Assembly (NCBI RefSeq): GCF_039555335.1 | Contig: NW_027305506.1 | Location: 1 to 64,000 of the forward strand | From: Amphiura filiformis | Lineage: Eukaryota > Echinodermata > Ophiuroidea > Amphilepidida > Amphiuridae | Reading direction: 5' to 3' | DNA length: 64,000 bases | Shown: piece by piece, positions 1-64,000 of the stretch | Layout of the letters: every line of letters begins with the position of its first letter | Position numbering within the stretch: the first letter of the stretch is position 1 | The notes under the pieces: generated by a model | The model's database searches: none | The model's input: only the letters and a program-made list of their open reading frames with translations | Told to the model about the DNA's origin: nothing | Translations under genes and position numbers: made by a program

Positions 1-620
1 ATAAAAAGTGGTAACCATGTGTGTTCTTCCTTTTTCAAAACCCCCCTTTTCACTGATTTTTCATTGATTTTACCCCCTTTTTTGCCAAATCACTGACAAA
101 ATCAGGGTAAAAATACCCCTTTTCAAGGTTTTCAATGAGAAGATTTCCAGACACCCCTTTTCAATGACTCCAAATATTTTAATATATTAATGAATACATG
201 TTTTATGAACATCCGAACGAACATTACCGAGTATGACTGATCGCCCGACTGATCGAGTGTCGTGGGTGGAGTGTTTCTTTAAAACTGAGCTTGAAATTTT
301 CGAAAAAAAACTCACGGATTGCATGATAGGTTCCAAATTCGGCAGCTTTGTTAGTTTGACACATGTCAAATGCCCCGGTAAGCTTACTTTGATTTATTTA
401 CTTCACGAACGGAATCAATGAAATGCCAGAGGATGGAGGCTGAAGACTCGGGCTGAAGACATCGATCGAACGAACTTGTGAAATACCCCTTTTTTTTTAA
501 ATTTCGCGGAGACAATGCTCAGAATACCCCCTTTTTTCGCGATTTCGCGGTCCGCGATTTCAGTCAACAAAATACCTCTTTTCCGCGAAATTTAGAACAC
601 ACATGGTTACCACTTTTTAT
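1..620. mobile_element. MITE with perfect 27-bp terminal inverted repeats
   Basis: Bases 1-27 are the exact reverse complement of 594-620; the arm begins ATAAAAAGTGGTAACCATGT. The interior is a set of short A/T tracts broken by CCCC(C) runs (for example 40-60, 485-500 and 520-540), with no credible coding frame. The left end coincides with the window edge, so the arm may be longer and the target duplication cannot be read. The layout is that of a non-autonomous DNA transposon; the superfamily is not determined. Confidence 0.75.
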
Positions 621-652
621 GTTGACCTGGGGTACCGGGTGACTTTGAAACT

Positions 653-745
653 TTGGGTACAAATTAGGTCAAATTTTGCACTATGATTGTTTATTTGAGG
701 TTATTGGACTATGCCATTGAGATTAGGCTATTGTAGTCCATAGTG
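653..745 (+). repeat. Dispersed repeat shared with 51693-51807
   Basis: This block (TTTGGGTACA, then a TTTGCACT.TGATT core, then GAGGTTATTG and CCATAGTGT) recurs with substitutions and small gaps at 51693-51807, inside the insert that splits the recombinase gene. It is a dispersed non-coding repeat fragment of unknown class. Confidence 0.6.
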
Positions 746-759
746 TTGGTCACCGTCTA

Positions 760-3160
760 TCGGGTTCTAATAGGCGGTAAACTGGTTAAGCCATACAAAG
801 GTCAAAGGTCTGGGTTTATTTGGTGTTTTTATAAGTCCATTAATTTTGTATTTTAAACAAAGAATATAGTATATTATATACGCACACCATTTTATCCCGT
901 GCATATCAGAAAACAATAATAAAATAAAATCCAAGCAAATTGTGGTTTTATTTCTGAGCTGGGCATAATTTTAGCAAAACAATTGCGAAGTAAATCTAGC
1001 AAGAGTGAAATTAGAAGCTTTTCACAAAGTTGTGCCAATAAGGTGCCCCCACCATAGCGGGCGCCCCCCAAAACGAGAACTGTCTCATTCTCCTGTGAGC
1101 TTCGATCAAAGTGCAAAATGTGACCACTTTAAACTTCAACGGCCATTTTGCAATGTTCATTTTCTCGGTAAAATGACGATTTGGGTACACGATAACTCAA
1201 TAAATACAGCATCTATAGGTAAGCAATAAATTATTATGCTCATCATTAAAAGCATGATTGACTCAAGAAACCGTTTTCTCATTTTTTTGTATTTTTGTCT
1301 ATTTCCGATTTTAGGCATCATATTGTACAAATAGGCGTTTGTGAATTTTACAAATTTCATTTTGATGACTTATATGGTCAATATCTCAAAAAATAAGACC
1401 AATATCAAAAAATATAAAAACAGGTTTTGGAATGGTGCCTCAAGATTAAGAAAAAACAAAACAAACATTTTTCGAAAGAGTGTTTTTTGTTATGATGCAC
1501 CAATCAAAAATTGCTTCATAATTGTTGTTTTTACACCAAATGTATTTATATTGACATTCATTGATGTCTTGCCATTATAATAATGTATACTTTTATATGT
1601 CTTGCGTGAATAATTACAAAGTTATGGCACTTTTACTACATGCATGTCTGAGAGTACACAGCCACCTTACTGGCATTATATGTTGTTATCTCTCATCTTA
1701 CTAATATAATAAACAAATTTGTACCCAGGGGTAATAATCAAAAGAACTTTTAAAGGTAGGGGGTTGGTGAGGAGGTATTTATATTTTTTTGAAACTAGGT
1801 ACTTCGATTTAGATTAGTGATTTCCTTTCATGTTTATCCAAAAAATCAGTGAACATTCATGGTTGTATGATTTATTTAGCCAAAAATCTGGTTTTTGGCA
1901 TGTTGTTATTATTTTGATATCACTGGATAGATGAGACACATATTTGGTACACTGCAATAATATGGAGTTTAAGTCAGTGGGTTGCCGGGGGAAGAAAGAA
2001 AAAATGTGCGTGCAGTCAGCATAAGTTTGGCCCAATTTGATAGATATATCTGGGCTCGTAGAGCACGCCAATTTTCTGTTTCATACTATTTGAAGTAAAA
2101 GTTGATACATATTGGGTTCCTTTTGTGCAAAGCATGCAAAAATATGCGATTTTATACCCAAATCAAGGTGCTTACTAAATGTGTGTGTATTTAAGGGATG
2201 GGTTTATATGTGTGTTAATGGAGGAGAAATGGGAGGATTTTGGCATGTTTGCTGTGATTGTTTGCCTAGCAATATTGATCACAAGTACACAATTGATGGT
2301 GCATATCAAGGACCAAACTCTATAGTTTTATATTTGAGCACAATCACTTCTGTAAGGTCATGGGAAATTATGTAAATCGGCTTTTATATTTGATGTTGCA
2401 TATCGGCTGACGCACTTTTATTTTGAACCCAGTATTTCACAAAGTCCCTGTACTCTGATGACCCTATGAATTTTTTGCTGGTATGTTGAGCACTTTAAAC
2501 AATTAATTATAGTACTTACCTCCTACTTTAGGAACATGCGTATGCCTTAATGTATGTCGACCATGTCAACAACCCAGTGTAGTTTTACATGGTTGGAAAA
2601 GTCTATTTCCTTTCGCTATTTTGCCAATCATAATTCATAAATTGTCCAACTTTTTAACAAAAAAGAGTTTTGCAACTATTCCGCCAGCAAGGAAACACAA
2701 ATTTATGTGTATCCAGTGCGTCCTTTACGTTTAAATAGTTCAGTTTATTGTCAAGTTGTGCCTCTATACGCCATATTTACGGAATTGATGATACGAGCTG
2801 ATACGGAATTTTGAACCCAAATTTCTTGAAATATACATTACCTTTTAACTTCTCGCCACGAAATTGGATTCATAAGAAGGTCAAATACAAGCCTTCCATT
2901 ATGGCTGGTATCATCATCTCGATTGGTGTCTTGTGTTAGTATTATTCCATATTTTGCTGGTAGAAGTTCAATGAAACCCTCCATAATTCACGACTACTGT
3001 CACTTGTGTTATAAACTCGATGTGTTTACTATATTGTCGCTCGGGTCCGCGACTAATCGCAGGGACCGGTCTATCATTAGCTATTCTATACACTTTTCAA
3101 TAGCCTTATTGTGATGTGTGGGAGTTTTAAAAGCCGAGCCATGAACAAAATATAATGCGA
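760..3160. other. No recognisable gene or repeat
   Basis: A+T-rich sequence with only short open frames that lack domain-like composition or convincing splice context. I see no RNA gene, inverted repeat or tandem array here. Confidence 0.5.
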
Positions 3161-3340
3161 GCACCCGGGGGGCATCAACTTTAGAGGTGACGGTATGTGC
3201 CTGTCAATATATGCCTCTCTTTTGAAGCCGACTATACCCGATGACCAGGCACCTTCAGTTTTCAAAATATTATACCCAATGACCCTTTTTCATTTTGATT
3301 GTACATAATGACCCTTTTTTTTATTAAAAAAAGCCAAACG
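3160..3340. repeat. Fragment related to the GGGGTACTCA-type MITE
   Basis: Starts with CACCCGGGGGGCATCAACTT and runs through GACGGTATGTGCC and several 'atgaccctttt' / 'atacccgatgacc' words. It resembles the left half of the better preserved element at 32051-32418 (CCGGGG, then GGGACGTGCCGC, then 'ccatatatacc' words). Only one half is recognisable, so this is a relic. Confidence 0.4.
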
Positions 3341-6080
3341 TTTTGTACTGATATGCGCCTACTTCGCGACGCTTGTAGGCACATATACCAATCAATTCTA
3401 AAGTTGAGTGCCCAGGGCGAGCGCATACTGCGGGCCAATGAACAATGAGATAGTGGCTTTTCTGATATTGCTTTGAGGAACTGTTGAAGTATAAATCAGC
3501 CAACGAGTAGGTGTGTCCAAATTGCACATCTTGAATTGAGACCAAGACATGCTGTTATTTCAATTGTTATACCGTTCCGGCTGGTTTATTACCTACCATT
3601 GCCTACGAGATGCAGTTCTAAGGTGACAGAGGGACAGGTCTGCAATTCGATTCCACAACCATTCATACCTTTCATCTGTTTTATTGTATTATCGTGCGAA
3701 TTGCTCCGTGGTACCTTACGGGTACCTGAATTTTATTTGAATGAAGATGACTCTGTCATGCTCGACGTCATATTGCATAATTTCTATACAGTATATGCAA
3801 TAAACCAACCAGAACAGTATAACAATTGAAATAATAGGCAGTTCTAAGATAGGTTAAGAAGAATATAACGTCACAATTCTGTATTATTATTCAAGGTTGT
3901 AACGTGTGTCTATGCTGTCATGTAGGCCTACCTGGCAACAGACACGCCCCAGGTACAAACAGATGAAATTTGTAGAAAAGCGTGATTATGACAAAAACAT
4001 TAAAAATTATACTTTGAGGTATTGTTTTTTAATTTTGTATGGCAGATCATACATACACATGTGCTGAGGTCAAAAAGGTAAAAATTTTGTTTTTGACCCC
4101 TGACTCACCTGTCATTCCAAACAACCCCTTAAACAGCACTGCTAAGAACAAGGAATATTTCTGTTTTCTTTAAGATGTCTGGGGCATTGCTGCCCCCCTC
4201 AGACACGCCACTGGTTCAAATCATGAACATCATGGCGCGAAGCAGTATACTAGTGGGACCCTTAGGGCCCCTGGTGGAGTCTATGGGCAACACCCCATCT
4301 GGGGTGTAGGGGCAGAGGCCCCTGGAAGCTGATGGATTTGAGCTTTTCAATATAGTGGACCCTACTATTCAACATCTGGGCCGGGAGACAGGTGAAGTAC
4401 CACTGCCAATATTATACTCAGAGGCTATCAGTATACCAACACAGTATCCTGAAACAGCTTTATTCAAGATGGCTAGCCCTTTGTTATTGGAGCCCTGTAG
4501 CCCATAATATTCAATATATGAGGCTTATGTAGGCCTACCCATGTAAAAGAGGCTTATTAACTTAAGTTTTGAGAAAAGGGGTTCAATATGAACGAACCTT
4601 ATAAGAAATGGAAAGAAAGACAAAAGCTTTGAACATAAAGAATATGCATGACTCTTTTTTATATCTGGGTGGGTGGGTGGATTGGAACATTTGATCGTCA
4701 CTGACTGAGGTGAAAATGCAATTATGCAAATGGCACAAAAAACTGCCAGGCTTGGACAAAAGATGATTGAGACCTGACAAGGAATGTGATTGGATGAGCC
4801 AAAACAAAGAGGGAATTTGAATGGCCAAACTTAAGAGTTTGTTGCTATAACAACATAACAAACTCCACAACAACTAATATCCACTTGCTAGGGTTTCAAG
4901 TGGGATGAAAGGATCAAACCGACACATGGATGAGCAGAAGTCTCCATGTATGCTGGGCTAATCTAGGTTTTTTAAGAGATGAATTGGATTCACACTAAAA
5001 ATGTAATTGTTTGTGATTTTTTATAATAATTGAATTATCTAGTTTGATGTTTGGTGCAATCAATATATTTGAAGTAAGTTAATTAGTCAAACATGTTGTT
5101 GTAAAGTTATTTTGTATTCAATTTGTATTGTAAGGATTGCATTTATCTAACTTCGTAAGTTTAATATTGTGTATTTGAATGTATGCAGCATTTTAAAAAC
5201 CTTGTTGGATAATATAATTGTGTTATGTAATATTATTGTTTTATTGATCATTGGGTCTCAAAGAAGAATGGGTGATTAATTGTATTTTCAACTAATTGAG
5301 TTTCCATTAAACACCCTCCCTAGCACTACGCAATTGCACTTGATCCAGTCACCACTCACACATGAACTCATGAAAAGCGCCTTTGTGAGATCTCATGTGC
5401 AAGATTGATATTTTAAGCATTTAAAAACACTTCCATTGTAAGTTTCAATTTCCAGTAATTTTGGGATCTTGTTGGCGAATTTAGTGAACAAATAGTTAAA
5501 AGATCTCAAGGTCAAAATGTCCTCTTTCTGAGCATATTTTACATGCCTGTATTTCTGTGAGCCACATAACTTGACTCACTGAGCAGCATTATCAGAGCCA
5601 ATATTCATCATTCTATTTTGAGAACTAAAAAAATAACAAAAATAAATAAAAATGAATACAAATTAGAAATATAGACTTCTATGAAGAAAATTTCAGTGAC
5701 CTAAGGAAAGGTTAACATGCTCCCTTTTATTACAGACAATGGGGAAGTTCATTGGTAGATCACCAGCGCGGTCATCTTCGGAGTCTAATTTCACCCTTCT
5801 TAAGATGAGCACTCCTGGTGTAGTTCTCTCTTGGAAGATGACAAAATTGGAAAAAATCACCTTGTTGCAGTCTAACTTACAAACAAACAAAATCATCTTG
5901 TACTATCAATAACTATCAATAACTGGACTTAAGCTACACTAGCAAGTGCCACATCGTTGCAACGGTCCACCCTGGGTGATGTAAGGCAGCAGGCAGTACT
6001 AGTGTATAGCTATGAAAAGTGTCGTTGAGGAATAGTCATGAGTAAAATATCAACACTTTCACCATCAAAGCCTATTTTCA
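3340..6080. other. No recognisable gene
   Basis: Non-coding sequence. Minor items are a (GGGT)n tract at 4668-4680, a C-rich patch at 4190-4330 and a short direct repeat (ATCAATAACT) near 5907-5925. The open frames here are short and compositionally random. Confidence 0.45.
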
Positions 6081-6179
6081 CAGTATATTGTGCACTGGTG
6101 TCTCTGGACTTAGGACCAGGCTTTGGTGGGTCAACCGATTTATGAGATCACAACCTTCTCCATTCCCCCAGAGCATAAT

Positions 6180-6375
6180 TGATGGTGTTGGTATAAACTC
6201 TATCTGTCGGAATGCCTTTGTATTTCTGCATAGCCAGCCGCCTCACACTTTGTCAAAGAAGTTTCTTCCACCTTGGTCCTATGTTATGGAATGAGCTACC
6301 AGAAAATGTTGTCTGTTGTCCCACCTTGTCTGCTTTCAAGGCTGCAGTTAAAGCCAATAGTTGTCTTTTTACAAG
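6180..6375 (+). pseudogene. CR1-type LINE ORF2, C-terminal fragment
   Basis: Translated in the frame of 6212, the segment reads FFHLGPMLWNELPENV followed by CPTLSAFKAAVK. This is the usual extreme C-terminus of CR1/L2-type reverse-transcriptase proteins (LGP.LWN.LP....C.TL..FK..). The preceding residues are out of frame, so the copy is broken. The element's 3' untranslated tail seems to resume at 7371-7494, beyond a repeat insertion. Only the last few dozen codons remain; the RT and endonuclease domains are absent. Confidence 0.6.
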
Positions 6376-7370
6376 CCGACGACGGATGTCGGCTTGTTCT
6401 GTCTCTTCTCAATTCTTTCTTCTTTCTTCTTTCTTCTTTCTTCTTTCTTCTTTCTTCTTTCTTCTGGCAACCAATCAACTGCATCTAGCTTCGCAAAGGA
6501 TTGACAGATTTCAACCAAAGTTGACCCAAATGACCACTGGCTAGGCCAAACCTTCCATTTGACTTTGACCTCGCTGTGACCTTTGACCTAGCTATAATGG
6601 TCAAAAATGTGATTTCACAAAAATGCTACTCCTTCCACAAATTTCATGCAATGATCATGTGACTCATGCATATGAATCAACATGTGGCAGTGCTTAAAAC
6701 TTCCTAAAAGAATTGAGGTCAAAGGTCATTAAGGGGGTCATTTCTGGTCTGAAAGCTAAAAATATTCAAAAAATCACTGTCTTTACAAAATATATAGCAG
6801 AGAGTCGCCATTAGCACACATGCATTGCTACTAGCCAGGGTCTTTAGGATGCCTACAGGTTTGGGGTCAAAGGTCATTAAGGGGTTACTTCCGGTCAAAA
6901 ACCAAAAATGTTCAAAAAATTTTTATCTCAAAATGTAAACAGACCAGAATAATATAACCAACATACATGAATCAGTGTTACCTGATGTATGCATGGTATT
7001 TTTATTTTGGGGTCAAAAGGTCATTAAGGGGTCACTTCCTGTTTTTAGCTGAATAACTTCAAGAATTTTTATCTCAAGAACTGAACATGTTAGATTTTTT
7101 TAATTAAAATTGAAACAATGCATTTTGTCGGTGTACATAAGGTTTTTTTACATTGAGGTCAAAGGTCATTAAGGGGGTCAAAAGGTCAATCAAAAATTTT
7201 CAAAAATCAAAATCCATGTATAAGTTCCGATTAAGCTGAAATTCACCAGGAATATTTCTTATGACATCCTAAGCACAATGTAAGAGCAGTTGACCCCATC
7301 CGTGACCCAGGGGTCAAGTTATAGGGGTCAAATCGCGGCTTGTATTCAGCGTCTGTTGACTCTAGTTTAT
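6376..7370. mobile_element. Repeat insertion with CAAGCCG ends and AGGTCA direct repeats
   Basis: Begins with the hairpin CAAGCCGACGACGGATGTCG.. (arms CAAGCCGAC/GTCGGCTTG) and ends near CGCGGCTTGTATTC, so a short ACAAGCCG word is inverted at the two ends. The body holds degenerate units of about 140-150 bp, each containing a GGTCAAAGGTCATTAAGGGG-like core (near 6716, 6858, 7011 and 7156). The block separates the LINE C-terminal fragment from what looks like the same LINE's 3' tail, so it is probably a later non-autonomous insertion. The class is unknown. Confidence 0.5.
6411..6466 (+). repeat. (TTCTTTC)n microsatellite
   Basis: About seven tandem copies of a 7-bp pyrimidine unit, next to the left end of the CAAGCCG-bounded insertion. 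Confidence 0.9.
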
Positions 7371-7494
7371 CTTGTTTTTGCTTCTCAGTTAATTTTTGTT
7401 CACTTTGTATGTAGGGCTTCCCTTTAATTTAGTGCTCTTTGAGCACTATTGGGTATTGCCTGTGCTTTTTGCCAAATGTAATAAATAAATCAAT
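7371..7494 (+). mobile_element. LINE 3' tail with AATA/AATC repeat terminus
   Basis: Contains GAGCACTATTGGGTATTGCC and ends in a run of AATAAATAAATCAATCAATA. The same GAGCACTATTGGGCTTTGCC word followed by an ATAAATAA tail occurs at 19760-19815 and in the duplicate at 24379-24430. This is therefore a conserved 3' end of a LINE or SINE family. Confidence 0.55.
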
Positions 7495-7496
7495 CA

Positions 7497-8033
7497 ATAA
7501 ATAAAATGTAGCTGGCTCTCAGAGCTGTTTTGGAAGCAGTGTCTTGGATTGGTTTTCTTTTCCCCTTTGGGACTCCAAAGGCAGCTAAACACTTGGTTTA
7601 GTGATGTGTTATAGAAGTCTCTGCTTCCCATTTCTACTGGGAAGTAAAACACAGTCCATCCTCTGTTTTCACATTCGGCTACCAGGTCTTCATATTTACA
7701 CTTTTTCCTGGCGTACGCATTGGCTAGGTTATCCTCCGATGGTACTGTCAATTCTATGATGATTGCATGCTTGGTGGTGGCTGAATAGATCGTAATATCA
7801 GGCTGCTTGGCAGTTTCTGCTATTTCTGGAGGGAACACTATTGGCTTGTGCTCTTCATCCATCAGGAAGGTCCAGTCTCTAGCCTTCTTCAGGATGTTTT
7901 TACTCCAAGTCAAGTCAATAAAATTATGAAGTTTCCTTTGATTTTGTTTTAATTCAGAGTGGAAAGGAAAGGGACGTGAACCAACACAGAGCCAGAACAG
8001 ACATACCACAAGTGTTTTCAGGTCCTTGTCCAT
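7497..8033 (-). pseudogene. PD-(D/E)XK restriction-like endonuclease fragment, probably from a LINE
   Basis: An open frame of 179 codons. A PDITIYSATTKHAIIIELTVP segment (residues ~78-98) gives the PD...E-x-T core of a restriction-like nuclease. It is followed by an ARKKCKYEDLVAECENRGW helix and FPVEMGSRDF, an arrangement seen in the C-terminal nuclease domain of early-branching (RLE-type) non-LTR retrotransposons. The last ~35 residues look frame-shifted: another frame better continues the expected Leu/Ala-rich helix. No reverse transcriptase lies upstream on this strand, so only the 3' end of the element is present. It abuts a plus-strand LINE tail at 7494. Which RLE clade it belongs to is not determined. 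Confidence 0.55.
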
Positions 8034-8039
8034 GTGAAA

Positions 8040-8735
8040 TGGGGTAAGTTATCAGATTTGGTTTATTCATTGGATAGCCTAAAACCATTTTTCTTTTTAG
8101 AAATATTGACAAAATATGAAGATAACTGAAATGTTATGTCCGTTTTTGAGATCATGTTTCTGTTGGATTTGCACAGATATTTCTTGCACCCAGGTATAGA
8201 AGAATTAAAAAAGGTCTCTTAGTGTTCAGCTTATTCTTTCTAGGGGCATGTTACTATATTAGGCCAAAAATACAAAGTGTATGTATGGCCTTACTTGGTT
8301 TGAAAAAGAAATGGCTGGTCTGTCAATGACCTTTTTTTATCTTTTTTTTTAAAGACAACCACCAAAAGAACAAATTAAATATCAGTACTAAACAGAAGCT
8401 TGTCATCAAGTTGTACCAGACAATGTCAGACATGCACTAGACTTGAAAAATGAAAAATTGAAAAGATTTAAGGATGAAATAATACACAGACCGATCATTT
8501 TCACTATGAAATTAAATTGATCCAAGGAAAACAAAAAGGCAGTTGATTTGCAAAATTTTTGGGTCGGTCAAGTGAGGCCAAACATAGACTTTAGGGGACC
8601 TTAGTAAATATTCTAAAACTGCCAAAACAGGACACGTGTGGGGAATACAGGGTGTATAAAAATGATTGGTACCCATGAATATCCAGTGAGTATGGACAAG
8701 ACCGACCTATCAAAACACATCATAATAGCTACTTT
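8040..8735. other. No recognisable gene
   Basis: A+T-rich sequence with poly-T/A tracts (8334-8350). No domain-like frame and no repeat was recognised. Confidence 0.45.
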
Positions 8736-9606
8736 TTTGTCTCGCCTGATAAGGCAGGAGACTTTATAATCACTTTTCCGTGTGGGGCCGGGGTGTGGGG
8801 GTGTGTATGTGCGTGCGAGTTTACGGGCAAACGAGGACACACACAAGATTTTTCGCCCTAAACTGCGGACTTACTTCCAACCGAGGACAGTCCGCAATCT
8901 CAAACTGCTGCAAAAGACCTCAAATGCATGCTAAATGCTTTATAACGCTATTTGCCTGAAACCGAGGACCACACGTGTAAAAACTACTGTCTGCAGGCGA
9001 TGGCTAAAATTCCGTTTCGTATTATACACAAAATAAATCCGCCATTTTAGTCCACGGTTATGCGATGAAAACATCATACACACGTCCTCGGTTAGATAGC
9101 AAAACACAATGTCCTTGGTTGGCGACAAACACACACAGGGGTGGGGGTGTGTGTGTATGTGACAATTTGTTTAAAGTTTTGATTAAATGCTCTCAGATGA
9201 ACAGTTCAGATCCTATTGCAAGGAAACTTGGAAAGTATGAAGGTCTAAATGTTATGGTGTTGTGTCACATAATTTCAAGGTCATTTCAAGGTCACCATAG
9301 GTCATTGAGGTCAAATGTTTTATTGAAATTTGGATTAAGTTGCCAGCAGGCTATGTATTTCGCCATGCTTTGATGTATCGAGCTGCAATTTTGAACAGTG
9401 ATAGGGGCAAGTGTGTCGAGCTGCTCAGTGATGGGGAAAGTGCGGTAGGGCAGGATGGGCAGTACGGGGCAGGAGGAAGAGGGTAAGGCAGAAGTAAACA
9501 AGCAAAATACCCTGTAAACAAATTATCTGGAGATCCGTATGGGGTACAGTGACATAACTTGGTGGGGAGTAGCGCGACCAGAGGTTCTCGACCTGATTAG
9601 ATTTTG

Positions 9607-10510
9607 AGGTCATTTGGGGTCATCCGGGGTCACCCAGGGGTCATTTGAGGTCAAATTACTGAAAACTGTCGTATGGGCATGACATTTGGTGGGTACCATC
9701 AACATTTAGAGCCAAATTTTCGGAAGGTCATTTTGGGGTCATCCATGGTCACCCAGGGTCATCTGAGGTCAAATGACTAAAAACTGTTGTATGGGCATGA
9801 AACTTGGTGGGTACAGTCAACATGTAGAGCCAAAGTTTTGGAAGGTCATTTTGGGGTCATCCGGGGTCACCCAGGGTCATCTGAGGTCAAATTACTAAAA
9901 ACTGTCATATGGGAATGACACTTGGTGGTACAGTCAACATTTAGAGTCAAATTTTTGGAAGGTCATTTTGGGGTCACTTAGGGGTCATCTGAGGTAAAAT
10001 GACTAACAATTGTCGTATGGGCATGAAACTTGGTGGGTATAGCCAACATTTTGAGTCAAATTTTGGAAGGTCATTTTGGGGTCATCCAAGGTCACCCAGG
10101 GGTCATCTGAGGTCAAATGACTAAAATCTGTCATATGGGAATGAAACTTTGTGGGTACAGTCAAGAGTTGGAGCCATATTTTTGGAAGGTCATTTTGGGG
10201 TCATCCAAGGTCACCCAGGGGTCATCTGAGGTCAAATTACTAAAAACTGTTGTATGGGCATGAAATTTGGTTGGTACAGTCAACATTTAGAGCCAAAGTT
10301 TTTGAAGGTCATTTCAAGGTCACCCGTGGTCACCCAGGAGTCATCTGAGGTCAAATTGCTAAAACTGTCATATGGGCATGAAACTTGGTGGGTACAGTCA
10401 ACATTTAGAGCCAAATGTTTGGAAGGTTATTTTGGGGTCTTCCGAGGTCATCCAGGAGTCATCTGAGGTCAAATTACTAAAAACTATCATATGGGCATGA
10501 AACTTTGTGG
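9607..10510 (+). repeat. 118-bp minisatellite made of RGGTCA half-sites, ~8 copies
   Basis: The marker word TGTCGTATGGGCATGA recurs with variation near 9668, 9787, 9903, 10011, 10127, 10248, 10366 and 10486, giving a period close to 118 bp. Each unit contains a run such as AGGTCA-4 or 5 nt-GGGTCA-4-GGGTCA-4 or 5-GGGTCA-4-AGGTCA. A reverse-oriented relative of the same family forms the arrays at 17944-19160 and 22631-23770. Confidence 0.85.
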
Positions 10511-10516
10511 ATACAG

Positions 10517-10648
10517 GAGGCCGGTCAACTGCATATCCGTCTTTACACGCTTTTCAATACAGAATAAATGCTAACCTCTCGTGACATCATCCAAGCAGCA
10601 TTTCCCATTGAAAAGCGTGTAAAGACGGATATGCAGTTTACCGTTCTG
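10517..10648. mobile_element. 132-bp MITE inserted in the minisatellite
   Basis: The array phase is interrupted by a hairpin element. The arm CTGCATATCCGTCTTTACAC (with CGCTTTTCAA beyond it) is repeated in inverse orientation at the right end. ACAG flanks both sides (10513-10516 and 10649-10652), and the minisatellite resumes in register after the second ACAG, so the empty site can be read from neighbouring monomers. A 4-bp target duplication is the simplest reading. Confidence 0.75.
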
Positions 10649-10954
10649 ACAGTCAACATTTAGAGCCAAATGTTTGGAAAGTCATTTCAGGGTCACCATG
10701 GGTTGCAGGTTCATTTATTTCTACCAAAAGTAATCGCAAAAGTAGGCAGTTGCGAAAGCAGGCGAGACTTGTGGTTCGAGAACCGCCTTGTTTAGATTCA
10801 TGTCATGAAACAGTAAATTAAACAATTAGTGGGTTTTAGCGGGTTCGCCGTTGGACAAGTTTAGAACTGTCAAGCTTTCGTCAGGAGTAGCTCTGACTTC
10901 TTCAGGACAAAGTACCTAAGATTGAGACATGTAGACCGCCCCTTGTCTACTGAT

Positions 10955-10970
10955 GACTCTGAAAAGAGTC
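10955..10970 (-). other. Stem-loop, histone-type variant (unit 1)
   Basis: On the minus strand this reads GACTCTTTTCAGAGTC: a 6-bp stem and UUUC loop. It differs from the canonical histone 3' stem-loop by one compensated base pair. Confidence 0.6.
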
Positions 10971-11043
10971 GTTCACTGAAGACTGCCCCTTGTCAACAGA
11001 GAACAAGCAGATCTCGCCTATCTGCTAATATAAAGGTTTTGGT

Positions 11044-11059
11044 GGCTCTGAAAAGAGCC
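11044..11059 (-). other. Stem-loop identical to the histone mRNA 3' stem-loop (unit 2)
   Basis: On the minus strand this reads GGCTCTTTTCAGAGCC. The 5' flank is CAAAC and the 3' flank is ACCAAAAC. Stem, loop and flanks all fit the established metazoan replication-dependent histone 3' end. No histone coding sequence is present nearby. Confidence 0.7.
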
Positions 11060-11131
11060 GTTTGCTGAAGACTGCCCCTTGTCTACAGAAACAAGCAGAT
11101 CTCACCTATCTGCTGATTTTTAAGTTTTGGT

Positions 11132-11147
11132 GGCTCTGAAAAGAGCC
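11132..11147 (-). other. Stem-loop identical to the histone mRNA 3' stem-loop (unit 3)
   Basis: Same 16-nt sequence as the unit 88 bp away, again with CAAAC before and ACCAAAAC after it on the minus strand. Confidence 0.7.
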
Positions 11148-11219
11148 GTTTGCTGAAGACTGCCCCTTGTCAGCAGAACACGAGCAGACCTCGCCTATCT
11201 GCTAAATTAAAGGTTTGTT

Positions 11220-11236
11220 AGCTCTGAGAAAGAGCT
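11220..11236 (-). other. Degenerate stem-loop of the same array (unit 4)
   Basis: The minus strand reads AGCTCTTTCTCAGAGCT: the stem is kept but the loop is altered by one inserted base. It sits 88 bp from unit 3. Confidence 0.5.
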
Positions 11237-11385
11237 GTTCGATGAAGACGGCCCCTTGTCAACAGAGAACTAGTAGACTGCATATACTGTAAAGTATACG
11301 GCTTACCAGGAACCGTTTGGCCACTCATGGACTGATTGATTGATTGTATGCACGATGAGCGTTTATATCACTTAATTGCGGATGT

Positions 11386-11503
11386 GGTACAGATTAGCGG
11401 CTCTGTGATTGGTTGTTTGAAAATAGAGAGCGCCACATACGATGTGATAAAGATTTGCAGCTCTGTGATTGGTTGTTTGAAAATAGAGAACGCCACATAC
11501 GAC
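11386..11503 (-). repeat. ~60-bp tandem duplication at the end of the GIY-YIG frame
   Basis: A 60-bp unit (GATGTG..., then GCTCTGTGATTGGTTGTTTG, then GCCACATAC) is present twice in direct tandem. In the minus-strand frame it makes the protein end with two copies of MWRSLFSNNQSQS. It probably belongs to the 3' part of the element, not to the functional domain. Confidence 0.85.
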
Positions 11504-11990
11504 TGATGTCTTTGCCGTCATTTCTATTGATAGTAGAAGTTTCATTAACTCTGATTTCCAACGCTTCACGGGTCAACCTCATCCCCAAGTGAGAAACTTG
11601 TGCCAGTTTTGTTGTTTCGTCCCACAGAGGTTCATGACCTTCTTTGCAAGCATGTTCAGCTAATGCCGAGCCTTCTTCTTTCTTTTGTCTTGTGGCTCTT
11701 CGGTGTTCAGATATTCTGACCTTAAGTGGTCGTTTGGTTTGGCCTATGTATTGCTCACCACAACTGCAAGGTATAGAGTACACACATGGTGCACGATCCT
11801 TGGGCAGAGTATCTTTTGGGTGGCTTAGGATGTCTCTTAATTTGGCCAACCTAGAGTAGAATGTTTTGACCCCTGCACGGTTTAGAAACCGACAGATTTT
11901 GTCTGATACACCTTTGATATATGGCATGAAGGTAACGCCTTTGTTTCTTGATTGCTTTGTGTATGAGGTTTGAAAGTCAAATGAGTAAAT
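11394..11990 (-). pseudogene. Penelope-like retroelement, GIY-YIG endonuclease domain
   Basis: The frame starting at 11927 (open back to about 11990) encodes PYIKGVSDKICRFLNRAGV, then CVYSIPCSCGEQYIGQTKR (residues ~48-66), then LKVRISEHRRATR. This is the GIY-YIG nuclease signature with its conserved Arg, in the form found at the C-terminus of Penelope-like elements, where it nicks target DNA for reverse transcription. A downstream EHACKEGHEP segment and a region ending in NETSTINRNDG complete the domain. The reverse transcriptase that should precede it is missing: the frame closes at about 11990 and sequence beyond is unrelated. The copy is 5'-truncated and not autonomous. The last ~35 residues come from a tandem duplication. 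Confidence 0.8.
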
Positions 11991-12261
11991 TAAAAGTCAT
12001 TTCAAGAGGATCTAATGTTGAATGACTGTGGAAAAAGAAGGTTTTTTATTAGACAACAAAGCTCAAAGCTGATGGGTACCAATCATTTTGATACAGCCTC
12101 TAGTGTAGTTTGGGATTGATGCATCTCTGAATGTCTCTTTAATAATAATAATAAACAAAGAATAGAGTCAAGTAAAAAAGAGCTGTTGTAAATTTGCTGA
12201 CCCCTGTATGTAGTAGCATTTAGGGTTAATTTAACAACAAGTTAAAAAACAACTGCCTAAT

Positions 12262-13364
12262 ATGTACACGCCACCCCCGACATGTCTCAATGCTTGTCTT
12301 TGGAACGTCCAATCTGCTGCAAATAAGACTACGCAGATTGCTGATTATATTCAAGAACATGATATTGATGTATTTATAATGACTGAAACCTGGCTTCATG
12401 ATTATGATGCAGTCATTATTGGTGAACTCACCCCTCCCGGCTATACTTACCTCAACGTACCTCGCCCCTCCGGTACCCGTGGTGGTGGAATCGGCGTTGT
12501 TTTCAAAACACCCCTTAAACTGCGTCAGATTCCACAAGAAATTCACACTTCTTATTTTGAACATGTATACATCACCGACTTTACCAAGCGCCTTACATTG
12601 GTTGTAATATACAGACCTCCTCCTTCTTGTGACAATGGCTTTCGTACATCTGACTTTTTAACTGAATTTGACTCCTTTGTTGATGATATATCTGTGTCTC
12701 CCAGAAAATTACTGCTTGTTGGCGATTTCAACATACAGTGGGATGAACAAAACAAATGGGATGTTAAAAGTATGCCTCCATCATCTCCTCTGTTAACCTC
12801 CAACAGCATGTTGACAAACCAACCCACCGATCTGGACACATATTAGACCATGTTTTGTCATGTCCTGATGATGAATTAGTGAGTGATTTAGTGAGTGATT
12901 TCCATGTCCATGAGATGCTTGTGACTGTTCACCACTGTGTCCTTTTTAGAATCAATCTTCCGAAACCTTTGCCGCAAAGAATTACCCAGACTGTTCGCAA
13001 TTACAAGAGTATTGATGCCGAACAATTCTCTCACACATTGTCTAACAAACTGAAAACTGTTCCAGAAGTTAACAATGTTGACGATTTGTTCAACTGGTAC
13101 AATTCATGTACAGTTGACGTTGTGGACCAATTTGCCCCAGCTACTACTCGCAGCCGCGCTATAAGAAATCGCATGCCATGGTATAATGATAGTGTCCACG
13201 CTGCTCGCAGGGAAAGACGAAGAGCTGAAAGGAAGTGGCAAAAAACTCGCTCTGATGAAGATCGTGATCGGTTTTTGACCATAAACAGTTCAGTCAATGT
13301 GTGTATCTTAGAAGCAAAACAATCATATTTCACTGACAAACTTGCAGATGCTGACAATAATTAA
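12262..13364 (+). pseudogene. LINE endonuclease (EEP) domain and linker, frameshifted
   Basis: Residues CLWNVQSAANKT, then DIDVFIMTETWL (the Glu metal ligand), then GGGIGVVFK, then LLVGDFNIQWD (the GDFN motif) mark an apurinic-type LINE endonuclease. The first frame ends at 12846. The protein continues in a second frame from about 12790 (the HRSGHILDHVLSCPDDELVSD part) through an Arg-rich RRERRRAERKWQKTR helix to 13364. At least one frameshift therefore separates the nuclease from the linker. It is not functional as written. Confidence 0.75.
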
Positions 13365-15125
13365 GACCGTTTTCAGCACTGTGAATCATCTCCTTAACAA
13401 GCAGGTGTGTCATCTTCCTGCTCATGATGACCCCAAGGTGCTAAGCAATAAATTTTCCAAATTCTTTGTCACAAAGATTCGTAAGATTCGTGATGACTTG
13501 CATGCAGGTATTCGCGACCCGGCTAATGATGTTCCATGTGACAATTGTCCCCAATTCGCTCAATTTCATCCTTTAACGGAGGATGAAGTGTTGTACGTGA
13601 TCTCTTAGTCATCTAATGCCTCGTGTGTACTTGACCCTGAACCAACATGGCTGCTTAAGGACCATATTATAATACCATCTCCCTGCACTAACAGCTATTG
13701 TCAATGCATCCTTAACATCCGGTGTGTTTCCTAAAGCTGCCCACTCTGCTGTTGTTTCACCACTAATTAAGAAACGTTCTCTTGATAAAGACAATCTCCA
13801 AAATTACAGACCAGTCAGCAACCTATCACACTTAGCTAAAGTCATAGAGAAATGTGCTTCTGCTCAACTTGTTGAGCACTTTCATACCATGAACTCATTG
13901 ATCCCCTCCAATCAGCTTATAAAGCTATGCATAGCACGGAGAGTGCACTGATCATGTCACTAAAGACATTACTTCTGAGATTGCTTCTAAGAAGGTTGTT
14001 TTACTGGTTCTGTTAGACATGAGCGCGGTATTTGATACTGTCGATCACGAAATCTTGATAGACTGCCTCAATAAGCGTTTTGGAGTTTGTGGTGTGGCAT
14101 TACAGTGGTGCCGTTCCTATTTGCAAGGATGGACAAGTCAAGTCAATATAGGTGGCCATCTATCTGATCCTGTTGTTGTTGAATTTGGAGTTCCTCAAGG
14201 ATCGGTACTCGGTCCTTTGAAATTTACCATCTATACTACACCAGTTGGTGATATTGCATGCAAATATGGTATTCACTACCACTTGTACGCTGATGACACC
14301 CAGTTATATACGTCTTTCGATCCTCGTATCCCTGGTGAACTTGATTTAATTCTTGCCAATCTAACATCATGCATTGATGCAATTCGATCTTGGATGCATG
14401 GCCTCCAACTACCAAATTGAATGATTCCAAAACAGAATTCTTTGTTGCCGGCTCTGTCTACAGCCTCAAACTTCTCCCACCGCTTATTCTCAACATAGGT
14501 ACATCCATGATCATACCATCTCAAGTAATCCGCAATCTTGGCGTACTTTATAACCAGACAATGACATTCACTAATCACATAAACCACCTCCGCCAAACTA
14601 TCAATTTTCATATCAAGATCTGTGGCGCATCCGTAGTTTCATCGACTTACATGTCATCATGTTGCACGAGCCTTAATAACATCAAGGCTTGACTACTATA
14701 ATGCTCTCTTTACTCATCTATCTGCCACAGACATTTGTCGTCTTCAGCGTCTCCAAAATGCCGCCGCAAGAGCCATCTTTGCTGTCGGTCAGAGAGTTGA
14801 CGCTGCCTCACTGCTGGTCAAATTACACTGGCTCCCCATCTCCAACTGCATTACTTTCAAGCTTCTGCTATATGTTTACAAATCTATGCATAATCTCGCT
14901 CCAGTGTACTTATCTGACTGTTTCACTCAATATCTTCCTGGTTGACCTCTCAGATCATCGGGTGATACCACTCGCTTGGCAATTCCCAAAGCAAGTATCA
15001 CTGCCTTTGGTGAAAAGCGATTTCACATCATTGCTGCCCAAGCCTGGCATGAACTCACCATTGCAATCAGATCGGCTCCATCCATTGATTCTTTCAAGAG
15101 ACTGTTGAAATCATATTTATTCTGA
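13342..15125 (+). pseudogene. LINE reverse transcriptase, frameshifted
   Basis: Recognisable blocks in order are: CVLDPEPTWLL (near 13620), NYRPVSNLSHLAKVIEK (13800-13850), VFDTVDHEIL (14025-14055), GVPQGSVLGP (14190-14220) and YADDTQLYTSF, the catalytic box, at 14285-14320. A C-terminal thumb-like region is in another frame after 14390. An in-frame stop at 13606 and shifts near 13940, 14400 and 14690 make this a relic. Confidence 0.75.
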
Positions 15126-15240
15126 TGTATTTTGTATTATGTATGTTTTATGATATTTGTACACGCTATGGTACTTTTGTGTATAGCGTTCTAAATGCAG
15201 TGTATTATTATCAAAGGCAATTTACACACTGTGTGGGAAT

Positions 15241-15256
15241 CCTCTGACGTCAGAGG
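15241..15256. other. 16-bp perfect palindrome containing TGACGTCA
   Basis: CCTCTGACGTCAGAGG is a perfect palindrome centred on a consensus cAMP-response element. It lies about 115 bp past the LINE coding end; no gene start is evident next to it. Confidence 0.5.
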
Positions 15257-15424
15257 CTTGCCACACTGCGTTGTGATCCTCCGATGGTGGATTTCTTCCA
15301 TACTTGTGACAAAGGTTCATTGCCATATACATGTACTCCAAACATAGCTCAACATGTTGAGTAATAGTTGACAACTTCATATTTTTTTAATTAACCTAAT
15401 GCACATTCGATCAGGTGTTTAATG

Positions 15425-15810
15425 CACAGTTTACACGAGGACATTATTGCTGGAAATTTATTTCCAGCAAGGGAAAGTCCTCGTGTATATTAATAATTTT
15501 GCCAGGCAATACCCTGGACCTCTGACCTTTCATAGTTTCCTCAAAATAGAACCAGGGCTATTTTTTCAAAACAGTACTACACTCTCTAGAGAGTTCTCTG
15601 GAATGTTGATGGCTTTTGCACACCTTTTTATGTATTTACCTGGTTATGGTTTTATAGGTCACATAGGGGGGCCCCAGATATAGTTGATTCAGATCATATT
15701 GCTGGAAACAAATGTCCCCATGTAAATTGCATCGCCAGGGCAAGTCATCCATCCAAACAAAATTTATGGTTATTATGTAGGCAAGGGTAAAGTCCTCATG
15801 TAAATAGGCT
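15425..15810. mobile_element. Foldback repeat with nested hairpins
   Basis: ACACGAGGAC (15433-15442) pairs with GTCCTCGTGT (15477-15486). Inside it TTGCTGGAAA (15447-15456) pairs with TTTCCAGCAA (15461-15470), giving a 54-nt structure with 20 base pairs. Related words (TTGCTGGAAAC, GTCCCCATGTAAA, AAAGTCCTCATGTAAA) recur to about 15800, as expected for a small foldback element. Confidence 0.5.
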
Positions 15811-17940
15811 TTAAGAAACATCAATGATTGCATTAAGAGCATGAATTAGCACATGTAAGAGAAATGTAGTATAACATTTTCACTCTGATTGGGCATCAAG
15901 GGAGAACAGTGATTCTCACAGATTGCTTGTCCTTGGTTAAAGAAGAAATAAATAAGTGATTTTTGTTTTTCACCCAACTCTGTATTAAATAGGTCTTTTA
16001 TGAATTTCATGTCTTTCATAAATCAAGATCGCAATCATTATGATCAAATCAAAGACATATTGAAGGTCTTTGATCAATAAGCATAGATTTGCAGTTGGCT
16101 ATAAATAGGGTGCGGATGCAGGCCTTCTGTTCCCTAAGGGCGCCATGCACTTTCTAGGGGAGTAGTAGCCTGAGTGAGGCCACTTGGAGTCAGAAATTGT
16201 ACTACAAAAGATATGAAGCACCTGTTTCCATATATCTAATCAATTTTTTCAACCCATATTTTGTGTTCTATTTACAAAAAAAAGAGAGGATATAACACAA
16301 AAGTTTAAAAGGGGGGTAAAAGTGAAAATGAGGAAAAAGGAAAGAAACAAAATAAAGGAAAAGAGACAAAGACAAACTATACTGGTTTACAGGTACTTTT
16401 CAACATTAAAAATGTGCCGTGTCAAGGATTGGGGAGCAACATGCTTAACATGCTTAAGAACGAGCCGGTGCAACTATATTACTTTGCTATATATACTGTT
16501 ACATTTTTGTGATAAGAAAAACACTATTATAGATTAATATTCTCCTTTTATTTCTAAACAGGTGACCTGCATAATACAAGCTAATATGTAATAGTCGGGA
16601 GGGGCCTCTTTCCATGTAGAGGCCCTCTCCCATCGGAATCAGAGAATATACTACCTGAAAAGAACAGGTAAGTGGCACAATACATATTTGAGATTATGTC
16701 AACAACCTGTTATCCTGGAGCACAACTACATACTTTATTAACCACATTATAGGGAAGCATTAAAGCCTGATCATAACTTGATACTTGGTATTTGAATATA
16801 GTATTTCCGCTCTCTATAACTTTAACCTACCTATCTTAGAAATTGTAAACACGTCCAGTAAAAGAAAGTCCCTACTACTCTAACTTTGAGCAAAATTGAC
16901 TTGAAGCAAACAAATTGAGAAATTTCTCCACACTTTTATATCAATTTTATTGCTTTAAGTTAATTGTGCTTTAGTTATGGACCCTCAAAGGAGTGAAAAT
17001 TTTCTTTTTTGGATGTATTTATAAGAGAAAGAATCAAGGGAATCGCTGAGATCTGAATCAACAATTGGTAGGCAAATACCGGCTACACCACTCGACCACT
17101 CAATCCAAGCCGGCATAAGGTTGCCTTTTGCTATGCTTAAATGTTCGAGGAGTGGCTACAGTAACATAATAAATGCCATGAATATTGCCCTTTTGAAGTG
17201 ACGAAGCAAATTATGCTCCAGCGGCACAGGTTGTTGACGACATCTCAAATATTTTAAGTTCAAATAAAGGGAAGTTAAGAGCTTTGGAAACAAAAGCCTA
17301 TGTGATTGAATTCACTATTTGATTACTATTGGCCTGAACTTTATTTCAAAAGCAAATTTGATGTTGAAGACTTGTCGATCAGAACACATAGTGGCATAGG
17401 ATGATTTTGGTCATTTTTATGAAATTTGGCCCAACGGTTTTAAATATCAAGTTCTTCAAATACAGCAAGTAAGAAAGCTCAACTATGCTTAATTATTAAC
17501 TTTTATTATGTAATTGACCTATGTTAACAATTCCATAAGAATTCAATGTCTCCCGTTTTACATACTGAGGTATGATCAACATGCGCCTCTATGTGACTTA
17601 AATTTGCTTTTTGTTTGCTGCAAAAGAGGATTACTGAAAAAATGTACAAAATACCACCTTTTCCAATGTTATATTTCCTGTTGAACAATATTTTTAGGGA
17701 AAAGGATAAAGTACCAAGGTATTTAGGATTTCATAATATAGTTGATTTGATAGATTCTTGTATAAAATGTACATTTCTTTATTTAGGTGAACACACTATA
17801 ACATAATATACCTGTATTTTCAAACAATTTAACAGCAAGCAAGAAGCAGGAAGACAACACAGTAAAAGCACAAATTGCCTGCAGTTGAAAGCGAAAGCTC
17901 ATTGGAGTTCAGCTGATTGGCATAAGTAAGTACATTATAA
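15810..17940. other. No recognisable gene
   Basis: Non-coding sequence. Minor items are a CTATAAATAG word at 16099 without a downstream frame, an A/G-rich tract at 16275-16380 and an inverted GAGGGGCCTC/GAGGCCCTC pair at 16600-16632. Confidence 0.45.
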
Positions 17941-17943
17941 TAC

Positions 17944-19160
17944 TAGGCAGATGACCCCTGGTGACCCCTAAATGCCCTTCCCAAAATTTGGGTCTAAATG
18001 GTGACTGTACCCACCAAGTTTCATACCCATCTGACAGTTTTTACAAATTTGACCTCAGATGACCCCTGGTGACCCCGAAATGACCTTCCATAAATCTGGG
18101 TCTAAATGTTGACTACCCATCAAGTTTCATGCCCATATGACAGTTTTTACCAATTTGACCCCTGGATGACCCGAAATGACCGTCCAAAAATTTGGCTCTA
18201 ACTGTTGACTACCCACCAAGTTACATGCCCATATGACAGTTTTAGTCATTTGACCTCAGACGACCCATGGGTGACCTCGGATGACCCCAAAATGACCTTC
18301 CAAAAATTAGACTCTGAATGTTGACTACCCACCAAGTTTCATGCTCATCCAACAGTTTTTACTAATTTGACCTCAGATGACCCCTGGTGACCCCGAAAAT
18401 TACCTTCCAAAATTTGGGTCAAAATGTTGACTGTACCCACCAAGTTTCATGTCCATACGACAGTTTTTACTAATTTGACCCCTGGATGACCCCGAAATGA
18501 CCTTCCAAAAATTTGACTCTGAATGTTGACTGTATCCACCAAGTTTCATGCTCATCTGACAGTTTTTATAAATTTGACCTCATGACCCCTGGGTGACCAC
18601 GGATGACCTCAAAATGATCTTCCAAAATTGTGACTATGAATGTTGACTACCCACCAAGTTTCATGCCCATACGACAGTTTTAGTAATTTGACCCCAGATG
18701 ACCCCTGGGTGACCCCAAAATGACCTTCCAAAAATTTGGCTCTAAATGTTGACTGTACCTACCAAGTTTCATGCCCATACGACAGTTTTTAGTAATTTGA
18801 CCCCAGATGACCCTGGGTGACCCCAAAATGACCTTCCAAAAATTTGGCTCTAAATGTTGACTGTACCTACCAAGTTTCATGCCCATACGACAATTTTTAG
18901 TAATTTGACCTCATATGATCTCTGGGTGACCTCAGATGACCCCAAAATGATCTTCCAAAATTTGACTCTAAATGCTAACTGTATCCACCAAGTTCCATGC
19001 ACTTACGACAGTTTTTAGTCATTTGACCTCAGATGATCTGGGTGACCCCGAATGACCCCAAAATGACCTTCCAAAAATTTGCCTCAAATGATGACTGTAC
19101 CAACCAAGTTTCATGCTCATATGACAGTTTTTTCTTTTTTGACCTCAGATGACCCCTGGA
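17944..19160 (-). repeat. 118-bp-type minisatellite, reverse orientation, first array
   Basis: Units of about 115-120 bp with the landmarks CCACCAAGTTTCATGCCCAT, GACAGTTTTTA..AATTTGACC and a run of TGACCY words (for example TGACCT-4-TGACCC-4-TGACCC-5-TGACCT near 18050). This is the inverse of the family at 9607-10510. From about 19190 it passes into a distinct tail ending with CACAGACTACCAGTATTATT near 19490. Confidence 0.85.
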
Positions 19161-19489
19161 TGACCTCACATGACATTGACCCACTACCCAATACAAATTT
19201 GTTCTGTCTAGGGTCAAGATGCACCCACCCACCAAGTTTGAGGAACGTGCGACCCAAGTCTCCGAGAAAATAAGAGAGACTGGGCATGGCAACCTATGGG
19301 GAGTAAGAGAGAAGACTCCGGGATGGGGTCCCCAGGTAGTAATCCACTAACAAATGCAAACTTGGTCTGGCTCGGATCAAGTCGCACCTATACCCACCAC
19401 GTTTGAGGGCCCTGCTACCTGTCAGTTCTGAGAAAATAGGCGTACAGACACGACTCACAGACAGAATCACATAGTCACAGACTACCAGT

Positions 19490-22080
19490 ATTATTATATA
19501 GATTCTTCTCTGTAAATGTAAACGAGTGAATAAGCCACTCTTTCAAGGGGTAATATAGACACAACTCTTTTTAGAGTAAAGTTAATCTGAAAAGAATGAA
19601 CTTGCATTTGGTAATGGATGTGCCACATGTGAGTTTGGTTGCTGATCCATGCTCGTCCTCACAGGTTTTCCTCCGGTGCTCCGGTTTTCCTCCTGCATCA
19701 GAAATCAGACCTCTTCCCATATCCCTGTCCCATAAAGTCTGGTTGGCATCCCTTGAATTTAGTAGTCTCTGAGCACTATTGGGCTTTGCCTGGCTTCAGC
19801 TGAATGTTATAAATAACATAAATAATTATATATTCCACTCTTTTGAGAGTGAACAATATAGCTGTCACAATCCTTCTAAAATTAAATTTACCACTCAAAA
19901 AAAAGAGTTGTTCTTCTTTCCACTCTTAACACTTTTTGTGTTCATAAAGAGAATAAGCATGTCAAATTAAAAGGCAACAAAACAGCATTAAGTTGTAATT
20001 GCCTGCTGTATTACTAGTAACCATACAAATTAAGCAATAATGATAACATCCAGGGGCATTCACATTGGCATTTTACTTCTACGAATTAGGTTTATTGTGA
20101 CCATAAATTTGATAGCAAAGCCATTGAAGAACTATATCAATAAACAGGTTTGCCTTCTATGCTAAGTATTACTTGAACCCATGTCCTATATTTAGCCATA
20201 TAACATGGACTGCGAATGGGAGGGGTTATTGTAAGCCCCCTATATTTCTATTGTAAATGTAATATACTGTACTGTAATATGTGGTACTAATGTACTCTAT
20301 CCAGTGACACCAAAATAAGTATAAACATTCCCGGCATATTGTGGCTATGACATCATAATATGAGCATGCTCTCACACAATTCTGGCTTTGTACAACTAAA
20401 GTATATAGGCAAATTGATTGTCGGAGAATATTCCTATGAACATGTGCTTTTCACCAGATTTTCTCATAAAATGACAGGAAATGACAATTTCAACCTAACT
20501 ACCAAATAAAAAGTTGATATCTTTCGCAATAATATTACAAGAGCAAAGTAAAAATCATGGATTTTACTCTAGAAACCTATGGTTGAGGTCATCAACCCCT
20601 GCTCTATGGTCATTTTTGATGGTCGGTCTTACCGGGTAAATAAGGTGCTGGGGTAATAATTTTATGACTAAAACAAGCTCAAAGGATGGATCTATAATTA
20701 GCGTATGTCGTTTTGGCATAAACACACCTGACTTTTTATGTTGGATGAAAAACCCTGGGTGCCTCTCCGTAGGACTAGGGTTAAGAACTGACATTCAAAA
20801 CTATTTCATGAGAGATGGGAATTCCCTCTCAGGTATATCAAGTTGATTAATTTGCAATGACAAAGTCAGTCAGAACTATTATTATCTTGTTAATTCCCAG
20901 ATAAAACAATGTGATGATTGCATTGCATCATATGAAAAACCCTGTTGCTAAATATGTAAAAGAAAATGTTATCATGATATTTGAGCATTCACATTGACAA
21001 TTTACCCTGCAGTTTCTAAGAATTAGGTTTACTATCATAATGCTGGGGCTTGGCATGTGCCCCCGCTAGCGTAGTTAACGGGAGCAATCACTAAAACGGG
21101 AGGATCTCTGAACAATGGCGTGCAATTAGTGCCAATCGTACATTGGAACACCCAATTGCTATTAATCGTTCCATTCACCCCCACACACACATACACACCC
21201 CTCACGCAAGTTCAAAGTGATTGAGACCAAGGAAAATATAATAGTCTAATTAAATAGACCTTTTAATTTCCATGATGTCACGATTAATCAAAATTGTGTT
21301 CACAAGACAGCCTGTAGTATATTGGGTCTAGATGTACATAAAGAGAGCACACTAAATCAATGCGCTATTTGTGCAACCTTAATGAGTTCCGGTAAAATAC
21401 AAAAACTTTTTGAGGTATTTTGGGCTGCTCTTTGGACTAATACTAGTAATCAGCTTGAATATGGGGACGGGGTCACCGGGCCTGATTGGGGGGGGGGGGT
21501 TTGGTAGGGGGCAAAAGTCATTTTTCGACAATTTTTTTCCAATGGAATTTTCTAAATTTTTTAATCGATTGGTGGCCACATGCCCTCATGCCCCTCTGAT
21601 GCTACACCACTGGCATGACGAACGTAAAGTGTATCTCACGATTGTCACATATGCAGGTTGCGGCATGTCACACAAAAGATCAAAGATCTTTTGCGTTTGC
21701 TTTGCGTATGCATGCAGATCACTCCGAATGCCATCTTTTCACACAAGCTGTCTCTTGGATCTGATGACGTTGCAGGAAAAAGGTCTATTACTGCATTCAG
21801 CTTTATTACTGCATAATAACAGCAGGATTTTTGATAAAAAATACCCATATTCACAATTTGTGAAGCCAATGCTTTTAACCAATTCAGGGACTGCTATGTG
21901 GTAGCCAAAACAAGATATTCCTGAAAAAATTGGTGTCAGTTCCAATTTACAATGTAATTATTATTTGAATGGAATGTTAAAGATGGAATTGCATGAGAAG
22001 TTTTGCACTGCAGGACTGACAGGAACATTTAGTGGTAGTTCATTTATCATTAAATAATTATACACTTACATACGTGTTTT
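19490..22080. other. Non-coding spacer of the duplicated unit
   Basis: Holds a GAGCACTATTGGGCTTTGCC LINE-tail word (19760) and two related blocks around ATTCACATTG..ATTAGGTTTA (20048-20092 and 20986-21032). There is also a CACACA-rich patch (21178-21205) and a poly-G run (about 21489). Small open frames occur identically in both copies but have no domain character. They are preserved only because the duplication is young. Confidence 0.5.
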
Positions 22081-22109
22081 GGCGCAGCGTCAGCCTTCTA
22101 TTCTAGATA

Positions 22110-22630
22110 AAAACATTTTTTTAAATAAAAAATATGCAAATGAGGTAGCTAATTTGCATATTTTGCGACAAAAATCACATGGGATCTTAAGACTGCCCCC
22201 TTACCACCATCCAACTAAGTTAAATCTCTATACGCCTCACCAGTTCCAAAAAATGGCAAAAAGCCTTTATAAAAATAAACAAATATGCAAATGAGGTGGC
22301 TAATTTGAATATTTTGCAATAAAAATCACGTGGGATCTTAAGACTGCCCTTTACCACCACCCTACCAAGTTACATCTATATACCCCTACCAGTTCCGAAA
22401 AATGGCAAAAAGCGTTTTTAAAAATAGAAAAAAAGGAAATGAGGTGGCTGATTTGCATCTTAAGACTACTCTTACCATCACCCCATCAAATTACATTTCT
22501 ATATGCCTCACCAGTTCCGAAAAATGGCCAAAAGCATTTCGACAAATAAAAAAAATAGGCAAATGTGGTGACTAATTTGCATATCTTGCGACAAAAATTG
22601 CATCGGATCTTACGACTGCCGCTTACCACA
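22110..22630 (+). repeat. Octamer-bearing tandem repeat, first array
   Basis: About four units of 125-155 bp, each starting with a TATGCAAATGAGGT..CTAATTTGCAT core followed by 'gcgacaaaaatc', 'ggatcttaagactgcc', 'caagttacat' and 'cctcaccagttcc' words. The array is cut at 22630 by the duplication junction. The same array is complete at 26713-27620. Confidence 0.8.
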
Positions 22631-23770
22631 ACCCATCTGACAGTTTTTACAAATTTGACCTCAGATGACCCCTGGTGACCCCGAAATGACCTTCCATAAA
22701 TCTGGGTCTAAATGTTGACTGTACCCATCAAGTTTCATGCCCATATGACAGTTTTTACCAATTTGACCCCTGGATGACCCGAAATGACCGTCCAAAAAAT
22801 TGGCTCTTACTGTTGACTACCCACCAAGTTACATGCCCATATGACAGTTTTTAGTCATTTGACCTCAGACGACCCATGGGTGACCTCGGATGACCCCAAA
22901 ATGACCTTCCAAAAATTAGACTCTGAATGTTGACTACCCACCAAGTTTCATGCTCATCCAACATTTTTTACTATTTTGACCTGAGATGACCCCTGGTGAC
23001 CCCGAAAATTACCTTCCAAAAATTTGGGTCAAAATGTTGACTGTACCCACCAAGTTTCATGTCCATACGACAGTTTTTACTAATTTGACCCCTGGATGAC
23101 CCCGAAATGACCTTCCAAAATTTGACTCTGAATGTTGACTGTATCCACCAAGTTTCATGCTCATCTGACAGTTTTTATAAATTTGACCTCATGACCCCTG
23201 GGTGACCACGGATGACCTCAAAATGATCTTCCAAAATTGTGACTATGAATGTTGACTACCCACCAAGTTTCATGCCCATACGACAGTTTTTAGTAATTTG
23301 ACCCCAGATGACCCCTGGGTGACCCCAAAATGACCTTCCAAAAATTTGGCTCTAAATGTTGACTGTACCTACCAAGTTTCATGCCCATACGACAGTTTTA
23401 GTAATTTGACCCCAGATGACCCCTGGTGACCCCAAAATGACCTTCCAAAAATTTGGCTCTAAATGTTGACTGTACCTACCAAGTTTCATGCCCATACGAC
23501 AATTTTTAGTAATTTGACCTCATATGATCTCTGGGTGACCTCAGATGACCCCAAAATGATCTTCCAAAATTTGACTCTAAATGCTAACTGTATCCACCAA
23601 GTTCCATGCACTTACGACAGTTTTTAGTCATTTGACCTCAGATGATCTGGGTGACCCCGAATGACCCCAAAATGACCTTCCAAAAATTTGCCTCAAATGA
23701 TGACTGTACCAACCAAGTTTCATGCTCATATGACAGTTTTTGCTAATTTGACCTCAGATGACCCCTGGAT
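22631..23770 (-). repeat. 118-bp-type minisatellite, second array
   Basis: Duplicate of the array at 18025-19160 with few differences, for example 'tttttgctaatttgacc' at 23738 against 'ttttttcttttttgacc' at 19129. Confidence 0.85.
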
Positions 23771-26700
23771 GACCTCACATGACATTGACCCACTACCCAA
23801 TACAAATTTGTTCTGTCTAGGGTCAAGATGCACCCACCCACCAAGTTTGAGGAACGTGCGACCCAAGTCTCCGAGAAAATAAGAGAGACTGGGCATGGCA
23901 ACCTATGGGGAGTAAGAGAGAAGACTCCGGGATGGGGTCCCCCGGGTAGTAATCCACTAACAAATGCAAACTTGGTCTGGCTCGGATCAAGTCGCACCTA
24001 TACCCACCACGTTTGAGGGCCCTGCTACCTGTCAGTTCTGAGAAAATAGGCGTACAGACACGACTCACAGACAGAATCACATAGTCACAGACTACCAGTA
24101 TTATTATATAGATTCTTCTCTGTAAATGTAAACGAGTGAATAAGCCACTCTTTCAAGGGGTAATATAGACACAACTCTTTTTAGAGTAAAGTTAATCTGA
24201 AAAGAATGAACTTGCATTTGGTAATGGATGTGCCACATGTGAGTTTGGTTGCTGATCCATGCTCGTCCTCACAGGTTTTCCTCCGGTGCTCCGGTTTTCC
24301 TCCTGCATCAGAAATCAGACCTCTTCCCATATCCCTGTCCCATAAAGTCTGGTTGGCATCCCTTGAATTTAGTAGTCTCTGAGCACTATTGGGCTTTGCC
24401 TGGCTTCAGCTGAATGTTATAAATAACATAAATAATTATATATTCCACTCTTTTGAGAGTGAACAATATAGCTGTCACAATCCTTCTAAAATTAAATTTA
24501 CCACTCAAAAAAAGAGTTGTTCTTCTTTCCACTCTTAACACTTTTTGTGTTCATAAAGAGAATAAGCATGTCAAATTAAAAGGCAACAAAACAGCATTAA
24601 GTTGTAATTGCCTGCTGTATTACTAGTAACCATACAAATTAAGCAATAATGATAACATCCAGGGGCATTCACATTGGCATTTTACTTCTACGAATTAGGT
24701 TTATTGTGACCATAAATTTGATAGCAAAGCCATTGAAGAACTATATCAATAAACAGGTTTGCCTTCTATGCTAAGTATTACTTGAACCCATGTCCTATAT
24801 TTAGCCATATAACATGGACTGCGAATGGGAGGGGTTATTGTAAGCCCCCTATATTTCTATTGTAAATGTAATATACTGTACTGTAATATGTGGTACTAAT
24901 GTACTCTATCCAGTGACACCAAAATAAGTATAAACATTCCCGGCATATTGTGGCTATGACATCATAATATGAGCATGCTCTCACACAATTCTGGCTTTGT
25001 ACAACTAAAGTATATAGGCAAATTGATTGTCGGAGAATATTCCTATGAACATGTGCTTTTCACCAGATTTTCTCATAAAATGACAGGAAATGACAATTTC
25101 AACCTAACTACCAAATAAAAAGTTGATATCTTTCGCAATAATATTACAAGAGCAAAGTAAAAATCATGGATTTTACTCTAGAAACCTATGGTTGAGGTCA
25201 TCAACCCCTGCTCTATGGTCATTTTTGATGGTCGGTCTTACCGGGTAAATAAGGTGCTGGGGTAATAATTTTATGACTAAAACAAGCTCAAAGGATGGAT
25301 CTATAATTAGCGTATGTCGTTTTGGCATAAACACACCTGACTTTTTATGTTGGATGAAAAACCCTGGGTGCCTCTCCGTAGGACTAGGGTTAAGAACTGA
25401 CATTCAAAACTATTTCATGAGAGATGGGAATTCCCTCTCAGGTATATCAAGTTGATTAATTTGCAATGACAAAGTCAGTCAGAACTATTATTATCTTGTT
25501 AATTCCCAGATAAAACAATGTGATGATTGCATTGCATCATATGAAAAACCCTGTTGCTAAATATGTAAAAGAAAATGTTATCATGATATTTGAGCATTCA
25601 CATTGACAATTTACCCTGCAGTTTCTAAGAATTAGGTTTACTATCATAATGCTGGGGCTTGGCATGTGCCCCCGCTAGCGTAGTTAACGGGAGCAATCAC
25701 TAAAACGGGAAGGATCTCTGAACAATGGCGTGCAATTAGTGCCAATCGTACATTGGAACACCCAATTGCTATTAATCGTTCCATTCACCCCCCACACACA
25801 CATACACACCCCCTCACGCAAGTTCAAAGTGATTGAGACCAAGGAAAATATAATAGTCTAATTAAATAGACCTTTTAATTTCCATGATGTCACGATTAAT
25901 CAAAATTGTGTTCACAAGACAGCCTGTAGTATATTGGGTCTAGATGTACATAAAGAGAGCACACTAAATCAATGCGCTATTTGTGCAACCTTAATGAGTT
26001 CAGTAAAATACAAAAACTTTTTGAGGTATTTTGGGCTGCTCTTTGGACTAATACTAGTAATCAGCTTGAATATGGGGACGGGGTCACCGGGCCTGATTGG
26101 GGGGTTTGGTAGGGGCACAAGTCATTTTTCGACAATTTTTTCCAATGGAATTTTCTAAATTTTTAATCGATTGGTGGCCACATGCCCTCATGCCCCTCTG
26201 ATGCTACACCACTGGCATGACGAACGTAAAGTGTATCTCACGATTGTCACATATGCAGGTTGCGGCATGTCACACAAAAAGATCAAAGATCTTTTGCGTT
26301 TGCTTTGCGTATGCATGCAGATCACTCCGAATGCCATCTTTTCACACAAGCTGTCTCTTGGATCTGATGACGTTGCAGGAAAAAGGTCTATTACTGCATT
26401 CAGCTTTATTACTGCATAATAACAGCAGGATTTTGATAAAAAATACCCATATTCACAATTTGTGAAGCCAATGCTTTTAACCAATTAAGGGAATGCTATG
26501 TGGTAGCCAAAACAAGATATTCCTGAAAAAAATTGGTGTCAGTTCCAATTTACAATGTAATTATTATTTGAATGGAATGTTAAAGATGGAATTGCATGAG
26601 AAGTTTTGCACTGCAGGACTGACAGGAACATTTAGTGGTAGTTCATTTATCATTAAATAATTATACACTTACATACGTGTTTTGGCGCAGCGTCAGCCTT

Positions 26701-27233
26701 CTATTCTAGATAAAAACATTTTTAAAAATAAAAAATATGCAAATGAGGTAGCTAATTTGCATATTTTGCGACAAAAATCACATGGGATCTTAAGACTGCC
26801 CCCTTACCACCATCCAACTAAGTTAAATCTCTATACGCCTCACCAGTTCCAAAAAATGGCAAAAAGCCTTTATAAAAATAAACAAATATGCAAATGAGGT
26901 GGCTAATTTGAATATTTTGCGATAAAAATCACGTGGGATCTTAAGACTGCCCCTTTACCACCACCCTACCAAGTTACATCTATATACCCCCTACCAGTTC
27001 CGAAAAATGGCAAAAAGCGTTTTTAAAAATAGAAAAAAAGGAAATGAGGTGGCTGATTTGCATCTTAAGACTACTCTTACCATCACCCCATCAAATTACA
27101 TTTCTATATGCCTCACCAGTTCCGAAAAATGGCCAAAAGCATTTCGACAAATAAAAAAAATAGGCAAATGTGGTGACTAATTTGCATATCTTGCGACAAA
27201 AATTGCATCGGATCTTACGACTGCCGCTTACCA
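22631..27233 (+). repeat. 4.6-kb tandem duplication, copy 2
   Basis: Second copy, directly adjacent. At the junction, CACAACC of the octamer repeat meets CCATCTGACAG of the minisatellite. Sequence beyond copy 2 at 27233 continues as CACAACCTCATC, so copy 2 has the native right edge and copy 1 the native left edge. Short shared ACC/CATC words at the breakpoints fit microhomology-mediated or unequal exchange. Confidence 0.9.
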
Positions 27234-27620
27234 CAACCTCATCAAGTTACATCCCTATACGCCTCATCAGTTCTTCGAAATGGCAAAAAAAACCACCCAA
27301 AAACAATTTTTAAGTTAAATATGCAAATTAGCTACCTAATTTGCGCCAAAAATTGCATCAAGTCTTAGGGCAGCCACTTACCACCACCCTACCAAGTTAC
27401 ACCCCAATAAACCTCACCAGCTCCGAGAAACTGCCGCTTACCACAACCTCATCAAGTTACATCCCTAGACGCCTCACCGGTTCTTCGAAATGGCAAAAAA
27501 AAAAAATTAAGTTAAATATGCAAATTAGCTACCTAATTTGCATATTTTGCGCCAAAAATTGCATCAAGTCTTAGAACAGCCACTTACCACCACCCTACCA
27601 AGTTACACCCCAATACACCT
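26713..27620 (+). repeat. Octamer-bearing tandem repeat, second and longer array
   Basis: Continues beyond the duplicated part. There are further units at 27320-27420 and 27500-27600 in which the core reads AATATGCAAATTAGCTACCTAA followed by TTTGCATA in the best unit. Unit length is 125-190 bp. Confidence 0.8.
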
Positions 27621-27639
27621 CACCAGCTCCGAGAAACTA

Positions 27640-28140
27640 ACCTGGAAGCCAAAGGCATTTAAAAACAAAGTTCACACAATACAAATGTATAAAGACCCCA
27701 TTATAGCATAAGGCAATTTATAAGTCATTTTAAATGATTTTAAATGTGACGTATAAAATTTGTCTATAACACAGGGAGATATAAAATGTAGGGATTTGGG
27801 TACTTTTTGTTCAATTTTGACAGAAATTGAAGGATTTTGACCCATGTTTTTGTTTGTCTGTTTACCCCAGGGTCGCTGAAACAAAGAATTATATTATTAA
27901 ATCACCTAATTTATAATTAATAAAGGACAAAAAAAGATAAAAGCAAAAGTATGCTTCATTTAGTTAAACAATAGTAACATCCCTGTTGTGTACAAAAATA
28001 ACTCTATACGACAATGCAAATCAAGATCAATTCATGGACTATTAAAGTGCATAGGGAAATGTTGAGTACCCGGTATGTAAATTAAATGGAACAGCCAAAA
28101 TGCCAATGGGTATGTAATTTAACTAGAACAGCCTTAAATT
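27640..28140. other. No recognisable gene
   Basis: A+T-rich non-coding spacer between the duplicated block and the CARD-like gene. Confidence 0.45.
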
Positions 28141-28157
28141 GATATCGATATCAATAT

Positions 28158-28187
28158 TGACGTCACAGATTTGATTTGTCACGTGAT
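28158..28187. promoter_or_regulatory. CRE and E-box upstream of the CARD-like gene
   Basis: TGACGTCA at 28158-28165 is a full cAMP-response element, and GTCACGTGAT at 28178-28187 contains the E-box CACGTG. Both lie about 120-150 bp upstream of the first ATG of the CARD-like frame, a sensible promoter position. No TATA box is evident. Assignment is by position and motif only. Confidence 0.35.
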
Positions 28188-28207
28188 CGTCAAACCTGTA
28201 CTAGAAG

Positions 28208-28232
28208 GTGTCAGTTCTACAGGAACTGACAC
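28208..28232. other. Perfect 10-bp stem hairpin
   Basis: GTGTCAGTTC and GAACTGACAC flank a 5-nt TACAG loop. It lies between the CRE/E-box pair and the first exon, and would be in the 5' leader if transcription starts upstream of it. Confidence 0.55.
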
Positions 28233-28298
28233 AAAAACAACCTTAGACCTTCTTCCCTCAAAGTATTAATTTTGTTTGCCTCTTTGATTTCGTTACAG

Positions 28299-28613
28299 AT
28301 TCTTATCATGTCTGATAAAGTTACAGTACGCAAAATTCTCATTGAGGTAGCAAGGGGTCTTGTAGAGGAGAACCTACCACTTAGCGATATACTGGATGAT
28401 CTTGAGCTTGAAGATATCATAGATGCATCAGAAAGAGATGCAATAGATGAAGCACAAGGAAAGACCAGCTGAAGAAGTTGTGTGACTTCCTCAAAAAGAA
28501 ATCTGATTTACCGTTGGCTTATAGCACATTTAGGAAACAGCTAATGAATCATACACAGGATAGCTATGACAAAATAGTAAAACCTATCGAGGACAAACAC
28601 AACTACAATAAAG
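28299..28613 (+). CDS. CARD-like death-fold domain, exon 1 of a putative immune or apoptosis gene
   Basis: An acceptor-like TTCGTTACAG ends at 28298, the ATG is at 28308, and the exon closes at AATAAAG|GTAAGT (phase 1). The frame from 28308 encodes a helical domain with LVEENLPLSDILDDLELEDI and DASERDAIDEAQGK. It then continues in another frame with LKKLCDFLKKKSDLP, LAYSTFRKQL and YDKIVKPIED. The order of Leu-rich helices, the D-L-x-L core and the [AS]-[YF]-x-x-F motif fit a CARD, an adaptor domain of apoptosis and innate sensing; CARD versus another death-fold is inference. The frame changes at about 28458-28464, next to an AAA run. One additional A would restore it, so either the assembly lost a base or the gene is recently broken. 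Confidence 0.6.
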
Positions 28614-28892
28614 GTAAGTTAATTGCTTTGCTGGCAATTAAGGCACAAAACTACAGAATGTATTATTATTTGTGACGGTTATTGCAGTAAAGGGGTATTC
28701 TCGTCTAATCCCGCCCGTTATAAGGACAAGTTTGGGTTTACATAAAATAAGAACTAAAGGCCTATTCTGTGATTTGTTCATCCGGAGGATCATAAAACTC
28801 ATCAAAATTCAGATTTTGGCACCTTTTGTTAGTATCATAGATGTGCCAACTGCTGTTTTCCTTGTTTTTGCCTAATTTTTTATTTCAAAATT

Positions 28893-29509
28893 TTAAGGGA
28901 AGGGGTATGAACGTTTGGACAGTATTTATTGTGGGACATTAGAGCACATCAGACATATCGAATTGCATTCTAAATACGAAGAATGTCCTTCTGATATCAA
29001 ATAATTTTGATTTTTGAAATTCGCAATGTAATACACATTTTATGGCAAATCATTAAAATTGATATTTTTGATATTTAACAGTACTTGAAGTAAACTTTAT
29101 AAATCTGATGATTTATACTTAAAGTTTATGTAGGTGGGATGAAAAGCCGACGATCAATTGAAAATTTTGACCTTTTCGTATTGAAGATATGGATTTTTTT
29201 CCCAAAACACCAAAAAAAAGGTCTTTTTGGGAAAAAAATCCATATCTTCAATATAACACTTTAAGAATATATCATTAGATGTATAAAATTTATTTTGAGG
29301 ACTGTATTATATCAAAAATTTGAAAAATATCAAATTTTAATAATTTGTCATAAAATTTGTATTATATTGTGAATTTCAAAAATGAAAATTATTTGATATC
29401 AGAAAGACATGCTTCGTATTCAGAATGCAATTCGATACGTCTGAGGTGCTCTCATGTCCCACAAAAAATACTGTCGAAACGCCATAAACGCTCATTCTAG
29501 ATCCCTTAA
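28893..29509. mobile_element. Foldback MITE with TTAA target duplication, in intron 1
   Basis: TTAA at 28893-28896 and 29506-29509 bracket GGGA...TCCC ends. The arms share ACAGTATTT, TTGTGGGACAT, AGAGCAC, ATCGAATTGCATTCT and TTCTGATATCAAATAATTTT over more than 100 bp. Near the centre, a second hairpin pairs GAAGATATGGATTTTTTTCC with its inverse (29182-29255). TTAA duplication is typical of piggyBac and Kolobok. A terminal piece of another copy starts at the right edge of the window. Confidence 0.75.
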
Positions 29510-30720
29510 CGACTTATCCTTCACCTTTAAGCAATTTATACACAATTTTTTACACTTTCACTGGGATCACTGAATGGGCCTTTAAGATATTATTATGTGG
29601 TTTAAAATAAATATATCCAAGAAAAATATACCTGTAATGAAATAAACATTCTCAAGTAGAAATTTATAAACCGGCTTTAGCATTTCCCCTGAAAAAGTTC
29701 ATAAGGGGGTCTTTGTTTTAGGGTGGGGGTGTCCGTAGGTGTCAAGGTATTGTTTTATTTCTTGCTTGTTTCCTTGTTGTTTCTTAGCTTGTTCCATTTT
29801 TTAGGTTGAAACCTTTCCACAAACTATGCTGTTACTAGTTAGCCTAGACACTTTGGCAAGTTGGTTATTGGATTATGAAAAATTTGAATTATCCCTCCAA
29901 ATTGGAGGAGCCAATCAGAAACAGTTGGTGTGCTAGTTAATGGTGTCTGGAAAAGATCACCACATGCAAGGTAGTCAGTTGAAATGAAAACTGAAATGAT
30001 TTCCATGTGAAATTTTAATAGTGTCTTGCCGTTTTGATGGTAGCACCAGTTCTGTCTGGAGTTAGTACTTATTGACATCTAAATCAAGTTGGTCATTGTG
30101 TAAAAATCGGTTCACGGTTGTTTGATGTAAAACTATGTCATTTTTAAGAAAAGGTGAATACTAATAGGGCTATTGATCTTAAATTGTGTTTTAATCTTTA
30201 CAAGGGGTAGACACTGGTATAATGGCATTAAAGCATCAAAAAAGAGTAACAAATAGCATCATTTCCAGCACTGTCAGCTTAAAAACTGCAAACTCTATTT
30301 ATGATTAGTTATAATTCACCGCAGCCAAAAATGTTCGATCTTGGGATCTATGGTCAATGCTGCCTTGGTATTTTTTATAACGAACTATTGACTGATGAAT
30401 ATTAATTAAATGTAAAATTGCATCGGTCAATACATTACATAGAAAGAGGAAAATCACTAAAACTAACAATCATTTACCTGATATTTAATAAGTAATAAGG
30501 ATTGACCAAGCATTGATGGTCAATCAATAGACAGAAAAACATTTGGCTCCATTGCCTAAGCAGATCATTGGACTTGACTGAATACCTTCCGTGCTAATTG
30601 GTCGTAATGTGGATCAGGCGGGTGAAGCTTGTTTAGATCTTTAGATATTGTTTTGGTCGAAAATATACCTTGCAGCATTAATAAATACAAGTAAATGTTT
30701 ATTTTTGTTTGTGCGCAATC
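29510..30720. other. Intronic spacer, nothing recognised
   Basis: Lies between exons 1 and 2 of the CARD-like gene. There is no conserved frame, only A/T-rich non-coding sequence. Confidence 0.4.
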
Positions 30721-30723
30721 TAG

Positions 30724-31007
30724 TGCAACTGACAAGAGATGAACATGCTGAATTAACACATAAGCCAGCATATACGCTGAAAAGCAGGCTGCATCACCAC
30801 CTTCATCTACTCCAGCACAACCAGGAACGCACACACCAACTGTTTCCAGTTTGGCAAAGACCAAACCAGCACTAAAACCAAAACCATTGGTGAAAGCAAA
30901 ACCAGCATTGAAAGTTAAACCTCTTACTCCACTTAAACCAATACTCAAGCCAAAACCACAGATACCGAGTAAAATCAAAGGACAACCAACTTTCATTCCA
31001 GCTCAAC
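30724..31007 (+). CDS. Exon 2 of the CARD-like gene: Lys/Pro-rich linker
   Basis: The acceptor TGTGCGCAATCTAG ends at 30723 and the donor AAC|GTAAGT starts at 31008. Entering in phase 1 after exon 1 gives VQLTRDEHAELTHKPAYT. The frame from 30788 then gives PPSSTPAQPGTHTPTVSS followed by a repetitive KPALKPKPLVKAKPALKV..LKPILKPKP segment and exits in phase 1. The two parts are in different frames, and one added A in the AAAA run near 30780 would join them, the same kind of break as in exon 1. The linker is low-complexity, basic and probably disordered. Confidence 0.55.
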
Positions 31008-31485
31008 GTAAGTATATGTAAAATAAAAACTTATTAATATATTACTTTCCCCTAGTGCATAAAAGTTTACTACTACAAGACACTATACTAGCTTTATTCT
31101 GTGTCCATTTAGCATGCCCATGTATAGAGCTAAAGTTAATTTAAAGTATTTGCCATGAGAAAATAGTTTGTATATAGGATATGATCTTGGATCATGTCGT
31201 GTCTTGTCCAGACGACAATATAGTCACCACTGTGAAATTGTTGAAAATACCATGTTTGGTCACTACACATGTATGATATGTGATGCGATCAAGCAAAATC
31301 TTGTTTGTGACACTTTTGTTGAAGCCAATAATCATGCTGTTTTTGAAAACCAAAAATTGTAAAGATCTTAAGAGGTAGTCCTATAGGAGATATATTAAAG
31401 CGATGGAATCATTTAGTGTCAGATTTAAAAGTAAATCGAGAGCATTAATGTGGAAACCCTTTGTTTATGTAACTTTACTTTTCAG

Positions 31486-31985
31486 TGAAAGTGCCGGCTA
31501 CGGACCCTGATTCGTATTATCGCGTTTATAAAGCACTACACCTTGTTGCACACGAGGCGATACCATGTGTAGACAGATGTCTCTCAACTTGGCACGCAAA
31601 CCAGGCATTACCATCCTGCACAGGACAGTGTCCAATTGGAAAGAAACCTAAACCACCAGTATCATGTCAGAATTGCTTGGCTTGGTGTCAAGCTGTAGAA
31701 GGTGCTTTATATAACCAACCACCCAAAGTGAGATTACAAGTAACATGGTCTAATGTCAACTCCTCTGGGCTGGGGAAGACATATTTGGAAGTCGCCAAGG
31801 CGTTTGTACTACGATTACCACATAAGCAAATCAGTGCTGGAGCAAGCAGTACATGCAATCAGTATAACAGCATGTCAGATTTCGACTCAGCATCTCTCTT
31901 GATGATAATGGCAAAGTTTGCTGGGTTTCATAATGGGACAAAGGCCAGTTACGATACCATCATGAAGGTTGGTTACTTTTCTTGA
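31486..31985 (+). CDS. Exon 3 of the CARD-like gene: Cys/Trp-rich domain resembling CXorf38
   Basis: A pyrimidine-rich acceptor TTTACTTTTCAG ends at 31485. Phase 1 entry matches exon 2 and leaves ~160 open codons. Landmarks in order are: YRVYKALHLVAHEAI; CVDRCLSTWH; CTGQCPIGKKPKPP; CQNCLAWCQAVEGAL (C-x2-C-x-W); VTWSNVNSSGLGKTYLEVAKAF; and DFDSASLLMIMAKFAGFHN. The C-x2-C-x-W, W-x-N and EVAKAF order resembles the CXorf38 (DUF4559) family and more distantly DZIP3/HEPN-type proteins. This is from memory, not a search. A possible donor AAG|GTTGGT at 31968 would end the exon at 31967; otherwise the frame stops at 31983-31985. No later exon was found. Confidence 0.6.
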
Positions 31986-32050
31986 CTTTCTAATTTACCT
32001 ATCCACTGATAAAGTGGTGAAAAGTGCTCAGATTAATATGTGGAAGCCCC

Positions 32051-32418
32051 GGGGTACTCAAGTTTGGTTTTGGTAGGGACGTGCCGCTGAGATTTTGGTG
32101 GACCCATAAATATACCAATTTTTCAAAAAATTTGGACCCATTTATATACCAAAAGTCAAAATTTTCGGCCAAATTTAACCAAAATTGTCTTAGTTTTTAC
32201 AAATTTTCCCAAAATTTTGGTAAAATTTTGAAAATTTTGGCTAGATTACGGAAAAATTGGGCTGTTTTCCGAAAAAATTGAGAAAATTTTGAAAAAAGGA
32301 CCCATTCATATACCAAAATAGGCTTTGAAAAAAGGGTCATTGATATACCAGAAGGCTGAAAATGCTACCCATGTTTGCGGCACGTCCCCATATGGTCATT
32401 TGTACTGAGTACCCCCCG
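32051..32418. mobile_element. MITE with GGGGTACTCA ends and 11-bp target duplication
   Basis: Ends GGGGTACTCA and TGAGTACCCC are inverted, with a second inverted pair GGGACGTGCCGC/GCGGCACGTCCC further in. GTGGAAGCCCC is present on both sides (32040-32050 and 32419-32429). The interior repeats 'cccat.tataccaaaa' words. A 9-11 bp duplication is typical of Mutator-like elements, but the superfamily call is tentative. Confidence 0.7.
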
Positions 32419-32429
32419 GTGGAAGCCCC

Positions 32430-34330
32430 AGGTGGAAGCAAAAGTCCGGAGCAAAAGACACTGCGAATGCAGTAAAATGAAAAAGGTTTCTGAAACATGT
32501 ATTGGGAATTCATATTATGTGTACAAATTATATATGCAATTTTCTTCCAGATTACCTATTTGATATTTAAAACTCCGCTACCAATTTTAAATTGGGGGAA
32601 GTGGTCAAATTATCAGTTTAAAGGGACACTGCTGGATAAGGGGTGAAATGTGAGATGGCTGAGCAATAAGGCGCTGTGTTTTCGACCGGGAGAATATTAA
32701 CTGCGAGAGTCCCAGTCTTGGGTTTGCCTTTTTATTTGGTGATATTTATTCCGTCCTATCTCAAAATTTTCCCATAAGGTCAGGAATCCTGCTATTTTGT
32801 TCAGTTACTATGAAGTTATTAGTTTATCAGCATTTATTTCTCTGATTGTTATGCAGTACAGAATTGTAGATTTTTTCCCCTTACACTACTTGTCAATATG
32901 TAGAGAAAAAAAAATTGATTTTGATCAATACGGTACACTGGTAGATAATTAGAGGTCGTTATTTATCTTTCTTAAAAAGGACAGTTAGAATAAAATATGT
33001 TGTCTTTTTGTATAGTGTATATTGTGTTATGATAAAATTAATGCATACCAACTACGTGAGTTAAAATTTTTTTTAAATACATCAAGCATTTAGCCCGACA
33101 GTCTCTGGCTCAAATTGTGAATCGGTAATAGCAGGCGATTTATTGTCAAAATGTAGACCAAATTGAACAAAGTCGACATGAAGAAAAACATTTTCAAAAT
33201 GTTATCAAAAATTCTCTTTCATGCCTTTTTCTAACCCATTATTTTGTTCAAGTAAATAATATTAAAAAAGTAATAGTCTGTAAGTAGTTGTACAGGTAGG
33301 ATAGGCATACAGCAGGTCCGAACTCATGTGATGTTACACTGGTCCATATCAATGTACAAAGCACCATGCGAGTCTCTCCCTATCCTTCTACCCTCTCTCT
33401 ACTCTTGCAATCCTACTTGTGCAGTCTGTCAGTGTTACTGATTTCTTTTTGTTTTCTGGTTTCTTTGCCATCTTTTGAATGATCGTAATTCTTTTGGTGT
33501 TGTATTTTCAACCTCTCCTCTGCAAAGTTCAACCTTTCCTCTTCTCTCCTCTTCTCCCCTCTCACTGTCTCCCTTTCTCTGCAATTTGCGAGCTTTTATC
33601 AATATGGTCAATGACTGAAAAATAATAAACATTTAAAATAGTCCAGCATTTTAGCCTTTTAGGCTGAAGCAATTATGAGATTGCCAATCGCAATTATTAA
33701 GCAGAGTAATGGAATTTTTACCTTCGCTGGAACGCAATTCTTTTTGCATACCACCGCACATGCGACTTTTAAGCTCTATTGGGTGACATCAATCCCCCGT
33801 TTGGTCCCCATAGATAAGCTTATGACCGATTGTTTCGTGATTTGACGAACCATTAACCATTATGCCTACTACTTCTTGGCAATCCTGGTTAGTATATTTT
33901 GATGCTAGACTATTTTTATGAGTAGGCCTACATACAAGTCAATGAAGCCGTGCAATTTATCGCAAAATTAAGACCGTAAAATTTAGATACTTCTTTTGTC
34001 TAGATGAGCACGTCTAGATGAGCACCCTCTCACCTCAAATTTTCATGTCAGAAAATTACATAACTCCCAAAACAGAAAAGGAAAATGCACGTCCTTCAAC
34101 TTTGCAGTGAGAAACAAAAGACTAGATTAATAAGGTTTATCAGACCTAGCCGAATAACACTTCAAACTAACAATGAGATCCGAAACCAAAAACTAAAAGT
34201 AGAAAAAATAAAAAGGACTTAATATTAATATTATCAATAGAGAGGTTGCGAAAAGGCATTACCATGGTTACGGCTACTATAACACTGCTTCCGTGCGACA
34301 GCATTTACCCGTTCCAACATCTGATTCACG
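32430..34330. other. No recognisable gene
   Basis: Non-coding sequence. A C/T-rich stretch at 33370-33600 ('ctctctcc', 'cctctcctc') is the only marked composition change. No further exon of the CARD-like gene was found here. Confidence 0.45.
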
Positions 34331-34344
34331 TTGTGATAGTGTAT

Positions 34345-34420
34345 TCTATTTGATAGTGTATTCTATTTGTATGCATGCATTCTATTTGTATGCATGCATT
34401 CTATTTGTATGCATGCATTC
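34345..34420 (+). repeat. 19-bp tandem repeat
   Basis: ATTCTATTTGTATGCATGC is repeated about three and a half times, each unit carrying an ATGCAT palindrome. Confidence 0.85.
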
Positions 34421-34720
34421 AAGCACATCGGTTTGGTCTATTACATAATAACACTCCCCGTTTTTGCTCAGATTAGAACGGCGTTGTGAACGTGCATGCA
34501 TTACACAAGCTGAGACCATAATAAAATGAGGTATTATGGTCTCAGTTCACAAGCACATCGGTTTGGTCTATTACATAATAACACTGTCCGCTTTTGCTCA
34601 GATTAGAACGGCGATGTGAACGTGCATGCATTCTGCTGAGACCATAATAAAATTAGCTATTATGGTCTCAGTTCACAAGCACATCGGTTTGGTCTGTTAG
34701 ATAATAACACTGCCCGCTTT
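34420..34720 (+). repeat. ~126-bp tandem repeat, each unit ending in a perfect hairpin
   Basis: The word AAGCACATCGGTTTGGTCT starts units near 34424, 34551 and 34677. Each complete unit includes GATTAGAACGGCG, GTGAACGTGCATGCATT and a hairpin with 13-bp arms TGAGACCATAATA/TATTATGGTCTCA at 34511-34544 and 34637-34670. The loops differ while the arms are identical. Confidence 0.85.
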
Positions 34721-35152
34721 TGCTTTTCCATGTTGAATAAAAATAGGCCTATGTCCCACGCTGAGTTGAATCAGATTAAATAGCTCGCTATAATCCTAAC
34801 TGTTTATTTGCCGTAGAAGTAGTTATGTAACAGGATTAATTACCATTAATTAATTACCATAGCAATGGTAATTACAGGCGGTTCCGATCAGGGTAACCCC
34901 GATTGTCGTCTACACTTGCCTGTCCTGTACAAATACCCTGACCAGCTATCTACGGCGACCCCCTTCATTCACCAGGTTACTTGTATCTGGCCGAAGTTTT
35001 GTCAGCGTTATCTCCTAGATTTCAGCTGTTAATGCCTAGATATGCCCGACATAAAAAAGGGGTTTACCCTATTTGTTAATGTATTGCCCTGCACTAGTCG
35101 TTACACTGTCAAAGAACAGGGTTAAAGACCGGGATCATAATTCTGTAGGAAT

Positions 35153-35520
35153 TACACATTATAGCTGTGTTCACACATGCACTTATTACCGGTAATATTT
35201 TATCTAGGCTTATGTCCGATCGAATTAAATATTTCCGCTAATCCCTTAGCGCGTCCACATTTGTCGGCAATTATAGCGCTATACGCTGTCGAAGTTACGT
35301 AATAATCGGATTAACTACCATAGCAATAGGTGAATCATGATCATTACTTGCACCTGTAAGATTAGTATCTTTGAAAAGACCAGTATTGTATTCAATCTAT
35401 ATGTTCAAAATTGTTTTCACCTATTGCTATGGTTATTAATCCGATAGATTGCGTAACTTCGCCAGTGTATGTCCGACGTGTTATGTCCGATAAGCCTATA
35501 CCGGTCATAAATCCCTCCTT
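35153..35520. mobile_element. MITE with inverted CATAGCAATAGGTGAA arms
   Basis: An inner inverted pair runs from about 35293 to 35334 and 35417 to 35460 (ACCATAGCAATAGGTGAA against TTCACCTATTGCTATGGT). Outer words GGCTTATGTCCGAT and ATGTCCGATAAGCCTATACC are also inverted. The sequence is non-coding. Confidence 0.65.
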
Positions 35521-35689
35521 TCTACATGAGCATCATCAGAAAATTTAACCCGATTTTAAATTTTTTCACTGAAAATTCACTTTCAATAAACGCCCCTCTT
35601 TAGAAAAAATTACAGACAATGCGGTAGGCATGTAAGAAAAGTGCAAATTCTAAAGTTCCAAAATTCAGCCCAATTTTGTATTTAGGTTC

Positions 35690-35752
35690 TATTATTATTA
35701 TTATTATTATTGTTATTGTTATTGTTATTGTTATTGTTATTGTTATTATTTT
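35690..35752 (+). repeat. (TTATTA)n/(TTGTTA)n microsatellite
   Basis: ATT units followed by about seven GTTATT units. Confidence 0.9.
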
Positions 35753-36209
35753 AGTTTGACAAAGTAGTCCCATTTTGCAGTAGACTTAGCTCTATCTATA
35801 TCGCATTATACATGTAGGCCCTACATGGTGGATCATCTTTGAAAAAATGACAAAAATAAAAAAATAACAATGACTCCCATCATCATGCTATTTTTTTTTT
35901 TCTTGGGGGTCCCAAATTTACCAAAAGTCGGCTTCAATAAAATTGCGACCTCCACTATTTCGTCAGCAAAGATTTTATGACCCCCCACACACCATTTGCA
36001 CCCCCCGAACAGGCATCAGTCTTTTGGAATAAAATAAACACACTATCTGTAGTCATGTTGTGTTGTGACTCCCTACATTTTGTTCATCAAAAATATTTTA
36101 TGACACCCCCTATATTTCTCTCCGTATATTTGGGACCCCCTAATCATCTTATAAAATCCAATTACATGCCTTTCTAGCTGTTATCATGCTTATGGCTTAA
36201 TAAATGTCA

Positions 36210-36600
36210 TCTCCATCTACTTCCAGGGCCATCTGTCCCCCCACTGGGCCCTCTGGAGGGTTTACATTTGCTAACCCCCTAGAAACTTGTGTAGGTCATC
36301 CCAATAAGGATGGTCAATTGCTCCTGCGCCTGAACCCGATCATGGAGGGTGCGATGGAGAGTTTTCAGTGCCTTTATCTTAGCATGTATCTGCTCCCCCG
36401 ACCGTATGGGGAATCCCCCCCCCCTTGTCATGTAATAGCGTGGCTATCTCCTCCCAAAGCTTTTTTTTTTAACCCAGAAATACTTTCCGTGTCTCTCCAA
36501 ATTTTGAGGATAGCCAATGTTCCTTGTCATTCCAATTGACCTCTCTATTGCGTTTATTTATATCAATATTTGCAGCTGCAGCCATGATGACATCATGCAG
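36210..36600 (-). pseudogene. Myb/SANT-like DNA-binding domain relic
   Basis: The minus-strand frame starts MAAAANIDINKRNREVNWND, continues WLSSKFGETRKVFLG, then hits a stop, then reads KKLWEEIATLLHDKG and, further on, TVGEQIHAKIKALKTLHR. The spaced Trp residues and the W..K..L-E-Q-x-x-x-K-I-K-A-L-K pattern fit a trihelix/Myb-SANT-like domain such as occurs in Harbinger-type second proteins or domesticated relatives. One in-frame stop (near 36465, in a poly-A tract) and no intact continuation mark it as a relic. A hAT-like MITE lies in its presumed 5' leader. Confidence 0.5.
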
Positions 36601-36614
36601 TAAATTACTCTGCT

Positions 36615-36953
36615 CAGTGGTGTAGATTTCTTTTTGACATTGGGGGGATGGAGTTGGAAAAAATTTCAAGTAATAGTCAATCCAGCACCTTTTGGCGACA
36701 GAATAAGTTTTTGGTTCAATTGTGCGCGAAAAATTTTGCTATTTTGAAGCTTAACTGATGAAATAATGATGTAAAAGTAGAATAAAAGCGCGCGAAGCAC
36801 GCATAAATTTGCACTTTAGGGGCAAAAAATGGGCAAATATGAGGTTAATTTGGTCAGAAACCCATATGGGGGGGGATGATTGTAGGGACCATCCCCTCTG
36901 GAAAAATATTGGGGGGATTTATCCCCCCCCACCCCCCCGGATCTACACCTATG
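36615..36953. mobile_element. hAT-like MITE with 8-bp target duplication
   Basis: The ends CAGTGGTGTAGAT and ATCTACACCTATG are inverted with two mismatches. ACTCTGCT flanks both sides (36607-36614 and 36954-36961). An 8-bp duplication with CAG-type ends fits the hAT superfamily. At 339 bp it has no transposase; G/C runs lie just inside both ends. Confidence 0.8.
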
Positions 36954-36989
36954 ACTCTGCTTAAAATTTTGCGCGAGTGATATACTCAC

Positions 36990-37238
36990 AGTTATATCCG
37001 ACAGCCCAATAGTGCTGCATGTCCACACGTAATTACTATTACCGGATGTAACGTTTCGATCGGTCTTAACAGCTCTTAACCCTGGTCATCTTCAGCCTTA
37101 AATTTTCGGATTTAAAGCACATTACGTCGGATATAGTAATTTTTTTTATATCCGACGCTCATTCACACGGCCACTTATATCCGATACTATTACCGACGTA
37201 ATTTAAGTCTGACTGTGTGAACAAATTGTCGGATTTAA
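36990..37238. repeat. ~121-bp TCCGAC-rich tandem repeat, left part
   Basis: Units carry GGATTTAAAGCACATTACGT, TATATCCGACGCT.ATTCACAC and CACTTATATCCGATACTATT words. After removing the TTAA-type insertion at 37239-37576 and the LINE insertion at 37634-42037, the same unit continues at 37577-37633 and 42038-42110. It is the host repeat of both insertions. Confidence 0.7.
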
Positions 37239-37576
37239 AGGGGCATTTCGTGATCCACAGCCTCATCCCCCCACTTTTCTCAAAAAAAGTTGAGATTTTT
37301 ATATCACTGGAAACCTCTGGCTACATAATGTTTATGTACAAAATATTTCTTGCAGATAAATTCGTTTTGCAAAGATATCGTGAAATTTGAATTTCGTTCT
37401 GGTGCACCAGAACGAAATTACAACGCATTGTCTATGGAGCAGTGTAATACACATAATCATGCATAACTCGCAAACGCAAAATCGGAATCAACTGAAATTT
37501 TGGGAATAGGCTTTTTTCGTGGATATGTACTGAAAAATGTCATAAAAAGAGGATGCTAGGATCACGAAACATTCCT
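37239..37576. mobile_element. TTAA-type MITE with a perfect central palindrome
   Basis: TTAA at 37235-37238 and 37577-37580. The ends AGGGGCATTTCGTGATCC and GGATCACGAAACATTCCT are inverted. A perfect 30-bp palindrome (37390-37419, centred on GGTGCACC) lies at the middle. AGGG ends plus TTAA suggest Kolobok, by analogy. The right half recurs at 58277-58408 with very few changes. Confidence 0.75.
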
Positions 37577-37744
37577 TTAAAGCACATTACGTCTGATATA
37601 GTTATATCCGACGCTAATTCACACTGCCACTTACATATACGAATTTTTTATTCAATAATGAACAAATACATTTGGGCCACCAAAGCGGCATTATAAATCA
37701 TTACATGAATAAATTACAAACAACATGAAATTGAACAGGAAGAA

Positions 37745-38818
37745 TTAATTGATTTTGGTGAGCCTGTATCGCAGTCTCCAAATGATGTTGGTTCCAATCA
37801 TGGAACTGACAGAAGCATACTTGGCAACAGCCTTGGCAACACGTTTGGGGAAGCCAAGTTTCTTCAACCCACTTCGGAAACGGTGATGAATATGGCCGAG
37901 TGACCCAATCACGAAAACAAGGATTTTGCAATCAAATCCGCACAATGTGAGCAAGTTACAAAGAGGAGTATACTTTTGGAACTTTGTGTTGTAACTTTCC
38001 TCAATGAAAGCATCGAAAGGACAAGTTACTTCCAAGATGAAACACTTCATGTTTTCGTGATCAATGAGAAATAGGTCTGGTTTTCTTGCTTGAATGTCCT
38101 GAAAGATGTTTGCGAATTCAATTTCATCATCGTCATTCGTGATCAGGGCACCCGAGATGATCTTTTCACGGTAGATATCACACCTGTTGTATTTTTTAAT
38201 TTCCTTTTCAAGGATATTCATGATCCGGTTATGTCTTGAAATGTAATTGTAACGAAATTGCATGCAGCCGTTTGCTACATGTGAAATTGTATCATATGGA
38301 TTTCTGCAAAGAGGGCACGACTTGCTAACCTGAGGAAACATTACATGGAGCAATGAATTTGATTCTGCGATTTGGAGTCTAGCTTTGGTGATAAACTTAA
38401 TCAGGTCGACACTTAAATCACCATTCTTTAAATGCTCCATCGAACATGCATAATCTGCTTTCTCGAGGTCCGCAAGTCTTCCCTGTGATTCAAGATTTTT
38501 CCAGTTGCTTAGTTCAGTTTCAGTCAGTTTCTTTATGATAAAATGATAAATTACTTTGTGACAAACCATAACAGTTTCACCTGCCTTTATGGCATACGCA
38601 AAGTTTTCGTTGTTTGATTTAACCAACTCGATGGCTAATTTTGAGCAGATCTCGTTTAACTCAACCCAGGCTGACTTGCTCAAGCAAGTCTGAATATTTT
38701 ATGATGATACCATTTTCATCAGCTTCATACCCAGCAAAATTTTTACCTTCATCATTAGTTTCTTTAACTTTTCTTTTTTGCATGTGCAGTTTGAGGGACT
38801 TTTCAGCAGTCTTCCGGA
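37745..38818 (-). pseudogene. RLE-type (R2/NeSL/Hero-like) LINE, C-terminal zinc knuckle and endonuclease
   Basis: The main frame (38683 to 37745, 312 codons) has CPLCRNPYDTISHVANGC at residues ~123-140, which is C-x2-C-x8-H-x4-C. It is followed by an RHN motif (~150) and KPDLFLIDHE...FILEVTCPFD (201-224), giving the PD...E-x-T nuclease core. This is the order found downstream of the RT in R2-like retrotransposons. About 45 further codons (38818 to ~38690, ending YSDLLEQ) continue upstream in a shifted frame, and the RT itself is absent. The 3' tail ends near AATAAAAAATTC at 37634. One frameshift aside, the domain looks well preserved. Confidence 0.7.
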
Positions 38819-38880
38819 CCATACATACATACATACATACATACATACATACATACATACATACATACATACATACATAC
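38819..38880 (-). repeat. (GTAT)n microsatellite, tail of the CR1-type LINE
   Basis: Sixteen or so CATA units on the plus strand. On the minus strand they directly follow GCGCTATAGAAATATT, the usual style of CR1/L2 3' ends, so the array is read as the LINE tail. Confidence 0.85.
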
Positions 38881-38907
38881 AATATTTCTATAGCGCTTTT
38901 TCGCAGT

Positions 38908-40539
38908 TCAAAGCACTTCACAGTACAAAGAAAAACAAATGAAATTACAACAATTCAAAAAGGTGGGTTTTAAGATGCCTTTTAAAGATCTGCAGTGACG
39001 GGGGGCCTCTCTGATGGAAGTGGGCAGTGAATTCCAGTGGCGTGGACCGTACACTGAGAACCCACGGTCACCTGCAGATCTTTTGGTCTTGGGAATAGCA
39101 AGTCTGGTAACGTCCTTGGAGGAGGGAAGATTACGTTTGCTGGAATGGGTGGTATACATAGAAATTAGCTCAGACAAGTAGGTAGGGGCACTGTTGTTAA
39201 TACACTGATACATGAGAACAAGGATTTTGAAATTAACTCGCTGCTTGACTGGGAGCCAGTGAAGACGGGTGAGATAAGGTGATGATCGCGCCTACGAATG
39301 CCGAAAATCAAGCGAGCAGCTTTGTTTTGAATGCGTTGAATTTTCGTGAGTTGGGCTTCGGTGATACCAGCAAGCAGCGAGTTACCATAATCGAGGCGGG
39401 AGCTCACAAGGGCTCGAACAACATGATGACAGTTTTCTTCATTGAGGTACCGCCTTATACGAGAAATATTTCGGAGTTGATAATTAAGAGTACGGCATAA
39501 CCCATTTACATGATCTGACATAGACATAGTACTGTCAAAAATAATACCAAGATTGCGGACCTTATTTATAGATTTAACGGTAGTTGTACTTACTTTAAGA
39601 CTAAGAGAATTAATAGATTTGAGGTTATGAGGTGAGCCTACAACAAAGAACTCTGTTTTCTCCATGTTTAACTTCAACTTAGCATGAGTCATCCAGCACT
39701 GAATATCAAGGATGCAGTTCTGAAGCCGATTTATAGCATCAATTTGATCCATGGGTTGTTTAGGGTTAAAGGCGGTGTATAACTGAGTATCATCAGCGTA
39801 AATATGGTAAGAAAGTTTGTGCTTACGAATGATCATGCCAAGAGGTAAAGTATAAATTGTAAAAGACAATGGTCCCATGACAGATCCTTGAGCCAGCCCA
39901 CAGTCAAGGGAGACAGCAGCAGAAAAAGTGTCATCGATGTTGACACGAATGTGTCTGTTAGACATGTATGATTGAAACCACTCTAGGGGTGGTCCAGAAA
40001 CACCCATAGTACGAAGTCTGTGAGTGAGGGTGGCATGATCGATGGTGTCAAAAGCTGCGGTGAGGTCTAACATGACCAGCAGCACAACGTTACCCTCATC
40101 CAGCTCATGCATAAAATCATTTTTAACTTTGAGCAAAGCAGTTTCTGTGCTGTGCCCTTGCCTGTAGGCTGACTGAAGGGGCTCGCTGAGTTTGTTTGAT
40201 GACAAATAATCTTTATATCTAGCTGCAACAATGTTCTCAATTACTTTGGATATGAATTGGATGTTAGAAATAGGCCTATAATTTTTCAACACATTAGGAT
40301 CAAGAGACGTTTTTTTAAGAATGGGGTGACAACAGCATAGTAGGAAAATTACCGGTGCACATAGAGACATTTACAATTTTGGTGATAATGGGCACAACAA
40401 GAGACAGGTTCTGTTTCAAGAGCCATGTGGGAAGCGGATCAATAGAACAGGTCTTGTTAGGAAGTTTGACCAAGACCTTTTCAACTTCCTCCAGAGACGT
40501 AGGTTCGCTCATCACCTTCAATCTTGTAATCAGTGTCAT
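38908..40539 (-). pseudogene. CR1-type LINE reverse transcriptase
   Basis: Three overlapping frames (40539-40315, 40370-39165, 39213-38908) carry CSIDPLPTWLL, NYRPISNIQFISKVIE, AFDTIDHATL, LAQGSVMGPLSF, YADDTQLYTAF (catalytic, near residue 190 of the main frame), KAARLIFGIRR and finally GPRHWNSLPTSIR. All conserved RT blocks are present and only two frameshifts separate the parts, so this copy is much younger than the plus-strand LINE at 12-15 kb. Confidence 0.8.
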
Positions 40540-42029
40540 AATTGGGCATAACGGATCTTGTCCGTTTTACTCTTGAAAAAGTTGGAAAACTGTTCACTCA
40601 TGATATCAGAGGAGCTAAACACAGGCAATTGTTTGTTAGAATTGTTGAGCAAAGTATTAATTGTACGAAACAGATCTTTGTCATCCCCATTGGCTATTTT
40701 GGTTTTAAAAAACTCAGTTTTAGCACTTGTGATCATGTCGTTCACCAAGTGCAATTGATCAAGGTAACATGTGCGATCGTGTTCTGATTGAGACTTTCTC
40801 CATTTTCTTTCGAGCCTTCTGCGAACTCGCCTAGCACAAGCAATGCCTTCATTAAACCATGGTAGCCGAGTGCGGATGGACAAAGATCTTGTTTTGAGAG
40901 GAGCATGATGGTCAAGTAATTTGGTACAAACGACAGAAAAGTGGTTGACCAATTCATCCGCTGATGACAAGGAGTCAGGAATTTCAGAGAGCTGACATTT
41001 AAGGTCTTGAGTAAAAGATGTAGGATAAAAACCCAGGAAGTCCCGTTTGGTTTTGGTTACCTTCTTGGGAGGAGGTTTGTTATATGCCAGAATGAACTCA
41101 ATAAAAAAGTGATCAGAGATCAGTGACTCCTTAACACTGTGGGTAACAACAATGTTGTCTTCAGGCCTGGATATCAGAAGATCAAGGGTATTACCACTTA
41201 TATGGGTTGGAACAGTGATGTGTTGTTGAAAACCATTTATGGATATGGTGTCATGAAAATGACGAACATCTGGTAATTCAGGTTTATTAACGTGGACATT
41301 GAAGTCCCCTACTATAATCAATTTGTTTGGCATAAAAGAAACCTCGTCCATTAAATTATCAAATTCCTGTAGGAAATCTGATATAGGATATTTGTTAACC
41401 TTTGACGGTTTGGGTCTATACACACATATAAATGTTAAACCAGAATCAGAGTCAGTAATACACATATGTTCGATTATTTTCAGGTTACAGGTTGTTGGAG
41501 TTACAGTTAAGTTCAGGGTTGATTTAAACAGAGCACCAACTCCACCTCCACCCCGAATAGATCTTGGGACGTTAATGAAGTTGTACCCAGGTGGTGTAAA
41601 TTCACCGATTTTGGTTGTGTCATATTCATCCAGCCAAGTCTCTTGCAGAAACAAAATGTCTACATCATGTTCGATAACGTAGTCACACACAAACACTGTT
41701 TTGTTTCCTATTGAGCGGGCATTCCATGATCGGATGTCTAAATACTGGCCATGTCTTGGAAGTTTCACCAGGTGGTTATGGGTTGTGACCAGCATCAGTT
41801 TTTCGGGTCTAGCAAAAATGTTAGTTGTGACAGGGATGGAACATTCGACAGGAGAGGGGTCCAGCAGGGGATGGGCGGCAGACAGGTAGTGTTCTATGGG
41901 TCTCGATCGCACTCCTCCACGTCGCCCTCTATGAGTGGTAGGAACATTGTTTATGTCTAGTTCAATAAGTTGAGACCAGACGTCAGGGGACAGATGGGTC
42001 GTCTTGTTGTAACATTTGCCGATTTCCAA
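40536..42029 (-). pseudogene. CR1-type LINE endonuclease (EEP) domain, 5'-truncated
   Basis: One open frame of 497 codons. Motifs in order are RSWNARSIGNK, DILFLQETWLDEYD (Glu ligand), RGGGGVGALFK, LIIVGDFNVHVN (GDFN), the GNTLDLLISR block, SDHFFIEF (SDH) and an Arg-rich RRVRRRLERKWRK helix. All catalytic blocks of an apurinic-like LINE endonuclease are there. The frame is open to the insertion border at 42037, so the ORF1 side is missing through 5' truncation. It shifts frame into the RT part near 40538. Confidence 0.8.
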
Positions 42030-42109
42030 AAGTCTGTCACTTATATCCGATACTATTACCGACGTAATTTAAGACCGGTAATAAGTGATTTAAGTCCGAC
42101 TGTGTGAAC

Positions 42110-45100
42110 ACGACTTATGTTGAGTCCATTGTATGTTTCACTTGCACCTGTAAGACTAGTGTCTGTGAAATGACCGGTATTCTATTCAATAAATGATTTT
42201 ACACATACATGTACACAGGTGATGAGTGCGGCCTGAGATGGTGCAGGGCAATACATTAAAAAAATAGTGTAAACCCATTGCTAAGGTAATCAATCTTGTT
42301 ACATCACTACTACTACTACAGCGAATTGTTTGCTAAATCATCCGAAAATCTATCAAAGAGAACTACCGGTGTGGATGAAAAATCCTTGAGGTCCATTTGG
42401 ACGTTTGTGACTTCTTTGTTCACCTTCTCTCCTTTTTTGTTTCTTCTTTCCCTTCCGATAGCAAAAAAACATGGGTTTGGTTATGGTTATGGTTAATGAA
42501 ACCATGTAAAACAGACAACTTCTAATCTCTGGACTATCCTTGCAATGAATTCGAAAAAACCTTGTTGGAAATACACTAGACCTATAAATTGTATGGTGCA
42601 TATTAATATAGGCCTAAGATCAGGGTCTGCCTTAATTGATTTACCCACCCCTGGCAATGATTTGGTATGCTAACTCAACCCCAAAAGGAAATTTCAACCT
42701 CCCTAACCCCCTCCTGCAAATGAAAATGTCCACTGCACCCCTCACCCCCATATGGTGTAAAATTGAAAATTGGCATGGTAATGTCACCTTAATTTTGGGC
42801 TAAAATAGTGTTTTTGTATGGGAGCACAGGGCCATAATGGTGCCCATTAGGATTTTTTTATATCTTTGTCCCTCAGACAACTGACCCTGATACCCTACTG
42901 AACATGTAAATACTTCAATGGACCCCCTCCCCTCCAAAAAAATAAAATAAAATAAAAAGAAGAAGAAAAGAAGGATTAAAAAAAATAAAAAGAAGAAAGT
43001 AAAAGTAAAGTGGAGAAAATTATTTTACTGAAGCACGAAATATTTTACCTGTCCAGTGGTGGGTTGGGGTCCCAGGGTGGGGCATTACATAGATCCTTAT
43101 AGCCAGGCTAGGGGACTCATAAGTTTTAGCCTGGCCCAGGACCCTGAAAAAGGTGAATCTGACCCTTTTGTCCGCATTCAAGGTGATTTATCCCTATTTT
43201 ATTCACACTTCATAAATTAAAAACTTCGGTCGAAGTTTTGCCACAAGTTTAAAAAAATAACGGTTAGTTCATGAAAAAGAAGAAGTGAAATTTAGCAAAA
43301 CGCGACGAGGTTTATTTGCCCGTAAGAGAGCTCTATTGTTCCGCTATTGTATCCGCTATTGTATCCACTATTGTATTCTATTCATAAAAGCTACTGCAAG
43401 AATCGCGGCAATCCCTGATATTGCTGATGTCTACCGCCGGCGTTTCGCATTTATTAACAATCAAAATTATCCCATACTCTTACATTTATAGTCTTATTCT
43501 CACCTTTTATATAATATTAAGAAATTGCAATTATGAAAACTACAAACTTTGAAAGTGAAAATATATTTACCATCGAAAATATATCATACTTAAATTCTAT
43601 AGAGTCTATAATATATCCAACCCAGAAGTGCCCATTTATTTAAATTGTTGTAATAGCGCCCAAATATCCCACCAAATATCTTATACACGATTTTATTGAT
43701 TCATTTTGGGCTAAATCAAAAGTCAGAAGTAGTTAAAAAGGGCAACATCCTCACCATTACTTGCTGCTTTACAAATTATCCTCGCTTGACCAAACACGCA
43801 TAGTACGTTGATCGAAAAACCTAGCGTGGTTGTCTTAACAATGCAAAAGAGATGTACAGCTTACCCACTAACACTAGCTCATTTACAAAAACCTATTGAA
43901 CAGTTACGTAGTCCATCGATAGTGCGGACACTCTTCACTAGCAAACCACCAAAATTCGTGCTATTTTGGCGTTGGAAAAGAAATCTCGTGAATAGAGTGC
44001 CCTCTCTACTATCTGCCTACATGTTTACGTTCTAGAAATGCCAACTAAAATGAGTAAAATCATCCAACAACTTCATTTTAAGAATTATTTCAGTATAGAA
44101 ATCAATAGGAACAGAAAGAGTATGGTCTACACATTCCAGGAAAATGTTTTATTTGTTTCTTCCGCCATTCTATATTTCCCTAAAATTATCACATTTTTTC
44201 TCCAAAATCCTATGTAAATGATTCTCCACGCTACGCAGAAATTATGTGCGATAAATCATACAAATTTGCCACAATTTTACATCACTTTAGACAGTATTGC
44301 AATATCTTGATGATTTTTAGGCATTTTCAACGGCAACTTGAGTATATTCAGAAATCAAATATCGCGCCAAGGGGATGACACTCTTATTCACGCATTCATT
44401 TACAACACAAACTTGTATCGAATCCCGGTGGTTTGCGACCAATGAAATGTCCGCACCCCTGGTTTGTCAAGGCAATAACCACGATCCGTTTTGTAATAAT
44501 ATAAAAGCACTTGCAATAGAATCCCGCTGAGTTCAAATGAACTGCGCCCTGAAACCGATGGAGAGGTGTCCCATAAAGAAGCTATTCCATTGACCTTTAT
44601 TAACAGGTCAGTGAGCTCTCCATACACAAATGAACAAGTACAATAGGACAAGGCCAGCACCTATTACCTGCTTTGTAACATGTTATTTTGAAGTCGTGAA
44701 GATTAGTAATCGTCTGTGCATATGAACTGCGCATTTATGATGCAAAATATTAGTTCTATATAATATAAAATTACAAATACTGGTATTATGATACACGGTA
44801 TAGGTGATATATAAAACGACTAATAAAATCATGTCATCATGGCGTCATGTCAAAGGTTCATTATATCCCGTATGTTTGTCTAAATTCATATATATTTGAA
44901 AAAAATTCTACACCCATTTAATATGTACTCAGGTGGAACCTTGCCTTTTTAATTTTCATTTCTTTTTATGTAACAAATTCAGGTTTTTCCATTACGCGGG
45001 GCCGCCGGGCAATACAAATTTAATGCTAACATTGAATGAACGCAGAATCAAGAATGGGCGTTTCTAGTACATACAGCGTCTGACTCTACCTGAGGACCTA

Positions 45101-45660
45101 GCCTAAGTCCAATGGGCTCCAAGAGTGGCTCTCCATACACACATGAACAAATACAATGACGGGTCGCCATTGCACTCCATACACAAATGATCAAATACAA
45201 TGGAGAGTCCGACTGCCATGCAAATGAGCCAAGTGCCCTCTCAAGGGTCTGCTCTGTGATATCACACTGATCAGACTGATCTTTATGTTATTACAGCGAG
45301 GCTCACATACAATGTTCAACACAAAGTGAACGATGTTATAACTTGGAGGGCTAACAAACCAACACCGCCAAATTCGACTGACGTGTGAACAACGTGGGAC
45401 GCTATGAGGAAATTGAATACTCGTTGTCTGATCATGCATGTGTGTTTATGGTTCGGATAGCGGTTACTTAGCAACTCTCGTTCCGCCTTGGGTTTATTGA
45501 ATACACTCTATATAAAGTCATCAATATGTCGTTTCCAGTCCTTGGCTGAACTATTGGGTTCAGCTATTAATTTTTTAATAATTCTGTTAACCCCATAGCA
45601 TTAAAAAATAGTATTTTGATAAATAAAATAGCTGGATGCGGTATGCAGCTGATTGGGGTG
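42110..45660. other. No recognisable gene
   Basis: Non-coding. Small items are A/G-rich low complexity at 42938-43020, a (CTATTGTATCCG)3 repeat at 43336-43380 and a CTCCATACACAAATGA-like word repeated at 44617, 45131 and 45176, which suggests local rearrangement. The short open frames here have no domain character. Confidence 0.45.
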
Positions 45661-45669
45661 GTTACGGGT

Positions 45670-45905
45670 CGTTAAAACCACTAACCGCGAAATATGGATA
45701 TCCAACTAGTTTGCCCCGCAAATCTACAAAGAACCGCTAACCGCGAAATATGGATATCCAACTAGTTTGCCCTCGGAGCTTCAAAAACCACTCACCCCGA
45801 AATATGGATATCCAACTAGTTTGCCCCGCAGGGCTACAAAGCACCATTAACCGCGAAATATGGATATCCAACTAGTTCACCTCGCATGGCTACAAAGTAC
45901 CACTT
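45670..45905 (+). repeat. ~56-bp minisatellite, four copies
   Basis: ACCGCGAAATATGGATATCC followed by AACTAGTTTGCC repeats with starts near 45685, 45741, 45795 and 45851, plus a degenerate fifth start near 45905. Each unit contains the palindrome GGATATCC. Confidence 0.85.
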
Positions 45906-45939
45906 AGCGCGCAATATTTTTTACCTCAAAAAAGAATTA

Positions 45940-46508
45940 ATATCTACCAAAAACGTTTCAAAACGTAAAAAGCGGCCAAAGTTTAAAAATCTTTCCTGTG
46001 TGGCTTTTCACCCTTTTTTAAACTTGGTCCCATTTATGAAAGTTTCTAAAGACCCATACGAAGTCATCTATAGGCTACTTGTTGGTTTTCTTAGTTGTCA
46101 GTGTTTATTTTGTAGAGCAAATGAATTAATGTTTGTGCGTAATTGAAGTTTTTTCCGTATAGACGTTATAATGTATTTTGTAGCAAATACTCACTTTGTT
46201 TAATTCTTCATCGTCATGTGCGATTCTGCGCCTTATGTACAGATGTAGGGCCTATATGTAGCAGGTTGACACACAGTCAATTTGCTAAGTATATATAATA
46301 CTCTACTACTCTTTATGATCACGCAATATAATAAAACATAAACCTTGAAATGTTTTTGATAATGGTTGCATGTAAAAATTAGGACTCATTCTTCATGTTA
46401 TTACTACTTTACTAAATGGGACCAAGTTTAAAAAGGGTGAAAAGCCACACAGGAAAGATTTTTAAACTTTGGCCGCTTTTTACGTTTTGAAACGTTTTTT
46501 GGTAGATA
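45940..46508. mobile_element. Foldback element with ~93-bp near-perfect arms
   Basis: 45943-46036 and 46412-46504 are inverted copies (for example AAGCGGCCAAAGTTTAAAAA and GGTGAAAAGCCACACAGGAA) with only single-base length differences in homopolymers. The ~375-bp loop is non-coding. Outer words ATCTACC/GGTAGAT are also inverted. It may be a MITE or a long dsRNA-forming repeat. Confidence 0.7.
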
Positions 46509-46850
46509 AAATAGGCTGATCACTCCACGTTTCATTGCAAATCCGATGTATTATATCTGCCTATCAAAAATTCCATTATTGGAATGACCTTGTATACAAT
46601 ATTAAAGTCTATGGATATGGTTAGTGATTAATATCACTTATAATTTATTTCTTTAGGTGCATTACATAGTGACGGATGTTCGACTCCGCCAGAAAAAAAG
46701 TTTTTGAGTTAGACGCGATCAAAGAGTATGCCAATTTGTGACCAACCATAGCAGAACACTAACAAGTAAAATCCTTCAAAAGTTGCTATATTGTGAAAAA
46801 CTAGCATCTAAAGTATCTTGAAACATCTATCACATGAAGAATTATTCGCT

Positions 46851-47571
46851 ATTACCCCAAGACAGAGAAACCAAATAAAACACATCCAAAGTGTTATATT
46901 CCTTGCCACACTACTCAGCCATTGAACACGGTCGAGATTTATTTTGTATATTCATCAAAAAACATGCATACACAATTCACAATTTAATTAATATGAATAG
47001 CAAAGGCTAAAGGCTTCAATTCAGCAAAAACAATCATTAAATTATTTGACATTTATGCAAAAGCAAAAAAGGCTGGATGCGAGATACTCCACGATATCGG
47101 AAAGCGAGATACTTAAAGCAAAAGCTGAAAAGCTGGATGTGAAATACCCCTTATATCTGAAAGCGAGATACTTTAAGCAAAAGCTGAAAAGCTGGATGTG
47201 AAATACCCCCTATATCTGAAAGCGAGATACTTTAAGCAAAAGCTGAAAAGCTGGCTGTGAATTACTCCAAGATATCGAAAAGCAAGGTGCTTTAAGCAAA
47301 AGCTGAAAAGCTGGATGTGAGTTACACCATATAGCTGAAAGAGAGAGACTTTGGAAGCAAATGAGAAAATTATAGCTGAAGCCTTTAGCATATTTTAATT
47401 CTCATATTTAATATTTTATTGCTGTTGGTTGGAGCCCGCGAGAGATTCCCGAGCTTCCTTGCGGAAAAGTTCCTTAAGAAAATTTCAAATCAAAAGAATT
47501 ATTACATTTTTCTTTGACATTGTACATATAAAGCCATTATTTTATATAATTAATATCAAATTGCACTCCCA
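46851..47571 (-). repeat. Ngaro B2 split direct repeat
   Basis: Begins ATTACCCCAAGACAGAG and ends AATTGCACTCCCA; it matches B1 closely. Inside it, a ~58-bp unit (GAAAGCGAGATACTTTAAGC.., then AAAAGCTGGATGTGAAATAC) is tandemly repeated about five times. Confidence 0.85.
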
Positions 47572-47690
47572 CCAACAACCCCACTTCTAATCTGGAACAC
47601 TTTGCAACTCATGCGAACCCTGCAAAGTAAGAAAGAGCAAAAAAAAACAAAAAAAACAAAAAAACCAGATTTTTTGGGGATGGTGGGTGG

Positions 47691-47974
47691 GTAAATAAAA
47701 ATATTTACGACCGTCTCCAATGATGGCTGATTGTGTTGTGATTAGGCTATGGCTCCCAACGCAACCGGATAAACAACCAAGCCTGCCCTGATTGGCCAAA
47801 CCCCGACAAGAACACAATGGATGTTTTATGCAAATGAAACATGTGATGACCCGCGGTCATTTAACATGTCCTTTCACGAACGCCCCTGGATGCAGGCATG
47901 ATATGGAAGCACCCATTTCTCTGCAGGGGCAAATTTTGATTCTTCATGATTGATCACATTCAGAATCTTTATTA
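47691..47974 (-). repeat. Ngaro A2 split direct repeat
   Basis: Runs from GTAAATAAAAATATTTACGA to CACATTCAGAATCTTTATTA and matches A1 at 56714-56998 with at most a few differences. It abuts B1 directly, sharing the ATTA core. Confidence 0.85.
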
Positions 47975-48694
47975 CCCCAAGACAGAGAAACCAAATAAAA
48001 CACATCCAAAGTGTTATATTCCTTGCCACACTACTCAGCCATTGAACACGGTCGAGATTTATTTTGTATATTCATCAAAAAACATGCATACACAATTCAC
48101 AATTTAATTAATATGAATAGCAAAGGCTAAAGGCTTCAATTCAGCAAAAACAATCATTAAATTATTTGACATTTATGCAAAAGCAAAAAAGGCTGGATGC
48201 GAGATACTCCACGATATCGGAAAGCGAGATACTTAAAGCAAAAGCTGAAAAGCTGGATGTGAAATACCCCTTATATCTGAAAGCGAGATACTTTAAGCAA
48301 AAGCTGAAAAGCTGGATGTGAAATACCCCCTATATCTGAAAGCGAGATACTTTAAGCAAAAGCTGAAAAGCTGGCTGTGAATTATTCCAAGATATCGAAA
48401 AGCAAGGTGCTTTTTAAAGCAAAAGCTGAAAAGCTGGATGTGAGTTACACCATATAGCTGAAAGAGAGATACTTTGGAAGCAAATGAGAAAATTATAGCT
48501 GAAGCCTTTAGCATATTTTAATTCTCATATTTAATATTTTATTGCTGTTGGTTGGAGCCCGCGAGAGATTCCCGAGCTTCCTTGCGGAAAAGTTCCTTAA
48601 GAAAATTTCAAATCAAAAGAAATATTACATTTTTCTTTGACATTGTACATATAAAGCCATTATTTTATATAATTAATATCAAATTGCACTCCCA
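47971..48694 (-). repeat. Ngaro B1 split direct repeat
   Basis: Second copy of the B repeat, with the same internal ~58-bp tandem units. Differences from B2 are few, mostly single bases and one AAA insertion near 48414. Confidence 0.85.
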
Positions 48695-48695
48695 A

Positions 48696-48728
48696 CGTGT
48701 TCCTGGCATTAAAAATGACAGGAACACG
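48696..48728. other. Perfect hairpin at the B1 border
   Basis: CGTGTTCCTG and CAGGAACACG flank a 13-nt loop, exactly between the end of the hydrolase ORF region and the B1 repeat. It could act in RNA processing or circularisation; function unknown. Confidence 0.55.
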
Positions 48729-48767
48729 CCACCCCCCCCTTTGTTTTTGTTTGCTATGTATATATTC

Positions 48768-49409
48768 TTATTCATCCCATTCATCCGACCCTGGAGGATA
48801 TGCCAAAATCTCCGGATAACGGTTGAAAAACCCCAAGGCATTGGCCATCTGTTGGCGCATGATCATAAGCCCCCTTTCAGTAGGGTGCGTACAATCCCAC
48901 ATATAAATTGGGCCTTGGTCATCCGCATTGTTTAGTCTTGGGTGGATGACGTCATTATAACGTATCACGTGGGCATTACCCCCCAGCATTTCCCTGCAGA
49001 CTTTATGTGCAAACTTATTTAAGTTTTTTGTGCATCTTACCCCTGCTCCCCTTCTCTTTTCCATTGAATAACCTAGTCGAAATAGGATATCCGACCAGAT
49101 AATCCTAGAGAAGGGGAGAAACTGCCTTAAAGCCCTCAAGTGCTCTTCTATGCTAGCCCTTATCACCCCCAGGTTTGCCCCAAAAATATCGTTTGTGCCC
49201 ACATGAATTATTATAGTAGTTGGAAATGGACGTTCCTGTAATAGCTTTGCAACTCTCCATTTAAAGTCGAAGAGTTTTCCTCCAGGCTTCCCATTCCAAA
49301 AACATTCGCCTCCCCCATACAACTGTGTATTCGGTTTTCCCGCGCGATTGATTATTGAGTCCCCGATTATCCATGTGCGAATGGGTCGTTCTGTAATGGG
49401 AGAGAACAA
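48768..49409 (-). CDS. SGNH/GDSL-type hydrolase of the Ngaro element, intact
   Basis: 213 codons without interruption. The catalytic blocks are in place: IIGDSII (Ser18), IIIHVGTNDI (Gly-x-Asn-Asp, residues 71-74) and WDCTHPTERG (Asp172 and His175). SGNH hydrolases are esterases or lipases; homologous ORFs have been described in several Ngaro and CR1 retroelements, where their role is unresolved. The frame lies 3' of the recombinase and just 5' of the B1 repeat. It is the only ORF of this element not broken by a frameshift. No signal peptide is visible. The start at 49409 is the first Met; the frame may begin further upstream. Confidence 0.8.
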   Translation of the reverse strand: MFSPITERPIRTWIIGDSIINRAGKPNTQLYGGGECFWNGKPGGKLFDFKWRVAKLLQERPFPTTIIIHVGTNDIFGANLGVIRASIEEHLRALRQFLPFSRIIWSDILFRLGYSMEKRRGAGVRCTKNLNKFAHKVCREMLGGNAHVIRYNDVIHPRLNNADDQGPIYMWDCTHPTERGLMIMRQQMANALGFFNRYPEILAYPPGSDEWDE

Positions 49410-49739
49410 AAAACTAAGTAAAACTGCAATGATATCGAGGCTAATAAGGCCCCAACCTTACACAACATCCGTCGAGAGAGTTTCTCTTCCCTGTCTCCTG
49501 GTGAAGTACCTTAAATACAAATTGAAATTTATTAATCCTTAATTGCAACTTTTCTTCAAAAATTTCCTCCTTGGGGTAGCACCTAATTTAGAAATGAAAA
49601 TTATCACAGTTAATGCAAAAAACTTCCAATCCCTCTTGACATGAGAGATTTTCTCGATGCAAACAAGTGAATATACCTGAAATGAAATGAAATTGTTAAT
49701 TAGTCAGCAATTACTTTAGAAAGACTCTTGTTGTGTTTA

Positions 49740-50258
49740 ACAATGACTGTGGTCTAATGTACGCATGAAAAGCACCCGACTTCCATCTACCCATTTCCTT
49801 AATTTGTTCATCCGAAGCCCCGCCTAATGATGCTAGTAGCCGCTCCAATTCTGAAACTATGCGCACTGAAATGACTAGGAGATATTCCCAAAAGTTTAAT
49901 GCCTTTTTTCATGATACAAGTAAATTGATATGAAGTTAGCGGATCGCCTGCAAAATGTATAAACAGAGGCCCTTGCGTAACAGGTCTTACCCTTAGGTAA
50001 TCTTCAATGGCTTTTACCAGGCATAACCGACTATTAGAAGAGCTCTCGATTTTCAATTTTGATGATAGCCCTTTTTGGTCCGTCTTCGAGTATCTGATTG
50101 TCATATCTATAATTTTTTGATTCTCCTGAGAAATAGATACATCCTCTACAGCTAAAATTCTTGATAAATCACCTGACTTTTTCACACATGTAAACTCTCC
50201 AATTCTTAAAAATCCAAAAAATGCCAAAAGAAATGCCGCCTTCATGCCAAAATATCCA
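49740..50258 (-). pseudogene. Ngaro tyrosine recombinase, catalytic C-terminal part
   Basis: The frame from 50263 contains FFGFLRIGEF (first catalytic Arg) and SAHSFRIGAATS (His-x-x-Arg). A one-base shift near 49830 then leads into GASDEQIKEMGRWKSGAF and HAYIRPQSLL, which supplies the catalytic Tyr (about 49765). All key residues of a lambda-integrase-type recombinase are therefore still encoded, in two frames. The N-terminal part lies beyond the 50261-52745 insert. The enzyme would integrate the circular cDNA of the element. Confidence 0.75.
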
Positions 50259-50260
50259 TA

Positions 50261-52745
50261 CACTAAAAGTGGCTCAAAGATTTTGCCAATGATTTATTGT
50301 ATTAATTGTCATAATGACAAATCAAGTAGAGCAGCTAGCATGAGTTGACAATTATACCTGAACCATGGGGCAAGGGTCAGCACTATCTGTCATAGCTTGT
50401 CACCATCACTCTTAGTCAATAAAACCCACCACTATCATAGTACTAGCATGAGTGGCAAGAGAGAAGTTTCACTTGGGTTTTATTTTTGCTCCTTTTGCTT
50501 TTAACTTTGTAAACATAAAATTAAAATCCAAATAAAATAGATAAAATAGTTTTTTAATAGGCAGATAGACAATGGAAAGATGCTGGAATTTGAAAACAGT
50601 GAGAATTTTATAATCAATTTATACTGCTCAGTCCAAACTGTGAAAATTTAACCCCAATAAAATATTCCTCTATACAGAAGCTATAAGTATGCCACAGAAA
50701 TATGAAACCTTCAAGCAAGTTGTCCTGAACTGACCTGCAACAAATATGTCCTTGTTTGTTAGCAAAACATTAGGTTCAAGGGATAAACTTTCATTTTTCA
50801 TGTTTACAGGCTAAGAGCTAGGCAGTTTTAATGACATTTTTGCCTACCAAATTGTGTGTATATCAATCATAAGGCCCTTCCCAATTAATCGTTAGTTTAC
50901 TGTTTAAGATTTTTAAAAAGGCATGAAGTAACTTTTGATTATTAATTGTTAATTACTTATTATTTTCTTTATTTTGAAATGAGCCGTCACATTTTGGCAC
51001 TGTTATTTTGCAATTATGGTTGATTTCAGGCCTGTACGCAGGAATTTTTTTTTTTTTGGGGGTGCTGATTTAGACTTTTCCCAAACATTTTGGACCTTTT
51101 TGGAATAAAAAGGCGTAAAAAATCTAATTTTTTTGCTAGCTACGCTCGGAAATTGTGATATTTTGGGACTTTTTGTATACTTTTTAGATTTGGGGTGCAG
51201 TCGCCCCCCCCCCCGCACAGGCCTGGTTGATTCTATACATTGATAAATGCAGGGGTGATATTTGTTTGTTCAAGATGATCAAAGTAAGAGAGTATCAAAT
51301 TAATGTAATTAAATGTCATTTAACTGAGAAAATGTCAAATAAAAATCAAATAATTACATATTTTCAATTTTCAATTCTCAATTTTGGAGGCCGGAGCGAA
51401 ACAGTAAACTCAAAATCAATTATGAAGGGCCTAATCATGTAAAAGAGCTCAGAATAGCAACTACACTAGCTACACTCATATTTAATACACGAATGAATGA
51501 ATTCATTTTTGTTTTACAGGCATAAATGTCATGGGGAAAATTTCCCAGTATGTGTAGATCGAAAATAACCATGTTTACAAATAAATATACTCATCAGCCT
51601 ACATGTATCACTAGGATCCAGAACATGCTCATCTATCAGGGCATGGTTCTTTAACCTCAATACATCTGTACATTCATTAAATGACCTCTGAAAATTTGGG
51701 TACAAAAACTCATACCCTGCAACTCGTGGCCAAAATTTGCACTCTGATTATTTAATTGAGGTTATTGAACTATGCAATTGGAATGAGGCCATTGTGGTCC
51801 ATAGTGTATACCCAATACAAGACAAATATTCTGAGGTCAGCTGCCAGAGCTGAACTGCACTTCCACCTGTTCAGTTGCTATGGTTATTAACATATGACCC
51901 CTTTATTCCTAGGTGGGTCATTACAGTTTCTACACTTCCCACCATCCTTTGTATCATGGTACCCAATTTTGAATAGTGACCTATGCATCGGCGCATCATC
52001 TTGATCTTCTGAACAAGTACAGAAAACTAAAATGGAAACAAGGCCTTGTGGGAAGTGTAAAATAATATCAATACTTGTACTTCAATCTCCAGATTTGGGA
52101 CCATTTGAACAGTGTAAAGAAAAATAATAGCAACAGAAACATACTTTATTTGTGTGTTAACTAATTATCAATATCTCTGAGACTTGTACAGGTACGGTAA
52201 GAAAAAAAATTATCCTTACAGTACATTTTTTTTTTCAAAATTGCAAACATTTTAAATTTGTAGTAGGGCCTATTAGAAATACTATATTTCACACGGAACT
52301 GTGTCCCCATCTAATACTTCCTTAACCGTAGCTCTTGTCCATCTCTTTTCAGAATCTACTGCTTCACAAGCATCTCCTATAGCAAATGTCTGTGATTCCA
52401 TGTTGTTTTATTCCAGGGTTTTATTAAATTCCAGTTGGTATATACAATGTACGTGTATTCAACTTGAAAACGTTTAAACAAGTGAACAACTCACAGGACA
52501 CTGACATGTGGTTTTAAATTTAAACTTGAACCAGGATTGACCTGCACATATGTATGGGGTAGTGAGTAAAGGCTGGAGCAATGCCAAGGGTAGATTCTTG
52601 AGTTCAAATTTATTAACCTATGCTTGTAACCATGATGATTGTAATCAACTGGGGAATTCTGGTGGTGAAATATGGTGACAGTGATGACAGTTCTGCAAGT
52701 CACATGACCGGAAAAATTTTCCGGGTTGTCGAGCCACATTTAGTG
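50261..52745. mobile_element. 2.5-kb insert with CACTA-type ends inside the recombinase gene
   Basis: Left end CACTAAAAGTGGCTC and right end GAGCCACATTTAGTG are inverted with one mismatch over 15 bp, and TA flanks both sides (50259-50260, 52746-52747). Removing the insert with one TA brings both recombinase halves into the same frame, so the borders are exact. CACTA ends suggest the EnSpm/CACTA superfamily, usually with 2-3 bp duplications. No transposase is recognised inside. The interior holds A/T-rich non-coding DNA and a repeat shared with 653-745. Confidence 0.75.
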
Positions 52746-52747
52746 TA

Positions 52748-53178
52748 TTGGAATTCTCACATGTTGAATAAAATAAATTCAAACTGTGATTTGCAAATGG
52801 ATGGTAATTTTTTGATCAAATTATCCAGTATAACTGGTGTAATAGGTAGTCTTGCATCACAACGAGGATTTTGCCTCCTGCAACCTTCCTTCAGTTTTTT
52901 GATTATAAAACTACCGGTTGGATCTGGCCACCCATTAATTTTATGGACAATGCGAGGGCTGAAATATATGAATTCACTGAGGATGGTGCTTTCCCCTCTA
53001 ATGTTAAATATGCAATGAGATTGACTATATGCTCCTGAGGTGCCGGCCAGATCTGACACAGGTCAAACTGATTTCTGAATCTTAAAAACATTTCTACACC
53101 TGCACTATATGATGTCCAAGTTGATGCTGCCATTGATGCTCTCAACAATCTCTGAGTTTGATTAGCTAAATCCCCCAA
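52748..53178 (-). pseudogene. Ngaro tyrosine recombinase, N-terminal (core-binding) part
   Basis: The frame from 53178 encodes RLLRASMAASTWTSYSAGVE, then MFLRFRNQF and INLIAYLTLEGKAPSSVNSY-like sequence. It continues after a shift near 52910 as GSFIIKKLKEGCRRQNPRCD and LPITPVILDNLIKKLP. This is the SAM-like core-binding domain of phage-integrase-type recombinases as found in DIRS/Ngaro elements. It ends in a stop just before the CACTA-type insert. Confidence 0.7.
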
Positions 53179-53793
53179 ACAAATTGCGGCACCGACCTGC
53201 CTTCTGCTTCAGCCTCTGGCACCAGATTCCGAAAACGCTTTACCTGGAATCGTGAAAGTGCATCAGCAATGTCATTTTGTTTACCAGGTATGTATTTAGC
53301 TGAAAATGCAATATTTAACTTTAGACATTGCAAAACAAAGAAACGCACTAAATTCATTATTTTGGACATCTCGATGTTTGCTTGTTGACGATAGCTACAA
53401 CTGACTGATTGTCTGACCTAAGTAAAATTCTCTTTCCTGTCCACTGATCTCCCCATAAAACTAATGCTACTACTATGGGAAAAATTCAAACCATGCAATA
53501 GAATGACTCTTAACTTGATTTGGCCATTTACCTTGAAACCATTGGCCCTTTAAAAAACCTCCAAACCCAATACTTGCGCTCGCGTCCGTGAACAGCTGTA
53601 AGTCCTCGTCACTTGACCACATTTGATCTGGGATTATGGTAGTTCCATTGAAATGTTCAAGAAATAAAACCCACATTTTCAAATCTTTCTGAGCCCCCTC
53701 GGATAGTGCAATTTTTTGGCTCGACTTTTTTCCCCACATGTAAGATCTATCAGTCGGCGCAAAAATGCTCTTCCTGGGGCTACTGCTTTGCAA
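53166..53793 (-). pseudogene. Ngaro RNase H domain, frameshifted
   Basis: Frames 53793-53473 and 53369-53166 carry LQLFTDASASIGFGG (the first catalytic Asp) and, after an interrupted stretch, FSAKYIPGKQNDIADALSRF, the C-terminal RNase H block with its Asp. The middle block (Glu/Asp) falls in the broken stretch at 53370-53470. Confidence 0.7.
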
Positions 53794-55205
53794 ACAAACG
53801 AAAGTGACCCGATTACTGATTGCAGCTCTTTCAGGGAAACCTTTGTATTTTTGGCTATTTTACGAATTTTTTCCAAAATGATGGCTAGTTTGTCTTGTGG
53901 AACTGAAATGATTTGTTTGATCGAATCGATTTCCAAGCCTAAATATGTAATTTTCGTACTTGGTCCCATAGATTTTTCTGGTGCTAATGGGACTCCCAAA
54001 TTTTCGCACACATCTTCGAAACATTTCACAAGGCGATTGCATGACATAAAACATTCGTTTTCGTGGGGCCCAGTAAAATAGAAATCGTCCATATAATGAG
54101 ATACCCTGTCAGTCCCCGCTTTTTGTTTTACTACCCATTCAATGAAGGTTGAAAACCTTTCAAATAGAGCTGGTGAACATGAAGCCCCCATTGGCAAAGC
54201 CTTATCCACGTAATATTTACCCAAAACTTTCATGCCAAGTAGTTGAAAATCTGCTGGGTGTATTGGCAGTAGCCTAAAGGCTGATTTAATGTCTGCTTTT
54301 GCCATGAGTGCCCCTTTTCCTACCCCCACAACTAATTGAACTGCCTCATCAAAGCTCGCATATTTCACCTTACAAAATTCTGGTTCAATGCCGTCATTAA
54401 TTGACCCCCCTTCCGGGAATGAGAGGTGCTGAATAAGCCTGAAACTACCTGGTTCTGATTTTGGCACCAATCCAATAGGCGAGACTATAAGATTAGTAAT
54501 GGGTTTTTGAATGAATGGGCCTGCGATTCGCTTAGCGCTTATTTCTTTATTCAATTTCTCCACTGCTCTATCTGGGAATTGTCTAACAGATGGCAAGTTC
54601 TGTGCCTCCCTTCCTACCCGATCACCTAAATAATGTAACTTAAAACCTACAGAAAAGCCTTCTTTAAGGATTTGTGCAGATGCTGAGTCAGGATACTTGT
54701 CTAACAATGGAATAAGATTCCCAATTTTTATCGGAGATGGATATTTACAGCAAATGCAAATAGACTCTGCACACTTTGTAGGCCTATTGCTACCATTATT
54801 GTTCAATATCCTATTTGCCTCCTTTTCTACAACTAAATGCCCCATGACCTCGCTCCCCGCATTGCATACATCTGTGTGGGTAGACACAACCTGGTCGCAT
54901 GCATCCCCTCTCATTGAATTTGAAGCACACAGCGTGACCTGCTGCTTTACTACTGAACCCTCGTTGTGCTGCGCCTTGAAATTGTTGCCGAAACCCGCCT
55001 TGGGCTGAATTTGGGATTGCATAACTTCGACCTTGAAACTGTTGGCGAAACCCGCCTTGAATTGCTCCCCTTGCTCGAAATCGATTATTGAACCCTGCTG
55101 GACTAGCATATGAGCTATTGTAAGAGCCAGTGTAAGAACCAGCGTAGGAACTTGGATACGGGTAACCAGTAGGTGCGGTGATATACATTGCCCATAATTC
55201 CCCAT
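53679..55205 (-). pseudogene. Ngaro reverse transcriptase
   Basis: A 508-codon frame. The RT proper starts near residue 215 (EISAKRIAGPFIQKPITNLI, then IGLVPKSEPGSFRLIQHLSF). Catalytic blocks are MAKADIKSAFRLLPIHP (first Asp at 305), MGASCSPALFERFSTF and SHYMDDFYFTG (YMDD at 371-374), followed by GLEIDSIKQ and a thumb region. The type is that of DIRS-order elements, which use YMDD or a variant. The N-terminal ~120 residues overlap the gag-like frame and are not obviously RT. The domain is complete, with a shift into RNase H near 53680. Confidence 0.8.
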
Positions 55206-56209
55206 CTATGGCAGCCCATGACCTTTGTGGTAGATTCTGCTGCCTCAACCTAAATTGTTGGTCATAAGTACGCCAACCCCAACCCCCAAACCGTGAAGCA
55301 GCCGTCCTAATTAAATGTGCGTATTTCAGCAGCTCTTGTGCACGATTAGGATGTGCTTCCAAATAAATTGCGCTAAAAATAAGGAAGGCATTGGTCCAAG
55401 CATGAATTGTTGTGATAATTTTCTTAGGTTTATAATTTTTCCATACGATCTTGCCTCCATCTTTTATTGACAAAGACAATGCATGATCATCTTCAACCTG
55501 CTTATTGGGGTCACTTTTTTCCAACAGCTGCGCAAAATTCACATCCCATTTATTATTTTTGTCTTCATTGATTGAGGAATTCCTGTGCCTAGGGGACTGC
55601 ATACTGAAACCAATGGATTGAACCCGTATTGCATTTGATCATTTAACATCATATTCATATCGACATTGCTTGATGAACCCAAATTTTGGATGACATTAGT
55701 ACCTGCAGTTGTACCTGCATTACTATTTGAATGACCATTATTGGCATTGCTAGCTCCAATTGAAATATTGCTAGCCAACGTACTATTAGCTACATTGGGC
55801 CTATTGACATTTGCATCATAAACAATATTATTTGCACTTCCATTACTAGCAGTAACCAAATTATTGGCGATCGTATTGCTAGGATTAGAGGCTATTGTCA
55901 TTGCCTGATTAGCACTACCAACACTTCCACAAGGGCCTTGATGAGCATGAGAAATATTGATCGAATCAATAGGATTTGCAGGACTTGCCGTACACTGTTC
56001 TGTGCATGCGTGACCTCTGCACTGCCACTACTGGTACTAGCTCCATTATTGACATTCAGCGCACTGTTATTATTGACATTCAGCAACTGATTAATCGCTC
56101 TTGATTGAGCTCTCGTCTGTCGTTCCGCAGATAAATTGTCTGACGCTCGACCAACTTGCACTGACTTTGGAGTTTGTTTCTGGTTCTTTTTGTTACTTCG
56201 TTTCCCCAT
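54811..56209 (-). pseudogene. Ngaro gag-like protein with CCCH/CCHC zinc fingers, in three frames
   Basis: Frames 56209-55898, 55901-55539 and 55602-54811 overlap at their ends, so one or two base changes split a single gag-like ORF. The N-terminus is basic (MGKRSNKKNQKQTPKSVQ), and the middle is Asn/Ser/Thr-rich low complexity. The C-terminus has a CFKFNERGC..C...H finger followed by CMQCGERGHGAFSC, a C-x2-C-x4-H-x4-C zinc knuckle for nucleic-acid binding. A Gly/Tyr/Ser-rich repeat (SYAGSYTGSYNSSYA) lies before the fingers. Confidence 0.7.
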
Positions 56210-56317
56210 CTTGCTCTGTACTAGCTAAAATCACGACGAATTATTATAACTGTAAAGTCCAATTTTCCGCAGGCCACTGTCAATAAATATTTGATTTTCC
56301 CAGACGAATAGCACTGT

Positions 56318-56580
56318 ATTTTAGTCCCGTTGTAGTTCGGATGAAAGAAAAGTTACTTTCTACTCGCAAGAATCGTAGAAAAAACCCTGCGAAATGTCAA
56401 TTTCCAATGTTGATAAAAATCACGACCACAATTTTTCAGGTCTAGATTTTAGTTCCGTTGTAGTTCGGATGAAAGAAAATTTACTTTCTACTCACATGAA
56501 TCGCAGAAAACCCCGCGAAATGTCAATTTCCAATGTTGATAACTTCACGACCACAATTTTTTCAGGTCTAGAATAACTCG
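56318..56580 (-). repeat. ~128-bp tandem duplication in the Ngaro leader
   Basis: CCGTTGTAGTTCGGATGAAA, then TTACTTTCTACTC, then GCGAAATGTCAATTTCCAAT occur twice, 128 bp apart, between A1 and the gag-like ORF. Confidence 0.8.
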
Positions 56581-56713
56581 TCTATTTATCACGACGACTT
56601 GGAATATAACGATGAAATCAAAATGAAATCAAATGATGAAATCTGCATGTATATCAATCACAGATAACTGTTTTTTCTCGGGGAAAAAACCCCGCGAAAA
56701 TTAAATCTTGAAC

Positions 56714-56998
56714 GTAAATAAAAATATTTACGACCGTCTCCAATGATGGCTGATTGTGTTGTGATTAGGCTATGGCTCCCAACGCAACCGGATAAACAAC
56801 CAAGCCTGCCCTGATTGGCCAAACCCCGACAAGAACACAATGTATGTTTTATGCAAATGAAACATGTGATGACCCGCGGTCATTTAACATGTCCTTTCAC
56901 GAACGCCCCTGGATGCAGGCATGATATGGAAGCACCCATTTCTCTGCAGGGGCAAATTTTGATTCTTCATGATTGATCACATTCAGAATCTTTATTAA
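56714..56998 (-). repeat. Ngaro A1 terminal repeat
   Basis: Matches A2 (47691-47974) over ~284 bp and ends at the ATTA core, where the host DNA transposon resumes with AATGAGTAAAATG. Confidence 0.85.
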
Positions 56999-57972
56999 AT
57001 GAGTAAAATGATTGCAAAGTTATACCTCAGTATGTAAATACATGAAAAAGTTCCTCCTGAACATCCATCACATATCCGTCACTATGTCGTGCGCCGGTGT
57101 CATGCACGTTATTCTGGTTTCTCTTGTTGACCTATTAGTATCCGTCACATATCCGTCAGTATCTCATGCACATGGAAATCGGATCAAGGAAGGACTTCGA
57201 AACATATCCGTCGGTTCTTTATTCTTATTCTAAAACGCCTTTTCATGATAAAACCGACTCACCACAAGTGTCCACGACATACATGACATATTGTATTTGA
57301 TTATTTACTCCCGATCTGACTCTCATGCAGGATACAGCTAATCACACAAGCTGTAACTTCTTGTTACAAAACGTCATTGATTGTATTCAGTTTTTACCAA
57401 TTCACACTGTATTTTCTCTCAACTTGGAACCACTTTTCATCATTTTTTCATTTATTATTACTTTACCATCCCGTTTATATTGGAAAGTTTTGACTTTCTG
57501 TCTCTAAGTACTTGTCGCAGAAACTCGAAGCATTAAAAATTAATTAAAATGATATTTTACTAAAATAATGATCCATTAAAATATCTGCTCTACGTAATTG
57601 TTTTTGATTTATACCCACTAGTCAACATGCGCCGAGAAAACCCGTAGTTTTTAATGAACAATATTGATTTTTGTATGTTCAGATTGAAAAATCATGTTTT
57701 TACATATTGACGGATGCTTGGGATATGCCAAACAATTTAGTTGTTTATCCAAGTAAACGGTGTTTTCCATAGTGACGGATCTTAGATACGTCCCTCTGTA
57801 AAACCTTGAGTGATATCAATTGCATAATTAATTAACTAATTAATTATGCAAACTTGAGCTTCAAATCTTGGTAATATTAAACTACTCACCCCCGGGTACT
57901 CACCCTATTTAAAATACATTGGCTAAATTTCATAAAATGACAAAAGTCAACATCCGTCACTATGTAATGCAC

Positions 57973-59400
57973 CCGACGATTTGTGTAATATTAATAACTA
58001 GAGCGGTTCTCGGGCTTCGCGGTTTTCTGCTTGGGTGGTTTGTTTTGGTACATGTGTTTTGGTGGTGATCATTGATGGTGTTTGTGATTGATTGGTTTAG
58101 GTTGGGTGATGTATGTTTTGTTTCTGTTCAGAACCTTGTGGGGATTTGGAGTCGATGGGTGGGGGTAAGATTAATTTGAGTAAATGACCGTACCCTGCGT
58201 CACTTATTGGTTGGTAAATGACCCAACCATGACGCACATCCCCCGGGGGTCCTAGGGTGGGTCATACAAGTGACATGTGTATAATCATGCATAACTCGCA
58301 AACGCAAAATCGGAATCAACTGAAATTTTGGGAATAGGCTTTTTTCGTGGATATGTACTGAAACATGTCATAAAAAGAGGATGCTAGGATCACGAAATCC
58401 TCCTTTAATCAAACAATGTATCATGAAGAAATAAAGACAAAATAATCGGCATAATTCCAGTACAAATTGTTTGTATGCAAACGGCACAGTTCACCGCATT
58501 GCAAACGCACTGCAGCCTCCTCGTGTTTATCTCTCGTTGAAGAACTGTGTGACGATGTCTGAGCATGCGCAGTTGCAATTTTGAAAAATTGCGAAAGGGC
58601 TTATACACGCTCGTCAGAGGTTTACTGCTTTTTAGTATAGTGCTGCCTGTGATAAACATGCATACATTGGAGAATTGAAGAGACATACTGATGTTACATA
58701 ATGAGAGTATACACCATTTAGAGTGAAAACATTCTCACCATAGTTCCACCGCAAGGTTTCCATATGTCTACACCCTACAAGGAATGGCAATGCTAAATAA
58801 CTAAACTGATTTTAACTTAGTTTAATACGATCATGACTACCACTAATTACAATAACAATTATTCGGCATGTACACCATAGAGTGGTCATGGCCGCCGGAA
58901 TAGATTTGAAAGGCTTTGCATGCAATTGAAAACGGCAAATTTGATTTTTAGAAATCGCGTTTTATATAATCCATTTGTAATCAGAAATTATGGGCTACCC
59001 TAAAATTTGGAGAAATTACCTAGATTTTTAAGTGGAAATAGCACGTGATACTTACGGCTCAACAAAATAATCTTTCTTCGGTCAGAAATGGGTGAATACA
59101 AATTACCCAATGCATTTTATATCGACATATTCTAACATAAACATGCTGGCATTGCCAACCGGGCGACGATCAAGGTAGTCTCGGTACCAGCCGGTTTGTG
59201 CTCCTCCGTCCCTAAACAAACCGTCTGGCGACAGCCTCATAGTACGTCTTTTCTGATTGGCTGAACCCTAACCCGCTCACAAACTGGGTTTACAAATAAG
59301 GAATGTGATGCGCACGCATCCCAGTACTAGTGACAGCCCAGAATACGTAACTTACAGCCTGTATGCAACATTGATAAACACTGCACCGGGGATAAACATT
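57973..59400. other. Non-coding sequence with a second copy of the TTAA-type MITE right half
   Basis: 58277-58408 repeats the right half of the element at 37239-37576 (from ATAATCATGCATAACTCGCA to GATCACGAAA.CCTCC). The rest of the stretch shows no gene, repeat or RNA that I recognise. Confidence 0.55.
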
Positions 59401-59403
59401 ATA

Positions 59404-59474
59404 TTACCGTACTGACGCGAGTATAGTCCCACCTTCGAGTATAGTCCCACCCCCAAATTTTCGAAAAATTTCAG

Positions 59475-59511
<37 letters not shown>

Positions 59512-59996
59512 GTTTTTTTTTTATTTTTTGTAAGTTATTTATTTTTTCGGCTTTGAGTGTCCCAGGACCTAGACCTAAATGCTAGGATCATTCATGGTTG
59601 ACCTAAAAAAAAAAAAAAAAATTCAAGATGTTTTGTATTTTTAATATGAAAATTGATACTTGGTATTCATGTCATAATCTATTAATGATTTCAAAATGCA
59701 TTCAAATTCAATGCATTTTGAAATCATTAATAGACTATGACATGAATACAAATTATCAATTTTCATATTAAAAATACAAAATATCTTGAAATTTTTTTTT
59801 TTTTTTTTTTTTTAGGTCAACCATGAATGATCCTAGCATTTAGGTCTAGGTCTAAGGACACTACAAAACCGAAAAATTAAAAATTAAAAAAAATTAAATT
59901 TTTTTTTTTTTTGAATTGAGTATAGTCCCACCCCCAATTTTGAAAAATGTTCACCCAAAAACGGGGTGGGACTATACTCGCGTCAGTACGGTATAT
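59404..59996. mobile_element. Near-palindromic MITE with TA flanks
   Basis: The ends CCGTACTGACGCGAGTATAG and its inverse, each flanked by TA, enclose a near-perfect inverted repeat whose axis lies at about 59703. Words such as ATTTTGAAATCATTAATAGA, TTTTCATATTAAAAATACAA and CCTAGCATTTAGGTCTAGG match between the halves. Poly-A/T runs lie symmetrically. TA duplication and CAGTACGG-type ends suggest the Tc1/mariner/pogo group. Confidence 0.75.
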
Positions 59997-59999
59997 TTG

Positions 60000-60838
60000 T
60001 GTAATAAAATCGGTAGTTTTCTTCACTTTTTTCGACTCTACGTTTCTGTCAAGACAAACCAAATGCGTTAGAAAGGTGAGTGTGCGGAGTAATTGGTATA
60101 GTAATTTCATGGAGTCGTTTTCTCGAGCTCACTGTTTTATACTCAACAGTAGAGTAGAGTCAGTAGTGAGTACGTCGAGTCAACATGATTGATTCATGAC
60201 ATGCATGTATAAAATTTATTTAAAACATGATTAGTATGTACAGGACATTCAGAAAGCTTATACAGAACATGCAGAACACATGAACAGTGAGTGCAGTACG
60301 TATGATCTAGTTCGCAACGCAAACTTAAAAAACAGTCATGACAGTGCAAAACAGCCGGGCAAAACAGACGCATATCATTTATCGGCATGACGTATCAATT
60401 GCATGCTGCAGAGTTCCCTGTACTATGTGTAATCATGCAGCATGAATTCTGCACATTTGTTTTGCACACATCCAATATGCATGCAGGGCGGTCGCGGCTG
60501 TAGCTGGGGGAGTATCGAGTATATTAAATGGGGTGTGACACCCCCTAATAATTCTTAATTTTGTCGGCAAAAATTGACTGTTGCCGGCAAAACCATAGGC
60601 AAATTTAATACAAGAGTCATATAAAAATTAAAGTGTGTGGTTTTTACCAACTTGGGCTGTTATACAATATTTTTATGTAAAGTAACTAATGAAAAATAAA
60701 CGATGACAAAAAAATGTTGAGGAAAAAATGTTATCCTCCCCCACTCACTTTTTAGATTCTTGAGCTTTAATTGTTCTGGTTAAAAAATTAAGGTCATCAA
60801 TTCACAATTTTACTAGGCAAAAAGGCGAGATGGTAAGT
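60000..60838. other. No recognisable gene
   Basis: Non-coding. Small patches rich in GCATGC/ATGCAT words (60395-60490) are the only notable composition. Confidence 0.4.
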
Positions 60839-61280
60839 TATCTTGAAATAATATATATTTTCTTAAGATATTAAAGTTATCTTGATATAATAAATAATCT
60901 TGATAATAAATTATCTTGAGATGATAAATTATTTTGAGATAATAAAGTAAATTATCTCAAAATAATAAATTATCTCGAGATAATAAATTATTTCAAGAAA
61001 ATATTTTTTATCTGGAGATCATATATTATCTTATATAATCACCTTATCACTTATCTTCAGATAATCAATTATCTTGAGACAATCAATTATCTCGAGATAA
61101 TCAATTATCCTGAGATAATCATTTATCCTGAGATAATTATCTCAAGATAAATAACTCTAAAAATTACATATTACATATACCGTACTCTATATATTTTTGT
61201 CCAGATAAAATATCTTGAGATAATAAATTTATATCTTAAGATAATTGATAACAAATTATCTTGAGATATGTATCATCAGT
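60838..61280. repeat. Array of inverted GATA motifs (TTATCTYGAGATAA type)
   Basis: TTATCT and AGATAA words alternate roughly every 15-25 bp for over 400 bp, many fused into the palindromes TTATCTTGAGATAA or TTATCTCGAGATAA. It behaves as a degenerate palindromic satellite and supplies dozens of WGATAR consensus sites. Confidence 0.75.
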
Positions 61281-61339
61281 AATTATCTTTTTTTTTACTC
61301 ATCACTCATCAATGCTTGTCATTTGTATTTAGTTTGCAG

Positions 61340-61421
61340 TTGACCAAGATATCAACATTAATGGAGATTAGAGATGAATGTGGGATTTCTGTGACAATTG
61401 ACCTGATACTTACAAGTACCG
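61340..61421 (+). CDS. Weak exon candidate a
   Basis: An acceptor-like TTTAGTTTGCAG ends at 61339 and a strong donor ACCG|GTAAGT follows 61421. One frame (LTKISTLMEIRDECGISVTI and so on) is open throughout and leaves in phase 1. No domain is recognised; this could be part of a non-coding transcript. Confidence 0.25.
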
Positions 61422-61966
61422 GTAAGTAGAAACATGCGCTAGGTCAACTCAGCTTTTTTTCTTTGTTTAGAATAGTGCCAACAGCAAAAGGACACAGAAC
61501 TGTTCGGGTCAGTCAGTCAGCCCATAGAACAGGGGTTTCTTCCATTGCTTTACTGTATTTCAGTATCAAGTCCATTTTAATCCACAGCTCAAGCTTTCTT
61601 GCTTTAATATGGCTTTAGTTTATCTATATAACAAAATGAAGATTATTAGGATCTTGGTATAGAGACCAGTAACACTACCATGTACCAGTACATGCCATGT
61701 TTATTTCAATATGCCATGACTTCTAAAAATGGGTGTGTTTCATTGTGAGTACTTCCATAGCAAAGTTAAGTGTTGGACACTGAAATAAGAAGCTTGTAAT
61801 GTTCAAATCTTCTTTCATTCAGCAAATTCATCTGTTGAATATTCATGCTGGTAGATTTCATCCATGCAATAACTGTACAATGTAGACATTAATCATCCAG
61901 ATGCTATTACAAGCATGAAAAAGTTTTTATATTATGTAAAATTGTTATTATTGTCTTGTTTTACAG

Positions 61967-62022
61967 GGTCATGCATGATGGTTTGGAAAATGGACCTTGT
62001 GATGGCTATACCATGGACATAG
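61967..62022 (+). CDS. Weak terminal exon candidate b
   Basis: The acceptor TTGTCTTGTTTTACAG ends at 61966. Phase 1 entry continues candidate a and reaches a TAG at 62020-62022 after 18 codons. Splice signals and phase agree, but the short sequence gives no functional clue. Confidence 0.25.
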
Positions 62023-63038
62023 GAAACAATTAATTTTTGAATCAACGGAGGAACTATTCTTGTTGGAGCTCAATGGATTATTCAACCTACGGATTTGTCA
62101 CAAACTTCTCACATAACATTATAATGCAGTTAATGGATGTAAAGTACCAGCATTCAGCAATTGAGAAAAAAATCAGTACGGTTGAATTAAGTTAATGACA
62201 TGTCGAAGTCTGGCTATCTTTGTGACTAATTTGTGAAACATTGCACTGTTTCCCTGTTTGATGCTTCAAAAGAACTCCAATGATAAAGGTTAGACCTGTA
62301 CAATAAATGAATTGTGAAGAAAAACAGAACAAAAAATATTTAGGGCTCCAGAATTACACAAAAGATTGCATAAACAAGGGAATAATTGCGCCAAGATCAT
62401 AACACAGGAAACCGATATGATACAGGGTCTTTGAAAGAGCTGTGCAGTCAGAAAATTTAATTTGTGAGAACCGTAATATATAATGCCACAACAAAAATGA
62501 TGTTGCTTGGTAAAGCATCTGCCACATATTTTTTTGAATTTTAAAAATTGACCCATCGGGTCTGGAATGACAACAATTTGAAAATTACACCTCAAAATGT
62601 AATCGTTTCCACAAGTCAAATTATGATGCATGAATAGGAACACAAATTCAATTTCCAACGGTACAGTTCTTCAGAGACGCCCTGTATACTGCAAAGCAGG
62701 TTATTTTAGCGGTATACTTTTTTTTCATGATTTGAACTGTTTTGCGGTTTCTTGTATTCAAGTTTTGGTTATTACAACATATGGTTCAAAAATATTTTTG
62801 CAAGCTATAAAATTTACGCTTCTGAAATTAACAGCAAAAATAAAAACCTAGTGAAAATTTCCGCCTATGCAGTAATGGTGATAGTAATCAACAAATGCTA
62901 CAGTTTTGATGAAACTGATCTCACAGCTTGATTTCAAATTGTTTATTATTAAAAGAAAATGTTGCATCACCTGGAATGACTCTGTAACTATGTAACAAAG
63001 GAAGTAGAAGTGGTCATGAGTATGACATAGGGGTGGTC
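62023..63038. other. No recognisable gene
   Basis: A+T-rich non-coding sequence, possibly the 3' untranslated region of the weak exon pair. The 122-codon minus-strand frame (62658-62290) has no domain character. Confidence 0.4.
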
Positions 63039-63772
63039 TTAACCCTGCAGAATTATGGAAACTTTTGAACCTCATAAAATTTTTATTTTTTTAATTTTAA
63101 AAAAAAAGATATATCTAGGACTTTTTTTTTATCAACTTCACCAAAAATATTTGAAATTTGGGCGAAATTCTCCCTGAAAGTCAGGCTTTTAAAAATTATT
63201 TTTGAGCAAAATTTAGCATTTTTCAACCTTTTTTTGGTGAACATTTCTCAAAGTTGGTCAAAATTCCATTTTTTTTCAAGGGTCCTAGATATCTATATCT
63301 AGTTTTTGAAAATTAAAAAAAAAATTGTTACATTTCCCCAAATAATTTGGATGAAAAAAACGTTTTGTTCAAAACTGAGCATTTTTTCACAAATTTGACC
63401 TCACAGATGGATTTGTCAATTTTTTGCCATTCTTCACCCAATGGAATTTGGGGAGCTGCACATATAATTGGTGGAAGTGCTGATAGGTTTGCGCTGCAAA
63501 CGGCCGTGGCCTAGTTGATGCGATCTGATTGTGATGATTCACCATGGCAGCGAAATTACAGTGCTTTAAAAAATATTTAAAAAATTAAATTAAAAAAAAA
63601 AAAAATTTAGAGGATTAAAATCCTCTAAAATAGTAAGACCTAGGAAAGAGTGCTATATAAATCCAAAATTTATTTATTTTTTATTTTATTCTAAATTTGT
63701 ATACTTTTATATACCTCAGACCAACAATTTAGCAGTTATGGGGCTCAAAAGTTTCCATTATTCCAGGGTTAA
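63039..63772. mobile_element. TTAA-type MITE with CCCTG ends (piggyBac-like)
   Basis: TTAA at 63039-63042 and 63769-63772 border CCCTGCAGAATTATGG and CCATTATTCCAGGG; the arms continue with GGAAACTTTTGA. CCCT ends with TTAA duplication are typical of piggyBac. The flanks GGTGGTC and GACCAACC are also inverted. The interior is poly-A/T rich and contains a GTGCTATATAAATCCAAAAT LINE-tail-like word. Confidence 0.7.
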
Positions 63773-63977
63773 GACCAACCTTAATACCTAGTGTTGTCCA
63801 GGTAACAAGCCATTCTTGGTAAAACTATTCTTTATTAGAGTGGTAATGACATGTAAAACAATTAGAGACCAGTGTTATCAAATGTGGGGCATTACATCTA
63901 CTTGATCATTCATGGTGCCCAACATTTATTAACCTTGGTCCTTTTTGGCTCGTACACATAAACTGGAATGAAAGCCA

Positions 63978-64000
63978 TTTTTTGTGGGACATGAGAGCAC
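63978..64000 (+). mobile_element. Start of another copy of the 28893-29509 foldback family
   Basis: TTTTTTGTGGGACATGAGAG and the following bases match the inverse of the right arm at about 29447-29470. The window ends inside it. Confidence 0.5.

Follow-up and report, generated by a model that had tools for sequence, protein, structure and literature searches.

Tandem histone-type 3′ stem-loops between a GIY-YIG-like frame and a hammerhead-like core in a putative Penelope-like element fragment

The histone mRNA 3′ stem-loop normally acts with SLBP, and cleavage also involves a downstream element to which U7 snRNA base-pairs (PMC1924863). The same paper describes a different putative downstream element in C. 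elegans. When the downstream element was missing, histone RNA was still cut in vitro by the nuclease MBLAC1, although less specifically (PMC6303110). Messages delivered to cells with a histone stem-loop at their end are reported to be translated with SLBP (PMC5368982).

The RNA life cycle of Penelope-like elements is poorly known. According to a review, the Penelope-like sequences available carry hammerhead motifs, usually without helix III (PMC6155905). A lizard Penelope-like element also has a hammerhead, and in vitro it cleaves only with the element protein (PMC11167929). The lizard hammerhead was dispensable for insertion in vitro, no RNA ends were detected at the cut, and the RNA segment that is required belongs to the beginning of the ORF (PMC11167929).

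Here we describe a minus-strand locus in a 64-kb window, which is the whole stretch of DNA that was analyzed; a single decayed copy is the basis of the entire analysis. In a layout resembling that of Penelope-like elements, the locus has a candidate GIY-YIG-like core followed by a non-coding region with a candidate hammerhead-like core, whose helix III has no loop, all on one strand. It also holds histone-type stem-loops, and none was found for Penelope-like elements in the literature searched, as far as its accessible text goes. The first-pass annotation of this DNA had known of no described precedent for a retroelement with histone-style 3′ ends. We likewise found none in a search that covered mainly titles and abstracts, with few subscription papers among them; nine papers printing the stem-loop sequence included none on transposons, judged by title and the start of the abstract. 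If the stem-loops work as they do in histone messages, a non-histone protein-coding RNA of an animal would be using the histone 3′-end code, which would suggest how Penelope-like RNA gets exported, translated, and timed.

The array and its histone-type stem-loops

Downward from 11996 on the minus strand, the open frame is followed by 128 nt, the array, hairpin A′, and the hammerhead-like motif (Table 1). The first stem-loop lies 157 nt past the stop codon. The array was initially placed at 10860 to 11236, with a recurrence every 88 to 89 bp. The recurrence is borne out in four units, the last of them short, and the extent is corrected to 11265-10951 plus an extra hairpin copy at 10950-10931. 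All four units contain a six-pair histone-type hairpin. The most constant block of the array is hairpin A (GAC-AAGGGGCA-GTC or close to that), with the loop AAGGGGC. Hairpin C (GCAGAT-AGGCGAG-ATCTGC or close to that) is present in units 1 to 3 only, as unit 4 ends after its own stem-loop, and its copies differ from each other at 1 to 2 of 19 letters. The array region folds better than shuffled sequence (z = -2.42), with 1 of 100 shuffles folding equally well.

Table 1. Positions of the array, its hairpins, and the neighboring features
Feature	Positions	Strand	Details
Open frame, GIY-YIG-like core	11394..11996	-	200 aa stop to stop; from ORF and Pfam
Array of four 88-89 bp units, fourth short	10951..11265	-	Hairpin A and histone-type stem-loop per unit
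Unit 1 stem-loop	11220..11236	-	A-U at base pair 1; 5-nt loop; without Rfam match
Unit 2 exact histone 3′ stem-loop	11132..11147	-	RF00032, 37.5 bits; within exact 23-mer 11150-11128
Unit 3 exact histone 3′ stem-loop	11044..11059	-	RF00032, 34.9 bits; within exact 23-mer 11062-11040
Unit 4 stem-loop	10955..10970	-	A-U at base pair 2; Rfam 16.8 bits, under cut-off
Hairpin C, unit 1	11184..11202	-	Other copies at 11113-11095 and 11025-11007
Hairpin A′, additional hairpin A copy directly after unit 4	10931..10950	-	Six full pairs
Minimal hammerhead-like motif	10861..10919	-	Core spans 10905-10867; cleavage predicted between 10872 and 10871

Units 2 and 3 hold the exact stem-loop GGCTCTTTTCAGAGCC, each time within an exact copy of the 23-mer AACGGCTCTTTTCAGAGCCACCA. 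This confirms the earlier report of an exact 16-nt stem-loop in two units, with CAAAC before the stem and ACCA after it; the outer units have CGAAC and TGAAC. The flanks of the exact stem-loops are reminiscent of those of sea-urchin histone genes. Rfam Histone3 (RF00032), with a gathering cut-off of 34 bits, gave two gathering-level matches, the only ones in the window, and these are the two exact units (E = 2.3e-7 and 2.3e-6). Unit 1 was absent from the Rfam matches even at E<=5, and unit 4 scored well below the curated cut-off. Stem, loop, and adjacent flanks are the same as in the histone mRNA 3′ stem-loop in two of the four units. However, the stem-loops here are tandem and non-terminal, and two of them have altered stems.

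Sites matching the 16-mer with up to 3 mismatches number three in the window, every one inside the array, whereas 100 shuffled windows had a mean of 0.29 such sites, and 1 of the 100 reached three. The exact 23-mer had no match in prokaryote or viral contig collections, and the 18-mer and the unit pattern had none in viral contigs; these collections are non-animal and have little bearing on animals. We rejected a chance origin of the stem-loop on the basis of the shuffles, the Histone3 E-values, the double occurrence of the exact 23-mer, and its absence from the prokaryote contigs. Because the likeness exceeds chance, it reflects either descent or selection for the same binding. We also rejected a nearby histone gene. 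A tblastn search of the window with the four core histones returned a single 11-aa match at E = 0.86, which is a chance match, and this agrees with the annotators' remark that no histone gene is near.

None of the 24 stem pairs across the four units is broken. There are only two stem changes, in different units and at different pairs, and both are compensated: G-C became A-U at base pair 1 in unit 1, and the same change occurred at base pair 2 in unit 4. The first-pass annotation had seen a compensated pair in one variant unit and an altered loop in another. Compensated pairs are in fact found in both outer units, and the altered loop is that of unit 1; stem pairing is kept in all four units. 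In a random model with 4 substitutions on 48 stem bases, all pairs were Watson-Crick in 0.04% of trials, and every pair was standard in 1.9% of trials when G-U was allowed. Once the stem partners were slid against each other, no more than 44% of the cells were still paired, compared with 100% in register. In a covariation shuffle control, 62 of 500 shuffles equaled the observed value, and this control is weak because there are only three distinct rows. Palindrome-templated mutation could be an alternative source of the paired changes.

Folding of the units had been proposed along with the original description, and in all four the stem-loop forms with a pairing probability of 0.91 to 1.00. Letter comparisons differed at 12 of 96 in the stem-loop and at 12 of 144 in hairpin A, against 7 of 30 and 5 of 24 in the more variable flanks of the stem-loop. 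Whether the stem-loop is better conserved than its surroundings, a point raised at the outset, has a divided answer: letter by letter it is not better conserved than hairpin A, but all of its stem changes are compensated.

None of the four stem-loops has any of the downstream element (HDE)-like motifs searched for within 45 nt, although the host's own element may differ. A sea-urchin HDE motif was absent from 10860-11400 at up to 2 mismatches. The closest candidate, AAGGGG, begins 11 nt past the stem-loop of unit 4, inside the loop of hairpin A′. The missing purine-rich element is not decisive, because MBLAC1 cleaves in vitro without it and C. elegans has a different putative element.

The surrounding putative element

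The array lies just 3′ of the endonuclease frame and on the same strand, as first described, and the core of that frame is GIY-YIG-like at a score marginally under the Pfam cut-off. In an excised 100-aa core, Pfam GIY-YIG matched over profile positions 3 to 40 of 78 (E = 3.6e-4). The score of 21.2 bits is 1.4 bits below the curated cut-off of 22.6, and the match spans half the profile. The whole 200-aa frame gave no Pfam match. AlphaFold of the frame alone reached a pLDDT of 34.6, which is too low for use, and the one match to a solved structure (E = 0.84) was dismissed as chance. Relatives of the frame were absent from viral and prokaryote contigs, which have little bearing on animals. A 60-bp duplication, 91 to 92% identical, is found at the C-terminal end of the frame (11381-11502).

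The hammerhead-like core consists of CTGAAGA, stem II (GTCAG/CTGAC), GAAAGCTT with a loopless stem III, and stem I (TTGTC/GACAG), and it has one extra A ahead of stem II. A scan of both strands found the core pattern once in the 64 kb; among 100 first-order Markov windows, 2 contain one. No Rfam hammerhead matched at E<=5, and the fold energy of the region is ordinary (z = -0.36). Because of the extra A, the missing Rfam match, and the ordinary fold energy, the motif is perhaps a decayed ribozyme. Its position directly downstream of the array strengthens the first-pass interpretation, as Penelope-like elements are reported to have such motifs (PMC6155905, PMC11167929). An AATAAA is located downstream of the array at 10719 on the minus strand, and poly(A) ends are therefore possible.

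Upstream, the minus-strand frames appear broken by eye, and a plus-strand LINE starts just there (endonuclease 12238-12846 and RVT_1 13938-14420 by Pfam). Unlike Penelope-like elements, in which a telomerase-like reverse transcriptase precedes the endonuclease in one ORF, the locus yielded no recognizable reverse transcriptase among upstream minus-strand ORFs of at least 120 aa. It yielded no second pLTR either, as blastn at E<=1e-3 found the array and the hammerhead region only once each in the window. We therefore regard the copy as a fragment. Solo copies of a Penelope-like element that are truncated at the 5′ end would be without a second pLTR. Judged from the sequence, the order of the parts is consistent with the 3′ region of a Penelope-like element.

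Possible roles of the hairpins

We tentatively suggest that the locus is a decayed, 5′-incomplete 3′ part of a Penelope-like element that took in and multiplied a host histone stem-loop, and that the hairpins recruit SLBP as a substitute for poly(A). In this scenario, the fragment would comprise the endonuclease end and the non-coding 3′/pLTR region. The hammerhead would cut the element RNA and leave a 3′ end that lacks poly(A). SLBP would be bound by the histone hairpins, with 83 nt between the end of the last one and the predicted cut of the ribozyme. SLBP would then take on export, stability, and translation, and would tie the element RNA to S phase; with several hairpins, it would be more likely that one is bound. 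The Histone3 matches, the exact 23-mer present twice, the compensated changes, the pairing probability, the hammerhead-like and GIY-YIG-like cores, the distance of 157 nt from the stop codon to the first stem-loop, and the reported translation with SLBP of messages ending in a histone stem-loop (PMC5368982) all favor SLBP recruitment.

However, SLBP recruitment is weakened by the four hairpins being tandem and non-terminal, by the 5-nt loop of unit 1, and by the loss of the G of base pair 2 in unit 4. Base pair 2 of the histone stem-loop is important for SLBP. SLBP recruitment is weakened further by the decayed state of the single copy, by a letterwise conservation of the stem-loop that is not above that of hairpin A, by the weak covariation control, by the extra A, missing Rfam match, and ordinary fold energy of the hammerhead-like motif, by the behavior of the lizard hammerhead, and by the AATAAA downstream. 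The first-pass annotation had proposed a retroelement with histone-style 3′ ends that could be bound by SLBP and made as non-polyadenylated S-phase RNA. That proposal is supported in part: placement, pairing, the absence of a histone gene from the tblastn results, and the lack of precedent in the literature searched agree with it, whereas the absence of a recognizable purine-rich HDE, the tandem non-terminal hairpins, the changed base pair 2 of unit 4, and the letterwise conservation weaken it. The wider claim of a retroelement family, in which a hammerhead makes a poly(A)-free 3′ end and a histone stem-loop array recruits SLBP, so that RNA and insertion are tied to S phase, is doubtful.

Passive capture has a likelihood about equal to that of SLBP recruitment, and we hold it just as tentatively. 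Here, the 3′ end of a histone gene or mRNA would have been copied into the non-coding region of the element and amplified as a minisatellite, with SLBP uninvolved. Many minisatellites in the window and the decayed state of the copy are in line with capture, and the missing downstream element would fit the end of a captured mature histone mRNA. In rotifer Penelope elements such as Pen1_Av, host DNA is taken up into the interval from the ORF to the 3′ pLTR (PMC3846280), and the present locus likewise has host-like sequence there. However, the rotifer spacers are 0.9 to 1.5 kb long, copy-specific, and share no sequence among copies (PMC3846280), whereas the sequence here is a short tandem motif. 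The compensation of both stem changes also argues against capture, as does the fixed-looking place of the array between the endonuclease frame and the hammerhead-like core.

It is rather unlikely that the array consists of structured hairpins that act as a spacer or to which a protein of the element itself binds, with a likeness to histone messages that arose by convergence without SLBP. The full unit does contain three hairpins, of which hairpin A is the most constant, and the array region folds better than its shuffles. However, convergence would have to account for an exact 23-nt match, flanks included, that occurs twice with an Rfam E-value as low as 2.3e-7, and the RNA required by the lizard element is in the start of its ORF (PMC11167929).

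Canonical processing, in which SLBP and the U7 snRNP would cut the element RNA 4 to 5 nt past a stem-loop, is disfavored and very unlikely because no recognizable purine-rich HDE is found at any of the four hairpins: two units do have the exact stem-loop with ACCA, AAGGGG is at a roughly correct distance from the unit 4 stem-loop, and MBLAC1 (PMC6303110) and C. elegans (PMC1924863) lessen the weight of the missing element, but AAGGGG follows the most altered stem-loop and four tandem sites are odd for a single end.

Other repeats and elements in the window

A minisatellite with a unit of about 108 to 118 bp, rich in GGTCA/TGACC, is common to 9607-10516, 17950-19170, and 22640-23780 and occurs in both orientations. 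The segments 18025-22637 and 22631-27243 form a 4.6-kb tandem duplication that is 99.0% identical and is either recent or an assembly artifact. Two 284-bp direct repeats (47691-47974 and 56714-56997), 99.6% identical and about 9 kb apart, enclose an RVT_1 frame (53682-55205, minus strand) and a Phage_integrase match (49811-50293, minus strand). This arrangement looks like a tyrosine-recombinase retroelement. A 725-bp direct repeat (46850-47571 and 47970-48694) is 99.2% identical and contains a 59-bp minisatellite. The region 59519-59898 is a near-palindrome of about 380 bp, with 89% identity to its own reverse complement. A plus-strand frame at 31476-31985 has a weak DUF4559 match, under the cut-off (E = 0.0012), and is perhaps an exon of a host gene.
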